DNA of 64,000 nucleotides from Curvibacter lanceolatus ATCC 14669 (GTDB lineage: Bacteria > Pseudomonadota > Gammaproteobacteria > Burkholderiales > Burkholderiaceae_C): NCBI RefSeq assembly GCF_000381265.1, contig NZ_KB906265.1:1-64000 (forward strand), given 5' to 3'. The notes under the pieces were generated by a model. It was given only the letters and a program-made list of their open reading frames with translations, was not told the origin of the DNA and made no database searches. The translations under genes and the position numbers were made by a program. Below, in pieces: positions 1-64,000 of the stretch (the stretch's first letter is position 1; every line of letters begins with the position of its first letter).

Positions 1-232
1 CGCCTTCAAACACCCACGCTTATCGGCTGTATATTTTTAAGGATCAAACTACTCAGAATCTCTTCTTTTCGCCTCAGCTCGCTGCGATCAGCGAAGCCCT
101 CTATCTTAGCACAGTTTTTAAGTAACTGGCAAAACTTTTTTTCTTTTCTACCTCAGCAGCACTACCAACTTGGCAGCACCGCTTTCTGCAGAGCCTCGAA
201 TTATACATCGCTTTTTACAGCAGCAAACTCAA
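1..232 (-). promoter_or_regulatory. Ribosomal RNA operon leader with two tandem promoters (16S gene would lie left of the window)
   Basis: Read on the minus strand, this stretch looks like an rRNA transcription leader. A boxA-like antitermination element (TGATCCTTAAAAAT) lies at 33-46 and is followed by the CAGCCGATAAGCGTG type of sequence that I associate with betaproteobacterial rRNA leaders. Two sigma-70-like promoters point left. P2 has -35 TTGCCA (127-132), an 18-bp spacer and -10 TAAGAT (103-108). P1 has a perfect -10 TATAAT (200-205) but a poor -35 (TTTGCT at 222-227). No rRNA sequence itself is inside the window. From 233 to 462 I see no further gene or signal, only the upstream region of the next gene. 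Confidence 0.55.
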
Positions 233-462
233 AACCAGAAAACTTCTCAAACCACTCACAACAACCAACCCAACCAAGCACCAGAGGCTTCTCACCCCTG
301 CCACTCGTAGAGCACCGTTCTGTGCAGTCGAGCCCGCTAGTATACACAGAAATTCAGACCACAAACAAGAGAAGCTTCCCGGATCATCTTTTGTGCTTCG
401 TGGCAGAAGCTGCCCATGGTGGAGAGGCACGCAACAGCAAGCCCACCGATAATCTGTGCCCA

Positions 463-2364
463 ATGGCACTCCTAACCTTACTTGACGCCCATCTGGCGTT
501 TGGGCACGTCGCTTTGCTCGATGGCGCCACCTTTTCACTTGAGTCGACCGAACGTGTCGGTTTGATCGGTCGCAATGGCGCCGGCAAGTCTTCATTGCTG
601 AAGATCTTGGGAGGGCTCGAAAAGCCCGACGACGGCTTGCTACAGATACAGCAAGGTTTGCGGATCGCCTATGTGGCGCAAGAGCCGCTTCTCGAGCCCG
701 ATCACACCGTTTTTGAAGCAGCCAGCGTAGGGCTCTCGCCCGTGATCGCACTTCGAGACCAATATCTGTCTGGGGCGGAGGGCGTTGACCTCGACGCACT
801 GCAATCCCAGATTGAAGCGTATGACGCCTGGAATTGGGAGCAACGCGTCTCGGAGACGCTGGACCGCTTGCACCTGGCGCCCGATGCCAAGGTCGGCACC
901 CTGTCGGGGGGCACCAAAAAGCGTGTTGCTCTGGCGCAAGCGCTGGTCGCCAAGCCCGATGTGTTGCTGCTGGACGAACCCACCAACCATCTGGACCTGG
1001 ACTCCATCGAGTGGCTGGAAGGACTTCTGAAAGAGTTCAAGGGCAGCGTCATCACCATCACGCACGACCGGACGTTCCTCGACCAAGTGGCAACCCGTAT
1101 CGTTGAACTGGATCGAGGTCACCTGCGCTCCTATCCTGGCAATTTTGGCCAGTACCTCATACAGAAAGAGGAGCAGCTTGCCCAGGAAGCGGTCATCGCA
1201 GCGAAAGCAGACAAGTTGCTGGCCCAGGAGGAGGTCTGGATTCGCAAAGGCGTTGAAGCCCGACGCACTCGCAGCCAAAGTCGTATTGGACGGCTTGAAA
1301 AGCTGCGCGCTCAGCGCAGCGCTCGCCGCGAAGCATTGGGCAGCGTTCGAATGGACGTCGCCTCCGGCCTGCCATCCGGCAAGATCGTTGCCGAGCTCAC
1401 CCATGTCAGCAAATCATTCGGTGACCGCACCGTCGTGCGTGATTTCACCGGCACGATTTTGCGAGGCGACAAAGTCGGGCTCATTGGCCCCAATGGGGCC
1501 GGCAAGTCCACCTTGTTGAAGATGATTCTGGGCGAACTGCAGCCCGACTCGGGCGGGGTTCGCCAGGGCGCCAATCTTCAGGTCGCGTACTACGATCAAA
1601 TGCGTCGGGCCATTGACCTGGACGCCACCTTGGCCGACTTCATCAGCCCAGGTAGCGAATGGATCGAGATTGGCCAACAGCGAAAACACGTCAAGAGCTA
1701 CCTGGGCGACTTCCTGTTTTCACCAGCCCGAGCCAATTCTCCGGTGCGAACCCTCTCCGGCGGCGAGCGCAACCGCTTGTTGCTAGCCCGCTTGTTTGCC
1801 CGGCCAACCAATGTGTTGGTTCTTGACGAACCCACCAACGACTTGGACATCGACACGCTGGAATTGCTGGAAGACCTGCTCCAGAACTTCGATGGCACCG
1901 TGTTTCTCGTCAGCCACGACCGCACTTTCCTCGACAACGTGGTCACCAGCACCATTGCCTGGGAAGGCGAAGGTCAGTGGCGAGAGTACGAAGGCAGCGT
2001 GCAAGACTGGCTGATTCAGTCCCAAAGGTCGCGCCAGATCCTCGCCAGCGCGAACAAAGAGGCTGGCAAAGTGGCTACAGCAAAAAATGAACCTGCAGTT
2101 GCTGAAGCGCCGACGAGCAGTGCGACCGCGCCACAGGCCACGACACGCCGCAAACTCAGCTACAAGGAACAAAGAGAACTTGATGCGCTGCCCGCTTTGA
2201 TCGAGCAATTGGAGACGGAACAGTCCGCCCTGCTCGCGGCCCTGGCTGACGGGCAGCTTTATGCAAACGACCCTGGCAAGGCCATGCAACTTACCCAGCG
2301 CAACACAGAGATCGAAGAAGCTCTGATGAATGCACTTGAGCGTTGGGAAACGCTGTCGAATTGA
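463..2364 (+). CDS. uup: ABC-F family ATP-binding protein, Uup type
   Basis: This is a soluble tandem ABC ATPase of 633 residues with no membrane segments. ABC-F proteins act on ribosomes or nucleic acids; Uup is tied to ribosome function and precise excision of transposons. Two nucleotide-binding domains are visible: the first has Walker A GRNGAGKSSLLK, signature LSGGTKKR and Walker B DVLLLDEPTNHLD; the second has GPNGAGKSTLLK, LSGGERNR and VLVLDEPTNDLD. A charged linker joins them, and a C-terminal coiled coil (about residues 565-630, beginning RKLSYKEQRELDALP) marks the Uup branch. The length matches the roughly 635 residues of E. coli Uup. The ATG at 463 starts the conserved N terminus (MALLTLLDAHLAFG); the reading frame is open back to 322, but that extension does not look like coding sequence. 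Confidence 0.93.
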   Translation: MALLTLLDAHLAFGHVALLDGATFSLESTERVGLIGRNGAGKSSLLKILGGLEKPDDGLLQIQQGLRIAYVAQEPLLEPDHTVFEAASVGLSPVIALRDQYLSGAEGVDLDALQSQIEAYDAWNWEQRVSETLDRLHLAPDAKVGTLSGGTKKRVALAQALVAKPDVLLLDEPTNHLDLDSIEWLEGLLKEFKGSVITITHDRTFLDQVATRIVELDRGHLRSYPGNFGQYLIQKEEQLAQEAVIAAKADKLLAQEEVWIRKGVEARRTRSQSRIGRLEKLRAQRSARREALGSVRMDVASGLPSGKIVAELTHVSKSFGDRTVVRDFTGTILRGDKVGLIGPNGAGKSTLLKMILGELQPDSGGVRQGANLQVAYYDQMRRAIDLDATLADFISPGSEWIEIGQQRKHVKSYLGDFLFSPARANSPVRTLSGGERNRLLLARLFARPTNVLVLDEPTNDLDIDTLELLEDLLQNFDGTVFLVSHDRTFLDNVVTSTIAWEGEGQWREYEGSVQDWLIQSQRSRQILASANKEAGKVATAKNEPAVAEAPTSSATAPQATTRRKLSYKEQRELDALPALIEQLETEQSALLAALADGQLYANDPGKAMQLTQRNTEIEEALMNALERWETLSN

Positions 2365-2378
2365 ACCAGAGCCAGAGT

Positions 2379-2416
2379 CCCCGCGGCGTGACTGGACTGC
2401 AGTTCACGCCGGGGGC
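2379..2416. terminator. Hairpin between convergent uup and cheB
   Basis: A GC-rich inverted repeat (CGGCGTGA at 2384-2391 pairing with TCACGCCG at 2404-2411, extendable by flanking C and G runs) sits in the 65-bp gap between two convergent genes. It lacks a clear T tract on either side, so a shared transcription stop is likely but not certain. Confidence 0.5.
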
Positions 2417-2429
2417 CCCCACACACCCC

Positions 2430-3551
2430 TCAGATGCGGTGGTGCAGGCGGTCGGTGGTCCCACCCAATCGGGCCAGCAATGCCCCTGCAATCTTGTCCA
2501 GTGGCAGAACCTCATCGGCAGCACCATGGGCAATGGCTTCACGAGGCATGCCAAACACGATGCAGCTGGCTTCGTCCTGCACATAGTTGTAGCTGCCAGC
2601 ATCCTTCATCTCACGCATGGCCTTGGCTCCATCATTGCCCATGCCAGTCAACATGATGCCGAAGGCATTGCGCCCCACCACCGAGGCGGCCGACTTGAAC
2701 AAAACCTCAACCGAAGGCTTGTGCCGGTTCACCGGCTCCGTGTCCTCAACCACCGCGACGTAGTTGGCGCCACTGCGATCGATTCGGAACTGGCGCCCGC
2801 CCGGGGCGATGTAGGCGTGGCCAGGCAGAATACGCTCGCCATTTGAAGCTTCCTTGACCGTGATCTGGCAGAGCCCGTTGAGCCGCGCGGCAAAACTGGT
2901 GGTGAAGCCTGGCGGCATGTGCTGCGTGATCACAATGGCCGGAGAGTCCGCCGGCATGCGTACCAGAATCTCCTTGATGGCCTCGGTTCCCCCTGTGGAG
3001 GCTCCGATAAAAATAATCTTTTCTGTGGAGAGACGGCCGAGTAATGTCGGCGTCGGGCGAGCCGGCGTCGCAGTGCCCCCCCCGCCAGAAGGTGCATTCG
3101 CAGCCCCCGCCACGTGCAGATCCTGGCGTCCCCGATGAACATGTGCCACGGACGCCACACGGATCTTGTCGACGATCTGATTGGCCAGTTCATTGATGCC
3201 GTTGGCCAGGCCGACACGCGGCTTCGCCACGAAATCCACAGCGCCCAGTTCAAGCGCCCGAAGCGTCACTTCGGCGCCCTTTTCAGTCAGCGTCGAAATC
3301 ATCACCACGGGCGTGGGCCGCAAACGCATCAGTCGCCCCAAGAAGTCGATGCCGTCCATGCGCGGCATTTCGACATCCAGGGTGATCACGTCCGGATTCA
3401 GCTCACGAATCATCTCGCGTGCGATCAGGGGATCGTTGGCGGTGCCTACACACTCCATGTCGCGCTGGCGATTGATGATCTCAGAAAGCAGGCTGCGTAC
3501 CAGCGCTGAGTCATCGACCACCACCACCCGGATTTTTTTTGACATCCCCAT
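2430..3551 (-). CDS. cheB: Chemotaxis response regulator protein-glutamate methylesterase CheB
   Basis: CheB removes methyl groups from chemoreceptors (and deamidates glutamines) after phosphorylation by CheA, giving adaptation. The 373-residue protein has an N-terminal receiver domain (acidic pocket VVVVDDS; phospho-acceptor in [14 protein letters not shown]) and a C-terminal methylesterase domain. The Ser-His-Asp catalytic elements appear as [14 protein letters not shown] and [11 protein letters not shown] Gly/Pro/Ala-rich linker of about 30 residues separates the domains. The start at 3551 (MGMSKKIRV) is preceded by an AGAAGAG element; ATG at 3545 is a close alternative. It is the last gene of the minus-strand che operon, after cheR and cheD. 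Confidence 0.96.
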
Positions 3552-3573
3552 TTTCTCTTCTATTCCATCGAAA

Positions 3574-4326
3574 TCAGAACAGGTCCACAGAACCACCCGC
3601 CGTCGTCTGCACGACGGTCGCCACGCTGCCACGCTTTTCCTGTGCCATGGTTTCGGGATGGGCATGGGCCAGCCTCTTGACCATGGCCTTGCCAGTCACC
3701 GGAAAGAAACAGACCTTGCGTGGATAGATGTCCAAAACATCCTCGGACACCACCGGAATGCGCTCAGTCTGCAAATAGTCGCGCACGAACTTGGTGTTGC
3801 GCTCACCGACATTCATGGTCGTGAAGTTGGCCATCACCGCGCCACCGCCAAAGATCTTGGCCTGCATGGTTTCACGACGGGCACCTTGCTTCATCAACTC
3901 GTTGATCAACAATTCCATCGCATAAGAACCATAACGCCCAGAGGAATCCCCACCTTCGCCCTCAGGCAGCATGAAGTGGTTCATCCCCCCGACCAGGGAA
4001 CGGCTGTCCCAGATGCAGGCGGCAATGCACGACCCCAGCACCGTCATGATCACCAGATTCTCATCCGCCACGAAATACTCACCAGGCAAGACTTTCACGG
4101 CGTTGTACTGGAAATGGTGGTCGAAGTAGAAAAAGCTGGCCTCCCCGGCTTTGCGGGACTTTTGCTTCAGCTCGTCCAACGTCGACGTCCGCGCTCCCAT
4201 GGCCCCCGCCGTGTTGTAGGCGTTGGGAGACACAGGCTGAATGCGTGGCGCCTGCCGCCGATCAACGCCGGCCGGCAAAGGCGTGCCGCGAGGCGATGAA
4301 AACGGGTTGTTTGGCGTAAGTGTCAT
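3574..4326 (-). CDS. cheD: Chemoreceptor glutamine deamidase CheD
   Basis: CheD deamidates glutamines on methyl-accepting chemotaxis proteins and can be an adaptor for CheC/CheY-type feedback. The family core is present: the Cys nucleophile in [12 protein letters not shown] and the His in [11 protein letters not shown]. The 250-residue protein is longer than typical CheD (about 160-200) because of an N-terminal extension of about 65 residues and a C-terminal tail that ends in GGSVDLF. That last tetrapeptide resembles the end of the CheZ-like protein encoded at 8472-8918 (GSIDLF). ATG at 4326 was chosen; an in-frame TTG lies three codons upstream, and neither has a strong ribosome site. It lies between cheR and cheB. 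Confidence 0.92.
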
Positions 4327-4353
4327 GATCGACAAATCATCAATAGGTTGGCG

Positions 4354-5253
4354 TCAACGACGCTCATAGACCGTCTTGCCACGCAAGGTAAACAGGTCAC
4401 GCGACTCACTGAAGTTCTCGGCGTGACCGACAAACAACATGCCACCGGGCTTGAGCACTCGGTGGATCCGCTCCAGCACCTTGCGCTGGGTTGGTGCATC
4501 AAAGTAGATCATCACGTTGCGGCAAAAAACCACGTCAAAGGGCTCCTTGAAAGGCCAGTCATCGCGGATCAGGTTGACGCTCAAGAACTCGATGGCCTTG
4601 CGCAACTCGGGCTTCACCCGGATCAGGCCCGCGTTGGAATCCTTGCCTCGCATGAAAAAGCGTTGCAACCGATCCTGTGTCAGCCCCTTGAGGTTGTCCA
4701 GTCGGTACACACCCTGAGCCGCAGAGGCCAAAACCTTGGAATCAATGTCGCTCGCAGTCAGCTTGAAGGGCGCGTTGTTGCCCAAGGTCTCGAAAGCCGT
4801 CATGACAATCGAGTAAGGCTCTTCCCCGGTTGACGCCGCGTTGCACCAGACTTTCCAAGGTGAACCTGCCGGACGCGACTTGAGGTGCGCAGCAAAGATC
4901 TCAAAATGGTGCTGCTCACGGAAGAAGGCCGTCAAGTTGGTCGTCAAGGCGTTGACGAACTCCTGCCACTCGGGGCCGTCATGCGTTTCCAGCCAACTCA
5001 GGTAGTCACGAAAGCTGGTGTGCCCCGTCTCACGCAAGCGCCGCGACAGACGGCTATAGACCATCGCGTGCTTGCCGTCATGCAGGTTGATACCAGCACG
5101 CTGGTAGATCAACGACTGCACCCGGGAAAAGTCGGCATCGGTCCAGACGAACTCACGCCCCTGCATGACCGGGCCATTGGAAACGGGCACAGCGGGCGCC
5201 CTGTCTTTGACAGGTGAACTGCCGGCATCAGCTCGGTGCATGCTGGACATCAT
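4354..5253 (-). CDS. cheR: Chemotaxis protein methyltransferase CheR
   Basis: CheR methylates glutamates of chemoreceptors using S-adenosylmethionine. The protein has 299 residues, the normal size. Family features in order: an N-terminal all-alpha domain (FSRVQSLIYQRAGINLHDGK), then the SAM-binding fold with WCNAASTGEEPYSI, the DIDSKVL acidic strand, and FDVVFCRNVMIYFD. The C terminus has the beta subdomain followed by HAENFSE. The start has AAGGA seven bases upstream (minus strand). It follows cheW and precedes cheD in the operon. Confidence 0.96.
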   Translation of the reverse strand: MMSSMHRADAGSSPVKDRAPAVPVSNGPVMQGREFVWTDADFSRVQSLIYQRAGINLHDGKHAMVYSRLSRRLRETGHTSFRDYLSWLETHDGPEWQEFVNALTTNLTAFFREQHHFEIFAAHLKSRPAGSPWKVWCNAASTGEEPYSIVMTAFETLGNNAPFKLTASDIDSKVLASAAQGVYRLDNLKGLTQDRLQRFFMRGKDSNAGLIRVKPELRKAIEFLSVNLIRDDWPFKEPFDVVFCRNVMIYFDAPTQRKVLERIHRVLKPGGMLFVGHAENFSESRDLFTLRGKTVYERR

Positions 5254-5332
5254 GGGCGATCCTTCTCTGTGAGCACAGCCCGGACGGGACCATGGCTCTG
5301 CGCGGCAGTCTCAATCGAGAACGAAAAAAAGT

Positions 5333-5818
5333 TCAAATGGCAGCCACCAGGCCCATGTCCACACCCGACATCAGCTTTTCGATGTCCAGCAGGATCAACA
5401 TGCGCTCGCCCACCGAACCCAGACCCAAAATGCAGCCGTTGTCGATGACGCTTTCGATGTCGGGTGCGGCCTTGATGTTGTCAGGGGACAGCTCCATCAC
5501 ATCGCTCACCGAATCCACCACGATGCCCACGACACGGGTGCGCAGGTTCAGGATGATGACAACAGTGAAGTTGTTGTATTCGGCATTGGCGCAGTTGAAC
5601 TTCAGACGCATGTCCACGATAGGCACGATCGTGCCGCGCAGGTTCACAACGCCCTTGATGAATTCAGGCGCATTGGCAATGCGTGTCGGGGGCTCATAGC
5701 CACGGATTTCCTGCACCTTCAGGATGTCGATCCCGTACTCCTCCTGATCCAGGCGAAATGTCAGGTACTCACGAGCACCGGCCGGGGCACCTTCAGAAGT
5801 TTTACCGATCACACTCAT
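5333..5818 (-). CDS. cheW: Chemotaxis coupling protein CheW
   Basis: CheW links chemoreceptors to the kinase CheA at the cell pole. The 161-residue protein has the full CheW beta-barrel: YLTFRLDQEEYGIDILKVQE near the N terminus, then NLRGTIVPIVDMRLKF and VVDSVSDVMEL. The start at 5818 (MSVIGKTSEG) is set by an AAGGAGA ribosome site six to seven bases upstream; the frame is open to a TTG at 5833, but that would place the ribosome site inside the gene. It lies directly after cheA (27-bp gap). Confidence 0.96.
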   Translation of the reverse strand: MSVIGKTSEGAPAGAREYLTFRLDQEEYGIDILKVQEIRGYEPPTRIANAPEFIKGVVNLRGTIVPIVDMRLKFNCANAEYNNFTVVIILNLRTRVVGIVVDSVSDVMELSPDNIKAAPDIESVIDNGCILGLGSVGERMLILLDIEKLMSGVDMGLVAAI

Positions 5819-5845
5819 GATGTTCTCCTTCAAAGACTCTCAGAC

Positions 5846-8014
5846 TCAATGACGCGCGCGCCGCACGAGGCCCGCCGTATCCAGGATCAAGGCCACCTTG
5901 CCGTCGCCCAGGATCGTGGCGCCCGACACATTCGGAACCTTGCGGTAATTGGTTTCCAGGTTCTTCACCACCACCTGATGCTGGCCCAGCAACTCATCCA
6001 CCAGCAGCGCCACACGGCTGCCCTCGGCCTCGACCACCACCATGATGCTGCTGCTCTTCTCGAAGTCGAAGCGCGGCACCTGGAACACCTTCTCCAGTTC
6101 AATCACCGGCATGTACTCATCGCGCACCTTGACCAGTTGCGAGCCCTGCGCCACGGTACTGACGGAGTCGTCATTGACCTGGAAGGATTCCACCACCGAC
6201 GACAAGGGCAGGATGTAGACCTCATCGCCCACACCCACCGACATCCCATCCATGATGGCCAGGGTCAGCGGCAGCCGCACCGACACCTTCATGCCGTAGC
6301 CTTCAGCAGAGTCGATCTCGACCGTCCCGTTCAAGGCCAGGATGTTCTTCTTGACCACATCCATGCCCACACCTCGACCGGACACATCGGTCACGACCTC
6401 GGCTGTCGAGAAACCTGGGGCAAAAATCAGCTGCCAGACCTCGGCGTCGCTCATCTGGTCTGACACATCCAGGCCACGCTCACGCGCCTTGCCCAAAATC
6501 TTCTCGCGCGACAGTCCACGCCCGTCATCGCGCACTTCGATCACGATCGAGCCGCCCTGGTGAGCAGCAGACAGCGTGATGGTGCCCTGCGCCGACTTGC
6601 CCTTGGCCAGGCGATCCTCGGGCAACTCGATGCCGTGATCACAACTGTTGCGAACCAAGTGGGTCAGCGGGTCGGTGATCTTTTCAACCAAGCCCTTGTC
6701 CAACTCGGTGGCCTCACCCTGGGTGATGAGATCCACCTTCTTGCCCAGCTTGTTGGCCAGATCACGCAGCATGCGCGGGAAGCGGCTGAAGACGATGGAC
6801 ATCGGGATCATGCGGATCGACATCACCGATTCCTGCAGGTCACGGGTGTTGCGGTCCAGATCAGCCAAACCCGCCAGCAACTGCTGGTTCAGCGCAGGAT
6901 CCAGGCTGCGGCTGTTCTGTGCCAGCATCGCCTGGGTGATCACCAATTCGCCGACCAGGTTGATCAACTGATCCACCTTGTTGACAGCCACGCGGATCGT
7001 TGCAGCCTCCAGCTGAGCCTGCGTGTGCGCCTTGGGTTCAGCAGCCTTGGCTGGCACGACGGCCTTGGTGGCTTCAGCCTCGACCGCCTTCGCAGCAGGG
7101 GCGGCAGGTGCATCGGGAACACCGGGTGCTCCAGCAAAAAAACCGAAGCCGGACGCGGGCGCAGCCGAAGCAGACGGCGCCACGGCTGGCGCCTCGACCG
7201 GATCGAACAAACCAAAACCAGGGATTTCAGGCGCTGGTGCGGCCGCAGGGGCGGCAGCCAGATCGCGGATCTTGACCTGGTCCTTGGCCACGTGGAAGAC
7301 AAACAGATCCAGCAGTTCGTCGTCCGACGAGGCGGTTTCCACGGCAAACACGCGCAGATCAGCCTGATCGCTGGGGCGAGCCTCGATGGTTCCCAACCCG
7401 GGGATGTCGCGGAACAACTCGGGAATGGCATCGGCCTGCTCTGGCCGACCCAGAGGACCGATCACGATTTCGAGCGAACGGATCCCTCCTGCAGCCACGG
7501 CGGCAGGTGCCGCAGCCGGTGCGGGGGCAGCCACGGGAGCGGGCGCGGGGGCCACAGCGGCCGCCGGGGCGGGAGCAGGTGCCGCAGGCACACCGCCCGA
7601 AGCCAGCTCACTGATGCGCCGCACCAGATCTTCGGTCGACGGAGGGGTTCCTTCGCCACCGGCCTGATGCACGGCCAACAGCCCGCGAGAGGCATCCGCC
7701 GACTCCAGCAGCACATCCACCATCTGGGGAATGGGCTTGAGTTCCCGACGCCGCAGCTTGTCGAGCAAAGACTCCATGTGGTGAGTCAACTCGGCCACAT
7801 CAGAGAAACCAAACGTCGCGGCTCCCCCCTTGATGGAGTGAGCGCATCGGAAGATGCCGTTGAGCTCTTCGTCGTCGGCGCTGGCCAGATCCAACTCCAG
7901 AAGCATCTGCTCCATCAAGTCGAGATTCTCACCCGCTTCCTCAAAGAAAATTTGATAAAACTGACTCAGATCGAAGTCTGCACCAGAACTTCCACCGTCA
8001 TGCACTTCAGCCAT
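5846..8014 (-). CDS. cheA: Chemotaxis sensor histidine kinase CheA
   Basis: CheA autophosphorylates in response to receptor state and passes phosphate to CheY and CheB. The 722-residue protein shows all five modules: an Hpt domain with the phospho-accepting His59 (CAHSIKGGAATFGF); an Ala/Pro-rich linker (about 135-175 and 245-330) around a small middle domain; the dimerisation domain; an ATP-binding kinase domain with HLVRNSCDHGIE, DDGRGLSREKI and GRGVGMDVVKKN; and a C-terminal CheW-like P5 domain. AGGAGC lies upstream of the ATG. The middle domain is short and poorly conserved, as expected for the CheY/CheB-binding P2 region. Confidence 0.97.
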   Translation of the reverse strand: MAEVHDGGSSGADFDLSQFYQIFFEEAGENLDLMEQMLLELDLASADDEELNGIFRCAHSIKGGAATFGFSDVAELTHHMESLLDKLRRRELKPIPQMVDVLLESADASRGLLAVHQAGGEGTPPSTEDLVRRISELASGGVPAAPAPAPAAAVAPAPAPVAAPAPAAAPAAVAAGGIRSLEIVIGPLGRPEQADAIPELFRDIPGLGTIEARPSDQADLRVFAVETASSDDELLDLFVFHVAKDQVKIRDLAAAPAAAPAPEIPGFGLFDPVEAPAVAPSASAAPASGFGFFAGAPGVPDAPAAPAAKAVEAEATKAVVPAKAAEPKAHTQAQLEAATIRVAVNKVDQLINLVGELVITQAMLAQNSRSLDPALNQQLLAGLADLDRNTRDLQESVMSIRMIPMSIVFSRFPRMLRDLANKLGKKVDLITQGEATELDKGLVEKITDPLTHLVRNSCDHGIELPEDRLAKGKSAQGTITLSAAHQGGSIVIEVRDDGRGLSREKILGKARERGLDVSDQMSDAEVWQLIFAPGFSTAEVVTDVSGRGVGMDVVKKNILALNGTVEIDSAEGYGMKVSVRLPLTLAIMDGMSVGVGDEVYILPLSSVVESFQVNDDSVSTVAQGSQLVKVRDEYMPVIELEKVFQVPRFDFEKSSSIMVVVEAEGSRVALLVDELLGQHQVVVKNLETNYRKVPNVSGATILGDGKVALILDTAGLVRRARH

Positions 8015-8053
8015 GCCTTGCTCCTGAAAACGTCAACTGAAGAAAGTGTCGGC

Positions 8054-8416
8054 TCATCGAATGACTTTCTGGATGACTTCAATCAAGCGATTGAGGTCGA
8101 ACGGTTTGACCAGCCAGCCGGTGGCTCCCGCACTGCGCCCGGCCTGCTTCATCTGGTCGCTGGACTCGGTGGTGAGAATCAAGATCGGGATGGTCTTGAA
8201 CTTGGGGTGCTCACGCAATTTGCGGGTGAGGCCGATGCCATCGAGACGGGGCATGTTCTGATCAGCCAGAACCAGGTCGATGTGATGGGTTTGAGCCTTC
8301 TCGAAAGCATCTTGGCCATCCACGGCCTCCACCACGTTGTACCCGGCGCCAGTCAAAGTGAACGACACCATCTTGCGCATGGACGGAGAGTCATCAACGG
8401 CGAGAATCGATTGCAT
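8054..8416 (-). CDS. cheY: Single-domain response regulator of the CheY type (first of two)
   Basis: This is a 120-residue stand-alone receiver domain. Visible are the acidic pair in ILAVDDSPSMRK, the phospho-acceptor Asp52 in LVLADQNMPRLDG, the conserved Thr in ILTTESS and the Lys in LVKPF. It lies between the cheZ-like gene and cheA, so it is a phosphorylation target of this CheA. It is clearly different in sequence from the second CheY at 61434-61820, which is next to the canonical cheZ and the stator genes. Which of the two drives the flagellar switch cannot be told from sequence; this one resembles the CheY-like regulators found inside che operons, and may be a phosphate sink or a signalling partner. 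Confidence 0.9.
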   Translation of the reverse strand: MQSILAVDDSPSMRKMVSFTLTGAGYNVVEAVDGQDAFEKAQTHHIDLVLADQNMPRLDGIGLTRKLREHPKFKTIPILILTTESSDQMKQAGRSAGATGWLVKPFDLNRLIEVIQKVIR

Positions 8417-8471
8417 TTAGGGCTCCAGCAACAATATTTATCAGCTTGGTTAGGGGTAACAGGCGCGGGCG

Positions 8472-8918
8472 TCAGAAAAGGTCGATCGACCCTGCGTCCA
8501 TTTCGCTCTGAGTGACGGGATTGGGCCGCTCCGGCATCTGATCGGCATAGGGGGCTGCTTCTTCGCCCTCGTCGTTGCCCATGGATTCGGAGGCCAGTCG
8601 GAAGGCGCAACCTTGCAAGATCTTGGTGGTGTGCGTGATCAACTGGGTTGCCATGTCATGAAACTGCAGCTCAGTGACGGCGCTCTTGAGCGCGTCCCGC
8701 ACCTGACGTATCGATTCCGAGCTTTCCACATCCAGCCCCAACAGGCCTTGATTGGCCACGCCGAAGCGGTCCAACAGGTTGTCCGCCGCGTGGTTGAGCA
8801 AGCCTTCAAGGCGGTGCAGGTCATGCATCACGACCAACAATGAATCCTGTATCTCGGCCACCGCCATGACGGGGAGGTGAACAGCCGGTTCATTGGAATT
8901 TTCTAGCGCTGGTTGCAT
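8472..8918 (-). CDS. CheZ-like chemotaxis protein (putative CheY phosphatase)
   Basis: The 148-residue, mainly helical protein heads the che operon on the minus strand. I do not recognise it as a named family, but it contains LQFHDMATQLI (Asp88 and Gln92). This matches the catalytic D-x3-Q of CheZ, seen as AQDFHDLTGQVI in the canonical CheZ of this window. The rest is shorter than CheZ (148 against about 210 residues), and the CheY-binding C-terminal peptide is replaced by DAGSIDLF. A dephosphorylating role toward the adjacent CheY is inferred from the motif, the helical character and the position. GGAG lies six bases before the ATG. Confidence 0.7.
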   Translation of the reverse strand: MQPALENSNEPAVHLPVMAVAEIQDSLLVVMHDLHRLEGLLNHAADNLLDRFGVANQGLLGLDVESSESIRQVRDALKSAVTELQFHDMATQLITHTTKILQGCAFRLASESMGNDEGEEAAPYADQMPERPNPVTQSEMDAGSIDLF

Positions 8919-9122
8919 TTTTTCTCCGTCGCCATGAACACACTCTTTAGCGTTTGCAATTCACCGTTACTGTGGAAGCATTTTGCAATAGGCAGGTGAC
9001 GCACGCCTGAGCAAGTCCACAAAAAAGCCAGGGGACCGCCCTGATTTTGCAAAAAAGCTGCGCAAACTGCCCCCCGGACATACACCCATGAAGGCGTTCA
9101 TGCGTGCTCTATCATATTGACC

Positions 9123-10247
9123 ATGTCTCACGAATCGACCGGCCAAGCCCTGCACATCCTCCATCTGGAAGACTCCCCGGTCGACCACGAACTGGCCCGC
9201 CTGGCCCTGCAGCGCGCAGGGCTGCAGTTTTCCATTGAGCGGGTGGACACCCTGGAAGACTTTGACCGAGCCCTGGCCTCGTGCCCGGACATCGTGCTGG
9301 CCGACTATCAATTGCCCGGCTTCAACGCGCTGGACGCGTGGCAACACGTGCAAGAAGCAGGCCTCGCCAGTCAGATGCCGGTGATCTTGCTGTCTGGCGC
9401 CATCGGCGAAACAGCGGCGGTCCAGGCCATTCAGCAAGGCATCAGCGACTACCTGCTCAAGGACAGCATCGGCAAGCTGGCCCACACCATCACCCGCGCG
9501 CTCGAGATCCACCAAGCCCACCGCGAGCGCGAACACGCAGCGCGTGAACTGGCGGCATCCCAGCAAAGGCTGGCCGAACTGGCCGAACACCTGCAAAGTT
9601 CGATCGAACAGGAGCGCAGCGCGATCGCCCGCGAGATCCATGACGACATTGGCGGCGCGCTCACCGCGGTGAAGTTCGACCTGGCCTGGCTGAGCCGACA
9701 CAGCACTGGCGAGCCCATGGACGGTCATATCAGAGCGGCTTCGGACATGCTGCAGCACGCCCTGGGCGCCAGCCAGCGCATCATGCTGAACCTTCGCCCG
9801 CCCATCCTGGATCAGGGGCTGCTGCCTGCCCTGCAATGGCTGGCCGACAGCTTCACCCGACGCACGGGCATTCCCGCACGCCTGCAAGCGAGACTGGAGG
9901 GAGGCTGCAGCAGGGCGTCCCGCGATGTTCAACTGGTGGCCTACCGCACCGCCCAAGAATCCTTGACCAACATCACCAAATACGCGCAGTGCAGCCGGGT
10001 CGACATCGATATTGCAGAAGACCGGGCCGCCTTGACCCTGGAAGTCTCGGACAATGGGCGAGGCATCCATGGCGACGAACTCGAAAAGCCCAAGTCCTTC
10101 GGACTCAAAGGCCTGCAGGAGCGTGCCAGGATGGCGGGTGGCTGGCTGGACATCAGCAGCCAGCCCGGTCGCGGCACCGCGATCACACTCACCGTGCCCA
10201 TGGGCGATTCGCCCGACCTGACCCCCAACGAAGAGGACACCCCATGA
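9123..10247 (+). CDS. Cytoplasmic receiver-histidine kinase (NarX/DesK-type catalytic core)
   Basis: The 374-residue protein has no signal peptide or membrane segment. Residues 10-125 form a receiver domain (HILHLEDSPVDHE, phospho-acceptor in IVLADYQLPG, KDSIGKL at the end). A coiled coil (about 135-165) leads to a HisKA_3 dimerisation helix with the phospho-accepting His in AIAREIHDDIGGAL, then a HATPase_c domain with ESLTNITKYA, SDNGRGI and FGLKGLQERA. Input therefore comes from another phosphodonor or partner protein, not from a bound ligand. It starts 204 bp from the divergent che operon and overlaps the next gene by ATGA. The target is unknown; the location suggests motility control. Confidence 0.9.
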   Translation: MSHESTGQALHILHLEDSPVDHELARLALQRAGLQFSIERVDTLEDFDRALASCPDIVLADYQLPGFNALDAWQHVQEAGLASQMPVILLSGAIGETAAVQAIQQGISDYLLKDSIGKLAHTITRALEIHQAHREREHAARELAASQQRLAELAEHLQSSIEQERSAIAREIHDDIGGALTAVKFDLAWLSRHSTGEPMDGHIRAASDMLQHALGASQRIMLNLRPPILDQGLLPALQWLADSFTRRTGIPARLQARLEGGCSRASRDVQLVAYRTAQESLTNITKYAQCSRVDIDIAEDRAALTLEVSDNGRGIHGDELEKPKSFGLKGLQERARMAGGWLDISSQPGRGTAITLTVPMGDSPDLTPNEEDTP

Positions 10248-10873
10248 TCCGCGTGATGCTTTGCGATGACCATGCCATGCTGCGCCGCGGCATCCGCGAT
10301 ACGCTGGCAGAGGCGGTGGACATCCAGGTCACGGCCGAAGCGGGCAGCTACCCCGAATTGCGCGAAGCGCTGCGCAACTCGCCGTGTGACGTACTCCTGC
10401 TCGACCTGAACATGCCTGGCCGTGGTGGCCTCGAAGTGCTCGCCAGCCTGAAAGAGACCCACCCTGACATCAAGGTGTTGATCGTCTCGATGTACCCCGA
10501 GGACCAATACGCCTTGCGATGCCTCAAGGCGGGCGCCCAGGGCTACCTGAACAAGGCGGGCGACCCCGAAGACCTGATCAAGGCTGTGCGAACCGTGATG
10601 GAGGGCCGCAAACACCTCACGCCCGAAGTGGCGCAGTTGCTGGCCGACAGCCTGTCCCGCCCCGCCCACGAGGCGCCGCACGCCACGCTGTCCGAGCGTG
10701 AACTGCAAACCCTGCTGAAGATCGCCTCGGGCAAGCGCCTGTCCGACATTGCTGAAGAACTGATGCTGAGCCCCAAGACCGTCAGCGTCTACCGGACCCG
10801 GGTGCTGGAAAAGCTGAGCCTCAGCAACAATGCCGAACTCACGGTCTACGCGATACGCAACAACCTGGTGTGA
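10244..10873 (+). CDS. Two-component response regulator, NarL/FixJ family
   Basis: This 209-residue transcription factor is the cognate partner of the preceding kinase: its ATG overlaps that gene's TGA. The N-terminal receiver domain has CDDHAMLRRG and the phospho-acceptor region VLLLDLNMPGRGG. The C-terminal LuxR-type helix-turn-helix has LSERELQTLLKIASGKRL and LMLSPKTVSVYRTRVLEKL. It ends 21 bp from the convergent fliR, with no obvious hairpin between them. Its regulon cannot be read from the sequence. Confidence 0.93.
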   Translation: MIRVMLCDDHAMLRRGIRDTLAEAVDIQVTAEAGSYPELREALRNSPCDVLLLDLNMPGRGGLEVLASLKETHPDIKVLIVSMYPEDQYALRCLKAGAQGYLNKAGDPEDLIKAVRTVMEGRKHLTPEVAQLLADSLSRPAHEAPHATLSERELQTLLKIASGKRLSDIAEELMLSPKTVSVYRTRVLEKLSLSNNAELTVYAIRNNLV

Positions 10874-10894
10874 ACACGCGGGGCTCAAGCGACC

Positions 10895-11662
10895 CTAGTG
10901 CACCCCAAACAGGTCCATGACGCGCTCCAGCAAGGCCAAGACCGGTTGATCCAGCATCGGGGTGATGAGCGATACGCCCAGCAAGCCAATGCTGAGCGTG
11001 ACGGGAAACCCCACCGAGAAGATGTTCATCTGCGGGGCCACGCGCGAGATCACCCCCAGCATGAGGTTGACGAACAACAGCAACCCGATCACCGGCAAGG
11101 CGATCCACAAGGCGCTCGAAAACAGATCGGCCCCCAGCTGATACAACTTCAACTGCGCCAGGGCCTCCAGGAAATTGCCATCGGCCGGAAATGCATCAAA
11201 GCTTTTGATCACGGCCATCAGCAGCATCAGGTGGCCGTTGATGACCACAAACAGCAAGGTGGCGATGTTGCCCATGAAAGAGGACACCGCACTGGATTGC
11301 CGATTGGTCATGGGGTCAAAGAAAGACGCGAAGCTCAGTCCCATCTGCAGACCGATCAACTCACCCGCCAACTCGACACTGCCGAACACCAGCCGCGCCG
11401 CAAACCCGATGGCCAAACCCACACCCACTTGCTGCAGCACCGCGCCCAGAGCCTGGGTGCTGTTGACCGAGATCATGGGCTGATCGACCAGCACGGCCTG
11501 GGCCGACAAAGCCACCAAAAAGGCCAGACCGATCTTGGCGCGCATCGGGATCGATCGAACCGAATAGACCGGCGCCACCGAGAACATGGCCAGCACACGC
11601 AAAAAAGGCCACAGGATGGGCGACATCCAGGCGACGATTTGCGCCTCGGAAAACGAGACCAC
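10895..11662 (-). CDS. fliR: Flagellar type III export gate protein FliR
   Basis: FliR is an inner-membrane component of the FliPQR export gate. The 255-residue protein has several hydrophobic segments and family elements such as ARLVFGSVELAGELIGLQMG and ALPVIGLLLFVNLMLGVISR. The GTG at 11662 is the preferred start because it opens the conserved MVSFSEAQIVAWMSP region and falls two bases after the fliQ stop. The frame runs open to 11734, which would overlap fliQ. It is the last gene of the fliLMNOPQR run. Confidence 0.94.
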   Translation of the reverse strand: MVSFSEAQIVAWMSPILWPFLRVLAMFSVAPVYSVRSIPMRAKIGLAFLVALSAQAVLVDQPMISVNSTQALGAVLQQVGVGLAIGFAARLVFGSVELAGELIGLQMGLSFASFFDPMTNRQSSAVSSFMGNIATLLFVVINGHLMLLMAVIKSFDAFPADGNFLEALAQLKLYQLGADLFSSALWIALPVIGLLLFVNLMLGVISRVAPQMNIFSVGFPVTLSIGLLGVSLITPMLDQPVLALLERVMDLFGVH

Positions 11663-11664
11663 GC

Positions 11665-11934
11665 CTAGCCCGCCATGGTCGGGATCGACTCGATCATGCG
11701 CCGCAGATAGTCCACCAGGGTGGTCAACATCCATGGCCCACCCACCAGGAACACCGCCACCGCAGCCAACAGCTTGGGCACAAAGGTCAGGGTGGTCTCA
11801 TGGATCTGCGTGATGGCCTGGAACACGCTCACCACCAGGCCCACCACCATCACCACCAGCAAGATGGGCAGTGACACCAGCAGCATCAACTCCATCGCTT
11901 CGCGCCCGATGGTCAGCACCATTTGAGGATTCAT
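11665..11934 (-). CDS. fliQ: Flagellar type III export gate protein FliQ
   Basis: This 89-residue protein has two transmembrane helices (LMLLVSLPILLVVMVVGLVV and LLAAVAVFLVGGPWMLTTLV), exactly the FliQ plan and length. It contains the family motif AITQIHETTLTFVPK between the helices. It lies between fliP and fliR and builds the export gate with them. Confidence 0.96.
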   Translation of the reverse strand: MNPQMVLTIGREAMELMLLVSLPILLVVMVVGLVVSVFQAITQIHETTLTFVPKLLAAVAVFLVGGPWMLTTLVDYLRRMIESIPTMAG

Positions 11935-11952
11935 GGCAGTCCTGTCCTTCTC

Positions 11953-12759
11953 TCAGTTCGCAAAGCTGGCTGCGAGCGAGCCAATCATGAGGTTCCAGCC
12001 ATCGGCCAGCACGAACAGCATCAATTTGAATGGCAAGGCCACCAACACCGGTGACAGCATCATCATGCCCAGAGACATCAGGATGCTGGAGACCACCATG
12101 TCGATCACCAGAAACGGGATGAAGATCATGAAGCCGATCTGGAACGCGGTCTTCAGCTCACTGGTGGCAAACGCCGGCACCAGGATGCGCAAGGGAGCCG
12201 TCTCTGCCGTCACGCTCGGATCCAGCTTGGCCAAGCGGGCGAACAGCGCAAAGTCGGACTGACGGGTCTGCTTCAGCATGAACTGTCGGATCGGCGGATC
12301 AGCCTTGGCCATCGCCTGCTCAAAACTGATGGCATTGGTGCTGTAGGGCAGATAGGCGTCTTCGTAGATGCGGTCAAACGTCGGCCCCATCACAAAAAAG
12401 GTCAGGAACAGCGACAAGCCCACCACCACCTGGTTCGGGGGCGCTGATTGCGTTCCCAGAGCCTGGCGCAGCAGCGACAACACGATCACGATGCGCGTGA
12501 AACCCGTCATCATCAGCAAAATGGCTGGCAGAAACGACAGCGCCGTGAAGAAAAGCAGCGTCTGGATGGGCACTGAAAAACTGGTGCCGCCGGTACCCGA
12601 ACCCACCAGCAGCGGCAATTGCCCGGCCGGTTGCGCCTGCGCGCACCAGGGCAACAAGCCGATCAATGCCAGCGCAGCGCTCGTCAACACCCCCGCCCGG
12701 CTCGAAAATGAGCCACGCAGCCACAGCGCACGGGCAAAGCCCCTCAAATCAACGCCCAT
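11953..12759 (-). CDS. fliP: Flagellar type III export gate protein FliP
   Basis: FliP forms the core of the export gate. The 268-residue precursor has an N-terminal signal-type segment (about residues 25-42, [16 protein letters not shown]), then membrane helices with [18 protein letters not shown], a periplasmic loop, and the C-terminal pair with [20 protein letters not shown] and [20 protein letters not shown]. The start overlaps the end of fliO by 11 bp. Confidence 0.97.
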
Positions 12760-13099
12760 CGTTCACCGATCCAGCAGGAGAGGCGGCCAGTGCCGCGGCA
12801 AAACTCACAGGCGCCGCATCCGGCGATGCCGCCCCTGCGGCGACCACCGGGAAACTCTGCAGACAGGTGACTTGCTGCGCCGTCACCCCCAGCACCAGCC
12901 AGGTCCGCGCATGGGGTGGGCCGACCTCGACCGTCACCACACGCTGCTGCGGGCCCACGGCCACACTGGAGATCAGGTCCGAAGACAGCCAGACCCCGCC
13001 CGCCTTGCCACGCTGCAGGCGCTGCAACCAGCGCAGGCCCCAGGGCAACAGGGCCAGCAGCCCCACCAGCAGGGCCAACGGCCCGATGGATTGCCACAT
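12749..13099 (-). CDS. fliO: Flagellar biosynthesis protein FliO
   Basis: FliO is a small bitopic membrane protein that assists assembly of the FliP ring. The 116-residue product has an N-terminal membrane helix ([20 protein letters not shown]), a basic stretch (LQRLQRGK) and a small cytoplasmic domain with [15 protein letters not shown]. FliO is poorly conserved; the call rests on this architecture and on the position between fliN and fliP. Confidence 0.9.
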
Positions 13100-13103
13100 G
13101 CGT

Positions 13104-13544
13104 TTACCCCTTGCTCACACGACGCAGGCGCTCTGACGGCGTGACCACGTCGGTCAGCCGGATACCGAACTTGTCGTTCACTACCACCACCTCGCCCTGC
13201 GCAATCAGGTAGCCGTTGACCAACACATCCATGGGCTCACCCGCCAGTGCATCGAGCTCAACAACCGAGCCTTGGGCCAGTTGCAGGATGTACTTGATCG
13301 GCACTTTGGTACGCCCCAACTCCACCGACAACTGCACCGGAATGTCCAGCACCATGTTGATGTCGTTGAGCGAACCATCGCCTCCAGGCGAGCCGCCGTA
13401 GGACGATCGCGATGGCTCGCCGCCCGACAAGGGGCCTCCGGGCTCATGCATCGGACCTTCATCAGCCCGCTTCTGCTCTTCCAGCGCCTCGGCCCAACCC
13501 GCCATGGGATCGTCAGCTGGATCCTGGTTTTCTTCAGACGACAT
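13104..13544 (-). CDS. fliN: Flagellar motor switch protein FliN
   Basis: FliN is part of the C ring that binds CheY-P and switches rotation. The C-terminal SpoA domain (about 75-146) is clear: VELGRTKVPIKYILQLAQGS, ALAGEPMDVLVNGYLIAQGE and FGIRLTDVV. The first 65 residues are an acidic, Gly/Pro-rich extension. The start at 13544 has GGAG seven bases upstream; the open frame upstream begins at a TTG that overlaps this ribosome site. It overlaps the end of fliM by 11 bp. Confidence 0.96.
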   Translation of the reverse strand: MSSEENQDPADDPMAGWAEALEEQKRADEGPMHEPGGPLSGGEPSRSSYGGSPGGDGSLNDINMVLDIPVQLSVELGRTKVPIKYILQLAQGSVVELDALAGEPMDVLVNGYLIAQGEVVVVNDKFGIRLTDVVTPSERLRRVSKG

Positions 13545-14538
13545 TCTTATCTCCAATCCAGTTCAGATCGTGGCTGCGCAGGCATTCCTCGATCCGGATC
13601 GCATACTTTGAGTTGTGAGTCCCGTATTGGCACTCGAAAATCGGCACGCCGCCGATCGAAGCGCGGATGCGGGGCTGACGGTCCAGCTCGATGAAGTCAC
13701 CGGGCTTCATGGCCAACAATTGTTCCACGGTGGCATCAGCACGTGCCAGCTCGGCCACCAGCGTCACTTCGGCCGCCTGGATTTCACGCGTCAGCACCTT
13801 CACCCAGCGGCGATCGACCTCGATCGAATCCCCCTGGGTGGAGGAATACAGCACATCGCGGATCGGCTCCAGAGTGGCATACGGCATGCACAGGTGGATG
13901 GCGCCCGACAACTCGCCGATTTCCAGCTGGAACGCGGTGGACACCACGATCTCACTGGGCGTGGCGATGTTGGCAAACTGAGGCTGCATTTCCGAGCGCT
14001 GATACTCCAGCTCCAGCGGGTAGATGCCCTGCCAGGCTTTCTTGTATTCGGTGCAGATCACGTCCACCAGTCGGTTGATCACGCGCCGCTCGGTCGGGGA
14101 GAAATCACGCCCTTCGATGCGGGTCTGGAACTTGCCGACACCCCCATACAAGGTGTCGATGATGCCGAACACCAGCGCAGGCTCGCACACGATCAAGCCA
14201 CTGCCACGCAAGGGGCGGATGGCCACAATATTGAAGTTGGTCGGCACGGCCAGTTCACGCAAGAAGGCGCTGTATCGCTGCACGGCCACGGTGCCCACCG
14301 AGATCTCAGGGCTGCGGCGGATGAAGTTGAACAGGCCGATGCGGAAGTTGCGGGCAAAGCGCTCGTTGACGATTTCCATCGTCGGCATGCGCCCGCGAAC
14401 AATCCGCTCCTGGCTGGAAATGTCGTAGCTGCGAACCGCCCCCGCCTCGGGGATGTCCTCAACAATCTTCTGACTCTCGCCCGTGACCCCCTCCAGAAGC
14501 GCATCGACTTCTTCCTGGGAGAGAAAGGATTCGCTCAT
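13534..14538 (-). CDS. fliM: Flagellar motor switch protein FliM
   Basis: FliM receives CheY-P at its N terminus and anchors FliN. The 334-residue protein begins with the CheY-binding segment (LSQEEVDALLEGV), has the CheC-like middle domain (GRMPTMEIVNERFARNFR; GSGLIVCEPALVFGIIDTLY) and a C-terminal SpoA domain (LLAMKPGDFIELD). AGGAG lies upstream of the ATG. Translation is probably coupled to fliN. Confidence 0.97.
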   Translation of the reverse strand: MSESFLSQEEVDALLEGVTGESQKIVEDIPEAGAVRSYDISSQERIVRGRMPTMEIVNERFARNFRIGLFNFIRRSPEISVGTVAVQRYSAFLRELAVPTNFNIVAIRPLRGSGLIVCEPALVFGIIDTLYGGVGKFQTRIEGRDFSPTERRVINRLVDVICTEYKKAWQGIYPLELEYQRSEMQPQFANIATPSEIVVSTAFQLEIGELSGAIHLCMPYATLEPIRDVLYSSTQGDSIEVDRRWVKVLTREIQAAEVTLVAELARADATVEQLLAMKPGDFIELDRQPRIRASIGGVPIFECQYGTHNSKYAIRIEECLRSHDLNWIGDKNVV

Positions 14539-14547
14539 GAGGGCTCC

Positions 14548-15102
14548 TTACTGGACGATGAAGTTGGAAAACAGCACCGCCGTGAGCGGGCTTTCAGCTC
14601 GTTTGACCTTCTTCTTTTTCTTGGCTTTGGGCGCCTCTTCCTCTTCTTCGACTTCGTAGCCCAGAATGCGCGAAGACTCCTTGAGGATCTCGCCGGCCAG
14701 TTTTTCCTTGCCGTCAGTGGTCAACAACTCTTCCGAGGTGCGCTGGGAGGACTGGCGAAGAATCATGTCGCGGATCTTGGGCAGGTAGGCCTTGACCTGA
14801 TCGGCCGCATGCGCATCCTCGATCTCGAAGGTCACGCCGATCTGGGCAAACCGGTCGCCCCCCTGATCGGCCAGGTTGACCACCATGTTCTCCAGCGGCA
14901 GGTAGGTGGGCGGCGTTTTCTTAGCGTCATGCGATGCCGCTGCGGCCGGCTTTTCATCACCGTCCTCGTCGGCATTCTTTTTCATCAGAAAAAAGTAGCC
15001 CGCACCGCCACCGCCCAGCAACAACACGGCCGCGACGATGATGATGAGCATCTTTTTGCTTTTGGGCTTTTCCTTGGCATCGGCTGCGGGAGCATCAGAC
15101 AC
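14548..15102 (-). CDS. fliL: Flagellar basal body-associated protein FliL
   Basis: FliL is a bitopic inner-membrane protein around the stator-rotor interface. The 184-residue protein has a charged cytoplasmic start, one membrane helix (MLIIIVAAVLLLGGGGAGYF) and a periplasmic domain with YLPLENMVVNLADQGGDRFA. Near residues 150-170 there is an unusual run of acidic then basic residues (EVEEEEEAPKAKKKKKVKR), which most FliL proteins lack at that length. GAAGGAAA precedes the start. It heads the fliLMNOPQR group. Confidence 0.95.
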   Translation of the reverse strand: MSDAPAADAKEKPKSKKMLIIIVAAVLLLGGGGAGYFFLMKKNADEDGDEKPAAAASHDAKKTPPTYLPLENMVVNLADQGGDRFAQIGVTFEIEDAHAADQVKAYLPKIRDMILRQSSQRTSEELLTTDGKEKLAGEILKESSRILGYEVEEEEEAPKAKKKKKVKRAESPLTAVLFSNFIVQ

Positions 15103-15167
15103 GTTGTTTCCTTCTGGCGATCACCCTGCTGCATGCCGGGACGGCTGGCAGTAGATGCATGTTGGTG

Positions 15168-15194
15168 ATTATTGGGTCAATCGAGCCCAATAAT
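15168..15194. promoter_or_regulatory. Perfect 9-bp inverted repeat upstream of fliL
   Basis: ATTATTGGG (15168-15176) and CCCAATAAT (15186-15194) form a perfect palindrome with a 9-base spacer, in the 189-bp gap between fliK and fliL. It is 66 bp upstream of the fliL start and has no T tract, so an operator for a dimeric regulator is more likely than a terminator. It does not fit the E. coli FlhDC box closely. Confidence 0.4.
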
Positions 15195-15291
15195 AGCCAG
15201 AATAGAAGCCCTAAAACGGGGTTAAACAGGCTCAAGCCCCTGGGTCAGGGCGGGCGATCCAAGCCGCTGCGGGCCAAACGGCCCACCGAGC

Positions 15292-16680
15292 TCAGACAAA
15301 CAGATCGAGCGTGCGGTTGGTACTGACCGCACGCCGCACCACAGTGGCTGGCGCGTCGGAATCCTGTGCCGCCGAGGCCCGCGCGCCCACCCGACGGATG
15401 CCCGAGGCAGCATCGCTCCCCGGGCGAGACGAGGACGAACTGTCTGACTGTCCGTTGCCAGCGCCCACAGACACCCCGGCCAGGACCAGGCCCTCGCCCT
15501 GCAGCAGGGTCTTCAGCTCAGGCAAGGCCCCGTTGAGCATGTCGCGGGTAGCGGCCTGATCGGAGCGAAAGGCCACGCTGGCCTCATTGCCGTTCATGGA
15601 AATGCTCACCGCCACCGGCTGTCCATTGCCACCATCGAGGGTCAGCTCGGCGGCCTGGCGCTTCTGGTGGATCCAGTAGCTGACCTGCTCAGCCACCACC
15701 TCCTCCGAACTGCGCGCGTTGGAGTCGTTCAGACCTCCGCCCGCCGCACCGGGCGTGGCCGCGCTCACGCCCAGGCTCTGGCTTCGGTCCTGCCCGTCCG
15801 AAAGCGGCTGCAGGCTGACACTTTGCCGATCATCCTGCGCCTGCAAAGACTTGTGCTCACTGGATGAGCTTGAATCCGCACCAGCCAGGCGGCCCAGCAG
15901 TTTGCCGGCCTCCTCAGCGGCGGCGGCCAAAGGGGTGTTGTCAAGCACTCGGGTGGCCATGTCCTTGAAATCGACGTCGGCCTTGGCCAAGGGCACCAAC
16001 TGACCTGCAGCGCCGGTATCCGAGGTCAAGGCAGCCTTGCCGACCTCGGTGCCGCCAGCGGCCTGCGCCTGCAATTGCGCCAGCAAATCGCGATGGCCCT
16101 TGCGCGCCATGGCGCCCGACTCCAGCGAAACCCGGCCCGCGTCACCCGGCACACCGGGGCCTGCCGCCGAAACAGCGCCCGCGCCAGCGTCCTTCTGTGC
16201 CGCAGCAGCCATTTGCGCCAACACGGCCGGGTCGGTCGTGGCCTTGGTCACATCCGCCACGCCCGCAGGCAGCCCGGCGCCCGCGGACGTTCCGGTGGCT
16301 GGCTCCTTCGTGTCTGCCGTTGCCACCGCCGCAGCCTGGCGCGCCGATTCGGCCAACAAGGCCATTTGAGAGACCAAGTCTGTGGGCAAGGCCCCATCCC
16401 CCAGAGTCAAGGCATCGCCGTCGTCGCCCGGCACCTGCACCCCCGGCTTGCGTCGGGCCTGACCTTGCCCGCCCGGCAGCAGCGCCCCCAGGTCGCCCAG
16501 CCCGTCGGCCCCCAAGGCTGTCGAAGCGTCGGAGCCGTCGGCCAAGGCCGTCGAAAAATCGTCCAGCAGTCCGGTGAATCCGGCGCCAGCGCCTGCCGCA
16601 AGCTTGCCATGCCCCCTGGCATGGGTTGCGGATGCCGACGCAGGGGCCGATGTGCTGCTGGATTTGACTTGTTCTACCAT
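15292..16680 (-). CDS. fliK: Flagellar hook-length control protein FliK
   Basis: FliK is exported and measures the hook, then switches export specificity at FlhB. The 462-residue protein is low-complexity (Ala, Gly, Ser, Asp) over the first 300 residues, as FliK rulers are. It has a conserved C-terminal Flg_hook domain (about 330-415) with AELTLDGGNGQPVAVSISMN, EASVAFRSDQAATRDML and LVLAGVSVGAG. It ends in RTLDLFV. It follows fliJ and precedes the gap before fliL. Confidence 0.93.
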   Translation of the reverse strand: MVEQVKSSSTSAPASASATHARGHGKLAAGAGAGFTGLLDDFSTALADGSDASTALGADGLGDLGALLPGGQGQARRKPGVQVPGDDGDALTLGDGALPTDLVSQMALLAESARQAAAVATADTKEPATGTSAGAGLPAGVADVTKATTDPAVLAQMAAAAQKDAGAGAVSAAGPGVPGDAGRVSLESGAMARKGHRDLLAQLQAQAAGGTEVGKAALTSDTGAAGQLVPLAKADVDFKDMATRVLDNTPLAAAAEEAGKLLGRLAGADSSSSSEHKSLQAQDDRQSVSLQPLSDGQDRSQSLGVSAATPGAAGGGLNDSNARSSEEVVAEQVSYWIHQKRQAAELTLDGGNGQPVAVSISMNGNEASVAFRSDQAATRDMLNGALPELKTLLQGEGLVLAGVSVGAGNGQSDSSSSSRPGSDAASGIRRVGARASAAQDSDAPATVVRRAVSTNRTLDLFV

Positions 16681-16691
16681 GGTCTACCTCG

Positions 16692-17144
16692 TCAGGCTGT
16701 GGGCTGAATCTTCAGGCGGTGGCGCGATGCTGCCAGCTCGTCCACCTCTTTCTGTTCGCGGCGCTGCAAAACCACCGCCGCATCGTGCTGGCGACGCTGC
16801 ACCACCTGGCGCAGGCTCACCAGGCGCAGTTCCGCCTGGGTCAGCTCGCGCTCGGCGTCTTGCACCAACTGGTCATGGCGCGCCATCTGGGTCTTCTGCA
16901 ATTCAATCGTCTGGTCCAGGCGGTCCATGAACTGGCGGTGATGGAACATCACCTCTGGAGCGATGCCCAACTGCCCCCGGATCAGCCACCGCTGCTCGGT
17001 CTCGCCAGAATAGCCGGTCAACTGGTCCATTTGCTGCTGCGCCCGCTGGCGGTTCAGGCGGGCCTGGGCCAGGCGCTGGACAGCCGCATCGCGCAGCCGT
17101 GTCGCATGCTCCATGGCCACTTGCAATCCGTGAGACGCTGCCAT
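16692..17144 (-). CDS. fliJ: Flagellar export chaperone FliJ
   Basis: FliJ is a coiled-coil stalk protein that couples the FliI ATPase to FlhA. The 150-residue product is almost entirely alpha-helical and rich in Gln, Arg and Glu (for example RLAQARLNRQRAQQQMDQL), with the usual FliJ length. It lies 15 bp after fliI and 11 bp before fliK. Confidence 0.93.
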   Translation of the reverse strand: MAASHGLQVAMEHATRLRDAAVQRLAQARLNRQRAQQQMDQLTGYSGETEQRWLIRGQLGIAPEVMFHHRQFMDRLDQTIELQKTQMARHDQLVQDAERELTQAELRLVSLRQVVQRRQHDAAVVLQRREQKEVDELAASRHRLKIQPTA

Positions 17145-17159
17145 CGTGGTGCTCCTGGG

Positions 17160-18578
17160 TCAGGGGTTGATCTGCAGGCCCAGGCTGGCTGCCATCTGGT
17201 CCAGCGCCTGTTGCAGGTTGACGGCATCGTGCATGTCCTGCTGCAAAAAGCTGGCCATGCCCCGCTGCAACTGAATGGCTTCATCCAGATCGGGGTCGCT
17301 GCCCTGTACATAGGCGCCGACCTGGATCAGATCGCGGCTCTTCTGATAGCGCGAATACATGGCCTTGAAGCGCCGGGCCACCTCGATGTGGATCGGGCTG
17401 ACCACGTTGTGCATCACGCGGGAGGCCGACTGTTCGATGTCGATGGCCGGGTAATGTCCGGCCTCGGCCAAGGTGCGTGACAACACAATGTGGCCATCCA
17501 GAATGGCCCGGGCCGCGTCGGCGATCGGGTCCTGCTGGTCATCCCCTTCGGACAGAACCGTGTAGAAGGCCGTGATCGACCCCACCCCATTGAGGCCATT
17601 GCCACTGCGCTCCACCAACTGGGGCAACTTGGCAAAACAGGAGGGCGGGTAGCCCTTGGTGGCCGGCGGCTCGCCAATGGCGAGTGCGATCTCGCGCTGC
17701 GCCATGGCATAGCGGGTGAGCGAATCCATCAACAACAGCACATGCTTGCCCTTGTCGCGAAAGTGTTCCGCTACCGCGGTGGCGTAGGCGGCCCCCTGCA
17801 TGCGCAGCAAAGGCGGCGCGTCGGCCGGGGCCGCCACCACCACCGAGCGGGCGCGCCCATCGTCGCCCAGGATGTCCTCGATGAACTCTTTCACTTCGCG
17901 ACCGCGCTCACCGATCAGGCCCACCACGATGACGTCGGCCTGCGTATAGCGGGCCATCATGCCCAGCAACACGCTCTTGCCCACGCCAGAGCCCGCAAAC
18001 AGGCCCAAGCGCTGACCACGGCCCACGGTCAGCAAGGCATTGATGGCGCGCACACCGGTGTCCAGCGGCTCACGCACGGGATCGCGGTCCATGGCGTTGA
18101 TCTGGCGCCGGCCCGGGGGTTCGGCCACCACATCGAGCACCGGCCCTTGGTGATCCAGGGGTTGACCCGAGGCATCCACCACGCGCCCCAGCAGACCATC
18201 GCCCAGTGGCAAGCGCAACACCCCCAGCGACAAGGCGGAGGCGGGCAAGGGCTCGTCGCCCAGGCGAGGCACAGGCACAAAGGGCAAGGCCGGTGTCACC
18301 ACCGCACCGCTGGACAAGCCGTGGATATCGCCGGCCGGCATCAGGAATGCCCGCTCGCCCGAAAAACCCACCACCTCGGCCAGCACGGGCTCCGAATCTT
18401 TCTGGGTGATCCAGCACTGCGAGCCCACCGGCACGCGGATGCCCGTGGCCTCCAGCACCAGGCCGGTCAAGCGGGTCAGCGTGCCGCGGCTTTCCAGCGC
18501 CATGCCCCGCGAGACCCGCTGACGCAGGTCCTGCATGTAAACGTCCCAGCGCGGCAGGCTGTCGTGCTCAGTCGACAT
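17160..18578 (-). CDS. fliI: Flagellum-specific ATPase FliI
   Basis: FliI is the hexameric ATPase of the flagellar type III export apparatus. The 472-residue protein contains Walker A ([13 protein letters not shown]), the [20 protein letters not shown] segment, Walker B ([19 protein letters not shown]) and the [18 protein letters not shown] region. The start at 18578 is supported by GGAGGTG upstream and by the conserved length; the open frame continues to 18803 but only inside fliH. It overlaps fliH by 11 bp. Confidence 0.97.
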
Positions 18579-19290
18579 CGGCCACCTCCGCATCATCGAC
18601 CCAGGGTCGGTCCAAACCCAGATTCGCCACGGCACGGGCCCAGCGACGCGACAGGCTGCCATCCACCTGGGCCCCGGCGGCCTCCAGCAAACAACCACCG
18701 GGCTCGACCGCAGGGTCGGCCACCCACTTGATCTCGACACTGCCGAACTCGCCCGCCGGGGCATTCGCCAACACCTCGTGGTCTGCCGGGTTGAGCCGGA
18801 CAACCGCGGTGCGGGCGTCCACCGACAACAACCCCAGGGCTTCCCGGATCACCGGGCGCAAAGCCTCGGCATCCTGGGCCAGTTCGCGCCGCACCACCTG
18901 GCGGGCCAGTTCACAGGCCACGTCCAGCACGCCCTGCGCCACCACCTGCTCAGCATCGGCAAAGCGCTGCTCCAGCGAGGTCAGCAAGGCCTCGACGCGC
19001 TGACGCGCCTCGGCCCCCTGTTGGGCGATGTATTCATCGAGCCGGCGCTGCCCTTCCAGCGAGGCTTCCAGCCGGCCCTGCTCCAGGCCCTGCTGAAAGC
19101 CCTCCTGGCGCGAGGCCTCCAGCATGGCCGGGCTGATCACGGGCTCGGCAGGGGTCTGGGCGGCCAGCATGGCGGCGACGCGCCGGTTTTCATCCACCTC
19201 GGTGAACTGCCATTGGGCGACGTCGCCAATCTCCTCGCTTGGGATGAAGCGGGCGTACTGACGGGAGCGATTAGACGAGTTGGTCGTCAC
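18568..19290 (-). CDS. fliH: Flagellar assembly protein FliH (regulator of FliI)
   Basis: FliH binds and regulates FliI. The 240-residue protein has the FliH plan: a variable N terminus, a glycine-spaced helical repeat ([20 protein letters not shown], the GxxxG-type pattern) and a C-terminal V-ATPase E-subunit-like domain (about 125-225) with [13 protein letters not shown] and [11 protein letters not shown]. It overlaps fliG by 20 bp and fliI by 11 bp. Confidence 0.95.
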
Positions 19291-20266
19291 CGCCGCCTCC
19301 GATCACAATCTGGCCTTCGTCGGCCAGACGTCGCACGGTCTTGAGGATTTCCTTCTGCTGGGCTTCGACCTCGGACAGCCGCATCGGGCCACGGGACTCC
19401 AGGTCTTCACGCAGCGTTTCAGCAGCCCGCGAGGACATGTTCGACAGGAAACGCTCCTTGAGCTCGGGCGCCGCGCCCTTGAGGGCCACGATGAGGGTCT
19501 CCGAGGCCACTTCCTTGAGCACCATCTGGATGGCCTTGTCGTCGAGCTTCATGACGTCGTCGAACACGAACATCTTGTCCATGATCTTCTGCGCCAGGTC
19601 GGGGTCGTAGCCCCGGATCGACTCGAGCACGGTGCCTTCGATGTTGCTGCCCATCAGGTTGATGATTTCGGCCGCCGTCTTGATGCCGCCCAGCGAGGTC
19701 TTGCGGATCTTGTCGCCGCCAGCCAGCACCTTGAACAGCACCTCGTTGAGGTCTTTCAACGCCGTCGGCTGGATGCCCTCCAGGGTGGCGATGCGCAACA
19801 GCACTTCACCGCGCTGGCGCTCGGTCAATTGGGACAGCACGGCCGCGGCTTGTTCGTAATCCAGGTGAACCAGGATGGCCGCCACGATCTGCGGGTGTTC
19901 GTTGCGCAGCAACTCGGCCACCGACAAGGGGTCCATCCACTTCAGGCTTTCGATGCCGGAGACATCGCCCCCTTGCAAAATGCGATCGATCAGCAGCGAG
20001 GCCTTGTCGTCACCCAGGGCGCGGCGCAGCACCGCCTTGACATAGTCACCCGTGTCAGACACCAGCAGGCTTTGCTGGGCTGCGGCCTCGGTGAACTTGT
20101 TGACCACGTCGTCCACACGGTCGCGCGAGACGGACCGGGTGCGGGCAATGGTCTCGCCGAGCTTTTGCACCTCTTTGGGCGACAGGTGCTTGAACACCTC
20201 GGCCGCCTCTTCCTCACCCAGCGACATCAGAAAAATCGCTGCGTCGTTCAGACCTTGTTCGTCCAT
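19271..20266 (-). CDS. fliG: Flagellar motor switch protein FliG
   Basis: FliG couples the C ring to the MS ring and interacts with the stator MotA for torque. The 331-residue protein has the three FliG domains: an N-terminal FliF-binding part (AIFLMSLGEEEAAEVFKHLS), the middle with LLRNEHPQIVAAILVHLDYE (EHPQR-type motif), and the C-terminal torque domain with charged residues in MFVFDDVMKLDDKAIQMVLK. All are typical and full length. Confidence 0.97.
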   Translation of the reverse strand: MDEQGLNDAAIFLMSLGEEEAAEVFKHLSPKEVQKLGETIARTRSVSRDRVDDVVNKFTEAAAQQSLLVSDTGDYVKAVLRRALGDDKASLLIDRILQGGDVSGIESLKWMDPLSVAELLRNEHPQIVAAILVHLDYEQAAAVLSQLTERQRGEVLLRIATLEGIQPTALKDLNEVLFKVLAGGDKIRKTSLGGIKTAAEIINLMGSNIEGTVLESIRGYDPDLAQKIMDKMFVFDDVMKLDDKAIQMVLKEVASETLIVALKGAAPELKERFLSNMSSRAAETLREDLESRGPMRLSEVEAQQKEILKTVRRLADEGQIVIGGGGDDQLV

Positions 20267-20290
20267 ATCATCTCTCCGGAGAGTGCCTGA

Positions 20291-21985
20291 TCATGCCGGC
20301 GCTTCGCCGTTGACCCAGGTCTTGATGATATTAGCCACCGCAATCGGGTTCTGCTTGGCCAATTGGCGTGCATCCTCAAGACGCAGCTGCTCTTTGGTCG
20401 GCGGTACCGGCGAATTGTCTGCAACCGGAGCGGGCAGCAAGTCAGGCCGGTTGGGGGTCTCGGACTCGATGGCATCGAGCTGGGTGCCCGCCACGGCAGG
20501 CACCACGGGTTCGACCTTGGGCGCGTTCATGGCCTTCACAGCCGGGCGCACCATGCCCATCAGCACAATCAGCCCAAACAAGACCATGCCCACGGGCCAG
20601 GCAAAGCTCTTGGCCAACTCCAGCATCTCGGGCTGCTTCCACAGCGGCACCGGTGTGTTGTCCGTGGCCATGGCCATGAAGGGGGTGTTCATCAGGTTGA
20701 CCGAGTCGCCGCGCTCCTTGCTGAAGCCGATGGTGTCGCGCACCAGCGCCGTCATCTGCTCCAGCTGCTCGGGTGTCAAGGGCTTGTTCACGGGCTTGCC
20801 CTTCTCTTCCGGGCCGCTCTGGTAATTGACCACCACGGCCGCGCTCAGGCGCTTGACCGCCCCCGTGCCGCCCTTGACCACCTTGACCGTCTTGTCCACC
20901 TCGTAGTTGGTGACCGACTCCTTCTTGCTGGGGGTGCCGCTGCCGGTGCCTGCGGCGCCGGCCGAAAGGGTCGGGGCGGCCCCGTTGATGGGGGCATTGG
21001 CCTGGGCAGCCGGCTGGTTGCTGGTGGCGCCAGGCACACCGGTGGGCGGGGTGGCGGCACTGCCGCCACCGCTTTCCACCACCTGCTGGCTGCGCACGGC
21101 CGCCGTGTCAGGGGTCTGGTTGGGCTTGTGCAACTCCGAAGTCGATTCGGTCTGCGAAAAATCAACTTCAGCCGTCACCTGCGCCTTGACGTTCTGCCGC
21201 CCCACCACCGGCTCGAGGATGTCGATGATGCGCTTGCTGTAGAGCTGCTCGATCTGCTGCACATATTGAAGCTGTTGAACATCTCCACCAGCGCCGGCGG
21301 CCTCAGGGGTGGCCGACAGCAGCTTGCCGTTGTCGTCGATCACGCTCACGGCTGCCGGGTTCAGATCTGGCACGCTGGACGCCACGAGATGCACAATGCC
21401 CGCCAATTGCGCACGGTCCAGGATGCGGCCTGGGTACAGGGTGACCAGCACCGACGCCGAAGGCTTGAGCTGCTCACGGAAAAAACCATTCTGATTGGGC
21501 AGTGCCAGGTGCACCCGGGCGCTCTGGATGGCCGCCACCGCCTGGATGGAGCGGGTCAACTCGCCTTCCAGGCCACGCTGGAAATTCAAGCGCTCCTGGA
21601 ACTGGGTCACGCCAAAGCGGTTGCCCTCCATCAACTCAAAGCCAGTCACCGACCCCTTGGGCAGACCCTGGGAGGCCAGGCGCAGGCGCAGGTCATGCAC
21701 GCGGTCTGACGGCACCATGATGGCACCACCGCCCTCGGAATACTTGTAGGGCACATTCATCTGGGCCAGTTGCGCCACCACCGCACCGCCATCCTTGTCG
21801 CTGAGGTTGGCGTAAAGCACCTTCCAGTCGGCCTGGCGCGTCATGAAGGTGCCCGCCAGGGCGACCACCACCAGCAAGGCAATGCCCAGCGCCAGCTTGA
21901 TCTTCTGCGACCGATCCAGCTCGGCGAGCTTTTGTGTCCACGATGGGGCCACTGGGGTAGCGGTAATTTCAGCGACGGCAGACAT
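20291..21985 (-). CDS. fliF: Flagellar MS-ring protein FliF
   Basis: FliF forms the membrane-supramembrane ring that is the base of the flagellum. The 564-residue protein has an N-terminal membrane helix (IKLALGIALLVVVALAGTFM), ring-building motifs (VPYKYSEGGGAIMVPSDRVH, LRLASQGLPKGSVTGFELM), a Ser/Thr/Ala-rich middle, a second membrane helix (WPVGMVLFGLIVLMGMV) and a cytoplasmic FliG-binding tail (ANIIKTWVNGEAPA). It is divergent from fliE with a 169-bp shared upstream region. Confidence 0.97.
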   Translation of the reverse strand: MSAVAEITATPVAPSWTQKLAELDRSQKIKLALGIALLVVVALAGTFMTRQADWKVLYANLSDKDGGAVVAQLAQMNVPYKYSEGGGAIMVPSDRVHDLRLRLASQGLPKGSVTGFELMEGNRFGVTQFQERLNFQRGLEGELTRSIQAVAAIQSARVHLALPNQNGFFREQLKPSASVLVTLYPGRILDRAQLAGIVHLVASSVPDLNPAAVSVIDDNGKLLSATPEAAGAGGDVQQLQYVQQIEQLYSKRIIDILEPVVGRQNVKAQVTAEVDFSQTESTSELHKPNQTPDTAAVRSQQVVESGGGSAATPPTGVPGATSNQPAAQANAPINGAAPTLSAGAAGTGSGTPSKKESVTNYEVDKTVKVVKGGTGAVKRLSAAVVVNYQSGPEEKGKPVNKPLTPEQLEQMTALVRDTIGFSKERGDSVNLMNTPFMAMATDNTPVPLWKQPEMLELAKSFAWPVGMVLFGLIVLMGMVRPAVKAMNAPKVEPVVPAVAGTQLDAIESETPNRPDLLPAPVADNSPVPPTKEQLRLEDARQLAKQNPIAVANIIKTWVNGEAPA

Positions 21986-22154
21986 CTTGTTTCCAGGTCA
22001 AAGGGGTGGCAATACACCTCAGGTTGGAGACGATTATTCAGCCAGACCGCCACGCCATCGCCAGGATAAACCAGCTCTTTGGACCTCAATTCAAAGGTCT
22101 GCCTCCTGGCCGAGCCCCTAACATCGGCGCCAATGATCTCACCGGAGAAGCGCC

Positions 22155-22487
22155 ATGGATCTGCGATTCCCCTCAACCGCCACCCTCAGCCCACTCAGCC
22201 CCCGTACGCCGCAAGTCGGCAAGGCAGCCACCGGCACGGCAGGCCAAACCTCGTCCACCGGCAGCGCCGGCTTTTCGGGTGAGTTGAGCAACGCCCTCAA
22301 ATCCGTGAGCGCCGCCCAGAACAAAGCCACCCAGATGCAGCAGGAAGTGCAGATGGAGAACCCCAACGTCAGCCTGGAAGACACCATGATCGCCATCCAG
22401 AAGGCCCAGATCGGCTTTCAGGCCACCATGCACGTGCGCAACCGCATGGTTCAGGCCTACACCGACATCATGAACATGCAGGTCTGA
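22155..22487 (+). CDS. fliE: Flagellar hook-basal body complex protein FliE
   Basis: FliE joins the MS ring to the rod and is needed early in export. The 110-residue protein has a variable first 45 residues, then the conserved FliE core (FSGELSNALKSVSAAQNKA, VSLEDTMIAIQKAQIGFQA, HVRNRMVQAYTDIMNMQV). GGAG lies upstream of the ATG. It is transcribed away from fliF and ends at a strong bidirectional terminator. Confidence 0.96.
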   Translation: MDLRFPSTATLSPLSPRTPQVGKAATGTAGQTSSTGSAGFSGELSNALKSVSAAQNKATQMQQEVQMENPNVSLEDTMIAIQKAQIGFQATMHVRNRMVQAYTDIMNMQV

Positions 22488-22515
22488 GCACGCCGGCCCA
22501 GCCCACCCCCCAAGC

Positions 22516-22550
22516 AAAAAGCCCGCTTCGTTGACCGAAGCGGGCTTTTT
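22516..22550. terminator. Bidirectional terminator between fliE and fliT
   Basis: A perfect 15-bp stem with loop TTGAC: AAAAA plus GCCCGCTTCG (22516-22530) pairs with CGAAGCGGGC plus TTTTT (22536-22550). The A and T runs at the two ends make it work in both directions, which fits the convergent fliE and fliT genes. Confidence 0.93.
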
Positions 22551-22616
22551 GTCATCGAGGGCCCGGTTTCAGGCCCCAGAAGCATCGATGGAGCCCGCCG
22601 AAGCAGGCCCACCCCA

Positions 22617-22919
22617 TCAGTGGAGCAGTCGGGAACCGCCATCCAGCAGGCGCTGAATGTCAGAAAGCCGAGGCTCGGCCAGATTGCGGATCAGGGCGTC
22701 ATTGCGCAGGATGCGCAACATGATCTTGCCCTTCTCGCTGCGATCCTCGCTGGCCAGAGGCTCCACCTGGGACTGGTGGTGCAATTGCTCGATCAGCACC
22801 GCACAGGCACCCTCGAGTTGCATCACCTGCTCCCAGTCTTCACGCTGTGCGGCCATCAACATGCGCTGGCTGGCGCCCTCGATGGCCTTGTAGTAATCAA
22901 GCAGAGATTGTTGCTGCAC
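22617..22919 (-). CDS. fliT: Flagellar protein FliT-like export chaperone
   Basis: FliT is a small helical chaperone of the cap protein FliD and a modulator of flagellar gene expression. The 100-residue product is all-helical (begins QQQSLLDYYKAIEGASQRML; ends RLSDIQRLLDGGSRLLH), of the right size, and lies directly after fliS as in most fliST pairs. The sequence is weakly conserved, so the name rests on size, helicity and position. Confidence 0.8.
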   Translation of the reverse strand: MQQQSLLDYYKAIEGASQRMLMAAQREDWEQVMQLEGACAVLIEQLHHQSQVEPLASEDRSEKGKIMLRILRNDALIRNLAEPRLSDIQRLLDGGSRLLH

Positions 22920-22937
22920 GTTATGCCCCCTTGCTAT

Positions 22938-23339
22938 TCAACGTGTTTGAGGTCTGATGGCCTTCCAGGCCTCAGCGACGGGTCGGATCAGTTCGATCAC
23001 GGATTGGACAGCCTCGGGACTGTTGCTCAAATTGGCCTTGGTCAGTTCAAACACCGCGTAGCTGTAGAGCGAATCGAGGTTCTTGGCCACATCGCCACCT
23101 TCCTTTTCATTGAGAACAGCCCGAAGACCGTCTTCGAGGATCTGGATGGACTTGTTGAGATACCGGGATTTCTCCTGGATATCGCCGCGGCTCATGGCAC
23201 CCGCCACCTTGGTGAGGCTGTCCAGCAAGCCATCAAACAACAGCACCACCAACTGATGCGGATCCGCACCAGTGATACTGGTTTCGACGCCAACACGTTG
23301 ATAGGCAGATGCAGCTCGGGTACTCACGGGTGTAAACAT
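22938..23339 (-). CDS. fliS: Flagellin export chaperone FliS
   Basis: FliS binds the C terminus of flagellin and keeps it unfolded before export. The 133-residue protein matches FliS: AASAYQRVGVETSITGADPH, LVVLLFDGLLDSL, YLNKSIQILEDGL and LDSLYSYAVFELTKANLS. The start at 23339 (MFTPVSTRA) has GAGG eight bases upstream; the longer open frame to 23372 is not supported. It is divergent from fliC1. Confidence 0.95.
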   Translation of the reverse strand: MFTPVSTRAASAYQRVGVETSITGADPHQLVVLLFDGLLDSLTKVAGAMSRGDIQEKSRYLNKSIQILEDGLRAVLNEKEGGDVAKNLDSLYSYAVFELTKANLSNSPEAVQSVIELIRPVAEAWKAIRPQTR

Positions 23340-23377
23340 TCTTTTGGCCTCGCAAATTGTCGCACGGTACAAATGGT

Positions 23378-23404
23378 GTATCGGCAGCCCAGCCCGGTTC
23401 TGAA
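23378..23404 (-). promoter_or_regulatory. Candidate sigma-28 promoter for fliST
   Basis: On the minus strand GCCGATAC (23378-23385) matches 7 of 8 bases of the sigma-28 -10 element GCCGATAA, 38 bp upstream of the fliS start. The matching -35 position (TTCAGAAC, 23397-23404) is poor against TAAAGTTT, which limits confidence. Confidence 0.4.
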
Positions 23405-23585
23405 GGCCTCAATAGCAAGACATTTGGCAGGCTATTCCCAGAGGCACCCGCAAACCCTGGAACAAGCCGGATTCACGCTCTATATAGAAGGATCAAGAAC
23501 TCCCCGGATCCCACACGCCCCCCTGGGCGAGACCCGCCTGCACCCCGATTGCCAACTTGTTTGCACTCTCGCTCACAAGTAAACC

Positions 23586-23612
23586 TAAAGTTTTCTGCGC
23601 CCGACCCGAAAA
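23586..23612 (+). promoter_or_regulatory. Sigma-28 (FliA) promoter of fliC1
   Basis: TAAAGTTT (23586-23593) is a perfect sigma-28 -35 element. After an 11-base spacer, CCCGAAAA (23605-23612) matches 6 of 8 bases of the -10 consensus GCCGATAA. The resulting leader of about 95 bases ends in GGAG before the fliC1 ATG. Confidence 0.85.
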
Positions 23613-23711
23613 ACAATGCAACGGGCTTCAAGAAGGGTTCGTTGCCAAGCCTGCGACACCGCAGGTTTGACATCAGCGATAGGCTGATTTTTAACTTGAA
23701 GGAGCTTCAAA

Positions 23712-24560
23712 ATGGCAATGACCATCAACACCAACGTCAACTCGCTGACGGCGCAACGCAACGCAGCCACCAATCAGTCGAGCCTGTCCACCTCCATCGC
23801 ACGTCTGTCTTCGGGTCTGCGCGTCAACAGCGCCAAGGACGACGCTGCCGGCCTGGCCATCGCCACCCGCATGGATGCCCAGGCCCGCGGCATGACCGTG
23901 GCCATCCGCAACGCCAACGACGGGGTGTCCATGCTGCAGACTGCTGAAAGCGGCATGCAGACCGTCTCCGACATGCTGCAGCGCATGCGTGAACTGGCCG
24001 TGCAGGCCACCAACTCGACCAACACCTCGTCCGACGTCGCCTCGCTGAACCAGGAATACACCCAGCTGGCTTCGGAAATCGGCCGCACCATCAGCGCCGT
24101 GCAGTTCAACGGCACCTCGGTGCTGACCACCACCGCCGGCTTCGACTTCCAGGTGGGTGCCAACTCCGGCCAGACCATCACCATCGCCTCGGGCACGCTG
24201 AACCTGGATCAAAGCTCCAACGTGTCGGCCGTCGTGGGTGGAGCCACCAGCGCCCTGACCACGGCTGCCGGCAGCAACAGCTCCAACGCCGCCAACATCG
24301 ACGCCATCGACAAGGCCCTGCAAACCATCAACGACAGCCGCGCCCAACTCGGTGCTGCCCAGAGCCGCTTCCAGAACACGGTGAACTTCCTGCAGAGCGC
24401 CGTGGAAAACCAGACGGCTGCCAAGGGCCGCATCATGGATGCTGACTTCGCCTCTGAAACGGCCAACCTGAGCCGCGCCCAGATCCTGCAGCAGGCTGGC
24501 ACCGCGATGATCGCCCAGGCCAACCAGTTGCCGCAGGGTGTGCTGTCTCTGCTGCGTTAA
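23712..24560 (+). CDS. fliC: Flagellin FliC1
   Basis: This flagellin has 282 residues: short, with complete N- and C-terminal D0/D1 helices (begins MAMTINTNVNSLTAQRN; ends AMIAQANQLPQGVLSLLR) and almost no variable D2/D3 domain. The centre (about 140-200) is rich in Ser, Thr, Ala and Asn, for example TTAAGSNSSNAANI, and offers many possible O-glycosylation sites. It is very similar to the second flagellin at 26432-27283: the two genes share 137 identical bases (23946-24082 and 26666-26802). Expression is from a good sigma-28 promoter. Lies upstream of fliD. Confidence 0.97.
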   Translation: MAMTINTNVNSLTAQRNAATNQSSLSTSIARLSSGLRVNSAKDDAAGLAIATRMDAQARGMTVAIRNANDGVSMLQTAESGMQTVSDMLQRMRELAVQATNSTNTSSDVASLNQEYTQLASEIGRTISAVQFNGTSVLTTTAGFDFQVGANSGQTITIASGTLNLDQSSNVSAVVGGATSALTTAAGSNSSNAANIDAIDKALQTINDSRAQLGAAQSRFQNTVNFLQSAVENQTAAKGRIMDADFASETANLSRAQILQQAGTAMIAQANQLPQGVLSLLR

Positions 24561-24589
24561 GCCATCGCCCGCTTCAAGTTGAACCTTCA

Positions 24590-24614
24590 AACCCCGGCAT
24601 AAGCCGGGGTTTTC
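24590..24614 (+). terminator. Terminator after fliC1
   Basis: AACCCCGGC (24590-24598), loop ATAA, GCCGGGGTT (24603-24611), followed by TTC. This is a strong stem with a short T tract, 30 bp after the fliC1 stop, separating flagellin from fliD transcription. Confidence 0.85.
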
Positions 24615-24699
24615 TACTGGAGTTGTGGCTTTTCATTTGGAGGTTCGCTTGCTAGAGTAGAAGAGCGCAGGCTCTCTGTCTGCACCAGGGGATACCAAC

Positions 24700-26139
24700 A
24701 TGACCATTTCTTCACCCGGCATTGGCAGCAACGGCCTTGACGTCAATTCGATTGTCACCAAGCTCGTGGCGGTTGAGAGTCAGCCTGTCACCCTGCTGCA
24801 GCAAAAGGGAACCAAGATCCAGAGCACGATTTCGACCTGGGGCTCGGTCAAATCACAACTTTCGGCCATCCAGGATGCCGCCTCGGCCTTGCTGGACAAG
24901 GCCACCTGGGCATCGCGCACGGTCAGCTCCAGCAACAGCAGCGCCGTGACCGGGTCCGTGACCACAGGCGCACTGGCCGGCAACTACAGCGTGTCGGTGA
25001 CCCAACTGGCGCAATCGCAAACCACGCTGTCCAGCGGCATCACCTCCGGCAGTACCTTCGGCTCGGACGGGCGCCTGGACATCCAGGTCGGAACCTGGAG
25101 TGGCAACACTTTCACCCAGGGCAGCGGCTCCACGGTGAGCGTTGCGGTGAACGCCACCGACACCCTCAGCGACATCGCCACCCGCATCAATGGCTCCAAC
25201 TCGGGCGTCAGCGCCTCGGTCGTCACCTCGGGTGGTCAGGACAAGCTGGTGGTGCGCGGCGCCAACACCGGTGAGAGCAATGGCTTCCAGATTCAGGCCT
25301 TCGACAGCGGTGGCACGGCCATCACCGATGGCAGCACGGGCACGGGCAAGCTGGCTTATGCCAGCACCGGCAGTGCCATTGTCGGCATGGGCCTGTCGCA
25401 GGCCGCCAAGAATTCAGCCGCCACGGTCGATGGCGTGGCCGTGAGTTCGGCCAACAACCAGATCACGGGCGCGGTCACCGGGCTCACCCTCAATTTGCAG
25501 CAGGTCACCACATCGCCCGTCACCATGAGCGTGACGGCAGACACCACCACAACCACCAACAAAGTCAACGCTTTCGTGACCGCCTACAACCAGGCGATCG
25601 CGACCATGCGCAACCTCACCAAGTACGATCCAGGCACCAAGACAGCTTCGCCCCTGCAGGGCGACAGCACCGCCATCGGCTTGCAGAATGCGCTGCGTCA
25701 GCTGGTGGTGGGCAATGGCCCCGCCAGCAGCAGCTACAGCAGCCTGAGCGCCGTGGGCATCTCCATGCAGCAAGACGGCACGCTATCGGTCACCAGTTCC
25801 AAGTTGAGCACCGCCATCACCACCAACCCCAGCAATCTCGAGTCCCTTTTTGACGCCAATGGGGGCAGCAGCGCCACCAATGGAATCGCCCGCCGCATCC
25901 GAGACTTCGCCATGGCAGCCAACAACGTGGGCGGAACGGTCTCCAATCGGACAAGCGCATTGCAAACTTCGTTGACTCGAAACAACACCGATGTCACCAA
26001 GATGCAAGACCGTATCGCGGTGATCCAGGCCCGCCTCTACAAGCAGTACAACTCGCTGGACACCAACCTGACCAGCCTCAACAGCCTCAGCAGCCTGGTG
26101 AACCAGCAGATCACCACCTGGAACAAATCGTCCGCCTGA
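24700..26139 (+). CDS. fliD: Flagellar filament cap protein FliD
   Basis: FliD forms the cap under which flagellin subunits fold. The 479-residue protein has the conserved N terminus (SSPGIGSNGLDVNSIVTKLV), a Ser/Thr/Gly-rich middle, and the conserved C-terminal helices (VGGTVSNRTSALQTSLTRNN, QDRIAVIQARLYKQYNSLDT). AGGGG lies upstream of the ATG. It lies between the two flagellin genes, an order that is less common than fliC-fliC-fliD. Confidence 0.96.
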   Translation: MTISSPGIGSNGLDVNSIVTKLVAVESQPVTLLQQKGTKIQSTISTWGSVKSQLSAIQDAASALLDKATWASRTVSSSNSSAVTGSVTTGALAGNYSVSVTQLAQSQTTLSSGITSGSTFGSDGRLDIQVGTWSGNTFTQGSGSTVSVAVNATDTLSDIATRINGSNSGVSASVVTSGGQDKLVVRGANTGESNGFQIQAFDSGGTAITDGSTGTGKLAYASTGSAIVGMGLSQAAKNSAATVDGVAVSSANNQITGAVTGLTLNLQQVTTSPVTMSVTADTTTTTNKVNAFVTAYNQAIATMRNLTKYDPGTKTASPLQGDSTAIGLQNALRQLVVGNGPASSSYSSLSAVGISMQQDGTLSVTSSKLSTAITTNPSNLESLFDANGGSSATNGIARRIRDFAMAANNVGGTVSNRTSALQTSLTRNNTDVTKMQDRIAVIQARLYKQYNSLDTNLTSLNSLSSLVNQQITTWNKSSA

Positions 26140-26431
26140 CCCTGGCTCAGCCTTCCTTTTTCAGCCAAGGCGGCAACAGCCCGCCTGCGCCTCGCTTCTT
26201 CAGCCCCATCGCCCGATCTGCCCCGGGCGATACACAGGCCGTGCCCTCAGCAGACGCCGATATTCGGCAAAAGTCCTGAACTGAGCGGCCAGAAGCCCGC
26301 TTTTCCAAGCTTCTGTTTTTCTCCCAAGCCGAATAATTTTCCTAACACTCGGCTGGGATCGGTCGCTGTATTTCGTACAGACATCGCACCGTGTGGATCG
26401 TTCATCTTGCATTCATTGAAGGAGCCGTCCC

Positions 26432-27283
26432 ATGGCAATGACCATCAACACCAACATCAACTCACTGAACGCCCAGCGCAATGCGCAGGCCACCCAGATG
26501 AGCCTGTCCACCTCGATCCAGCGCCTGTCCTCCGGCCTGCGCGTGAACAGCGCCAAGGACGATGCCGCCGGCCTGGCCATCGCCACCCGCATGGACGCCC
26601 AGGCCCGCGGCATGGGCGTGGCCATTCGCAATGCCAACGACGGCATCTCGATGTTGCAGACCGCAGAAAGCGGCATGCAGACCGTCTCCGACATGCTGCA
26701 GCGCATGCGTGAACTGGCCGTGCAGGCCACCAACTCGACCAACACCTCGTCCGACGTCGCCTCGCTGAACCAGGAATACACCCAGCTGGCTTCGGAAATC
26801 GGTCGTACCATCAGCGCCGTGCAGTTCAACGGCACCTCGGTGCTGACCACCACCGCCAGCTACGACTTCCAGGTGGGCGCCAACTCGGGTCAGACCATCA
26901 CCGTGGCGTCGGGCACCCTCAACCTCGACCAGGCTGGTAACGTGTCGGCCGTCTTCGGGGGCACCACCAGCGCCCTGACCACGGCCGCTGGCAGCAACAG
27001 TTCCAACGCCGCCAACATCGACGCCATCGACAAGGCCCTGCAGACCATCAACGACAGCCGCGCCCAACTCGGTGCTGCCCAGAGCCGCTTCCAGAACACC
27101 ATCACCTTCCTGCAAAGTGCAGTGGAAAACCAGACGGCTGCCAAGGGCCGAATCCTGGACGCCGACTTCGCGACGGAAACCTCGAACCTGAGCCGCGCCC
27201 AGATCCTGCAACAGGCCGGCACTGCGATGATTGCCCAGGCCAACCAGTTGCCGCAGCAGGTTCTGTCGCTGCTGAAGGGCTGA
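26432..27283 (+). CDS. fliC: Flagellin FliC2
   Basis: This is a second flagellin of 283 residues, differing from FliC1 at only about 25-30 positions by eye, mostly near the N terminus and around residues 148-185. The D0/D1 helices are complete (MAMTINTNINSLNAQRNAQ ... ANQLPQQVLSLLKG). The upstream region has a sigma-28-like -10 (GCCGAATA, 26328-26335) but no good -35 at the expected spacing, so it may be weaker or differently regulated than fliC1. GAAGGAGCCG precedes the ATG. It is the last flagellar structural gene before the glycosylation island. Confidence 0.97.
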   Translation: MAMTINTNINSLNAQRNAQATQMSLSTSIQRLSSGLRVNSAKDDAAGLAIATRMDAQARGMGVAIRNANDGISMLQTAESGMQTVSDMLQRMRELAVQATNSTNTSSDVASLNQEYTQLASEIGRTISAVQFNGTSVLTTTASYDFQVGANSGQTITVASGTLNLDQAGNVSAVFGGTTSALTTAAGSNSSNAANIDAIDKALQTINDSRAQLGAAQSRFQNTITFLQSAVENQTAAKGRILDADFATETSNLSRAQILQQAGTAMIAQANQLPQQVLSLLKG

Positions 27284-27286
27284 GGA

Positions 27287-27309
27287 TCAATCACCCTCTG
27301 GGTGATTGA
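27287..27309 (+). terminator. Hairpin just after fliC2
   Basis: A perfect 10-bp stem with a TCT loop (TCAATCACCC, 27287-27296, with GGGTGATTGA, 27300-27309) begins 4 bases after the stop codon. It has no T tract, so it may stabilise the flagellin mRNA 3' end or act as a partial terminator before the glycosyltransferase gene. Confidence 0.6.
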
Positions 27310-27503
27310 AACCTGGATCCACAGGATCCGCCCAGCCCTGTCCAGAACACCCTACGCCACACCCCTGACTGACTGCCGCGGTCTGAAGGCAGGCTTAAAC
27401 TCACCAGCTGAAGCTGCGAGTATGGCCAGGTCACCCGCGGACCGGCTCACGGTCTCATGGATGTCCGCCCCTTGCCTCGACGAACTCCTTGCCCAGGCTG
27501 CCC

Positions 27504-30500
27504 ATGGGCTCAAGCAGAAAGTGTTCACCCACCATGCATGCGCACGGAACCTCACGCACCGCCGCCGAGAAGCACCCCTATTACATTGCCACTGCTGATT
27601 ACGACGGCCGCCAGATCCACGTCCGGCAACTGCATCAGTTGTGCCATGAGCTGAACACCCGAGGCTTCGAAGCCTTTGTCTGGGGCGCGAGAACCCTCAA
27701 TGGCCACTTGTGGACACCCCAGCTGTCGCTGGAGCAGCGAGCCGCACACTACAAGGCGGGCAAAAAGCCGGTCTGGATCCATCTTGCCCTCGACGGGGTA
27801 CTGCGCCAGCAATCCCACCGGACACTGGCCTACAGCCCCGAAATCCATGCCAGTGACAAATCGCAGATGGGCAAGGGGCGGATCGAATTGGCCCAAGGCG
27901 ACAAGGCCGCCAGCCTCAGCCTGCCCCTGGCCCTGCCCTGGGTGGACAGCACCGTCTTCAGCCCTGCGGCGACCCGACCCGACGGCCCAGCCTTGGTCTA
28001 CGCCGACAAATACCTGAAGGCCGGCGGCAGCCTGCAAGCCAGCCATGCCGACCTGGTGAACCTGGGCGCGCCGTCCAACGCCTTCACCAAGGCCGAAGAC
28101 CGTGCCGAGGCCTTGCGCTCGGCCAGCCTGATCTACTGCTATGAGGCGGGTGTCATCACCGCCGAGGCCTTGCTGTGCGGCTGCCCAGTGGTCTACATCC
28201 AGAATGACCGCACCTTGGCCCTGCCTGCGGCATCGCCCTGGCTGAGCCTGGCCACGGCCTGGGGCGACGACCCGGCCGAGTTGGCCAAAGCCCGCAGCGA
28301 ACTCCCGAGCTACCAGCAACAGCACCTCGCCAATTTCCGCGACAGCGCGGCCGAACTGGACCAGTTCATTGAAGCCACCCAGCGTGCACTCAGGGACATG
28401 CCCTTCGAAGACGCCTGGTCCCACGAGTCCGTCACGCTGATGGGCGAGCTCGTGATCGATGGCAAAGACCTGGCCTCCCACGCGGATCAGGCGAAATACA
28501 CCCGACTGCAGCGACAGTTTCAAACCTGGAGCAAACGCAGCACCCTGCGGGAAATCGATGGCGAGATCTACGGCGAACATGTGGCCCGCGGTGATCTGCC
28601 CGCTTTGGCAGTCTATGTTTACGTTCGCGAAGGTGACCTCGATGGCCTGGCCCAGACGCTGGACAGCCTGGAGCAGAACCTCTACCAAGCCAGCCAGTTG
28701 CACATCCTGGCGGGCTTCGACTGCCCGATCAACCCGGCTGAGTTGGGCCCCCAGTGCGTTTGGCACACCCTGCCCACCGCGCAGGATCCCTTTGCGCACA
28801 CCCTGCCGCAATGGCTGCTGCTGATCGAGTCAGGCACCACGCTGGCCACCCAGGCCCTGGTCGAATTCGCCCTGGCCGCCAAAAACCCGGAGGCCCGACT
28901 GGTGTATGCCGACGAGGCCTTCATCGCAGCCCATGGCCAGGAAACCCCTCATTTCAAGCCCGACCTCAACATCGAGTGGCTGCGCAGCACCAACTACCTG
29001 GGCTCGGCCGTGGCCGTGCGCACGGCGGATTGGCGTCAACAGGGCCTGACGCTGGATTTCGACCGCCTCTACGGCCTGGCGCTGAACCTGTCGCAGAACA
29101 GAGGCAGCATCCACCATGTCGACACGGTGCTTTTCAAGAGCGACGGCCATGTGTCCCCGGCCCGTGAGCTGGCAGAGCTGCAGCAACTTCAGGCGCACCT
29201 GAACAGCCGTGCCTTGCCCGCCCGTGTGCAGGCCCAGAAGATTGCCGGTTGCCGGCAACTCGATTACCAGGGCGCCCAAGCACGGCGCGTCTCGGTGATC
29301 ATCCCGACGGGCTACCAACTCGGCTACCTGCGCTGCCTGCTGAGCTCGCTGCAGCTCTTTGCCGAGCCCGAGTTGCACGAGATCATCCTGGTCACCCAGC
29401 CTGAACACGAGGCCGCCGCACACAACGCGGCCACCTCCGTCACCTTGCCGGTTCCGCTGCACATCGTGTCCACCCCGGCCGGCCCCTACCAACACGGCCT
29501 GGCCCTGAACACCGGGGCCGCAGTGGCCACCGGCGACGTGCTGCTGTTCGCCGACGACGACACCGAGGCCATCCAGCGCACCTGGCTGAGCAGCCTCACC
29601 GCTTACCTGGATCAAGCCGACGTGGGTTGTGTGGCCCCGCGTCTGGTGCTGCAGGTGGGCGACAAACCCACCTTGCAAAGCGGTCCCATGACCCTGGGCA
29701 TCGGGGATTGGGCGGCCAGCTACAACGGCGAGCGCCGGCTGCTCGACGAGCAAGGCGTCTTCTCACGCCTGCAGACATCGCAGGACGTGTCCACCGTGGC
29801 GGGGCATTTCTTCCTGCTGCAACGCTCTCTTTGGCAGCAAATCGGCGGCTTCAACACCGACGACTGCCACACCTTCACCACGGTGCATGATTTCTGCATC
29901 CGCGCCAGCCAGGCCGGGCGCCGGCACATCTGGACCCCGGTCAGCAACGTGCTGCACCAGGGCGGCAAGACGGTGGAGGCCCTGGGCCGCGAAGCCGGCC
30001 GAGCCTACGAGATCAAGTCGGCAGCGCTGCGCGAAAAGCAGTCCTTCCTGACCCGCTGGGTCCAGCACATTGCCCACGACCGAGGCTACAACCGGCACCT
30101 GTCGCTGCAGACCCCCTACGACGTCGAAGCCGATCTGGTGGTCGACTGGATGAGCTCGCGCAAGGACCGGCCGCGGGCCATGGCCTTCCCCATCTCGAGC
30201 GGCTCGGGCCAGTACCGCGTGGTCGAGCCCTTGAACGCACTGCAGCACGCCGGCTTGGCGCAGTCCTGCATTGTGTTCCCGGTCACCCACAGCCTGTACC
30301 GCACACCGACAGCACTCGAGATCACGCGGGTCAATCCGGACCGCATGATCGTGCAGCACTCGATCGGCGACGCCCACCTGCAACTGCTGCGCGACTACCG
30401 CAAGACCAACCCGAACCTGTTCACCATCCAGACGGTTGACGACCTGTTCCACGACCTGCCGCAGAAGCACCACCTGCACAACTACCATCAGCGTGAAGGC

Positions 30501-31169
30501 TATGTGCGCATGCGCGAGGCCATGAGCCTGTGCGACCGCGTGATCGTCTCCACCCAGCCCCTGGTCGACGTCTATGGTGACTACTGCCGCGACGTTCGCG
30601 TGATGCCCAACTGCCTCGATGACCGGGTCTGGGGCCAGTTCTACAAGGCACCAACGCCTCGGTCACGCCTGCGCGTGGGCTGGGCCGGCGCAGCGCAGCA
30701 CCTGGGCGATCTGGAGATGATCGGCGAGGTGGTGGCCCGCTTCAAGGACGAGGTCGACTGGATCTTCATGGGCATGTGCCCCGACAGCCTGCGCCCCTAC
30801 ATCAAGGAATACCACCCCTTCGTGTCGTATGTGGACTACCCGGCCAAACTGGCCTCGCTGGACCTCGACATTGCCATCGCCCCGCTGGAGGACAACCCCT
30901 TCAACCGCTGCAAGAGCAATCTGCGCCTGCTGGAGTACGGCGCCATGGGCTGGCCGGTGGTGTGCTCGGACGTGTACCCCTTCCGCACCGAGAACCCGCC
31001 GGTGATGCACGTGCCCAACGAAAAAGAGGCCTGGATCGAATCGGTGCGGCGCCTGATCGACGACAGCACCTTGCGCCATCAGATGGGTCGGCAATTGAAT
31101 CAGTGGGTCAGCGACAACTTCTACTTGTCCAAGAACACGGACAAATGGTTTTCAGCCATTTTTGATTGA
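27504..31169 (+). CDS. Very large multidomain glycosyltransferase (flagellin glycosyltransferase candidate)
   Basis: This protein has about 1221 residues, no membrane segments, and three recognisable parts. Residues about 15-300 are a GT-B-like module with LRSASLIYCYEAGVITAEAL and LLCGCPVV. Residues about 365-870 contain GT-A (family 2) sequence: a degenerate copy, then a complete one (VSVIIPTGYQLGYLRCLLSS near 593, the metal-binding FADDDTEA near 683, VAGHFFLLQRSLWQQIGGFN). Residues about 890-1221 are a GT4-like module (DRMIVQHSIGDAHLQLLRDY; RVGWAGAAQHLGDLEM; LRLLEYGAMGWPVVCSDVYP). The same N-terminal and GT2-like plan occurs in the broken paralogue at 40797-43860. Position just after fliC2 suggests FliC as acceptor (inference). 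The start is uncertain: ATG at 27504 or 27534, or TTG at 27489. Confidence 0.88.
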   Translation: MGSSRKCSPTMHAHGTSRTAAEKHPYYIATADYDGRQIHVRQLHQLCHELNTRGFEAFVWGARTLNGHLWTPQLSLEQRAAHYKAGKKPVWIHLALDGVLRQQSHRTLAYSPEIHASDKSQMGKGRIELAQGDKAASLSLPLALPWVDSTVFSPAATRPDGPALVYADKYLKAGGSLQASHADLVNLGAPSNAFTKAEDRAEALRSASLIYCYEAGVITAEALLCGCPVVYIQNDRTLALPAASPWLSLATAWGDDPAELAKARSELPSYQQQHLANFRDSAAELDQFIEATQRALRDMPFEDAWSHESVTLMGELVIDGKDLASHADQAKYTRLQRQFQTWSKRSTLREIDGEIYGEHVARGDLPALAVYVYVREGDLDGLAQTLDSLEQNLYQASQLHILAGFDCPINPAELGPQCVWHTLPTAQDPFAHTLPQWLLLIESGTTLATQALVEFALAAKNPEARLVYADEAFIAAHGQETPHFKPDLNIEWLRSTNYLGSAVAVRTADWRQQGLTLDFDRLYGLALNLSQNRGSIHHVDTVLFKSDGHVSPARELAELQQLQAHLNSRALPARVQAQKIAGCRQLDYQGAQARRVSVIIPTGYQLGYLRCLLSSLQLFAEPELHEIILVTQPEHEAAAHNAATSVTLPVPLHIVSTPAGPYQHGLALNTGAAVATGDVLLFADDDTEAIQRTWLSSLTAYLDQADVGCVAPRLVLQVGDKPTLQSGPMTLGIGDWAASYNGERRLLDEQGVFSRLQTSQDVSTVAGHFFLLQRSLWQQIGGFNTDDCHTFTTVHDFCIRASQAGRRHIWTPVSNVLHQGGKTVEALGREAGRAYEIKSAALREKQSFLTRWVQHIAHDRGYNRHLSLQTPYDVEADLVVDWMSSRKDRPRAMAFPISSGSGQYRVVEPLNALQHAGLAQSCIVFPVTHSLYRTPTALEITRVNPDRMIVQHSIGDAHLQLLRDYRKTNPNLFTIQTVDDLFHDLPQKHHLHNYHQREGYVRMREAMSLCDRVIVSTQPLVDVYGDYCRDVRVMPNCLDDRVWGQFYKAPTPRSRLRVGWAGAAQHLGDLEMIGEVVARFKDEVDWIFMGMCPDSLRPYIKEYHPFVSYVDYPAKLASLDLDIAIAPLEDNPFNRCKSNLRLLEYGAMGWPVVCSDVYPFRTENPPVMHVPNEKEAWIESVRRLIDDSTLRHQMGRQLNQWVSDNFYLSKNTDKWFSAIFD

Positions 31170-31289
31170 CCCATTTGCACCGGGAATCAGCCCTTCCATT
31201 CGGAGCGAAGTCAGGACGGGGCCCCTAGAATTGATCAAAGCGCTGTGCTGACGGCGCACATCAATTTCCATCTGCCTGGAGCATCCGAC

Positions 31290-32060
31290 ATGAAAGCAGT
31301 CATCCTGGCCGGCGGGTTGGGCACCCGCATCAGCGAGGAAACCCTGACCCGCCCCAAGCCGATGATCAGCATTGGCGGCAAACCCATCCTCTGGCACATC
31401 ATGAAGATGTACTCCAGCCATGGCATCAACGACTTCGTGATCTGCTGCGGCTACATGGGTTATGTGATCAAGGAGTACTTCGCCAACTACTTCCTGCACA
31501 CCTCGGACGTCACCTTCGACATGACGACCAACCAGATGGAGATCCACGAGCACCATGCCGAACCTTGGCGCGTGACCCTGGTGGACACCGGCGACAGCAC
31601 CCAGACCGGGGGACGTATCCGGCGCATCCGCCGCTATGTCGAGAACGAGCCCTTCTTTTGCATGACCTACGGCGACGGGGTGTCCGACATCGACATCAGC
31701 GCCGAGATCGCCTTTCACCGCAGCCACGGCAAGCTGGCCACGGTGGCCGCTGTGGCGCCTCCGGGTCGCTTCGGCACGCTGGAGATCGCCGATAGTCAAG
31801 TGCAGGCCTTCACCGAAAAGCCCCTGGGCGATGGCAACCTGATCAATGGCGGCTTTTTTGTGCTGTCGCCCCAGGTGCTGGACCTGATCGAGGGCGATGA
31901 CAGCATCTGGGAAGACAAGCCCGTGCACGCCCTGGTGCACCAGCAGCAGCTCGCCGCCTACCAGCACACCGGCTTCTGGCGCCCCATGGACACCTTGCGC
32001 GACAAGACCTACCTCGAAGAACTCTGGGCCAGCGGAGCCGCGCCGTGGAAGAACTGGTGA
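31290..32060 (+). CDS. rfbF: Glucose-1-phosphate cytidylyltransferase
   Basis: RfbF makes CDP-glucose from CTP and glucose 1-phosphate, the first step toward CDP-3,6-dideoxyhexoses. The 256-residue protein is of normal length and has the nucleotidyltransferase signature KAVILAGGLGTRISEET and RPKPMISIGGKPILWHIMK, plus ENEPFFCMTYGDGVSDIDI. GGAG lies eight bases before the ATG at 31290; the frame open to 31245 is not needed. It overlaps rfbG by 16 bp and starts the CDP-sugar operon. Confidence 0.96.
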   Translation: MKAVILAGGLGTRISEETLTRPKPMISIGGKPILWHIMKMYSSHGINDFVICCGYMGYVIKEYFANYFLHTSDVTFDMTTNQMEIHEHHAEPWRVTLVDTGDSTQTGGRIRRIRRYVENEPFFCMTYGDGVSDIDISAEIAFHRSHGKLATVAAVAPPGRFGTLEIADSQVQAFTEKPLGDGNLINGGFFVLSPQVLDLIEGDDSIWEDKPVHALVHQQQLAAYQHTGFWRPMDTLRDKTYLEELWASGAAPWKNW

Positions 32061-33112
32061 ACCGCCGCTTCTGGGCCGGCAAGCGCGTCTTTCTGACCGG
32101 TCACACGGGCTTCAAGGGCAGCTGGCTGAGCCTGTGGCTGCAGGCCCTGGGGGCCGAAGTCTGGGGCTTTGCCCTGCCGCCCGGCACCCCCATCAACCTG
32201 TTCGAGCTGGCCTCAGTGGCCCAGGGCATGCAGTCCCGCTTCGGCGACATCCGCGACCTCGATGCGCTGAGCCAAGCCATGGCCCAGGCCCGACCGGACG
32301 TGGTGCTGCACCTGGCCGCCCAGGCGCTGGTGCCCCTGTCGTACGAGCAGCCCCTGGACACCTTTGCCACCAATGTGATGGGCACCGCCAACGTGCTGGA
32401 AGCCGTGCGCCGCACCCCCGGCGTGCGCGCGGTGGTGGCCATCAGCAGCGACAAGTGCTACGAAAACCAGGAGTGGGTGTGGGGCTACCGTGAAACCGAC
32501 CCCATGGGCGGGTACGACCCTTACTCGGCCAGCAAAGGCTGCACCGAATTGGTGGTGGCCTCGTACCGGCGCTCCTTCCTGAACGCGGCCAACGTGCCGG
32601 TGGCCAGTGCCCGCGCCGGCAATGTGATTGGCGGAGGCGACTGGACGCCCACCCGCCTGGTGCCCGACGTGCTGGCGGCCTTCTCGGCGCAACAGGCCGT
32701 CACCCTGCGCCAGCCGGGTGCGATCCGGCCCTGGCAGCATGTGCTGGAGCCCCTGAGCGGCTACCTGGCCCTGGCCCAACGCCTGCACGAGCAAGGCATG
32801 GCCTGGGCCGAAGGCTGGAACTTCGGCCCGCACGAATCCGACGCCCGCACCGTGGGCTGGGTGGTGCAGGAGCTGGCACGCCGCTGGGGCCCGGATGCGC
32901 GCTGGCAAACGGAGACCCAGGCCCAGCCCCATGAAGCCCACACCCTGAAGCTGGACTGCAGCAAGGCCCACAGCCGCCTGGGCTGGCAACCCCGCTGGCG
33001 CGCCGACACCGCCTTGCAACGCACCCTGGACTGGCACCGCGCCTGGCAGGCCGGCGCCGACATGCGCCAGCAGACCCTGGACCAAATCACCGAATTCGAA
33101 AGCGCCGCATGA
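32045..33112 (+). CDS. rfbG: CDP-glucose 4,6-dehydratase
   Basis: RfbG converts CDP-glucose to CDP-4-keto-6-deoxyglucose. The 355-residue SDR has the NAD-binding motif [20 protein letters not shown], the catalytic region ([29 protein letters not shown], giving YxxxK) and the family-specific [13 protein letters not shown] and [15 protein letters not shown]. It overlaps both neighbours (16 bp with rfbF, 4 bp with rfbH), indicating coupled translation. Confidence 0.96.
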
Positions 33113-34473
33113 GCCTGACCCGACACCAGCTGACCGCCGCCGCCGATGGCCAGGTCCACCTCAACCTGCCGGAACTGGCCGGCCAGGAGCTCGAAATCAT
33201 CGTGCGCCCGGCCCGCGCCGCAGCCACAGCCCCGGCCTGGCGCGCCGGCATCGACGCCATCCCGCCCTCGGGCAAGGTGGTGGGCGATCCCGAAAAAAAC
33301 GCCATGATCGATGCCGCGCTCGACGCCTGGCTGACCACGGGCCGATTCAACGACGCCTTCGAGAAACGCCTGGCCGATTTTGTCGGCGTCAAGCACGCGC
33401 TGACCGTCAACTCGGGCTCCTCGGCCAATCTGGTGGCCTTCTCCACCCTGACCTCGCCACGCCTGGGCATCCGCGCCATCCGCCCCGGCGACGAGGTGAT
33501 CACCGTGGCCGCCGGCTTTCCGACCACCGTCAACCCCATCATCCAGAACGGTGCCGTGCCGGTGTTCGTCGATGCCGTGCTGCCCACCTACAACATCGAC
33601 GTGTCGCAGCTGGAGGCGGCCCTGTCGCCCCGCACCAAGGCCATCATGATTGCCCACACCCTGGGCAACCCCTTCGATCTGGATGCCGTGTGCGCCTTTG
33701 CCCAAGCCCATGGCCTGTGGCTGGTGGAAGACTGCTGCGATGCCCTGGGCTCGACCTGGAAGGGCCGCAAGGTGGGTACTTTCGGACACCTGGCCACCCT
33801 GTCGTTCTACCCCGCCCACCACATCACCATGGGCGAAGGCGGCGCGGTGCTGACCAGCGACCCGGAGCTGCGCCAGATTGCAGAATCGTTCCGCGACTGG
33901 GGCCGCGACTGCTGGTGCAAGCCCGGCTGCGACAACACCTGCGGCAAGCGCTTCAATTGGCAACTGGGCAGCCTGCCGGCCGGTTACGACCACAAGTACA
34001 CCTACAGCCACCTGGGCTACAACCTCAAGATCACCGACATGCAGGCCGCCTGCGGCCTGGCCCAGCTGGATCGCCTGGAGGGCTTTGTGCAGGCGCGCAA
34101 GGACAATTTCGCCTACCTGAGCGAGCAACTGAAAGACTGCGCCGACCTGCTGGTGCTGCCCGAGGCCACCCCGGGCAGCGACCCGTCGTGGTTCGGCTTC
34201 CCGATCACCCTGCGCCCCGAGGCCGGGCTCAACCGCCAATACCTGCTGCAGTACCTGGACGAGCACCGCATCGGCACGCGTTTGCTGTTTGCCGGCAACC
34301 TGATCCACCAGCCCTACATGCAAGACCGGAACTTCCGCGTCGTGGGCTCGCTGAAGGCCGCCGACCAGATCATGAACGACACCTTCTGGATCGGTGTCTG
34401 GCCCGGGCTGAGCCGGGCCCAGCTCGACTACATGGTGAGCCAGCTCCGGCAGGTGCTGGGCCTCAACTTCTGA
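33109..34473 (+). CDS. rfbH: CDP-4-keto-6-deoxy-D-glucose 3-dehydrase (E1)
   Basis: E1 removes the 3-hydroxyl of CDP-4-keto-6-deoxyglucose using PMP and a [2Fe-2S] cluster together with a reductase (E3). The hallmarks are visible: His in place of the usual PLP lysine ([16 protein letters not shown]), and the iron-sulfur cysteines with exact E1 spacing C-x57-C-x-C-x7-C (from EDCCDALGS to [13 protein letters not shown]). The 454 residues include an unusual start: residues 1-45 ([19 protein letters not shown]) do not look like the normal RfbH N terminus but like a small beta-rich antitoxin-type domain. ATGA overlap with rfbG. No E3 reductase gene is seen in the window. Confidence 0.95.
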
Positions 34474-34483
34474 GCACCAGGTC

Positions 34484-35728
34484 ATGTCCACCCTCGACAG
34501 CGCCCCGACCGCAACAGGGCCAGGCCTTCCTGGTGAGGACCGGGCCTGCCTGCGACCCTGTCCGGTCTGTGGCAGCACCGAGGCGCAAGCCCTCAAAACG
34601 CTCTCCCTGCCCCAGCCTTCGGGCTCGCCACTGCCCGGCGGCTACCGGCTGATGGCCTGCCACGCTTGCGATCTGGTGTTTGCCGAGACGCCGGCGCCGC
34701 AATCTGCCTACGACCTCTACTACCAGCGCTGCGCCAAGTACGGCGGCCCCACCGGCACCGGCGCCGGCCTGCACCCTGCCGACCAGGCCCGGCTGGAGCA
34801 ATTGGCCGATCGGCTGCTGAGCTGCCTGCCTCGGCCCCAAGCCCGCGTGCTGGACCTGGGCTGCGGTGCGGGCGGTCTGTTGGCGGTTCTGCAGGCGCGA
34901 GGCCTGTTTCAGGTCGAAGGCCTGGACCCCGACCCCAGTGCCGTGCAAGCGGCGCAGGCCCGCGGCCTGCGCCTGCGCGAAGGCCTGATCCACGAAGCCG
35001 CCACGCGCTGCGTCGGCGAGCGCTACGACCTGATCGTGCTCTCACATGTGGCCGAACACCTGCGCGACCTCCAGGGCCTGCCGGGCCTGGCCCGGCTGCT
35101 GACGCCTGAGGGCAAGCTCTACATCGAGGTCCCCCACCCGGTGGGCTACGCCTGCGGCGAGCGCCCGCCCTACTACTACTTCGACAGCGAACACATCAAC
35201 CACTTCAGCGCCCAGGCCCTGGCCCGGCTGCTGGCCCCGGCGGGGCTGCAGTTGCACAGTGCCGAGGCGGTGAGCCTGACCCTGTCCGACGGTGGCCACT
35301 ACCCGGCGCTGGCCGTGGTGGCCGGCCGGGGGGCCACGCCAGCACTGCCCCCTCAGCCCTCGACCGTGCATGCGGTTCAGCGCTACCTGGCCGACTGCGC
35401 CCAGGGTGCCACCCTCGTGCCCCAGCCGCCCCTGCCCGCCCAAGGCCCGGTGCTGGCCTGGGGTGCGGGCTCCTGGGCCCAGCGCCTGCTGGGCCAGGGC
35501 CAGTTGCCGCGCGATCGCCTGGTGGCGTTTCTCGACAACGACCCCAACAAACAAGGTCTGCAACTCGACGGCCTGCCCATCGTGCCTCCTGCGCTGGGCC
35601 TGCAACAGCACCCGCAGGCGGCCATCCTGGTCTGCGTGGCCATCGACCCGCAGCAAATTGCCACTGCCCTCGACGCCTTGGATCCCGGGGCCCGGCAACG
35701 ACTCCACTTTCTGAGCGACCCGCTATGA
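34484..35728 (+). CDS. SAM-dependent sugar C-methyltransferase-like protein
   Basis: The 414-residue protein has the three-part plan of nucleotide-sugar C-methyltransferases such as TylC3: an N-terminal zinc-binding pair (RPCPVCG ... MACHACDLVF), a class I SAM domain (ARVLDLGCGAGGLLAVL, YDLIVLSHVAEHL) and a C-terminal Rossmann-like domain (VLAWGAGSWAQRLLGQG, VAFLDNDPNKQGLQLDGLPI). EHINHFSAQALARLLAPAG matches the middle of this family. It may methylate a carbon of a keto-sugar made by the preceding genes. The stop overlaps the next start (ATGA). Confidence 0.85.
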   Translation: MSTLDSAPTATGPGLPGEDRACLRPCPVCGSTEAQALKTLSLPQPSGSPLPGGYRLMACHACDLVFAETPAPQSAYDLYYQRCAKYGGPTGTGAGLHPADQARLEQLADRLLSCLPRPQARVLDLGCGAGGLLAVLQARGLFQVEGLDPDPSAVQAAQARGLRLREGLIHEAATRCVGERYDLIVLSHVAEHLRDLQGLPGLARLLTPEGKLYIEVPHPVGYACGERPPYYYFDSEHINHFSAQALARLLAPAGLQLHSAEAVSLTLSDGGHYPALAVVAGRGATPALPPQPSTVHAVQRYLADCAQGATLVPQPPLPAQGPVLAWGAGSWAQRLLGQGQLPRDRLVAFLDNDPNKQGLQLDGLPIVPPALGLQQHPQAAILVCVAIDPQQIATALDALDPGARQRLHFLSDPL

Positions 35729-37515
35729 ACCTCTCCGAACGCATCGCCGACTGGCTGGTCCAGCAAGGCATCACCCAGGTCTTTGCCGTCACGGGCGGCG
35801 GCGCCATGTACCTGAACCAGGCCCTGGGCTCCCACCCGGGCCTGCAATGCACCTACCTGCACCACGAACAGGCCTGCGCCATGGCCGCCGAGGGCTACGC
35901 CCGCATCGCCGGCAAGCCGGCGGTGGTGATGGTGACCACCGGGCCTGGCGGCATCAATGCGCTCAACGGTGTGTTCGGGGCCTACACCGACTCGATTCCC
36001 ATGCTGGTCATCAGCGGCCAGGTCAAGCGCGCCACCTGCCTGGACTACACCCCGGTGCCCGGTCTGCGCCAACTCGGTGACCAGGAAGGCCCGGTGCTGC
36101 AGATGGCCCGCCCGGTGACCAAGCTGGCCGAAGGCGTGGGCAGCCCCGAGGCCTTGATGACCCTGCTGCCGCAAGCCCTGGCCACCGCCGTGGGGGGGCG
36201 CCCCGGCCCGGTCTGGCTGGACATTCCCCTGGATGTGCAGTCGGCCGAATGCGGCCCCATTCCAGCCCCTGTCTTCACCCCGCCGCTGACGCCGGCCACC
36301 CTGGAGGCCGATGGCGATCAGATCGCCCAACGCCTGGCCACCGCCCAGCGCCCGCTGATCCTGGCCGGCACAGGCGTACGCCTGGCCCAGGCCGAACAAG
36401 ACCTGCTGGCCTTTGCCGAAGCCCACGGCATTCCCGTGGCCACCGCCTGGACGCACGACCTGATCGCCAGCGACCACCCCCTGTTTGCCGGCCGCCCCGG
36501 CACCATCGGCACCCGACCCGGCAACTTCTGCCTGCAGGCGGCCGACCTCGTGATCGTGATCGGCTCACGCCTGAACATCCGCCAGGTCAGCTACAACTGG
36601 GACACCTTCGCCAAAAACGCCTACGTGGTGCAGGTCGACGTGGACCCCGCCGAGCTGACCAAGCCCCTGGTGCAGGCCGATCTGAAAATCACGGCCGACG
36701 CGCGCGTCTTCCTGCAAACCCTGCGCGAGCGCTGCCAAGGCGGCTTGCCCAGCTATGCGGCCTGGGTCGCCTGGTGCCAGGACATTCGTCGGCGTTACGG
36801 TCTCGCAGCACCTGAGCCCAAGGGCCCCGCCATCCACCCGTATGCGCTGGTCGAGCGGGTTTGCGCCCAATTGCGCGAGGACGACATCCTGGTCTGCGGC
36901 AATGCCTCGGCCTGCATCCTGCCCTTCCAGCTCGCCCCGCTCAAAAAAGGCCAGCGCCTGTTCAGCAACTCGGGCTCGGCCTCCATGGGCTACGACCTGC
37001 CCGCAGCCCTGGGGGCCGCCACCGCAGCCCCCCAGCGCCGCGTGATCTGCTTTGCTGGCGACGGCAGCCTGCAGATGAACCTGCAAGAACTGCAAAGCCT
37101 CAAGAGCCTGGGTCTGAATGTGCTGGTGGTGGTGATCGACAACGGCGGCTACCTGTCGATCCGGCTCACGCACGACAACTTCTTCGGCCGCATCGTGGGC
37201 GCCACACCGGCCTCGGGCGTGGCCTTTCCCGACTTCGCCCGCCTGGCCACGGCCTTCGGCCTGCGCACGGTCGACGTGCGCAGCAGTGCCGACCTGCCGG
37301 CCCTGGACGCAGCCTTGCAGCAGAACGGCCCGCAATTGCTGGCCGTGACGGTGGACCCGGAGCCCGGCTTCGAGCCCCGCATCAAGTCGCGCGCCCTGCC
37401 CGAGGGGGGGTTTGCCACCCCCGAGCTGGACGACATGTTCCCCTTCCTGCCCGCAGAGGAAGTCGCGGCGGTACGCGCCGAGGCCGCCCGCCTCGTTTCT
37501 CATGGAGGGCACTGA
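35725..37515 (+). CDS. Thiamine-diphosphate enzyme of the YerE / acetolactate synthase family
   Basis: The 596-residue protein has all three ThDP-enzyme domains: an N-terminal PYR domain with the catalytic Glu in YLHHEQACAMAAEGYARIAG, a central domain, and a C-terminal PP domain with ThDP/Mg motif FAGDGSLQMN ... NGGYLSIR. In Yersinia, YerE adds a two-carbon unit from pyruvate to the C4 keto group of CDP-3,6-dideoxy-4-ketoglucose to form the branched sugar yersiniose. Because this gene follows rfbF-rfbG-rfbH in one operon, the same chemistry is the best inference here. The alternative, acetolactate synthesis for amino acids, is unlikely given the lack of an ilv context. Confidence 0.85.
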   Translation: MNLSERIADWLVQQGITQVFAVTGGGAMYLNQALGSHPGLQCTYLHHEQACAMAAEGYARIAGKPAVVMVTTGPGGINALNGVFGAYTDSIPMLVISGQVKRATCLDYTPVPGLRQLGDQEGPVLQMARPVTKLAEGVGSPEALMTLLPQALATAVGGRPGPVWLDIPLDVQSAECGPIPAPVFTPPLTPATLEADGDQIAQRLATAQRPLILAGTGVRLAQAEQDLLAFAEAHGIPVATAWTHDLIASDHPLFAGRPGTIGTRPGNFCLQAADLVIVIGSRLNIRQVSYNWDTFAKNAYVVQVDVDPAELTKPLVQADLKITADARVFLQTLRERCQGGLPSYAAWVAWCQDIRRRYGLAAPEPKGPAIHPYALVERVCAQLREDDILVCGNASACILPFQLAPLKKGQRLFSNSGSASMGYDLPAALGAATAAPQRRVICFAGDGSLQMNLQELQSLKSLGLNVLVVVIDNGGYLSIRLTHDNFFGRIVGATPASGVAFPDFARLATAFGLRTVDVRSSADLPALDAALQQNGPQLLAVTVDPEPGFEPRIKSRALPEGGFATPELDDMFPFLPAEEVAAVRAEAARLVSHGGH

Positions 37516-37518
37516 CCC

Positions 37519-38625
37519 ATGAAAACGACCTCATTCCCATCCCTGGAAGCCGTGGGTCAGGTGGACTTGGAGACCGTGCAAAGACAGGGTCTCCTCATTT
37601 TCGGATATGGCTCGTTCGCCCATGATCTGGCTGCGGCAGCGCAGAAAAACGCAATACCTGTCCTGGGCTTTGTCGTTTCTGGGGTTCCTCCCGCTGCCCG
37701 CAGCGCACTGCCGGTCTGGCAGCTCAGCCAATTGCCCGAGGCCTACAAGGACAAGCCGCTGTGGGTCGGCGTCTACAACCACCTCGCCCACTCAGACTAC
37801 CCACTGATTGATCAGACCTGTCGCGCGGCGGGATTTGCAGCGCAATTTCCTCAGCACTATTTTGAGGTGGTCGCTGACGCGCTGGGGTGGCGCTATTGGC
37901 TCACGCCCAGAGCAGATTACGCAGCCCACGCAAGCGATTTGCGCGCCGCATTTGATCAATTGGCTGATGAGCCAAGCCGGCAAGCCATGGCACAAACCTT
38001 GGCCTTTCGGCTGGGGCAGACCTTGGCTGCGCCCTTGCCCGACGCCGGGGTAGTGCACTACTTTCCGGATTTTGCCGTGGCGGCCTGCCGGGCGCGCGAG
38101 CGCGGTGCGCAGGCTTTTCTGGACGGTGGCGCCTACAACGGCGACACACTGGAAGCCGCGCTGAGCCAGTTGCCGTTCCAGCAGACCTATGCTTTTGAGC
38201 CCGACTTGGGCAACTATGAGCTGCTGACCCAACGAACCAGGCAACTGGGGCTCCGTGCCACCAACTACCCCTGCGGCCTCTCAGGACGAAACGAACAACT
38301 GCGCTTTTCCACCGGACAAGGTGAAGCCAGTGCCGTCAAGGAAGACGGTGACAGCATCATCCAGGTGGTGCGCCTCGACGACTGCCTGCAAAACGTGACC
38401 ATCGACTATCTGAAGCTCGATGTCGAAGGTCAAGAAATCCCCACGCTTCACGGGGGCCGGGATTTGATCCTGAAAAGCCGGCCTATTTTGGCCATCGCTG
38501 CCTACCATCGCTGGGATGATATGTGGCGTATACCGGCTTTTGTGGCCGCACTGGCCTTCGACTACAAGCTAGCGTACCGCAGCCATTCCAGAAACTCATT
38601 TGACGGGGTTTTTTATGCCTATTAA
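37519..38625 (+). CDS. FkbM-family methyltransferase with N-terminal Rossmann-like domain
   Basis: The 368-residue protein has a dinucleotide-binding-like start (LLIFGYGSFAHDLAAAA, residues 28-44) followed by a FkbM SAM-methyltransferase domain (about 190-360: AFLDGGAYNGDTLEAAL, YAFEPDLGNYELL, IDYLKLDVEGQEIPTLHGGR, SRPILAIAAYHRWDD). FkbM proteins typically methylate sugar hydroxyls. Codon use and base composition are visibly less GC-rich than the neighbouring genes, suggesting separate acquisition. It overlaps the next gene by 11 bp. Confidence 0.88.
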   Translation: MKTTSFPSLEAVGQVDLETVQRQGLLIFGYGSFAHDLAAAAQKNAIPVLGFVVSGVPPAARSALPVWQLSQLPEAYKDKPLWVGVYNHLAHSDYPLIDQTCRAAGFAAQFPQHYFEVVADALGWRYWLTPRADYAAHASDLRAAFDQLADEPSRQAMAQTLAFRLGQTLAAPLPDAGVVHYFPDFAVAACRARERGAQAFLDGGAYNGDTLEAALSQLPFQQTYAFEPDLGNYELLTQRTRQLGLRATNYPCGLSGRNEQLRFSTGQGEASAVKEDGDSIIQVVRLDDCLQNVTIDYLKLDVEGQEIPTLHGGRDLILKSRPILAIAAYHRWDDMWRIPAFVAALAFDYKLAYRSHSRNSFDGVFYAY

Positions 38626-39721
38626 CACCCATCCCAACAGCATTTTCGAAGACCTCTTCATTCTGGAGCTTGCCAACAACCACTGGGGGCGGCTGGACCG
38701 GGGCCTGCGCATCGTGAATGACTTTTCCCAGGTGGTGCGCTTCAACAATGTGCGTGCCGCCATCAAGCTGCAGTTTCGCGAAGTGGACCATTTCATCCAC
38801 AAGGATTTCCGCGGCCGCGAAGACATCCGCTACATCAAGAAGACCGAGGTCACCAAGCTCAGCAAGGCCGAGTACAAGACCCTGACCCGCACCATCAAGG
38901 AACGTGGCTGCATCCCCATGGCCACGGCCTTTGACGAGCGCTCGGTCGATCTGTGCGAAGAGCTGGACCTGCCCCTGATCAAGATCGCCAGTTCGGACAT
39001 CAACGACTGGTTCCTGATCGAGCGCATCGCCGAGACCAAGAAGCCCGTGATCGTCTCCACCGGCGGCTCCAGCCAGAAGGACATCGACGACATGGTGACC
39101 TTCTTCGCCAATCGAAACATTCCGCTGGCCATCAACCACTGCGTGTCGCTTTACCCCAGCGAGGACGACGAACTGGAGATCAACCAGATCGACTACCTCA
39201 AGAAGCTCTACCCCAAGAACGTGATCGGCTTCTCCACCCACGAGTACACCGACTGGACCTCGTCCATGCTGCTGTCTTATGCCAAGGGTGCGCGCACCTG
39301 GGAACGCCACATCGACATCGAGGAAGGCGGCATCCCGGTCTCGCCCTATTGCTCGCTGCCGCACCAGATCGACGCCTGGTTCAAGGCCTACCACAAGGCT
39401 GTGGCCATGTGCGGCGGTTCGGGCCAATCCAAGCGCCTGCCCAAGAAGAAGGAAACCGAGTACCTCGACGGGCTGGTGCGCGGCGTCTACGTCAAGCGCG
39501 ACCTGCCGGCAGGTTACGAGTTCAAGCACCCGGGCAATGACGAAGACTTCTACCTCGCCATCCCGCTGCAAAAAGGCCAGCTGTCCTGCCGCGAAACCAT
39601 GAACGGCCTGAAACTGACCCGCCCCGTCGCACGCGACTCGGCCCTGACCATCGACGACGTGGACAGCCCCTACGCCCAGCACGAATCGCTGCGCCAGGCC
39701 ATCTACGACCGAGGCCTCTGA
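38615..39721 (+). CDS. NeuB-family ulosonic (sialic) acid synthase-like protein
   Basis: NeuB enzymes condense phosphoenolpyruvate with a hexosamine-derived sugar to form nonulosonic acids such as sialic, legionaminic or pseudaminic acid. The 368-residue protein has the TIM-barrel features (FILELANNHWGRLDRGLRIV, AAIKLQFREVDHF, IKIASSDINDWFLIERI, INHCVSLYPSED, VIGFSTHEYTDWT) and a short C-terminal SAF-like domain (VRGVYVKRDLPAGYEF). It is divergent from classic NeuB. No CMP-sugar synthetase or epimerase partner is in the window. ATG at 38615 was chosen over an upstream TTG. Confidence 0.87.
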   Translation: MPINTHPNSIFEDLFILELANNHWGRLDRGLRIVNDFSQVVRFNNVRAAIKLQFREVDHFIHKDFRGREDIRYIKKTEVTKLSKAEYKTLTRTIKERGCIPMATAFDERSVDLCEELDLPLIKIASSDINDWFLIERIAETKKPVIVSTGGSSQKDIDDMVTFFANRNIPLAINHCVSLYPSEDDELEINQIDYLKKLYPKNVIGFSTHEYTDWTSSMLLSYAKGARTWERHIDIEEGGIPVSPYCSLPHQIDAWFKAYHKAVAMCGGSGQSKRLPKKKETEYLDGLVRGVYVKRDLPAGYEFKHPGNDEDFYLAIPLQKGQLSCRETMNGLKLTRPVARDSALTIDDVDSPYAQHESLRQAIYDRGL

Positions 39722-39741
39722 CGCCAGACGTCGAGCGCCCT

Positions 39742-40794
39742 GTGAGCAAGCCCTACCCCGCCCCCGGGCTGCCCGCCATCCAGGGGCGGCTGACCCAATT
39801 GCTGCCGCACCTGGACGCCTCGGCGCTGGAGGGTAAAACCCTGTTCATCACGGGCGGCACCGGCTTTTTTGGCTACTGGCTGCTCAGCCTGCTGGACCTG
39901 TTGCAGCAAGGTGGCCATCGCTTTCAGGTGCGCCTGCTGTCGCGCAACCCGGGGCGCTTCCAGGCCGTGGCACCCTTCTTTGCCGGCCAGCCCTGGGTCG
40001 ACTTCGTCACCGGTGACGCGCGTCACTTCACGGACCAGCGCCAGGCCGACTTGCTGATCCACGCCGCCACGGACACCCACACCCAGGCCCACACCCGGCC
40101 GCTGGCCATCATGGACGATGTGCTGCTGGGCACCCGCAACACCCTGGAGCAGGCCCTGGCCCAGGGCGTCAAGCGGGCCTTGTTTGTCAGCTCTGGCGCG
40201 GTCTACGGCCCGGCCGCGCGTGCCGCCAGCCACACCCCCGAGACCACGCCCTTGCAGCGCAGCCTGGAGCAGCCCGACCCCTATGGCGAAGCCAAGGCCA
40301 CGGCCGAGCTGTGGAGCCAGCATTTCGGTGCGGCCCATGGCCTGTGCATCCCGGTGGCGCGCTGCTTTGCCTTTGTGGGCGCGGGCCTGGATCTGGACGG
40401 GCACTTCGCGATCGGCAACTTCATCCGCGACGGCCTGGCCGGCCAAGGCGTGCGGGTGCAAGGCGACGGCACGCCGGTGCGCAGCTACCTGTATGGCGCC
40501 GATTTGGCCGTGTGGCTGCTGCAACTGCTGCTGCGCGGCGAGCACGGCCGGGCCTACAACGTCGGCTCGGACCAGGCCATCACCATCGAACAACTGGCCC
40601 GCCAGGTGAACCGCCAGCTCAGCCCCGACCAGGCCGTCACACTGGCGCGCCAGCCCGTCGACAACCCCCTTCGCTCTTGCTACGTGCCCTCCATCAAACG
40701 TGCCCGTCAGGAGCTGCAGCTGGACGTCTGGACCCCGCTGGCCCAGGCCATCGCGGGCACGGCCGACCCCAGCCAGCCACTCGCCCAGGACTGA
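39742..40794 (+). CDS. NAD-dependent sugar epimerase/dehydratase (extended SDR)
   Basis: The 350-residue SDR has the NAD-binding motif TLFITGGTGFFGYWLLSLLD, the catalytic Ser/Tyr/Lys region (LFVSSGAVYGPAARAA; DPYGEAKATAEL, YxxxK) and sugar-binding-domain features (VQGDGTPVRSYLYGADLAVW, YNVGSDQAITIEQL). Possible roles are the reduction of the 4-C-acetyl branch (the YerF role) or epimerisation or reduction of another NDP-sugar; sequence alone does not decide. It begins with GTG and lies just before the frameshifted glycosyltransferase. Confidence 0.85.
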   Translation: MSKPYPAPGLPAIQGRLTQLLPHLDASALEGKTLFITGGTGFFGYWLLSLLDLLQQGGHRFQVRLLSRNPGRFQAVAPFFAGQPWVDFVTGDARHFTDQRQADLLIHAATDTHTQAHTRPLAIMDDVLLGTRNTLEQALAQGVKRALFVSSGAVYGPAARAASHTPETTPLQRSLEQPDPYGEAKATAELWSQHFGAAHGLCIPVARCFAFVGAGLDLDGHFAIGNFIRDGLAGQGVRVQGDGTPVRSYLYGADLAVWLLQLLLRGEHGRAYNVGSDQAITIEQLARQVNRQLSPDQAVTLARQPVDNPLRSCYVPSIKRARQELQLDVWTPLAQAIAGTADPSQPLAQD

Positions 40795-40796
40795 CC

Positions 40797-43700
40797 ATGC
40801 CCCAACTGTACGAATCGCTGCGCCGCCCTTATTACATCGAGACGCCGCCGTATCGGCGCTCCTCGGCCGGCATCCGCGTCATGCACATGCTCTGCCACGT
40901 GCTCAATCGCCTGGGCGAGGAGGCCTATGTCTTCACCTCGGAGGTGAACCCCGATCTGAACACCCCCACCGTGACCGAAGACGTGGTGCGGCGCCACCTG
41001 CAGGCCGGGCGCGAACCCATCGTGGTCTACCCCGAAATCGTCAGCGGCAACCCACGCCGCGCCAAGTCGGTGGTGCGCTACGTGCTCAATGTGCCCGGGC
41101 TGATCGGGGGCGACAAGACCTTTGCCGACACCGAGCTGATCTACGCCTACGGCCAGAACCTGCTGCCCGCCAACGCACCGCCGGACAACGTGCTGTTCTT
41201 CCCCTCGGTGGACTCCAGTCTGTTCAACAACCGCGACAACCCGCTGGACGCACAGCGCCAGGGCATTCTGGTCTACCCTGGCCGCCATCTGAATGCGCTC
41301 AAGGAGCACCCCGAGCTGGCCCACGGCACGGTGATCACCTCGACCTGGCCCGCCAGCCGCAGCGAGTTGGCGGCCCTGATGCGGCGCAGCGAAATGCTGT
41401 ACTGCTTCGAGTCCACCGCCATCGCCCTGGAGGCCGTGCTGTGCGGGTGCCCCGCCGTGGTACTGCGCTCGCCACTGTTTGACGGAAACGCCATCAGTTC
41501 GGCGGAACTGGGCCGCGAAGGCATGGCCTTCAGCGATGCGCCCGAAGAAATCGACTATGCCCGCCGCACCGTGGGCCAGATGCAGGCCACGTACCAGCGG
41601 CTGGAGGAAGCGTTCTGGGTCAAGCTGCAGCAGTTCATCCGCGACAGCCAGGCCCTGCCGCTGATCGAGCCTGCGCCTCAAGCTGCGGTCTACCAGCCCA
41701 GCGCCGCCGACGTGGCCTTTGTCCAATGGCGCCAGGCCCAGTCACTCAATGAGTTCACGGCCCAGGCGCTGGCCGAACGCATGATGGTGGACTGGCCGCA
41801 CAAACCCCGTTTTCACCTGCTGCTGAACAGCACGCCCAACGAGCAGAACGCGGTGCAGGCCTTGCTGGCCAGCCTGGATGCCCAGCTCTACCCCGAATGG
41901 ATCCTGACGGTGCTGAGCACCGCCGATGCGCCCGGCGCCATCGCCGCCAACCCGCGCCTGCAATGGCTGTGCCTGCGCGAGGCCAGCTCCGCCCCCATCG
42001 TGCTGCAGGCCCTGGCCGAGGCCTCGCCAGCCGACTGGCTGGGCCTGTTGCCCGCGGGGGTGACCCTGGCCGAGCCGCAATCCCTGCAGGTGCTGGCCGA
42101 CCAGCTCAATGCCCAGCCCGCCTGGCGTCTGGTCTATGGCGACGACGCGGTACAGCAGGCGGGCCACTCGCCCGACCCGCACTTCAAGCCCGACTTCAAC
42201 CTGGACCTGCTGCGCTCCAGCGCCTACATCGGGCGCGCCGTCTTCGTGGAAAAGCAGGCCTTGCTCGCCTGTGGCGGTCTGGGCGCCCAGGCCGGCGCCA
42301 CGGCCTATGACCTGGCCTTGCGCCTGCACGACCAGGCGGGCGCTGCTGCCATCGGTCATTTGAGCGAGCTGTTGTGGCTGTGGCCCAGTGCCGAGAGCCG
42401 CCACGGCGACGGACAGGCCGAGCGCACCGACCTGGCCGAGCATCTGGCCCGCCAGCGCCTCGCTGCCGAGGTGTTACCCGGCCTGAGCCCCCACACCCAC
42501 CAGGTGCGGTATGCCGCACCCGAGGCCAGTGACCTCACCGCCCTGATCGCGGTGCGCCACGACCGCCAATACCTGCAACCTTTGCTGGCCAGTTGGCAAC
42601 AACTGCGGCCTGACGACCGCACGACGATCCTGCTGCTGGACCTGGGCTGCGAAGACCCCGATGAAAAGGCCTACCTGGACAGCCTGGCACAAGACGCGTT
42701 CTGGCAAGGCCGCGTGCACCGGCTGGACGCGCGCGGCCTGAACCCTGCCCAGGCGCTGAACCTGGGCCTGCGCCACAGCAGCGCCGAACACCTGCTGTGC
42801 CTGGATGTGCGCAGCCACCTGATCCAGGCCGACTGCCTGGAGCGCCTGCTGGGCATCGCCCAACGCCCCGAAGTCGGTGCGGTGGCCCCCCCGACTGGTC
42901 AACCCGGCCAACTCACTGCTCATAGAAAGCTACTGGGTGGGCGGCCTGCAAGGCCTGGCCGGCCCCGCTTTCCGCGACCTGGCGCTGGACGCGCCGGGCC
43001 TGCATGAGCGGGCCCTGTGCGAGCAAAGCGCTCTGGCCGTGAATGCCTCGGTGCTGCTGGTCAAGCGTTCGGCCCTGGCCGGCCAGCCCTGGCTCAACGA
43101 AGCGCTGCCCGAGCGTGCGGCCTGGATCGAGCTGGGTCTGCGCCTGCGGGCCCAGAACAGGCTTGTGGTCTGGACCCCGCACTCGGTGGTGCTGCAGCAT
43201 CCGCGTGCCCCCACCGAATCGGCCACCTTGAACCAGACGCCGCCCGTCTGGCCGGCATTGCCCTTGCGCGCCCTGGCCGAGGACCCAAACCACCACCGCC
43301 AGCTGAGCCTGAGCCAGCCTGGCCTGCCCGAGACCGCTCGCCAGGCCCACTGGGTGCGCACGCACACCCGGCGCCAGCGCTGGCTGCTGGTCGGCCCGGC
43401 CGCCGGCCCGCTGTCGGTCGTGCACCGCGTGCAGCAGAGTTTGCGTGGTGCCAACGACGCCCAGCTCAGCCGCTTCGAGATCGGTGCCCAGCCCGGGCCG
43501 CTGGCCGAGTGGCTGATGGACGTGTTGCGTGCCGCCCCGGAGCGGGTGCTGATCCACGGCATCCACCTGCCGCTGGCCCAGGCCCTGCTGGCTGCGCTGG
43601 CCCAACACCTGCCTAGCCTGCCCTGTCTGGTGCTGCTGGACGAGCCCGAGAAGTTCAACCAGCCCGACAACTTCCTGTGCCCGGCCCACCCGGGCCTGCT

Positions 43701-43860
43701 GCGCAGCCGACTGCGCCCCCTGCTGGCCCCGGCCCACACGGTGCTGCTGAGCAGCGCCAGTGATGCCATCGCATTGGAGGGGGTACACCCCCGCTTACGC
43801 CTGCTGCAAACCGATCCGATCCGCTTTGGTCAATTCAACACAGACGGGTGGCTCAACTGA
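40797..43860 (+). pseudogene. Large glycosyltransferase gene interrupted by a frameshift at a C7 tract
   Basis: Two overlapping frames encode one homologous protein. The N-terminal frame (40797-43007) gives MPQLYESLRRPYYIETPPYR and runs to LGIAQRPEVGAVAP; after the C7 tract it becomes nonsense (GQPGQLTAHRKLLGGRPARP). The continuation, RLVNPANSLLIESYWVGGLQ, is in the next frame and ends at 43860. Deleting one C would restore about 1020 residues. Architecture: GT-B-like N-terminal module (MLYCFESTAIALEAVLCGCP), two family-2-type segments and a C-terminal module. The intact paralogue at 27504-31169 has VGCVAPRLVL at the same point. True loss of function, slip-strand (phase) variation and a homopolymer sequencing error are all possible. 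Confidence 0.8.
42886..42892 (+). repeat. C7 homopolymer at the frameshift point
   Basis: Seven cytosines inside the large glycosyltransferase gene. Six would keep the reading frame (GTG GCC CCC CGA CTG, Val-Ala-Pro-Arg-Leu). The tract is a plausible slippage site. Confidence 0.75.
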
Positions 43861-43897
43861 GCCCCGCAGCGCCACGACTTAGAGAACGAGCCGCACC

Positions 43898-44914
43898 ATG
43901 ACACACGCCGTCGACATCCTCATCACCTCCTACTACCAGCCGGAATACCTGGACGAGTGCCTCGAATCCGTCGCCCGTCAAACCTGGCAAGACTTCAGAG
44001 TCCATGTGGTGGATGACAGCCCGGGCAACCCTGTGCAAGCCGTGATCGACAAATGGCGCGGACTGGGCCTCCCCATCGACTTCACCCAGAACGAGAAAAA
44101 CATCGGCGCCGTGCGCAGCCTGCAGAAAATCTACGCCCAGACGCAGGCCGAATATGTCGTGTGGCTGAACCACGACGACGTGATCAAGCCTCAGTTTCTG
44201 GAACGACTGGTGCTGAACGGCATGATGCAGCACCCTGAATGTGGCTTCGGTTACAGCCTCTACGATCGGTTCCAGAACGGTCAGATCTTGCCCGACATGG
44301 GGGTCTATCGACCGGATCTGCCCACCGGCCCGCACCAGTTGGTCAACTCCCTGTGCATCACCAACTGGATCATCACCTCGTTTGCCGTGATCCGGCGCTC
44401 GACCTTTGACGAGGTGGGAGGCCTGCTGCGCCACATCGCCCGCAATGAACTCGTCGGAGAGCCGGCTTACGGGTATGTGGACCTGTATATCTTTGCCCGG
44501 CTGGCAGCCCGCTCGGCAGGCTATGTGCTGAACGAGTCCCAGGGCGTCTACCGCATCCATGGCTCCAGCAGCACCGCGCAGACGGTGGGGCTGTCCAGAC
44601 GGGCTGAAGAGACCGTGCGCACCTACGACTTCATCTTTGACGAGCACACCTTCTTCACAAAACCCCAGCGCTACCTGAGCAAGGCCAACTGCACGGGGCG
44701 CCTGCTCAGCGACATGGGCGTCATTCAGGCGGTATTGACCATGCTCCAGTCGAGTGAACTGGGCCGGGAATTGCGCCCGATTGCCAAAGAACTGCTGCAA
44801 TGCACCTATGAGGCGCTGAGTACCTTGATATTTGATTTGGCCGACCGGGGTCGCCCTCTTGTGACACCCCAAGCGCATCTGGAAGAATTGCGTGGATTGA
44901 TCCAGAAGTTATAA
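43898..44914 (+). CDS. Family 2 glycosyltransferase
   Basis: The 338-residue protein has a GT-A fold: N-terminal VDILITSYYQPEYLDECLES, nucleotide-binding VHVVDDSPGN, then FTQNEKNIGAVRSLQ and the metal-binding VWLNHDDVIKPQFL. The C-terminal half (RYLSKANCTGRLLSDMGV onward) is helical. It lacks membrane segments, so it acts in the cytoplasm. Follows the interrupted glycosyltransferase by 37 bp, and may add the next sugar to the same glycan. Confidence 0.92.
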   Translation: MTHAVDILITSYYQPEYLDECLESVARQTWQDFRVHVVDDSPGNPVQAVIDKWRGLGLPIDFTQNEKNIGAVRSLQKIYAQTQAEYVVWLNHDDVIKPQFLERLVLNGMMQHPECGFGYSLYDRFQNGQILPDMGVYRPDLPTGPHQLVNSLCITNWIITSFAVIRRSTFDEVGGLLRHIARNELVGEPAYGYVDLYIFARLAARSAGYVLNESQGVYRIHGSSSTAQTVGLSRRAEETVRTYDFIFDEHTFFTKPQRYLSKANCTGRLLSDMGVIQAVLTMLQSSELGRELRPIAKELLQCTYEALSTLIFDLADRGRPLVTPQAHLEELRGLIQKL

Positions 44915-44974
44915 GCTGGATACCGATATTCCAAAAGCAGGCCAGAAGGCAGGCGACACCTACAAGGTTTGACG

Positions 44975-46084
44975 ATGAGCAACCATAAGATTTACGTCAC
45001 CCGCCCCTTTCTGCCGCCGCTGGAGGAGTTGATTCCGCACCTGCAGCAAATCTGGGCGAGCGGCCAACTCACGAATGGCGGCCCGTATCACCAGCAACTG
45101 GAGGCTGAACTGGCCCGGTATCTGGGCGTTCCCCATGTGGCGCTGTTCGCCAACGCAACCATTGGCCTGGTCACCGCGCTGCAATCGCTGCGCATCACCG
45201 GGGAGGTGATCACCACCCCGTACTCCTTTGTGGCCACAGCGCATTCGCTGCTCTGGAACGGGATCAAGCCGGTGTTCGTGGACATCGACGAAAAAACGCT
45301 GAACCTGGACCCGAGCAAAATCGAAGCCGCCATCACCCCCCAGACCACGGCCATCTTGCCCGTGCACTGCTACGGGCACCCCTGCGACGTTGAAAGCATC
45401 CAGAAAATTGCCGATGACTACAACCTCAAGGTGATTTACGACGCCGCCCATGCTTTCGGCGTGAAAACCGGAACCGGCAGTGTGCTCAAACACGGCGACC
45501 TGTCTGTCTTGAGTTTTCATGCCACCAAGGTTTTCAATACCTTTGAGGGTGGAGCCATCGTCTGCCCGGATGCCAAGACCAAGGAGCGCATCAACCACCT
45601 GAAGAACTTTGGCTTCGCCAACGAAACCACCGTGGTGGCCACCGGCATCAACGGCAAGATGAGTGAGTTCAATGCCGCGCTCGGCCTTTTGCAACTGAAG
45701 TATGTCGAGCAGGCCATCGAGCGCCGGCAGGCCATCGATCAACGCTATCGAGAACTGCTGAATCGTTGCCCAGGCATCCAGTGTGTCGACGGGGTGGCCG
45801 GCGAGACCGCCAACTATGCCTACTTCCCCATCCTGGTCGGCAGCGATTTCCCGATCAGCCGCGACGCGCTGTATGACCTTCTGGCCAGTCGCGGCATCCA
45901 CGCCCGGCGCTACTTCTACCCCTTGATCAGCGACTTTCCCATGTACAAAGGGCTGCCCTCGGCGCAACCCCATCTTCTGCCCGTGGCCCGCAGAATGGCC
46001 AGCCAGATCCTGTGCCTGCCGATCTACCCGGATCTCAGCGATGCCGAGGTAGAAACCATCGCCGGGATCATCACGCAAGCCTGA
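44975..46084 (+). CDS. DegT/DnrJ/EryC1-type sugar aminotransferase
   Basis: These PLP enzymes place an amino group on keto-sugars. The 369-residue protein has the family pattern: VALFANATIGLVTALQSL, VITTPYSFVATAHSLLWNG, DAAHAFGV and the PLP-lysine region VLSFHATKVFNTFEGGAIV. It most resembles enzymes that make 4-amino-4,6-dideoxyhexoses (VioA/FdtB type). No RmlA/RmlB pair for its likely substrate is in the window, so substrate supply comes from elsewhere. ATG at 44975 was chosen; a TTG two codons upstream is possible. Confidence 0.92.
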   Translation: MSNHKIYVTRPFLPPLEELIPHLQQIWASGQLTNGGPYHQQLEAELARYLGVPHVALFANATIGLVTALQSLRITGEVITTPYSFVATAHSLLWNGIKPVFVDIDEKTLNLDPSKIEAAITPQTTAILPVHCYGHPCDVESIQKIADDYNLKVIYDAAHAFGVKTGTGSVLKHGDLSVLSFHATKVFNTFEGGAIVCPDAKTKERINHLKNFGFANETTVVATGINGKMSEFNAALGLLQLKYVEQAIERRQAIDQRYRELLNRCPGIQCVDGVAGETANYAYFPILVGSDFPISRDALYDLLASRGIHARRYFYPLISDFPMYKGLPSAQPHLLPVARRMASQILCLPIYPDLSDAEVETIAGIITQA

Positions 46085-46114
46085 ACGCTTGGCCAGGCGC
46101 GCACCCAGGTTCAG
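46081..46114. terminator. Imperfect hairpin between convergent aminotransferase and transketolase genes
   Basis: CTGAAC (46081-46086) pairs with GTTCAG (46109-46114), with partial pairing inside. It spans both stop codons of the convergent genes and lacks a T tract; a shared terminator is possible but weak. Confidence 0.35.
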
Positions 46115-47079
46115 GCCAGAAACTCACGCACCCGCGCCGCGATGGATGCGCCGACCAGGCCGTGCCTTTCCAGCATGAAGCGATAGTCGGCAGCCGCCAC
46201 GAACTCATCCGGAAGACCCAATGCCAACTGGGGCGGGCTTTGGCGAAGCGGGGCCTTGTGCTGGGCCACGGCGGCGCCCAGGCCACCGATGAGCGAATGT
46301 TCTTCCACCGTCACGATGGCACGCGAACCCGCCAGGGCCTTGTCCAGCGCCTCGGTGTCCAAAGGCTTGAGGGTGTGCATGTTGAGTACGGCGGCCGACA
46401 CCCCCTCGGCCTCCAGCAGCTTGGCCGCCTCCAGCGACTCGTAGACCATGGTGCCGTGGGCGATCAAGGTGACATCGCGCCCCTCCCGCAACCAGATCGC
46501 CTTGCCGATGGTGAATTCGTAGTCTTCCGAATAGACCACCGGGTTGTTGACCGCGCCGGTGAGCCGGATGTACATCGGGCCCTGAAAGTGGGCTGCCGCC
46601 TGCACCGTCTTGACGATCTCTGCACAATCCGCCGGGCACACCACGGTCAGGTTCGGAATCGCGCGCATGACGGCCGCATCTTCGATGCCGTAATGGGAGT
46701 TGCCCAGAAAGGCCATGGCCAGACCGCTGCCGATGGCGACGGCCTTCACGTTCAATGCCATGTAGCCCAGGTTCATACGCACCTGTTCGGCAGCTCTCAT
46801 CGAGATGAAGGGCGCAAACGAGGTCACAAACACGTTGTAGCCCTCCTTGGCCAGACCGCCGGCCACCCCGACCAGGTTCTGCTCGGCGATGCCGATGTTG
46901 AGGAACTGATCCGGGTAGGAGGCCTTGAAACGGTCCAGACCCGAGGAGTTGCCCAGATCGGCCGACATCACCATCAGATCGGGGTGATCCGCCCCCAAAG
47001 ACAGGATGGCTTGGCCGAACACGCCACGGGAACCCAGGCGAGACCACTGCCGGGCATTGCTGGGAGTGATTTCAAGCAT
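46111..47079 (-). CDS. Transketolase, C-terminal (PYR and C-domain) subunit
   Basis: This is the second half of a two-subunit transketolase; the partner is the upstream gene. The 322-residue protein has SRGVFGQAILSLGADHPDLM, the ThDP-activating Glu in QFLNIGIAEQNLVGVAGGLA, FVTSFAPFISMRAAEQVR and VTVEEHSLIGGLGAAV. Split transketolases move two-carbon ketol units between sugars or onto aldehydes and are common in specialised pathways. GGAGG lies before the start at 47079, which overlaps the partner gene by 8 bp. Last gene of the ACP operon. Confidence 0.93.
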   Translation of the reverse strand: MLEITPSNARQWSRLGSRGVFGQAILSLGADHPDLMVMSADLGNSSGLDRFKASYPDQFLNIGIAEQNLVGVAGGLAKEGYNVFVTSFAPFISMRAAEQVRMNLGYMALNVKAVAIGSGLAMAFLGNSHYGIEDAAVMRAIPNLTVVCPADCAEIVKTVQAAAHFQGPMYIRLTGAVNNPVVYSEDYEFTIGKAIWLREGRDVTLIAHGTMVYESLEAAKLLEAEGVSAAVLNMHTLKPLDTEALDKALAGSRAIVTVEEHSLIGGLGAAVAQHKAPLRQSPPQLALGLPDEFVAAADYRFMLERHGLVGASIAARVREFLA

Positions 47080-47896
47080 GTCCGCCCTCCTCCAGTTCGG
47101 CCAGGGCACGCTCGTAATTGGCCTTGGTCAATCGGTTGTGGTGCCACTCATTGTTGTTTTCCATGAAGGAAACCCCTTTGCCTTTCACGGTGTGCGCGAC
47201 CAGGACCTTGGGAAGGCCGGGCGGCGTGGGCGCAGCAAACGCGGCCTGCAAGGCAGGCACATCGTGGCCGTCGACCTCCAGGGCATGCCAGCCAAAGCTG
47301 CGGAACTTGGCAGCCAGGTCCTGCAGGTCAAGAATCACCCGGCTGTCGCCGTCGCTTTGCAGCTTGTTGTAGTCAACGATGGCCACCAGCGTGTCCAGAC
47401 GCAGTTGCGCGGCCGACATGACCGCCTCCCAGACCGAGCCTTCGTTGCATTCGCCGTCGCCCAGCATGACGTAGGTCTTGTAACCCAGCCCCTTCTTGCG
47501 CCCCGCCAGCGCGAGGCCAACGCCCATGGACAGGCCCTGCCCCAGGCTGCCGTTGGACGATTCGATGCCCAGATCGAGGTTCATCACCGGGTGGGCGATG
47601 AGGTCACTCTCGTTGGTCTGAAAGGACTGGAACTGCGCCTCGGTGATGAAACCGGCGGCCAGCAGCGCACTGAAAAACCCCAGCACCCCATGCCCCTTGC
47701 TCAGGATGAAACGGTCGCGCTCGGGCCACCGGGGCTGGGCCGGGTCGACGCGCAACACCGATCCGTACAGGGTGGCCATGATGTCCACCATCGACAGCCC
47801 GCCGCCCAGATGGGCGCTCAGGTTGCAGCTGTGGCTGATGTCCAGGATCTTGCGCCGCATCAGGCGGGCCATCTGCTCGATGTGCTCGGTACTCAT
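47072..47896 (-). CDS. Transketolase, N-terminal (ThDP-binding) subunit
   Basis: The 274-residue protein has the transketolase N-half: AHLGGGLSMVDIMATLYGSV, DRFILSKGHGVLGFFSALLA, the ThDP/Mg motif GDGECNEGSVWEAVMSAAQL ... VDYNKLQ, and LVAHTVKGKGVSFMEN. It needs the product of 46111-47079 to be active. The start at 47896 has GGAAAG upstream. Donor and acceptor sugars cannot be told from sequence; an aldehyde from the LuxC/LuxE pair in the same operon is an attractive acceptor (inference). Confidence 0.93.
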   Translation of the reverse strand: MSTEHIEQMARLMRRKILDISHSCNLSAHLGGGLSMVDIMATLYGSVLRVDPAQPRWPERDRFILSKGHGVLGFFSALLAAGFITEAQFQSFQTNESDLIAHPVMNLDLGIESSNGSLGQGLSMGVGLALAGRKKGLGYKTYVMLGDGECNEGSVWEAVMSAAQLRLDTLVAIVDYNKLQSDGDSRVILDLQDLAAKFRSFGWHALEVDGHDVPALQAAFAAPTPPGLPKVLVAHTVKGKGVSFMENNNEWHHNRLTKANYERALAELEEGGHA

Positions 47897-47909
47897 AAGC
47901 TTTCCAGGG

Positions 47910-48662
47910 TCAAACCAGGCCCCCGTCCGCACGGATGACCTGGCCGGTCACGTACGAGGACAGATCGGAAGCCAAAAACAAGGCCACATGGGCAATTTCT
48001 TCGGGCGAGGCGGGGCGCTTCAGGGCACTGGCCGCCAGCAGCGCCTCGCGGGCAGCGGGGTCCATCTGCTCGTACATGTCGGTTGTCGTGAGGCCTGGCG
48101 CGATGGCATTCACCCGCACGCCCGAAGCCCCCAGTTCCGTGGCCATGCTCTGGGTGGCGCGGGCCAGCGCGGCCTTGCTGCTGCCATAGGCCAGCGTGCC
48201 CGCATCGGCCACGAAGGCCGCCGTCGATGCCAGGTTGATGATGGAGCCGCCGCCCTGGCGCGCCATCCAGCGAGCCAGCCCCTGGCTGAACTGCAAGGGG
48301 CCGAACAGGTTGACCTCGAAGGTCCGCCGCATTTCGGCCATCGTGGTCATCTGGAACAAAGCGCCGCTGGCGGTGCCGGCATTGTTCACCAGCACATCGA
48401 TCTTTCGCTTGTCGGCCAGGATGCGCCGGGAGGCCTCACGGATCGACGCCTCCGAAGCCAGATCGAGCGCCACCCATTCGAGGAACCCGGCGTCGGCACC
48501 CAACGGCGGGTCGACCGGGATGTCGGGCAGCGCATCCAATTGACGCGCACAGGCATAGACACTGCATCCATGGGCGCGAAAACACGTCAGGATGGCGCGG
48601 CCGATGCCCCGATTGGCACCGGTCACGACGGCCACTTTTCCTTGCAGCAGAAGGGTGTTCAT
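47910..48662 (-). CDS. FabG-like short-chain dehydrogenase/reductase
   Basis: This classical SDR has 250 residues: the nucleotide motif AVVTGANRGIGRAILTCF, NNAG in DVLVNNAGTAS, catalytic Ser and Tyr-Lys in SIINLASTAAFV and AYGSSKAALARATQ, and C-terminal GQVIRADGGLV. It could reduce a beta-keto-acyl-ACP, or a sugar or polyol ketone. Its place in an operon with ACP and a FabZ-like dehydratase favours an acyl-chain role (inference). It overlaps the upstream gene by 4 bp. Confidence 0.92.
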   Translation of the reverse strand: MNTLLLQGKVAVVTGANRGIGRAILTCFRAHGCSVYACARQLDALPDIPVDPPLGADAGFLEWVALDLASEASIREASRRILADKRKIDVLVNNAGTASGALFQMTTMAEMRRTFEVNLFGPLQFSQGLARWMARQGGGSIINLASTAAFVADAGTLAYGSSKAALARATQSMATELGASGVRVNAIAPGLTTTDMYEQMDPAAREALLAASALKRPASPEEIAHVALFLASDLSSYVTGQVIRADGGLV

Positions 48663-49087
48663 TTCAATGGGGTGTCCACAGGACGGTCAATGGGGCCACG
48701 CAAATAGACCGGTTCCAACAAAGACCAGTCATCCTCAGGCATGGGGTTGCCCTCGGGAAACGGGGGCACGGCACCGGACGGTAGGCCGCGCAACACCCGC
48801 TCGCTCGAATAATAGGCGCGCAGGCAATGGGTGACCACACTGGTGAACAAGCGCAGGTCCTGCCGACGCAGTGCATCGACCAGCTTCAGGCGCTGTTCCA
48901 TGTCCAGCGCTTCAAACCGCTGTGCATGGTGCTGCTGCGCCAGATCACTCAGGCCCTGCAGAAAATCGGCCACCTGCTGCTCGATGCCGAAGCGCTGCTG
49001 GTAGGCCGCAAAGTCGATCGACGACGCAGGCGGTGCATGGAGCGCCTCGTCGCCTGGCAGCAAGGTGTCAAGAACCAGATTCAACAT
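48659..49087 (-). CDS. Gluconate 2-dehydrogenase subunit 3-like small protein
   Basis: The 142-residue protein resembles the small subunit that accompanies membrane GMC dehydrogenases (LNLVLDTLLPGDEALHAPPA; FLQGLSDLAQQ; TSVVTHCLRAYYSSERVLRG; PEGNPMPEDDW). Typical members carry a Tat signal peptide; this one does not, so it is probably cytoplasmic. The start at 49087 lies 5 bp after the GMC oxidoreductase stop. Upstream in-frame residues (to 49303) only overlap that gene. Confidence 0.8.
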   Translation of the reverse strand: MLNLVLDTLLPGDEALHAPPASSIDFAAYQQRFGIEQQVADFLQGLSDLAQQHHAQRFEALDMEQRLKLVDALRRQDLRLFTSVVTHCLRAYYSSERVLRGLPSGAVPPFPEGNPMPEDDWSLLEPVYLRGPIDRPVDTPLK

Positions 49088-49092
49088 GATCG

Positions 49093-50694
49093 TTAACCCA
49101 ATTCGTGGAGTTGCCGTTTGATGTGATCGCACAGGTACAAGGTGAGCGCCTGCGAGGTGGCCACCGGATTCACGGCGGCGGCGGTGACGAAAATGCTGCT
49201 GTCCACAATGAAGAGGTTCTTGACGGCATGCGCCTGCCCGCAGGGGTTGACCACCGAGGTGGCGGCATCCTGCCCCATGCGTGCCGTGCCCATGATGTGC
49301 CAACCCGCATGCCTGATGGGCGCAAACGAAGCGCTGATCCGGGCCCCGGCAGCCGTCAGCAACTGCTTGCTGGCTTCCACGCCGTGCTTGAGCATGCTGC
49401 GCGTATTGTCGCTGAGGGTGTAGTGCACCTTGACCCCCGGCATGCCGCTGCTGTCGCGGTGCTCGGGGTCCAGCACGATGCGGTTGTGCGCCTCGGGCAG
49501 GTCTTCTGTGATCACGGCCAGCCCGGCGGTGTGGTTGTAGGTGCGCATGAACTCGCGGTGATGGTCCGGGCCCAGCGGAATGCGGCGCATGAAATACCCG
49601 TTGACCGCGGTCTCCACAGGCGGGGCCCCCCGCAAAGCCTGCAAGGTGTAACCCCGCACAAAGCCGCGCTGGGCGTCGGTTTCATAAAACTGCTGACTCA
49701 GCAGACAGCAACCATGCGGGCCGATGCTGGAACGCAGGTCCTGCTCGAACACCCCCTCGACATAGGCCAGCGGGTGCAGCATCAGATGCGTGCCCACCAG
49801 GCCTTGCTCATTGAGCAGGCCGTCCGGGAAGGCCGTGGACACCGAATTGAGCAACAAGCGGGGGGTGCCCAGACCGCTGGCGGCCACGACGACCACACGG
49901 GCCCGAAGCCGGTGCAAGGCGCCTTGCTCATCCAGATACAGCGCCCCGTTGGCGGCGCCCGTGCTGTCCAGGCAGATCTCGACGACACGGCAACCCGTGC
50001 GGACCTCCACCCCCTGGCGCAGAGCCTGAGGCCAGTAGGTGACATCGACACTGGATTTGGCGCCCTGGGCGCAACCCGTGTTGCAGGGCCCCAGGTTGAC
50101 ACACGGGGCCCGGTTCAGATGCCGGTGGGTGTTGATGGCGCTGTAGGCCGGCCACCAATGCCAACCCAGTTGATTGAAGCCCCGGGCCAGCGCCCGCCCC
50201 ATCTCGCCCAGCGGCACAGGTGGCAACAGGGACTCGTAGTCGGGATAGGCCGGATCACCCACCAGCCCCGCCACACCCATCTGCCGCTCGTTCTCCGCAA
50301 AGTACGGCCGCAGTTGCTCGTAGCTCAGCGGCCAATCGTCGGCCACACCGTCCAGCGAACGGACTTTGAAATCAGAAGGATGAAATCGCGGGAAGTGCCC
50401 CGAGTACAGGATCGTGCTGCCGCCAAAACCATTGAAATTGGCCAGCGAAATGGGCGATTGCGAATCATCGACGGGGTAGTCGCCAGGCCGCTGCCGCACG
50501 TTGGGATTGGGGCTGAAATCAGCTTGTCGGCTCAGCTCCCAGCTCGCGGTGTGCGAAGGGTAGCGCTCGGGCACCGACGCAGCCCCCTGCTCCAGGCAGA
50601 CGATGCGCAAGGCCGTCCCCTGGCTCAAGCGCCAGGCGGCGGCGGCCCCGCAGGCGCCGGAGCCGATGATCAGAACGTCCGCCTCTTGCACCAC
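49093..50694 (-). CDS. GMC-family FAD-dependent oxidoreductase
   Basis: The 533-residue protein oxidises an alcohol to a carbonyl with FAD. It has the FAD fold (DVLIIGSGACGAAAAWRLS), the GMC sequence NFNGFGGSTILYSGHFPRFH, VVVAASGLGTPRLLLNS, and the catalytic His and Asn at the end (RHAGWHIMGTARMG; VTAAAVNPVATSQALTLYL). There is no signal peptide. The acceptor protein is probably the subunit 3-like product of the next gene. The substrate is unknown; an acyl, polyol or sugar alcohol made by the operon is possible. Confidence 0.93.
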   Translation of the reverse strand: MVQEADVLIIGSGACGAAAAWRLSQGTALRIVCLEQGAASVPERYPSHTASWELSRQADFSPNPNVRQRPGDYPVDDSQSPISLANFNGFGGSTILYSGHFPRFHPSDFKVRSLDGVADDWPLSYEQLRPYFAENERQMGVAGLVGDPAYPDYESLLPPVPLGEMGRALARGFNQLGWHWWPAYSAINTHRHLNRAPCVNLGPCNTGCAQGAKSSVDVTYWPQALRQGVEVRTGCRVVEICLDSTGAANGALYLDEQGALHRLRARVVVVAASGLGTPRLLLNSVSTAFPDGLLNEQGLVGTHLMLHPLAYVEGVFEQDLRSSIGPHGCCLLSQQFYETDAQRGFVRGYTLQALRGAPPVETAVNGYFMRRIPLGPDHHREFMRTYNHTAGLAVITEDLPEAHNRIVLDPEHRDSSGMPGVKVHYTLSDNTRSMLKHGVEASKQLLTAAGARISASFAPIRHAGWHIMGTARMGQDAATSVVNPCGQAHAVKNLFIVDSSIFVTAAAVNPVATSQALTLYLCDHIKRQLHELG

Positions 50695-50700
50695 GCAGCC

Positions 50701-51189
50701 TCAAGCCGGTCGAGTCGGCAGGTACTGTTTGAGGATGTCCGGGATGGTGATCATCATCTCGGCTTCGCAGGCCACCTCCTGGTCGACATAGGCCACGCCC
50801 TTGCCCTTGCAGATGCCGCGCTTCCAGGACAACACCTCGGTGTGGATTTCAAACTTCTTGCCGGGCAGGACTTCCTTGCGGTAACGCACCGTGTGCGACA
50901 GGGCATGGGTCACCTTGCCTTGCAAGCCCGGCAAGGTGGTGATCGCCACCGTCAACATCTGGGCCAGGGCCTCGAGTTGCAAGGCCCCCGGCATGTTGGG
51001 CGCGCCCGGAAAATGCACGGGGAAATACCACTCGTTGAGGCTCAGGTTCTTGTAGCCGCGGGCGTACTGACCCGGCACCACCTCGTCGACATGGTCGATC
51101 ATCAGGAACGGATAGCGGTTGGGCTGGTAGGCCTGCAGCTGCACGCAATCAAGACTGAATTTCTCCACGGAAAACCTCATTTCATTCAT
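50701..51189 (-). CDS. FabZ-like 3-hydroxyacyl-ACP dehydratase
   Basis: The 162-residue hotdog-fold protein has the FabZ pattern: YPFLMIDHVDEVVPGQYARG and the catalytic WYFPVHFPGAPNMPGALQLE with His, followed by EALAQMLTVAITTLPG. It dehydrates beta-hydroxyacyl-ACP. The start at 51189 shares ATGA with the stop of the luxC-like gene; an in-frame ATG at 51180 (MRFSVEKF) is a close alternative. The presence of ACP in the operon supports an ACP substrate. Confidence 0.9.
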   Translation of the reverse strand: MNEMRFSVEKFSLDCVQLQAYQPNRYPFLMIDHVDEVVPGQYARGYKNLSLNEWYFPVHFPGAPNMPGALQLEALAQMLTVAITTLPGLQGKVTHALSHTVRYRKEVLPGKKFEIHTEVLSWKRGICKGKGVAYVDQEVACEAEMMITIPDILKQYLPTRPA

Positions 51190-52400
51190 TGAATATCGAC
51201 CCATCGGGACAGGGACGACATCAGGTCGTAGCCATCCCAATGCATGCCCATGTCCAGGGCCCGCCCGACGGGAACCACCCGGTCGATGCCCCGCAGCCGA
51301 TGGCGCACGACAAACGACCTCAGCAGTGCGACGTCCAGGCCGAAGTAGGTGAGCGTCTGAAAGCGCGGATCCACCCACGGGGCCACCGCGTCAATCGAAT
51401 CCACCGCCACCTCGTACACCATGCCGTGGTGCCCCCGGCGCGTGGTGGGTGAAGAGTGAAGGCCGCTGAGCGCCAACCGATACAGGCCATTGCCATGACG
51501 ATGGATGCGCAGCACCTCCTCATCCTGGACACTGCGGGCGCAGGCCTCGACAAACTTGTCCATCGCCGCAATCGGTGCCAGGGTGTAGCGCGCCAGTGCC
51601 TCGCGCTCAAACGCGGCCCACAGGCGCGCCTGGGCCGCCTCGACCTCGGAAGCCGTGCCCACCCAGGCCAGCAGGTGCGGCGACGAGCAGGCGTTCTGGT
51701 CCATCAGGTACAGGTCGTTGAACAGGCGCGAGCACAGCCCCTTCAGCTCGGCCTCGGGCAAGGCGTTCAATGCCGGCGCCCCCAGCGCGCAAAACGAGTA
51801 CCGGTCGGCGAAGGCGACCTCGCGTGAGCGTGCCGGGGTGGGGAAGCTGCGCATGTGCGCCACCGTGGCATCGCCCCCCCAGATCACGCGGCCGTCGGCC
51901 TGGGACAACCACCAGGCATTGATGTCATCGTCATGGGCGTAACGCAACAGCGCCACGGCCGAGCGCACCGACTCATGCTCGGGGCGGGCCAAGGTGGTGG
52001 CGATCGCCGCCAGCAACACATCCAGCGTCGGGCTTGCGGCCGAGGGCAGGCGCAACACACAGCTGTTGCCGCTGAGCAGCCCGAAGGCCAGCGAAAAGGC
52101 CGTGTTCACCGGCACGTTGGACGGACAGATGTGAAAGACAAGGCCCAGCCCGACGCGCAAACGATCGTCCTGCGCCGCCAAAGCCAGGCGCGCCAGATTC
52201 GCTTTGCGGCACCAGAAGGCAAAGGTGACCACATCCGGCAGATCGAGATGGCGCACGTCCTGCATCAACTGGCTCGACAGGTCGGCCAGAAACGCCAGCC
52301 GCGCCGGATCGAACACGGGCACCGGCAGCTCACACAGGCTGTCGGGCTGCCCGACCAGAAAATCGATCCGGGCACGCAATTCAGCGGGTATAGGTGTCAC
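51186..52400 (-). CDS. LuxC-like acyl-CoA/acyl-protein reductase
   Basis: LuxC reduces activated fatty acyl groups to aldehydes with NADPH. The 404-residue protein has the family core: GLGLVFHICPSNVPVNTAFS (nucleotide-binding), FGLLSGNSCVLRLPS, and the catalytic Cys in LMDQNACSSPHLL. It is shorter than Vibrio LuxC (about 480). The GTG at 52400 has AGGGG upstream and was preferred; ATG at 52436 is possible. It lies after luxE-like, the normal partner of LuxC, but no luciferase genes (luxA/luxB) are present. Confidence 0.88.
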   Translation of the reverse strand: MTPIPAELRARIDFLVGQPDSLCELPVPVFDPARLAFLADLSSQLMQDVRHLDLPDVVTFAFWCRKANLARLALAAQDDRLRVGLGLVFHICPSNVPVNTAFSLAFGLLSGNSCVLRLPSAASPTLDVLLAAIATTLARPEHESVRSAVALLRYAHDDDINAWWLSQADGRVIWGGDATVAHMRSFPTPARSREVAFADRYSFCALGAPALNALPEAELKGLCSRLFNDLYLMDQNACSSPHLLAWVGTASEVEAAQARLWAAFEREALARYTLAPIAAMDKFVEACARSVQDEEVLRIHRHGNGLYRLALSGLHSSPTTRRGHHGMVYEVAVDSIDAVAPWVDPRFQTLTYFGLDVALLRSFVVRHRLRGIDRVVPVGRALDMGMHWDGYDLMSSLSRWVDIQ

Positions 52401-53442
52401 TGCAACCCCTGACTTCGGCCTGCTGGATGCGGCCATGAACCTTGAAATGACGCCCCATGCGGCCGCAGGGGCAATCGTCCTCACCGCCCCACTCGCCCAG
52501 GTCTTCGCTCAGCAGGATGTGGCCGGGGTAGCTGCGGGGGATCACCGACAGCACTTCAATCAGCCCCGTCTTGCCCGGGCCCAGCGCTGAAAAATCATGC
52601 GGGTCGCGAATGATGAGCTCGGAGTACGACGAAGCATGCAGTTGCCCGGCCTCACACTCCATGAAGATCGAGCCGGTCTGCTCGACCATGCCGTAGTAGT
52701 TGTGAACCCGACGCAGCCCGGCGACCTGGGCCAGCCGGGCCTTGAAGACAGGCGCATCGACGGCCTGGGCGAGCATTTGCTTCCACCCCCCGCCATGGAT
52801 CAACACCCCACGCTCCAGCGGCAGATGCTGTGCCTGGTCCTCCAGCGCCAGCACCAGGTGCTGCCAGACCATGAAGGTGAAGCCGAACAGCAGGATCGGG
52901 CCGTCCGGGTACTTCTCGAGAAAGCGCATCACCCGCGGCAGATTCAGCTGCATGTCGTCGTCGAGCGCAAACTCCACCTCGCGGCCGAACATGGAAAAGC
53001 CCAGGATGCCGGCAGTGCGCGCCGAGAACTTGAGCCGGTCCGACACGGTGGAGCGGCTGTCGATCACCAGCATGGGCAGGCGCTGGGGGCCGATGAAGTC
53101 GGCCATGATCTTGGCCAGCACCTTGATTTGCAAGGCGGCCGTCGCCTTGTCCAGAAAGATCCTGGACAACTTCCCCCCCGTGCCCGACGAGGTCATGGTC
53201 TTGACGATGTCGCTGTGCGGCACGCTCAGAAGCTCCATTTCCTTGAACAGTCGAACCGGCAGGAAAGGCAGATCCTCCAGGCTTGGAGCGACGGGAGACG
53301 GTGACCACAGCCGGTCGAGCACCCTGGCGTAGGGCTCGCAGTGCGCACGGTGCCAGTCGAGCAACTGCTGCAGTTGCCCGCCCAGGAACTCGCGCTTGGC
53401 CGCCGAGGCCAAGCCATAGGGTGGGATTGAGGACAGGTCCAT
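52381..53442 (-). CDS. LuxE-like acyl-protein synthetase
   Basis: LuxE activates a carboxylic acid as an acyl-adenylate, forms an acyl-enzyme and passes the chain to LuxC. The 353-residue protein shows DLPFLPVRLFKEMELLSVP, the phosphate-loop-like TMTSSGTGGKLSRIFLDKAT, FTFMVWQHLVLALED, YYGMVEQTGSIFMECEAGQL and HILLSEDLGEWGGEDDCPCG. The start is ATG at 53442, sharing its A with the TGA of the ligase gene; a TTG is one codon upstream. It overlaps the luxC-like gene by 20 bp. Confidence 0.92.
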   Translation of the reverse strand: MDLSSIPPYGLASAAKREFLGGQLQQLLDWHRAHCEPYARVLDRLWSPSPVAPSLEDLPFLPVRLFKEMELLSVPHSDIVKTMTSSGTGGKLSRIFLDKATAALQIKVLAKIMADFIGPQRLPMLVIDSRSTVSDRLKFSARTAGILGFSMFGREVEFALDDDMQLNLPRVMRFLEKYPDGPILLFGFTFMVWQHLVLALEDQAQHLPLERGVLIHGGGWKQMLAQAVDAPVFKARLAQVAGLRRVHNYYGMVEQTGSIFMECEAGQLHASSYSELIIRDPHDFSALGPGKTGLIEVLSVIPRSYPGHILLSEDLGEWGGEDDCPCGRMGRHFKVHGRIQQAEVRGCSDTYTR

Positions 53443-54860
53443 CAAACTGCCGCACTCAGGCGTGGATAGTCGATTTTTCCCGAGTCCAGGCGTGGCAACG
53501 CGGGCAGCGCGTGCAGCGACAAGGTCGAGCGATTCACATTCAACAGGCCGGCCAGCTCATCACGCAGCACCGGCAGCCCGGCGGCATCGGGGGCTTGAAC
53601 CGAAATGCAAAGGCGATCATCCACACCCCAGGCCGCCGCGGCCAGCCCACGCTGCTCCAGCAACTGTTCAACAGCCGCCAGCGACACACGCACCCCATGG
53701 ATCTTCAGAAAACGATGCAGGCGGCCTTCGATGTAGAAGCAACCTTCTGCGTCAAAGCGAGCCAGGTCGCCCGTTCGCAAAACACCCTGGTGGGTGTCGC
53801 CCAACTGAAGATCCGCCCTGGATTCGGCGTAGCCCAGACTGACATTGGGCCCCTGGTAGATCAGCTCCCCCGTCTTGCCCGCCTCCGACACCGCCTCGCC
53901 CTGTTCATCGATCAAACCCAGCTGGCCACCGGGAATGGCGCGTCCGATGCTGTCGGGCTTGAGCCCGACCTGCGCCGGCGGCAGGTAGGCCATGCGCGCC
54001 GTGGCCTCGGTCTGCCCGTACATCACGTAAAAATCGATGCCCTTGGCCTGACAGCTTTGATGGACCTGCAACACCCGCTCGGGCGCCAGCCGGCCACCGG
54101 CCACGGTCATGCTGCGCACAGAGCCCATGTCGAGCCGGTCCAGCCGCAACTTGAGCAGCATCTCGTAGGTGAAGGGCACGCCTTGGAAACGGGTCACCTG
54201 CTGCTGCCTCAGCAAGGGCCAGAACGCCCCATCGAACAAGCCCAGGCGTGTCAACACCACACAGGCCCCCACGCGCAGGTGGCTGTGGATCACGGACAGC
54301 CCATAGGAATAATTGAACGGCAGGGTGGTGATCGCCCGGTCATGCTCATCCAGCTGAAGGTATTGCGCGATCGAGTCCGCGTTCGACAGCAGGTTCTGCG
54401 CCGAAAGCCGGACCAGCTTGGGGGTGCCGGTCGATCCCGAGGTGGCCAGCAACAGCGCCAGATCGGGGTGGAGCGGCCCCGGTGGGGGTGACATGGGCTG
54501 GCGCCGCCGCCACAAGCCATAGCCGCCCTGCGACAACACGGCGTCGAAGCCTGGCAGTTCGGCCTGCCGAGAGGCCGCAAGCCAAACGCACTCAGGCTGG
54601 TACCGGTCAAGCAGGCTGCGCAACGCATGCTCAGGCAAGCCCGCCGCCAGCAACAAGGGCACCGCCCCGGCGGCCAAGGCAGACAAATAGCTCACCATGG
54701 AGCTCAGGTCGTTGTCCAGCAGCAGAAAAACCAGCTCTCGGGCTTGCCAGTGCAACTTGAACGATTGCACGGCCTGCTGCAGCTGCGAGTAGCTCAGCAC
54801 TGCCCCCCCGTCCAGCACCAGCGCTGGCCGCTGCGGAAAGCGGGGGCAAAGCAGGTTCAT
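53442..54860 (-). CDS. Acyl-activating (ANL superfamily) AMP-forming ligase
   Basis: The 472-residue protein has the adenylation motifs: LLLATSGSTGTPKLVRLS (A3), YVMYGQTEATARM (A5), VLRTGDLARFDAEGCFYIEG (A7) and the catalytic lysine in LPRLDSGKIDY (A10). The gene is adjacent to and overlaps acp (4 bp), so loading an acid onto that ACP (acyl-ACP ligase) is the natural inference. The acid cannot be read from sequence. The length is a little short for acyl-CoA ligases (about 500-550). Confidence 0.92.
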   Translation of the reverse strand: MNLLCPRFPQRPALVLDGGAVLSYSQLQQAVQSFKLHWQARELVFLLLDNDLSSMVSYLSALAAGAVPLLLAAGLPEHALRSLLDRYQPECVWLAASRQAELPGFDAVLSQGGYGLWRRRQPMSPPPGPLHPDLALLLATSGSTGTPKLVRLSAQNLLSNADSIAQYLQLDEHDRAITTLPFNYSYGLSVIHSHLRVGACVVLTRLGLFDGAFWPLLRQQQVTRFQGVPFTYEMLLKLRLDRLDMGSVRSMTVAGGRLAPERVLQVHQSCQAKGIDFYVMYGQTEATARMAYLPPAQVGLKPDSIGRAIPGGQLGLIDEQGEAVSEAGKTGELIYQGPNVSLGYAESRADLQLGDTHQGVLRTGDLARFDAEGCFYIEGRLHRFLKIHGVRVSLAAVEQLLEQRGLAAAAWGVDDRLCISVQAPDAAGLPVLRDELAGLLNVNRSTLSLHALPALPRLDSGKIDYPRLSAAV

Positions 54861-55102
54861 GCCGAAATGTCGACGCCGTACTTCTTCAGCTTCTCGATGC
54901 CCACGGTGTAGGAGCCGAACTCGATGATGTCTTCCGTGTCCATCATGATGTCGAACTCTTCTTCGAGCGCCGCGATCAGGCCCATGTGGCCGACCGAGTC
55001 CCAGGCGGGAATGCAGTTGTAGACAAACTTCTCATCCAGCACACCCGGCTGGACAGAAAAGCACTTCTCGAACACTTGGTCGTACCGTTCTTTGTTGGAC
55101 AT
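54857..55102 (-). CDS. Acyl carrier protein
   Basis: This is an 81-residue acidic carrier protein with the 4'-phosphopantetheine attachment Ser in PAWDSVGHMGLIAALEEEF and the helical tail typical of ACPs. It is the first gene of the minus-strand operon: acp, ligase, luxE-like, luxC-like, fabZ-like, GMC oxidoreductase, small subunit, SDR, transketolase N and C. GAGGTGG precedes the ATG. It differs from housekeeping AcpP (which has GADSLDxVE), so it belongs to a dedicated pathway. Confidence 0.95.
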   Translation of the reverse strand: MSNKERYDQVFEKCFSVQPGVLDEKFVYNCIPAWDSVGHMGLIAALEEEFDIMMDTEDIIEFGSYTVGIEKLKKYGVDISA

Positions 55103-55706
55103 CGTCCACCTCGTTTCATTTGAAAGCCACGCGATCGCTGCATTGGCGCCCGGAATCGCCCCGACTTGATCGCATGGATGCTAGCAGAGCGCTCAGGCCC
55201 CTAAGAGCCGTAATGACACCGATTTGCGTCGCAATTAAAGCCAGAAAGAACGCCTGAAAGGCCGGCACGAAAACCGAGGTGCCGCACTCTCAAACGGGCC
55301 ACGGCATCAAGGATGGAGATTGGGGCGCAACCAACCCTGCACGGCACAAACACCCCACGCCAGACAGTCGCATCGGGCACGCCACTCAAGACTCCGGACC
55401 AAAGAGGCATTCGGCCAGGGTTCCTGCCCTCCGAGATCCGGCGTAGCATCTGGCGCACAAACGCCGCTTTACCCACGAACAGCCAGCCGTTCCCCCCCCA
55501 ATTTGCCCCTTTTGACATCCAAGCCATCGTCGATACTGACTTGGCCCAAGGCGTCCGAGTGAGTACGCTGGCAGGCCGGTGACTCTGGCGACACTGGCTC
55601 AGCAGCGCCCCACAACGATGGGCCCGGAATGCATGAATATTTTTCTCAGCCGTTGAATCCATAAACAACCCACGCCCGAACAACCTCGCCGCCACGGAGA
55701 TCCGTC
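55103..55706. other. 604-bp intergenic region with no supported gene
   Basis: The region lies between the divergent acp operon and the radical SAM gene and must contain both promoters. I saw no hairpin terminator, tRNA or insertion element. A 164-codon minus-strand frame at 55201-55695 has no family-like sequence and an odd composition, so it is not called. No clear promoter could be assigned with confidence. Confidence 0.7.
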
Positions 55707-57380
55707 ATGCTTCAACAAATTTCCCCACAGATCATCTTCCACAACCCTTCGACGCAGCACATCAAACAGCACGTCAAGCACAAGGTGACTGCCAACGGAA
55801 TTTGTTTCACGGATCAGCGCGAACAGATTGAAGACCTGGACACCCTGCCATTGATCGACCGGTCATTGATTGATTACAAAAAATACCATCAATTCATCGG
55901 GCAAAGTGGCATTCGAAACTGCATGACGATCCAAGGCGGTCGTGGTTGTCCCTACCGCTGCTTTTACTGCGATGTGCAGAAGCTGACGCCGAATTTGTAC
56001 CGCAGGACTTCCGAAAACATCTACGCCGAAGTTGAGCACCTGGCATCACTCGGCGTGCGTGACATTGAATTTGTGGATGACATCTTCAACATCAACAAAA
56101 AGGAATTCATCAATTTCTTCAAGATGGTGAAAGACAACCGCTTGAACATGAATTTCTACTTTCAAAGCGGATTGCGTGGGGATGCACTGGATGCGTCGGC
56201 TGCCGACGCCATGGTGGAAGGCGGCGTCAAAAGCGTGAACATCTCTTTGGAGAGTGCTTCTCCGCGTCTTCAGAAGATGATGAAGAAATTTTTGAACATT
56301 GACAAGTTCCTGAAAAATCTTCAATACATCGCCACACAGTACCCCCATGTTGTTCTCGGTTTGAATGCGATGCATGGCTTCCCGACCGAAACCGAGGAAG
56401 AGGCCCGCTCCACGGTTGACTTCATCAAGGACATCAAGTGGCTGCACTTCATCGGCTTCCACAATGTCAGAATATTTCCTGGTTCCTTGTTGGAAAAGGT
56501 GGCCCTCGAGAATGGCGTGACCCCTGAGCAAATCAATGAGTCACTGACCATTCCCTACCACCTGATGCCGACAACGATGCATTTCGACCCGGCATTTTCG
56601 ATGAAGCTGCGACTGGACCTGGTAAGGAATTACGTTCTCAACAAGGACCGCCTGAAGTACATCATCCAGAAGCAATTGTCGACGTTCAACGAAGAAGAGT
56701 TGATCTTCAAGTATCAATCGTATTTTCCAAGCCAGATCAACACGATGGATGACATCCTGCGGCTGGCCAAAATCGATCGCTCAGAAATCGATTTTTCGGT
56801 TCAACCCAGCCCGAACCCCTCTAGGATTGATTATGAAACCATGCAGGGCGCGCCTGTCGAGAAAAAGCCCGACGCACTGAACGTGCTGTTCATTGATGCC
56901 ACGCAGTTTTACTCCAAAGACGACAACGCCGAACTGAAGATTGTCGAAGCGCCCCTGGGCATGCTGGCACTCCAGTCGTACATCGACCGGGACTTTGGCG
57001 ACAAAGTCAACGGCAAGATCATCAAATCCTATGTTGACTTCGACAGCGATGAAGGCCTGAAGACCCTTCTTGCCGACTTCAAACCCGACCTCATTTGTGT
57101 TCGGACCATGTCGTATTACAAGAACTTCTTCGTGTCCGTGGTCAAAGCCGTTCGAGAGTTCGACTCGGCCGTTCCCATCATCGCTGGCGGCCCCCACCCC
57201 ACCATTGCGGCCGAAGACGTTCTTCTGAACAACAACATCCAGGCCGTTTGCGTTGGAGAAGGCGAGTTGACCTTGTCCGAACTGATCAAGAGGATGCTCG
57301 AGCGTGACAAGCAGTTTCCGCCGCCCAGCGAACTCAAGGACGTCAAAGGCATTGCCTTTCCCTGGCACCAGAACCACTGA
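55707..57380 (+). CDS. Radical SAM protein with C-terminal cobalamin-binding-like domain (permuted order)
   Basis: The 557-residue protein carries the radical SAM cluster motif GGRGCPYRCFYCDVQK (Cys81, Cys85, Cys88) and the AdoMet core (FVDDIFNINKKEFINFFK, NISLESASPRLQKMMKKFLN, GLNAMHGFPTETEEEARSTV). From about residue 390 there is a B12-binding-like domain (LNVLFIDATQFYSK, EAPLGMLALQSYIDRD, IIAGGPHPTIAAEDVLLNN, VCVGEGELTLSELI). In the usual family this domain precedes the radical SAM core. Here the N terminus begins in the inter-domain linker (ANGICFTDQREQIEDLDTLP) and the C terminus ends in a similar linker (KDVKGIAFPWHQN). It is AT-rich relative to the flagellar genes. The likely role is a C-methylation or other radical step on a sugar or acyl group. 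Confidence 0.88.
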   Translation: MLQQISPQIIFHNPSTQHIKQHVKHKVTANGICFTDQREQIEDLDTLPLIDRSLIDYKKYHQFIGQSGIRNCMTIQGGRGCPYRCFYCDVQKLTPNLYRRTSENIYAEVEHLASLGVRDIEFVDDIFNINKKEFINFFKMVKDNRLNMNFYFQSGLRGDALDASAADAMVEGGVKSVNISLESASPRLQKMMKKFLNIDKFLKNLQYIATQYPHVVLGLNAMHGFPTETEEEARSTVDFIKDIKWLHFIGFHNVRIFPGSLLEKVALENGVTPEQINESLTIPYHLMPTTMHFDPAFSMKLRLDLVRNYVLNKDRLKYIIQKQLSTFNEEELIFKYQSYFPSQINTMDDILRLAKIDRSEIDFSVQPSPNPSRIDYETMQGAPVEKKPDALNVLFIDATQFYSKDDNAELKIVEAPLGMLALQSYIDRDFGDKVNGKIIKSYVDFDSDEGLKTLLADFKPDLICVRTMSYYKNFFVSVVKAVREFDSAVPIIAGGPHPTIAAEDVLLNNNIQAVCVGEGELTLSELIKRMLERDKQFPPPSELKDVKGIAFPWHQNH

Positions 57381-57391
57381 AGTCATTCAAC

Positions 57392-58147
57392 ATGGACCTG
57401 ATGATCTACGGCTCGGGCAGCACCGGGCGAGAGATCGCCGACATGGCGCAACTGATCAACCGCTCAGAAAACAGATGGGGCACCCTTCATTTTCTGGATG
57501 ATCTGCGCCAGGATCAGGAGCATTATGGCCTTGGCGTTCTTAAAATGACAGACTTGAACGCTTGGCCAGCATCTTTCGAGTGCGTTATTGCGATTGGCGA
57601 ACCACAATTTCGCTTGGAAATGCATCAACGACTGAGCCAAAAAAACTTCACCTTGGCGACCCTTATTGACCCCAGCGCACGCATTTCACCCACGGCCAAA
57701 ATCGGACCTGGGTGTATTGTTGGACCAGGCTCTTTTGTCTCCAGCAACACGATTCTCGAAGAGAATGTGATGCTGGAGATCAACACCATTGTGGGCCACG
57801 ACATTGTGATCGGCAGCCACTCCGTCATATCCAGTTGCACGGTGCTCGGTGGTGCTGCAAAGATTGGCACCTGCTCATTCATTGGGCTGAACTGCGCAGT
57901 CAAAGAGAGAACCGTCATTGGAAAAGGCGTTGTGATTGGAATGCAATCCGCGGTGTACAACGACATTCCCGACGAAGTGATTGCCCTTGGCAATCCATGC
58001 CGAGTACTCAGGAAGAATGAGTCTGGTCGTGTTTTCAAGCCCTTGGCTTCTGGCTCCTGCGGCCCATCAGACACTGACTCAACGGGGCGCACATCTGCCG
58101 TCCCTGCAAACCACCATGCCATCCCGCTCGAGGGTGACAGGCTGTGA
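57392..58147 (+). CDS. NeuD/PglD-like sugar acyltransferase (left-handed beta-helix)
   Basis: These enzymes acylate amino sugars. The 251-residue protein has the N-terminal Rossmann-like part (MDLMIYGSGSTGREIADMAQ) and a hexapeptide-repeat beta-helix (about 90-205: IDPSARISPTAKIGPGCIVG, GSFVSSNTILEENVMLEINT, IVGHDIVIGSHSVISS, AVKERTVIGKGVVIGMQSAV). A tail of about 45 residues after NPCRVLRKNE is not part of the fold. It could acetylate the amino group installed by the DegT-type enzyme. It follows the radical SAM gene by 11 bp. Confidence 0.9.
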   Translation: MDLMIYGSGSTGREIADMAQLINRSENRWGTLHFLDDLRQDQEHYGLGVLKMTDLNAWPASFECVIAIGEPQFRLEMHQRLSQKNFTLATLIDPSARISPTAKIGPGCIVGPGSFVSSNTILEENVMLEINTIVGHDIVIGSHSVISSCTVLGGAAKIGTCSFIGLNCAVKERTVIGKGVVIGMQSAVYNDIPDEVIALGNPCRVLRKNESGRVFKPLASGSCGPSDTDSTGRTSAVPANHHAIPLEGDRL

Positions 58148-58292
58148 AATTACCCCACTCCGACCAAGACAAGGGTTGTAAAGACTGGGATTGACCCGGC
58201 TGTTGTGCACATCACCCGTGAGGCTCTCTCGATACATTAGTGTCAAGCCTTGGCGTTTCCCCAAGGCAACGGCCTCAACAGGAGCAGCCCCC

Positions 58293-59372
58293 ATGTTCAA
58301 TGCCCTTCCCAGTACCAGCCAGGATTTTTACGTCTCCATCCTCTCGGCCTCCATCCAGGCTTTGAAGATGAACACCTATTTCGATAACTTCGACAAACAG
58401 CGCTACAACTCGGATGGGGTTGATCGATCGGGCGTTTTTGAAGTCGGTCAGCGCACTTTTTATTTCGATTGGTTCTTCCGGCACCACGATGATTTGTTCA
58501 GGGCGTATGCCGCCTTGGGCAACGACGACTCCAAACTCCTGTATTTATTTTTGATCGGTTACCGTCTGGCGGGTCACCACAGCGTCAAAATACCGGTGGA
58601 TTTTCTCTTCAAGCCTCAGGAATATGCAGCCTATCAAGCGCTTGAACAAGGATCTGAAAGCCAGCTCGCCTTGACCGGCATGTTTGGCAAACTGAAGCAT
58701 TTCGACTTTCAGTATGAAGGGCATCCATACAAGATCGACTGTCTGGGGCTTGAATATTATTTGTTCCGCCGCCAGTACTTCTACGACAAAAATGGCATCG
58801 TGGTGGCTCCCCAAACAGGGGATTACGTCATCGACGGTGGCGCCTGCACCGGAGACACGGCCCTGGTGTTCTCCAACGCGGTGGGGCCCACGGGCAAGGT
58901 CTTCGCTTTCGACCCGGTGGCCGAGCACCTGGAATTGATGGAGCACAACCGCCAGCAGTTTCCGATCGCCAACGTGGAACTGATGCCCTACGGCCTGGCC
59001 AACATCGACGTCGATTGCGCCCCCATCGTCGTGAACAAGTACTCGCCGGGTTTCCGCGTCGATCAGCAGCAAGTGCCTTTGCGAAGCATCGACAGCCTGG
59101 TGAAGTCGGGAGGCATCCCTCGTGTCGACTACATCAAGATGGACATCGAAGGCTCCGAGATGGATGCCTTGCGAGGTGCCCACGAGAGCATCCTGCGCTT
59201 TCAGCCCAAACTGGGGATTTCCCTGTACCACAAGCCCGACGACCTGTTCGAGCTCGTTCTCCACATCCAGCAGACCTACCCCTTCTACCAGCTCTACGTG
59301 GACCACTACACCATCCACCAGGAAGAGACGGTTCTGTACTGCATCGCCCCACAGCGGGTGCAACAGGCCTGA
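58293..59372 (+). CDS. FkbM-family methyltransferase (second)
   Basis: The 359-residue protein has a FkbM methyltransferase domain (about 170-345): YVIDGGACTGDTALVFSNAV, VFAFDPVAEHLELMEHNRQQ, VDYIKMDIEGSEMDALRGAH and PKLGISLYHKPDDLFELVLH. The first 170 residues are a separate region (QRTFYFDWFFRHHDDLFRAY). ATG at 58293 has AGGAG eight bases upstream. The first half is more AT-rich than the flagellar genes and the second half returns to local composition. It ends the island before motA. Confidence 0.9.
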   Translation: MFNALPSTSQDFYVSILSASIQALKMNTYFDNFDKQRYNSDGVDRSGVFEVGQRTFYFDWFFRHHDDLFRAYAALGNDDSKLLYLFLIGYRLAGHHSVKIPVDFLFKPQEYAAYQALEQGSESQLALTGMFGKLKHFDFQYEGHPYKIDCLGLEYYLFRRQYFYDKNGIVVAPQTGDYVIDGGACTGDTALVFSNAVGPTGKVFAFDPVAEHLELMEHNRQQFPIANVELMPYGLANIDVDCAPIVVNKYSPGFRVDQQQVPLRSIDSLVKSGGIPRVDYIKMDIEGSEMDALRGAHESILRFQPKLGISLYHKPDDLFELVLHIQQTYPFYQLYVDHYTIHQEETVLYCIAPQRVQQA

Positions 59373-59539
59373 ACGGGATCAACGAAGAGGAGAAAGGCCC
59401 CGTTCCGGCCTCTGTTGCCCCCCTTAGCCCCGCAGCAATCCGATACATTTAGCGCTGTCAATGGTGCCATCCGCTCTGCAGCGGTTGGCACCAACCCGAC
59501 CAACCGGCCCTGCCCAGCCGCAAAAACACCTGACCCCGC

Positions 59540-60400
59540 ATGTTCGTCATCATCGGCTACGTCGTCTGCCTAGGCTGCATCTTTGGCGTCTACATTGCCC
59601 ACGGCGGCAATATCGGCGTGATCTTGCATGCCCTGCCCTTCGAGATGATCACCATCTTTGGCGGCGCCCTGGGCGCCTTTGTGGTGAACAACCAACCCAA
59701 GGTGCTCAAAGCCACCATGAAGGCGCTGCCCGATGCGCTCAAGGGCTCGAAGTACACCAAGGCGCGCTACATGGAGTTGCTGACCATGCTCTATGAAATT
59801 CTTCAGAAGGCGCGCAAAGAGGGGCTGATGGCGATCGAAAAAGACGTCGAATCGCCGCACGACTCGCCCATCTTCAGCAAATTCCCGGTGGTGGGCCATG
59901 ACCACCATGTGATCGAATTCACCACCGACTACCTGCGCATGATGGTGTCGGGCAACCTGAATGCCCACGAGATCGAAGCCCTGATGGACTCCGAAATCGA
60001 CACCCACCACGCAGAAGCCCATGCCCCGGTGGCGGCACTGGGTCGCTTGGCGGGCGCCCTGCCGGCCTTCGGGATTGTGGCAGCCGTGCTGGGGGTGGTG
60101 AACACCATGGGCTCGGTGGGCCAGCCGCCAGCGGTTCTGGGAGGCATGATCGGCTCGGCACTGGTCGGTACCTTCCTGGGCATTTTGCTGGCCTATGGCG
60201 TGATGGAGCCCTTGGGCGGCCTGCTGGAGCAGAAGATGGAAGATGCGGCCAAGGAACTGCAGTGCATCAAGACCACCTTGTTGGCCAGCATGCAGGGGTA
60301 CAACCCGACCACCGCGATCGAATTCGGGCGCAAGGTGCTGTTCTCGACCGACCGGCCCAGCTTCTCCGAGCTGGAATCCCACGTGCGCGGCAAGAAATAA
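59540..60400 (+). CDS. motA: Flagellar motor stator protein MotA
   Basis: MotA and MotB form the proton-driven stator. The 286-residue protein has four membrane segments (FVIIGYVVCLGCIFGVYIAH, HALPFEMITIFGGALGAFVV, and PAFGIVAAVLGVVNTMGSVG with AVLGGMIGSALVGTFLGILL) and a cytoplasmic loop with the charged KYTKARYMELLTMLYEILQK that contacts FliG. Standard length. First gene after the island, 25 bp before motB. Confidence 0.97.
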   Translation: MFVIIGYVVCLGCIFGVYIAHGGNIGVILHALPFEMITIFGGALGAFVVNNQPKVLKATMKALPDALKGSKYTKARYMELLTMLYEILQKARKEGLMAIEKDVESPHDSPIFSKFPVVGHDHHVIEFTTDYLRMMVSGNLNAHEIEALMDSEIDTHHAEAHAPVAALGRLAGALPAFGIVAAVLGVVNTMGSVGQPPAVLGGMIGSALVGTFLGILLAYGVMEPLGGLLEQKMEDAAKELQCIKTTLLASMQGYNPTTAIEFGRKVLFSTDRPSFSELESHVRGKK

Positions 60401-60425
60401 ATAACAGGCAGGCAACCGTTCTCCC

Positions 60426-61373
60426 ATGGCAGACGCCAAAAAGCTACAGCCGATCATCATCAAGCGGGTCAAGAAGGGTGGCCACGCTGCGCACGGGGGC
60501 GCCTGGAAGATCGCCTACGCCGACTTTGTGACGGCCATGATGGCGTTCTTCCTGCTGATGTGGCTGCTGGGCTCGACAGCCAAGGGCGAGTTGCAGGGCA
60601 TCGCCTCCTACTTTGCCTCCCCCATGAAGGTGGCCATGGCGGGTGGCTCCGGGGCGGGCAACAGCTCCAGCATCATCCCGGGCGGGGGCACCGACCTGAG
60701 CAAATCGGTGGGCCAGGTGATGAAAGCCGACCAAGCCGCCGATGCCAAATCGGCCGCCAAGAACCATCCTGAGGCTGTCCGCGCCGAACTGGCCAAGCAA
60801 GATGCCAAGCGCATGGCCAACCTGAAGAACAAAATTGAGGCGCTGATCACGGACAGTGTCAAACTCAACGAGTACAAGTCGCAGATCAAACTCGAGATCA
60901 CCCCCGACGGGCTGCAGATCCAGATCGTCGATGACCAGAACCGCCCCATGTTCGACAGCGGCAGCGCGCTGGTCAAACCTTATATGCGCGACATCCTGCG
61001 CGAGATCGGCAATGCCCTCAACGGGGTGGAGAACCGCATCAGCCTGGCCGGCCACACCGATGCCGCACCCTATGGCAATGGCGAACGGGGCTACAGCAAT
61101 TGGGAACTCTCGGCCGACCGGGCCAACGCCTCGCGCCGCGAATTGGTGTCAGCAGGCATGCCGGACGACAAACTGGCCCGGGTGGTCGGCTTGGCCGCCG
61201 TCGACCTGATGGACAAGAACAACCCTAGGGCGCCGGTCAACCGGCGCATCAGCATCACAGTGATGACGCGAGAGGCTGAAGAACGACTGTTGAGTTCAAT
61301 AAAAGTGCCTCCCAACACAACAGAAACCGAGAACGGGAAAGAAACTGAGGTTTTGAGCGGAAAAAAACCTTAA
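60426..61373 (+). CDS. motB: Flagellar motor stator protein MotB
   Basis: MotB anchors the stator to peptidoglycan and carries the proton-binding residue. The 315-residue protein has a cytoplasmic basic start, a membrane helix with Asp33 (AYADFVTAMMAFFLLMWLLG), the plug-like linker, and a C-terminal OmpA/Pal domain (about 155-285: MFDSGSALVKPYMRDIL, ISLAGHTDAAPYGN, NWELSADRANASRREL). Confidence 0.97.
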   Translation: MADAKKLQPIIIKRVKKGGHAAHGGAWKIAYADFVTAMMAFFLLMWLLGSTAKGELQGIASYFASPMKVAMAGGSGAGNSSSIIPGGGTDLSKSVGQVMKADQAADAKSAAKNHPEAVRAELAKQDAKRMANLKNKIEALITDSVKLNEYKSQIKLEITPDGLQIQIVDDQNRPMFDSGSALVKPYMRDILREIGNALNGVENRISLAGHTDAAPYGNGERGYSNWELSADRANASRRELVSAGMPDDKLARVVGLAAVDLMDKNNPRAPVNRRISITVMTREAEERLLSSIKVPPNTTETENGKETEVLSGKKP

Positions 61374-61433
61374 CATCCCGGTAGCGCTCCCAAAGACTTT
61401 TTACACAGAATTTCAAGATCGAAAGGGTCACCT

Positions 61434-61820
61434 GTGGCAAACACCCTTCGCTTTCTCATCGTCGACGACTTCTCGACGATGCGAAGAATCGTGCGGAACC
61501 TGCTCAAAGAAAGCGGGTACACCGAAGCTGACGAGGCCGAAGACGGCGTCGCGGCACTGAACAAATTGCGCAACAGTCGTTTTGACTTTGTGGTCACGGA
61601 CATCAACATGCCGAACATGAACGGTTTCCAGTTGTTGGCCGAGATCAAGTCGGATGAAAAACTCAAGCACCTGCCGGTGCTGATGGTGACGGCAGAAGCC
61701 CGCAAGGAAGACATCGTGGCAGCGGCCCAAGGCGGGGCGGCCGGTTACATCGTGAAGCCCTTCACGAAAGCCACTCTCGAAGAGAAGGTGGCCAACATCC
61801 TCAAGAAAATGGGCCTGTGA
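61434..61820 (+). CDS. cheY: Chemotaxis response regulator CheY (flagellar switch regulator)
   Basis: This CheY has 128 residues: acidic pair [20 protein letters not shown], phospho-acceptor Asp56 in [12 protein letters not shown], Thr in LMVTAEA and Lys in [14 protein letters not shown]. This is the classical switch-binding CheY and is directly followed by cheZ. GTG start with AAAGGG upstream. Distinct from the CheY-like protein at 8054-8416. Confidence 0.96.
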
Positions 61821-61827
61821 GATCACC

Positions 61828-62463
61828 ATGGATACCAGCGACTCCACCCAGTCTGCGAGCCATGGCGACGTCACAGACGTCCATCAAAAAATCGGCCACC
61901 TGACCCGGCAGCTGCACAACGCGCTCAACGAGTTGGGTTACACCGAGCGCCTGCGGGGCACCATGGGTGAACTGCCGGACGCCAAAAGCCGACTGCCTTA
62001 CATCGCCCGCCTCACCGGTGAGGCCGCCGAAAAGGTGCTCAACCGGGTGGAGCTGGCCAAGAGCGAACAGGATGAGCTGGCCAGCGATACCCAGGCCGTG
62101 AAGGCCGCCCTGATCAAGGACCCGGTTCGGGCCGTGGCCAGCGGGCGCCTGCTCAACTACCTGGCGGATGTGGAAAAGCGCACCCGTGTAGCCGACAGCC
62201 ATCTGACCGAAATCATGATGGCCCAGGACTTTCACGATCTGACCGGACAGGTGATTGCCCGCGTGGTCAGCCTGGCGGCCACCATCGAAGAGCAATTGGT
62301 GCAACTGGTGATACAGACAGCCCCCAACTCGGTGGCCCTGCAAACACCGGTCGCTGCGCCGCGTGAACATCTGGCCGGGCCGGTGGTCGACCCCGAGCAC
62401 ACAGCCGACATCGTCACCGACCAATCGCAGGTAGACGATCTGCTGGCCAGCCTGGGCTTCTGA
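61828..62463 (+). CDS. cheZ: CheY-P phosphatase CheZ
   Basis: CheZ dephosphorylates CheY-P. The 211-residue protein has the long helical hairpin and the catalytic AQDFHDLTGQVIAR (Asp137 and Gln141) and the CheY-binding C-terminal peptide VDDLLASLGF. It follows cheY by 7 bp and is terminated by a strong hairpin before flhB. Confidence 0.96.
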   Translation: MDTSDSTQSASHGDVTDVHQKIGHLTRQLHNALNELGYTERLRGTMGELPDAKSRLPYIARLTGEAAEKVLNRVELAKSEQDELASDTQAVKAALIKDPVRAVASGRLLNYLADVEKRTRVADSHLTEIMMAQDFHDLTGQVIARVVSLAATIEEQLVQLVIQTAPNSVALQTPVAAPREHLAGPVVDPEHTADIVTDQSQVDDLLASLGF

Positions 62464-62491
62464 ACTTTCAGGGGCCCGCCGGACACAGGGC

Positions 62492-62520
62492 CACCCCCGG
62501 TGAGCGGGGGTGTCATTTTT
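62492..62520 (+). terminator. Terminator after cheZ
   Basis: CACCCCCG (62492-62499), loop GTGAG, CGGGGGTG (62505-62512) and then TCATTTTT. A strong stem with a T tract ends the motA-motB-cheY-cheZ unit before flhB. Confidence 0.9.
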
Positions 62521-62648
62521 GCCAGCCAAAGCCACGGGCACGAACAGCAGCCCGCCCTGCAGGGAACAAGCCAGAATGTCCCTGCTTTTCAGACTTTAGA
62601 TTTTTCTGCGGGCTTTCAGAATGACGGTTACAGCCTCGTACCGTCACC

Positions 62649-63797
62649 ATGGACAACCAAGACCGCCCCCTACCCGCCTCCCAGCGCAAGCTCAGCCAAG
62701 CGCGTGGTGATGGTCAGGCCTCGCGCTCCAAGGACCTGTCCCACATGGTGGTGTTGGGTGCCGGTGCCGCCGCCCTGTGGGTCATGACCCCTCCGCTGGT
62801 GCAACACCTCAAGCAGGCCCTGATCCAGCAACTGACCTTCAATGCCGAGACCCTGCTGCGGCCGGCCAACATGATCAACCAGCTGCAGCACATGACGGCC
62901 ATCGCTGTCGGGGCATCGCTCTTGTTTGCGGCTGTCATCGCCTGTGCAGCCATCGCCAGTGAAGTGGCCTCGGGCGGCTGGGTCATGAGCTTCAAGCCCA
63001 TGATGCCCGACCTGAGCCGCCTCAACCCGATCTCGGGCATGGGCAACCTCTTCTCCAAACAGCAGGTCGTCAACATCCTCAAGCTGACGCTGCTGTCGAC
63101 CATCATGGGCTGGACCGGCTGGCACTACCTGTCCAACAGCTTCCAGGAAATCGCCTCTTTGCTGATGCAACCCTCCGCCGCCGCCGTGATGCACCTGGTC
63201 AACTGGATCGTCAAGGGCCTGTCGCTGCTGCTGCTGATCGTGTTCGCCGCGGCCGTGATCGATGTCCCGCTGCAAAAGCACTTCTTCATGGACAAGCTGA
63301 AGATGTCGCACGACGAAGTCAAGCGCGAAAACAAGGACGCCGAGGGCAACCCCCAGGTCAAGAGCAAGCTGCGCGCCAAGCAACGCGAAATATCGCATCG
63401 CCGCAGCATCTCCAACGTACCCAAGGCCGACTTCGTGGTGATGAACCCGACCCACTTTGCCGTGGCCCTGAAGTACGACGAAGCCACCATGGCCGCACCG
63501 CAAGTGATCGCCAAGGGTGCCGACCTGCTGGCCTTCAAGATCCGCGAAGTGGCCAACAGCCACTCGGTGCCGGTGCTGCAGTCGCCCATGCTGGCGCGCG
63601 CCCTGTACGCCCATGCCGAGCTGGACCAGACCATCCCCTCCAGCCTGTATGCCGCCGTGGCCCAGGTGCTGGCCTATGTCTACCGCCTCAAGGCCGCCAT
63701 GCGGGGCCAGGGCCCGATGCCTCAGCAGCCCGATCCGCACGTGCCGCCTGAACTCGATCCGCTCAACAAGCCCACCCGGGCCGGAGCTGACGCATGA
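62649..63797 (+). CDS. flhB: Flagellar export apparatus switch protein FlhB
   Basis: FlhB controls the switch of export specificity. The 382-residue protein has four membrane segments in the first 215 residues (for example MVVLGAGAAALWVMTPPLV and NWIVKGLSLLLLIVFAAAVI) and a cytoplasmic domain with the autocleavage motif in VVMNPTHFAVALKYDE. Its start is DNQDRPLPASQRKLSQARG, typical for FlhB. It overlaps flhA by 4 bp. Confidence 0.97.
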   Translation: MDNQDRPLPASQRKLSQARGDGQASRSKDLSHMVVLGAGAAALWVMTPPLVQHLKQALIQQLTFNAETLLRPANMINQLQHMTAIAVGASLLFAAVIACAAIASEVASGGWVMSFKPMMPDLSRLNPISGMGNLFSKQQVVNILKLTLLSTIMGWTGWHYLSNSFQEIASLLMQPSAAAVMHLVNWIVKGLSLLLLIVFAAAVIDVPLQKHFFMDKLKMSHDEVKRENKDAEGNPQVKSKLRAKQREISHRRSISNVPKADFVVMNPTHFAVALKYDEATMAAPQVIAKGADLLAFKIREVANSHSVPVLQSPMLARALYAHAELDQTIPSSLYAAVAQVLAYVYRLKAAMRGQGPMPQQPDPHVPPELDPLNKPTRAGADA

Positions 63798-64000
63798 ACG
63801 AACTGCTCAAAAACCTGCAACAACGCCTGGGCCCGCACGCCCACCTGATCCAGGGCCTGTCGGCCCCGCTGCTGGTGGTGATGATCCTGTCGATGATGGT
63901 GTTGCCCATGCCGGCCTGGCTGCTGGACACCTTCTTCACGCTGAACATCGCGGTGGCGCTGATGGTGATGATGGTGGCGGCCTACATGGTGCGCCCGCTC
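63794..64000 (+). CDS. flhA: Flagellar export protein FlhA, 5' part (cut by window end)
   Basis: FlhA is the large export-gate protein. Only the first 69 codons are in the window: NELLKNLQQRLGPHAHLIQG, then the first membrane segment and LSMMVLPMPAWLLDTFFTLN, the conserved FlhA N terminus. The gene would need about 1900 more bases to the right. ATG overlaps the flhB stop (ATGA). Confidence 0.95.
   Translation, partial: MNELLKNLQQRLGPHAHLIQGLSAPLLVVMILSMMVLPMPAWLLDTFFTLNIAVALMVMMVAAYMVRPL

Follow-up and report, generated by a model that had tools for sequence, protein, structure and literature searches.

A LuxE/LuxC gene core that pairs with one of two kinds of ThDP enzyme, and its possible role in surface glycan modification

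A gene core encoding an acyl carrier protein (ACP), an AMP-forming ligase, a LuxE-like acyl-protein synthetase and a LuxC-like acyl reductase is paired in bacterial genomes with either a split transketolase or an acetolactate-synthase-like (ALS-like) ThDP enzyme, never with both, which is the new observation of this work. Among 50 long loci, defined as those spanning at least 19 kb and scored with bit thresholds that we set, the core was present in 49, and the ThDP partner was a split transketolase in 25, an ALS-like enzyme in 10, both in 0 and neither in 15 (Fisher p = 6e-4 for the mutual exclusion, related loci being counted as independent). The same core, joined by a split transketolase, lies in a ten-gene operon of Curvibacter lanceolatus (contig NZ_KB906265.1; the 64-kb stretch of DNA analysed as a whole is called the window). 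With about even probability, the product of this operon is an unusual hydroxylated chain destined for a surface glycan, here most likely that of flagellin.

The open reading frames and their translations place the ten tightly packed genes at 46111-55102, all on the minus strand, exactly as originally predicted; Pfam recognised nine of the products, the tenth being a carrier protein of 81 residues. At start codons of our choice the junctions are overlaps of 4-47 bases or gaps of 2-6 bases, and a 211-base overlap of the GMC and DH3 genes, which comes from an early TTG picked by the ORF caller, would probably shrink to about 5 bases with a DH3 start near 49087. Judging by the Pfam families of the neighbours, the operon is embedded in a flagellin-glycan island, itself within a flagellar/chemotaxis cluster. 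In the gap of 55103-55706, which separates the carrier gene from its neighbour, a pattern scan found neither a sigma-28-like nor a sigma-54-like site; over the window the sigma-54-like pattern was not above chance (98 matches against 113), while the sigma-28-like one was (25 against 12.6), and the closest minus-strand sigma-54-like match (55780-55794) falls inside that neighbour.

The putative carrier (54857-55102) had no match in Pfam or NCBIfam. Its AlphaFold model (pLDDT 95) is helical at residues 3-15, 36-50, 56-61 and 65-73, with Ser36 opening helix II, and all 50 Foldseek matches listed were carrier proteins or complexes containing one (a few of the complexes have titles that do not name it), with TM to the query of 0.59-0.82 and none of the 50 reaching E<=0.001. 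The position of Ser36 is serine in 70/70 matches covering it. The modelled helical carrier fold, with a serine at the start of helix II as the predicted phosphopantetheine site, thus assigns the protein to the acyl carrier proteins. The ligase (53442-54860; PF00501, 170 bits) has only sub-cut-off NCBIfam scores, such as 186 of 592 for TIGR03098 and 110 of 370 for the AmcH 2-oxoglutaryl-ACP ligase; its family, together with the fold and serine of the carrier, is consistent with a first step in which a small carboxylic acid would be loaded onto a dedicated carrier.

The LuxE-like (52381-53445; PF04443, 158 bits) and LuxC-like (51186-52427, longest ORF from 52484; PF05893, 101 bits) proteins both score above the Pfam cut-offs and possess the acyl-transfer cysteines of such a reductase pair. 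In an alignment with LuxE of PDB 7xc6, Cys348 falls on the cysteine of the C-terminal KGCS, and it is conserved in 91/91 covering matches, tandem copies counted; LuxC aligns weakly with the LuxC of the same structure (E 8e-6), and its Cys247 is conserved in 89/89. In the proposed second step, a carboxyl group would pass to Cys348 and then to Cys247, to be reduced to an aldehyde. The LuxE and LuxC of bioluminescence act on long-chain acyl groups, so that a long-chain fatty aldehyde or liposugar might be considered as the product. A liposugar was proposed for related islands in papers on Aeromonas (2021) and Dickeya (2020), the latter citing for it a 2016 paper on Enterobacteriaceae that infers fatty-acid-synthesis genes in the glycan, as far as the accessible parts of these papers go. 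However, against the NCBIfam long-chain equivalogs LuxE reaches 48 of 550 bits and LuxC 35 of 750, a wide shortfall, no ketoacyl synthase occurs among the ten genes by Pfam, and the companion genes are sugar genes, which makes a lipid product improbable. A luciferase domain was absent from the window proteins scanned. Fatty-acid salvage or general metabolism unconnected with glycans would agree with the metabolic use of the ligase, ACP, FabG and FabZ families, but it is highly improbable, as LuxE had no match at E<=1e-3 in 8 same-genus genomes searched, and the operon, which lies within a flagellin-glycan island, is again accompanied by sugar genes where it recurs.

The transketolase is encoded as a ThDP-binding half (47072-47932; PF00456, 151 bits; closest solved structure the split transketolase 6yak, E 4e-64), in which H26, H66, H100, D155, N185 and H261 of E. 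coli TktA are retained, and a pyrimidine-binding half (46111-47085, longest ORF from 47109; PF02779/PF02780, with 114 bits for Transket_pyr and 97 for Transketolase_C; closest structure 6yaj, E 1e-70). The ThDP site and the catalytic His and Glu are thus in place, but the substrate-recognition residues are not: in TktA numbering the second half has H461G, D469L and R520G, while R358, S385, E411 and H473 are kept. Across the 34 LuxE-linked second halves, the window included, His461, Asp469 and Arg520 were each found in 0/34, Glu411 in 34/34 and His473 in 32/34, being lost in two copies of tandem loci; H100 or D155 is missing from several of the LuxE-linked ThDP halves. The three positions read H/D/R in TktA and R/D/R in 10/10 DXS-like proteins. 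The losses are not specific to LuxE-linked enzymes, since 3/9 split transketolases whose genomes have no LuxE match (L106, L107, L118) share them. Arg358, which we take to be a phosphate contact of TktA, is retained in 25/34, and both it and Ser385 are retained in the window and its seven full-set relatives. Ser385 is a phosphate contact according to the consulted part of an E. coli transketolase engineering study, and the same source describes the variant S385Y/D469T/R520Q, evolved away from phosphorylated aldehydes towards polar ones lacking the phosphate, then non-polar aliphatic ones and finally aromatic ones; two of the three sites lost in the LuxE-linked enzymes (469 and 520) are sites altered in that variant.

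The genome-wide best match to the second half was the LuxE-adjacent copy in 30/30 genomes, which had been selected for having one there (this and the flagellin and flippase counts below cover 30 of the 31 transketolase loci, L046 being left out). In a tree of second halves, which includes a very long E. coli tktA branch, the LuxE-linked enzymes do not form one clade (3 changes against a shuffled mean of 16), and the eight from ten-gene loci do (support 100/99, with the long rows retained).

In the proposed third step, the transketolase would transfer a two-carbon ketol from a central ketose or hydroxypyruvate to the aldehyde from LuxE and LuxC, giving R-CHOH-CO-CH2OH. From the sequences we judge this ketol addition somewhat more probable than its opposite; this step, as originally proposed, is moderately and indirectly supported by the acyl cysteines, by the pocket without the three sugar-phosphate residues and by the alternative ThDP enzyme on the same core. 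A two-component transketolase might instead load the carrier itself with a C2 unit taken from a ketose, giving glycolyl-ACP as in QncN/QncL/QncM and NapB/C/D, with LuxE/LuxC as a separate branch. Such transketolases with an ACP are known, from the available sections of the literature, in the quinocarcin, naphthyridinomycin, scleric acid and dnacin clusters; there QncL and SclQ4 bear a lipoyl attachment and an acyltransferase part, whereas Pfam found no lipoyl or E2 domain in any of the ten operon proteins. ALS-type loci, moreover, retain ACP and ligase without a transketolase, and direct loading of the carrier is accordingly very doubtful.

The FabZ-like dehydratase (50701-51183, longest ORF from 51378; NF000582, 120.5 bits with a cut-off of 113; FabA-like Pfam score 86 bits) has a His57 shared by 37/39 and a Glu71 shared by 39/39 FabZ-like matches; it is 74-83% identical across the seven full-set loci, and a search of 60 genomes gave, besides itself, nothing beyond matches of 34-43% identity. 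The FAD oxidoreductase of the GMC family (49093-50694; PF00732/PF05199, GMC_oxred C and N 81 and 58 bits; 58-73% identity across the same seven loci) and the gluconate-2-dehydrogenase-subunit-3-like DH3 (48659-49303, or from the probable start given above; PF13618, 28 bits with a cut-off of 23.4) co-occur in these 7/80 LuxE loci. Together with the FabG-like SDR (47910-48662; PF13561, 182 bits), they may, by family, reduce, dehydrate or oxidise the new end as a fourth step.

The full ten-gene set recurred in 7/80 related LuxE loci, six proteobacterial and one from a Bacteroidota MAG, so that the grouping is not due to chance. A unique pathway is rejected by this recurrence and by a smaller form already in print. 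As for an undescribed one, no biochemical study of the gene set or of the form with GMC and DH3, and no enzyme assay for this clade, was found in the parts consulted of the CC-licensed PMC literature (GMC and gluconate dehydrogenase were not among the queries), whereas a form without FabZ, GMC and DH3 has been printed for Dickeya, in the sections available. As a rough yardstick, second-half relatives at E<=1e-20 numbered 75 in 60 genomes, the own one included and many lying in long DXS-like frames (about 0.3 per Mb), a density that predicts about 0.3 of them for 50 stretches of 21 kb, against the 25 seen; these genomes are kin of the window organism and do not match the loci in phylum. On a LuxE tree of 61 rows (80 loci minus 20 that lack a ThDP enzyme and are under 19 kb, plus the window) the starred branches cannot be reconciled with fewer than 11 changes of the transketolase label and 6 changes of the ALS label, a pattern that swapping of the ThDP module would produce. 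However, 140/500 shuffles need as few changes of the transketolase label, which is thus barely clustered, leaving gain, loss and missed genes indistinguishable. In the 15 long loci with neither enzyme within about 10 kb of LuxE/LuxC, the core either functions without one or has one out of view.

The island contains two flagellins and FliD on the plus strand at 23712-27283 (PF00669/PF00700, PF07195), glycosyltransferase and CDP-sugar genes, with motAB and flhB on the far side. The convergent neighbour of the operon is a DegT/DesI-like sugar aminotransferase (44969-46084, plus strand; PF01041, 344 bits; TIGR04427, 303, below the cut-off of 650), a candidate amino-sugar source, and a PglD-like hexapeptide acyltransferase (57392-58147, plus strand; PF00132, PF17836) is a candidate final transferase; both candidates for an N-acyl amino-sugar pathway of the tetronate/viosamine type lie in the island. 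PglD relatives lay on the same strand within 2.5 kb of the module in 10/31 transketolase loci (absent within that distance in 21/31) and DegT relatives near it in 8/31, by overlap and distance rules that we set. In Azonexus (L050), the genes immediately upstream of the ten-gene set encode an NDP-hexose 2,3-dehydratase (513 bits), a Gfo/Idh oxidoreductase and relatives of DegT and PglD; the Pfam scans of flanks took in chosen proteins. In a fifth step the finished group would be attached to a sugar; the simplest form would be an N-acyl group that the PglD-like transferase places on the DegT-made amino sugar, and we rate this transfer slightly short of an even chance.

An economical version, rather unlikely in our estimate, has a dicarboxylic starter with one end bound to the carrier and the other reduced and lengthened, and would account for the joint occurrence of ligase, carrier, LuxE and LuxC. 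Equally unlikely, in our view, is a scheme built on the order first proposed: the acid would be loaded on ACP, modified there by FabG/FabZ and released, LuxE/LuxC would then reduce it, and the transketolase would extend it to a free ketose- or acyloin-like product, to be attached by a glycosyltransferase without N-acylation. Thioesterase relatives above 50 bits occur in 13/85 loci (PF00975 in L042, L057 and L074), just upstream of LuxE in 10 and straight after the ligase in 8 of those, which fits a carrier-first order with a free acid passed to LuxE and recalls LuxD, the luxCDE counterpart for a thioesterase beside LuxE; FabG, moreover, is found in 24/25 long transketolase loci. Against it, tblastn finds only ACP, LIG, LUXE and LUXC of the module in L033, so that no FabG- or FabZ-type enzyme is there to act on the carrier, activating the same carboxyl twice would be wasteful, and about one third of the transketolase loci adjoin amino-sugar and acyltransferase genes.

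The location of the operon fits the flagellin-glycan substituent first predicted, but a flagellin gene was not found in 11/30 transketolase-type genomes (many of them MAGs, possibly incomplete) and lay within 20 kb of LuxE in only 6/30. Flagellin is therefore probably one destination among others, and flagellin alone was judged unlikely. The flippase family PF01943 gave no useful signal for polysaccharide loci: judged by eye, 2/30 genomes have a member within about 20 kb on the LuxE contig. More broadly, and tentatively, the aldehyde core may be the constant part of a modular, carrier-based chain building that is neither fatty-acid nor polyketide synthesis. Interchangeable ThDP cassettes, in which a split transketolase goes with FabG or an ALS-like enzyme with a NeuB-like protein and FabZ, would add the carbon units, and many bacterial phyla would thereby obtain polyhydroxylated groups for flagellin, for LPS and for further glycans of the cell surface. 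The transketolase would have a naturally evolved aldehyde pocket like that engineered in TktA, and tandem LuxE/LuxC/transketolase copies (L043, L054, L056, L073, L089) would serve a second extension round. If the aldehyde-to-transketolase step is true, bacteria would possess a widespread means of decorating flagella and surface polysaccharides with odd acyl or ketose groups, which influence host and phage recognition; the step would also point to natural transketolases that accept aldehydes without a phosphate, as engineers have sought to obtain, and would recast the published liposugar suggestion for flagellin islands as reactions that can be tested.

Among the known systems, the flagellar loci of Dickeya (Dickeya 2020 paper, in its accessible parts) are alike in gene content, the basis of the comparison, with carrier, ligase, LuxE, LuxC, two transketolase genes, FabG, a maltose O-acetyltransferase-like gene and a VioA aminotransferase beside fliC, read by the authors as fatty-acid and sugar genes; FabZ, GMC and DH3 are unlisted there. 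Kosakonia L082 and Pantoea L097 have a layout similar to the Dickeya loci. The Aeromonas group II and Enterobacteriaceae flagellin islands share acp, AMP-ligase, FabG, luxE and luxC, with fabZ in one strain, in the excerpts consulted (PMC7874193, PMC4875605), but the word transketolase is absent from both main texts. The sfmABCDE genes of S. oneidensis, needed for full flagellin modification with a group of 236-264 Da predicted to be nitrogen-free, include NeuB-like, ThDP, FabG-like and methyltransferase genes and thus resemble by content the ALS and NeuB flavour and window positions 34484-39718, whereas LuxE/LuxC are not described in the part consulted and an ALS-like ThDP enzyme replaces the transketolase (PMC3765264). 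The split transketolase of Carboxydothermus hydrogenoformans (6yaj/6yak), the best solved match for both halves, shares the two-chain architecture, but in the printed alignment its THAGL, its GEDG and its LGRSG stretch with the Arg correspond to IGSGL, AFLG and LTGAV of the window protein. The luxCDE fatty-acid reductase (7xc6) shares the LuxE/LuxC families and acyl-transfer cysteines, while the window adds a carrier protein and a transketolase and departs from the long-chain equivalogs in score. In Vibrio cholerae O1, the carrier, ligase, LuxC-like reductase and acyltransferase of rfbKLMNO build an N-acyl group for a 4-amino sugar, to our knowledge with no transketolase, a likeness in gene roles. 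The group is the tetronate that acylates perosamine, with wbeL having a tetronate role, according to the available part of PMC3441752.

The ten minus-strand genes are real and occupy exactly 46111-55102, as the original prediction had placed them. Their junctions range from -47 to +6 bases, one ORF-calling artefact aside, and nine of the ten encoded proteins match their Pfam families; the small carrier protein gave no family match in the family profile searches, and its predicted structure is that of an acyl carrier protein (ACP) in which helix II begins with Ser36. The surroundings are a flagellin-glycan island. On the left it has che/fli genes, two flagellin genes with fliD between them, a large ORF for a glycosyltransferase, CDP-sugar genes, a ThDP enzyme resembling acetolactate synthase (ALS-like), a NeuB-like protein and an aminotransferase of the DegT family; on the right a protein with radical-SAM and B12-binding matches is followed by an acyltransferase resembling PglD, a methyltransferase of the FkbM type and then motA, motB, cheZ and flhB. 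The CDP-sugar genes all score above cut-off (glucose-1-phosphate cytidylyltransferase, 462 bits; CDP-glucose 4,6-dehydratase, 501; RfbH, 733). A second carbon-joining set of the same island (31245-39718, plus strand) holds RfbF, RfbG and RfbH-type CDP-glucose genes, above cut-offs, with an ALS-like ThDP enzyme, FkbM and a NeuB-like protein, and resembles in gene content both the ALS-flavour LuxE loci such as L101 and the Shewanella sfm operon. In the radical SAM protein at 55707-57380 (plus strand), the radical-SAM domain (residues 78-240) precedes a C-terminal B12-binding match (residues 442-526), which is an unusual domain order, and the best NCBIfam model, the PhpK-type P-methyltransferase, reaches 116 bits, far under its cut-off of 600. 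The G+C content of 55707-59372 in the right flank is 52.6%, against 61-67% in the other measured stretches, which suggests a foreign origin of this flank.

LuxE had no match at E<=1e-3 in the eight same-genus genomes searched, and a match at E<=1e-12 was found in 5 of 369 genomes of the class, the own genome counted. The scan of the species-genome collection confirmed at least 579 LuxE relatives, of which the best 80 loci were analysed; by record titles these 80, many of them MAGs, belong to Pseudomonadota, Bacillota, Bacteroidota, Planctomycetota, Spirochaetota, Synergistota, Elusimicrobiota, Deferribacterota and Melainabacteria. Among these best 80 of at least 579 loci, LuxC accompanies LuxE in 79, the ligase in 76, the ACP in 67, the two transketolase halves together (TK_N, ThDP-binding, and TK_C, pyrimidine-binding) in 31, an ALS-like enzyme in 14, and GMC with DH3, the gluconate-2-dehydrogenase-subunit-3-like protein, in 7. 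In the 50 of them that span at least 19 kb, ACP, ligase and LuxC occur together in 49, and the transketolase is present in 25, the ALS in 10, both in none and neither in 15. The mutual exclusion has a Fisher p=6e-4, with kindred loci counted as independent. On starred branches of the LuxE tree the transketolase label requires at least 11 changes and the ALS label at least 6, the former hardly clustering (140 of 500 shuffles as low) and the latter somewhat (16 of 500), a pattern that agrees with swapping of ThDP modules but also with loss or with genes out of view. Two LuxE-LuxC pairs plus transketolase genes lie within one locus in L043, L054, L056, L073 and L089.

The whole ten-gene set recurs in seven of the best 80 (of at least 579) LuxE loci: Herbaspirillum (L024, with an opposite-strand FkbM-like gene between TK_N and TK_C), Roseospira marina DSM 15113 (L026), a Methylocystaceae MAG (L027), a betaproteobacterial MAG (L030), an Emcibacteraceae MAG (L031), Azonexus hydrophilus DSM 23864 (L050) and, in a different gene order, a Sphingobacteriia MAG (L080). 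Identity to the window proteins across the seven is 74-83% for FabZ and 28-49% for DH3. There seems to have been recombination between the FabZ-to-transketolase cassette and the ligase/LuxE/LuxC core, because TK_C of the window and the seven loci forms one clade of eight (100/99), whereas on the LuxE tree L050 joins ALS-type loci (100/99) and L080 is placed elsewhere. Near the full sets of L026 (18077-19897) and L027 (6874-8214), DUF4910/DUF2172/HTH_47 proteins are encoded (DUF4910, 341 and 221 bits).

The catalytic residues are conserved wherever the match covers them: the LuxE cysteine in 91/91, the LuxC cysteine in 89/89 and the ACP serine in 70/70. In E. coli TktA numbering, the TK_N of the window keeps H26, H66, H100, D155, N185 and H261; some LuxE-linked TK_N lack H100 (among them L054, L056, L067, L073 and L089) or D155 (L093, L095 and L100). 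In 34 LuxE-linked TK_C proteins, the window included, with two from L089 and one partial, H461, D469 and R520 are absent from all 34, E411 is kept in all 34, H473 in 32 and R358 in 25; the tandem loci L043 and L073 have TK_C without the His473 equivalent. We take H461 and R358 of TktA to bind the substrate phosphate and D469 to recognize the 2-hydroxyl. As given in the available part of PMC5073344, S385 also contacts the phosphate, R520Q widens the funnel, and the S385Y/D469T/R520Q variant was obtained by shifting the target from phosphorylated through non-phosphorylated polar and non-polar aliphatic to aromatic aldehydes. The pocket of the LuxE-linked transketolase looks made for an unphosphorylated aldehyde. 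At positions 461/469/473/520, TktA has H, D, H, R and ten DXS-like proteins R, D, H, R; nine split transketolases of relatives, from genomes without a LuxE match except one weak (G019, E 1e-4), have L, Y, H, R in six and A/G, A/L, H, G in three. The loss of H461, D469 and R520 is therefore not exclusive to the LuxE-linked enzymes, since those three of nine share it.

The adjacency of two classes of ThDP carbon-joining enzymes, never together, to the same aldehyde-forming core, along with the pocket residues, supports the passage of a LuxC-made aldehyde to the transketolase. The last step may be N-acylation of an amino sugar, for which we count PglD relatives in 10 and DegT in 8 of the 31 transketolase loci (same strand, within 2.5 kb of the module), the Azonexus run of 2,3-dehydratase, Gfo/Idh, DegT and PglD directly into the ten genes, and vioA and maa adjoining the Dickeya cluster, according to the available part of its description. 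The opposite order, in which the carrier protein acts first, a free acid follows and LuxE comes next, would fit a thioesterase gene that immediately precedes LuxE in 10 of 85 loci and in eight of them is the next gene after the ligase (at about 9.2-9.3 kb in L042, L055, L056, L057, L069, L074, L078, L083, L085 and L100; PF00975 in the three scanned). Hydroxy acids may be the substrate, judging from an Ldh-family (lactate/malate dehydrogenase) gene downstream of LuxC in L057, whose protein was the one scanned against Pfam. Ten further loci among the 85 (L039, L042, L055, L061, L064, L065, L083, L096, L100 and L102) have a relative of it, likewise downstream of LuxC, eight being 71-78% and two 43-47% identical to it.

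As to the destination of the proposed aldehyde-transketolase product, flagellin is probably one target among surface glycans, because in 30 of the 31 transketolase-type genomes (L046 left out; many MAGs) flagellin was matched in 19 and not found in 11. Six genomes (L027, L050, L052, L070, L073 and L097) have flagellin and LuxE on one contig less than 20 kb apart, a number that short contigs may understate. In S. oneidensis the sfm operon is needed for flagellin modification, with an outer part predicted as C9H16O7 to C11H20O7 (available part of PMC3765264). By arithmetic, C9H16O7 equals a hexahydroxynonanoyl group; this is a lead drawn from the ALS/NeuB flavour rather than a test. The idea that no characterised pathway has this gene set holds for enzymology, which the available portions of the published descriptions do not contain, so that the system is, as far as these accounts go, biochemically uncharacterised; but close relatives have already been described from genomes, in Dickeya flagellar loci and in the Aeromonas group II (PMC7874193) and Enterobacteriaceae (PMC4875605) islands, and the Aeromonas and Dickeya authors, in the parts available, guess at a 'liposugar'. 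The ten-gene system is real, conserved and partly described, a new variant with a proposed central aldehyde-transketolase step.
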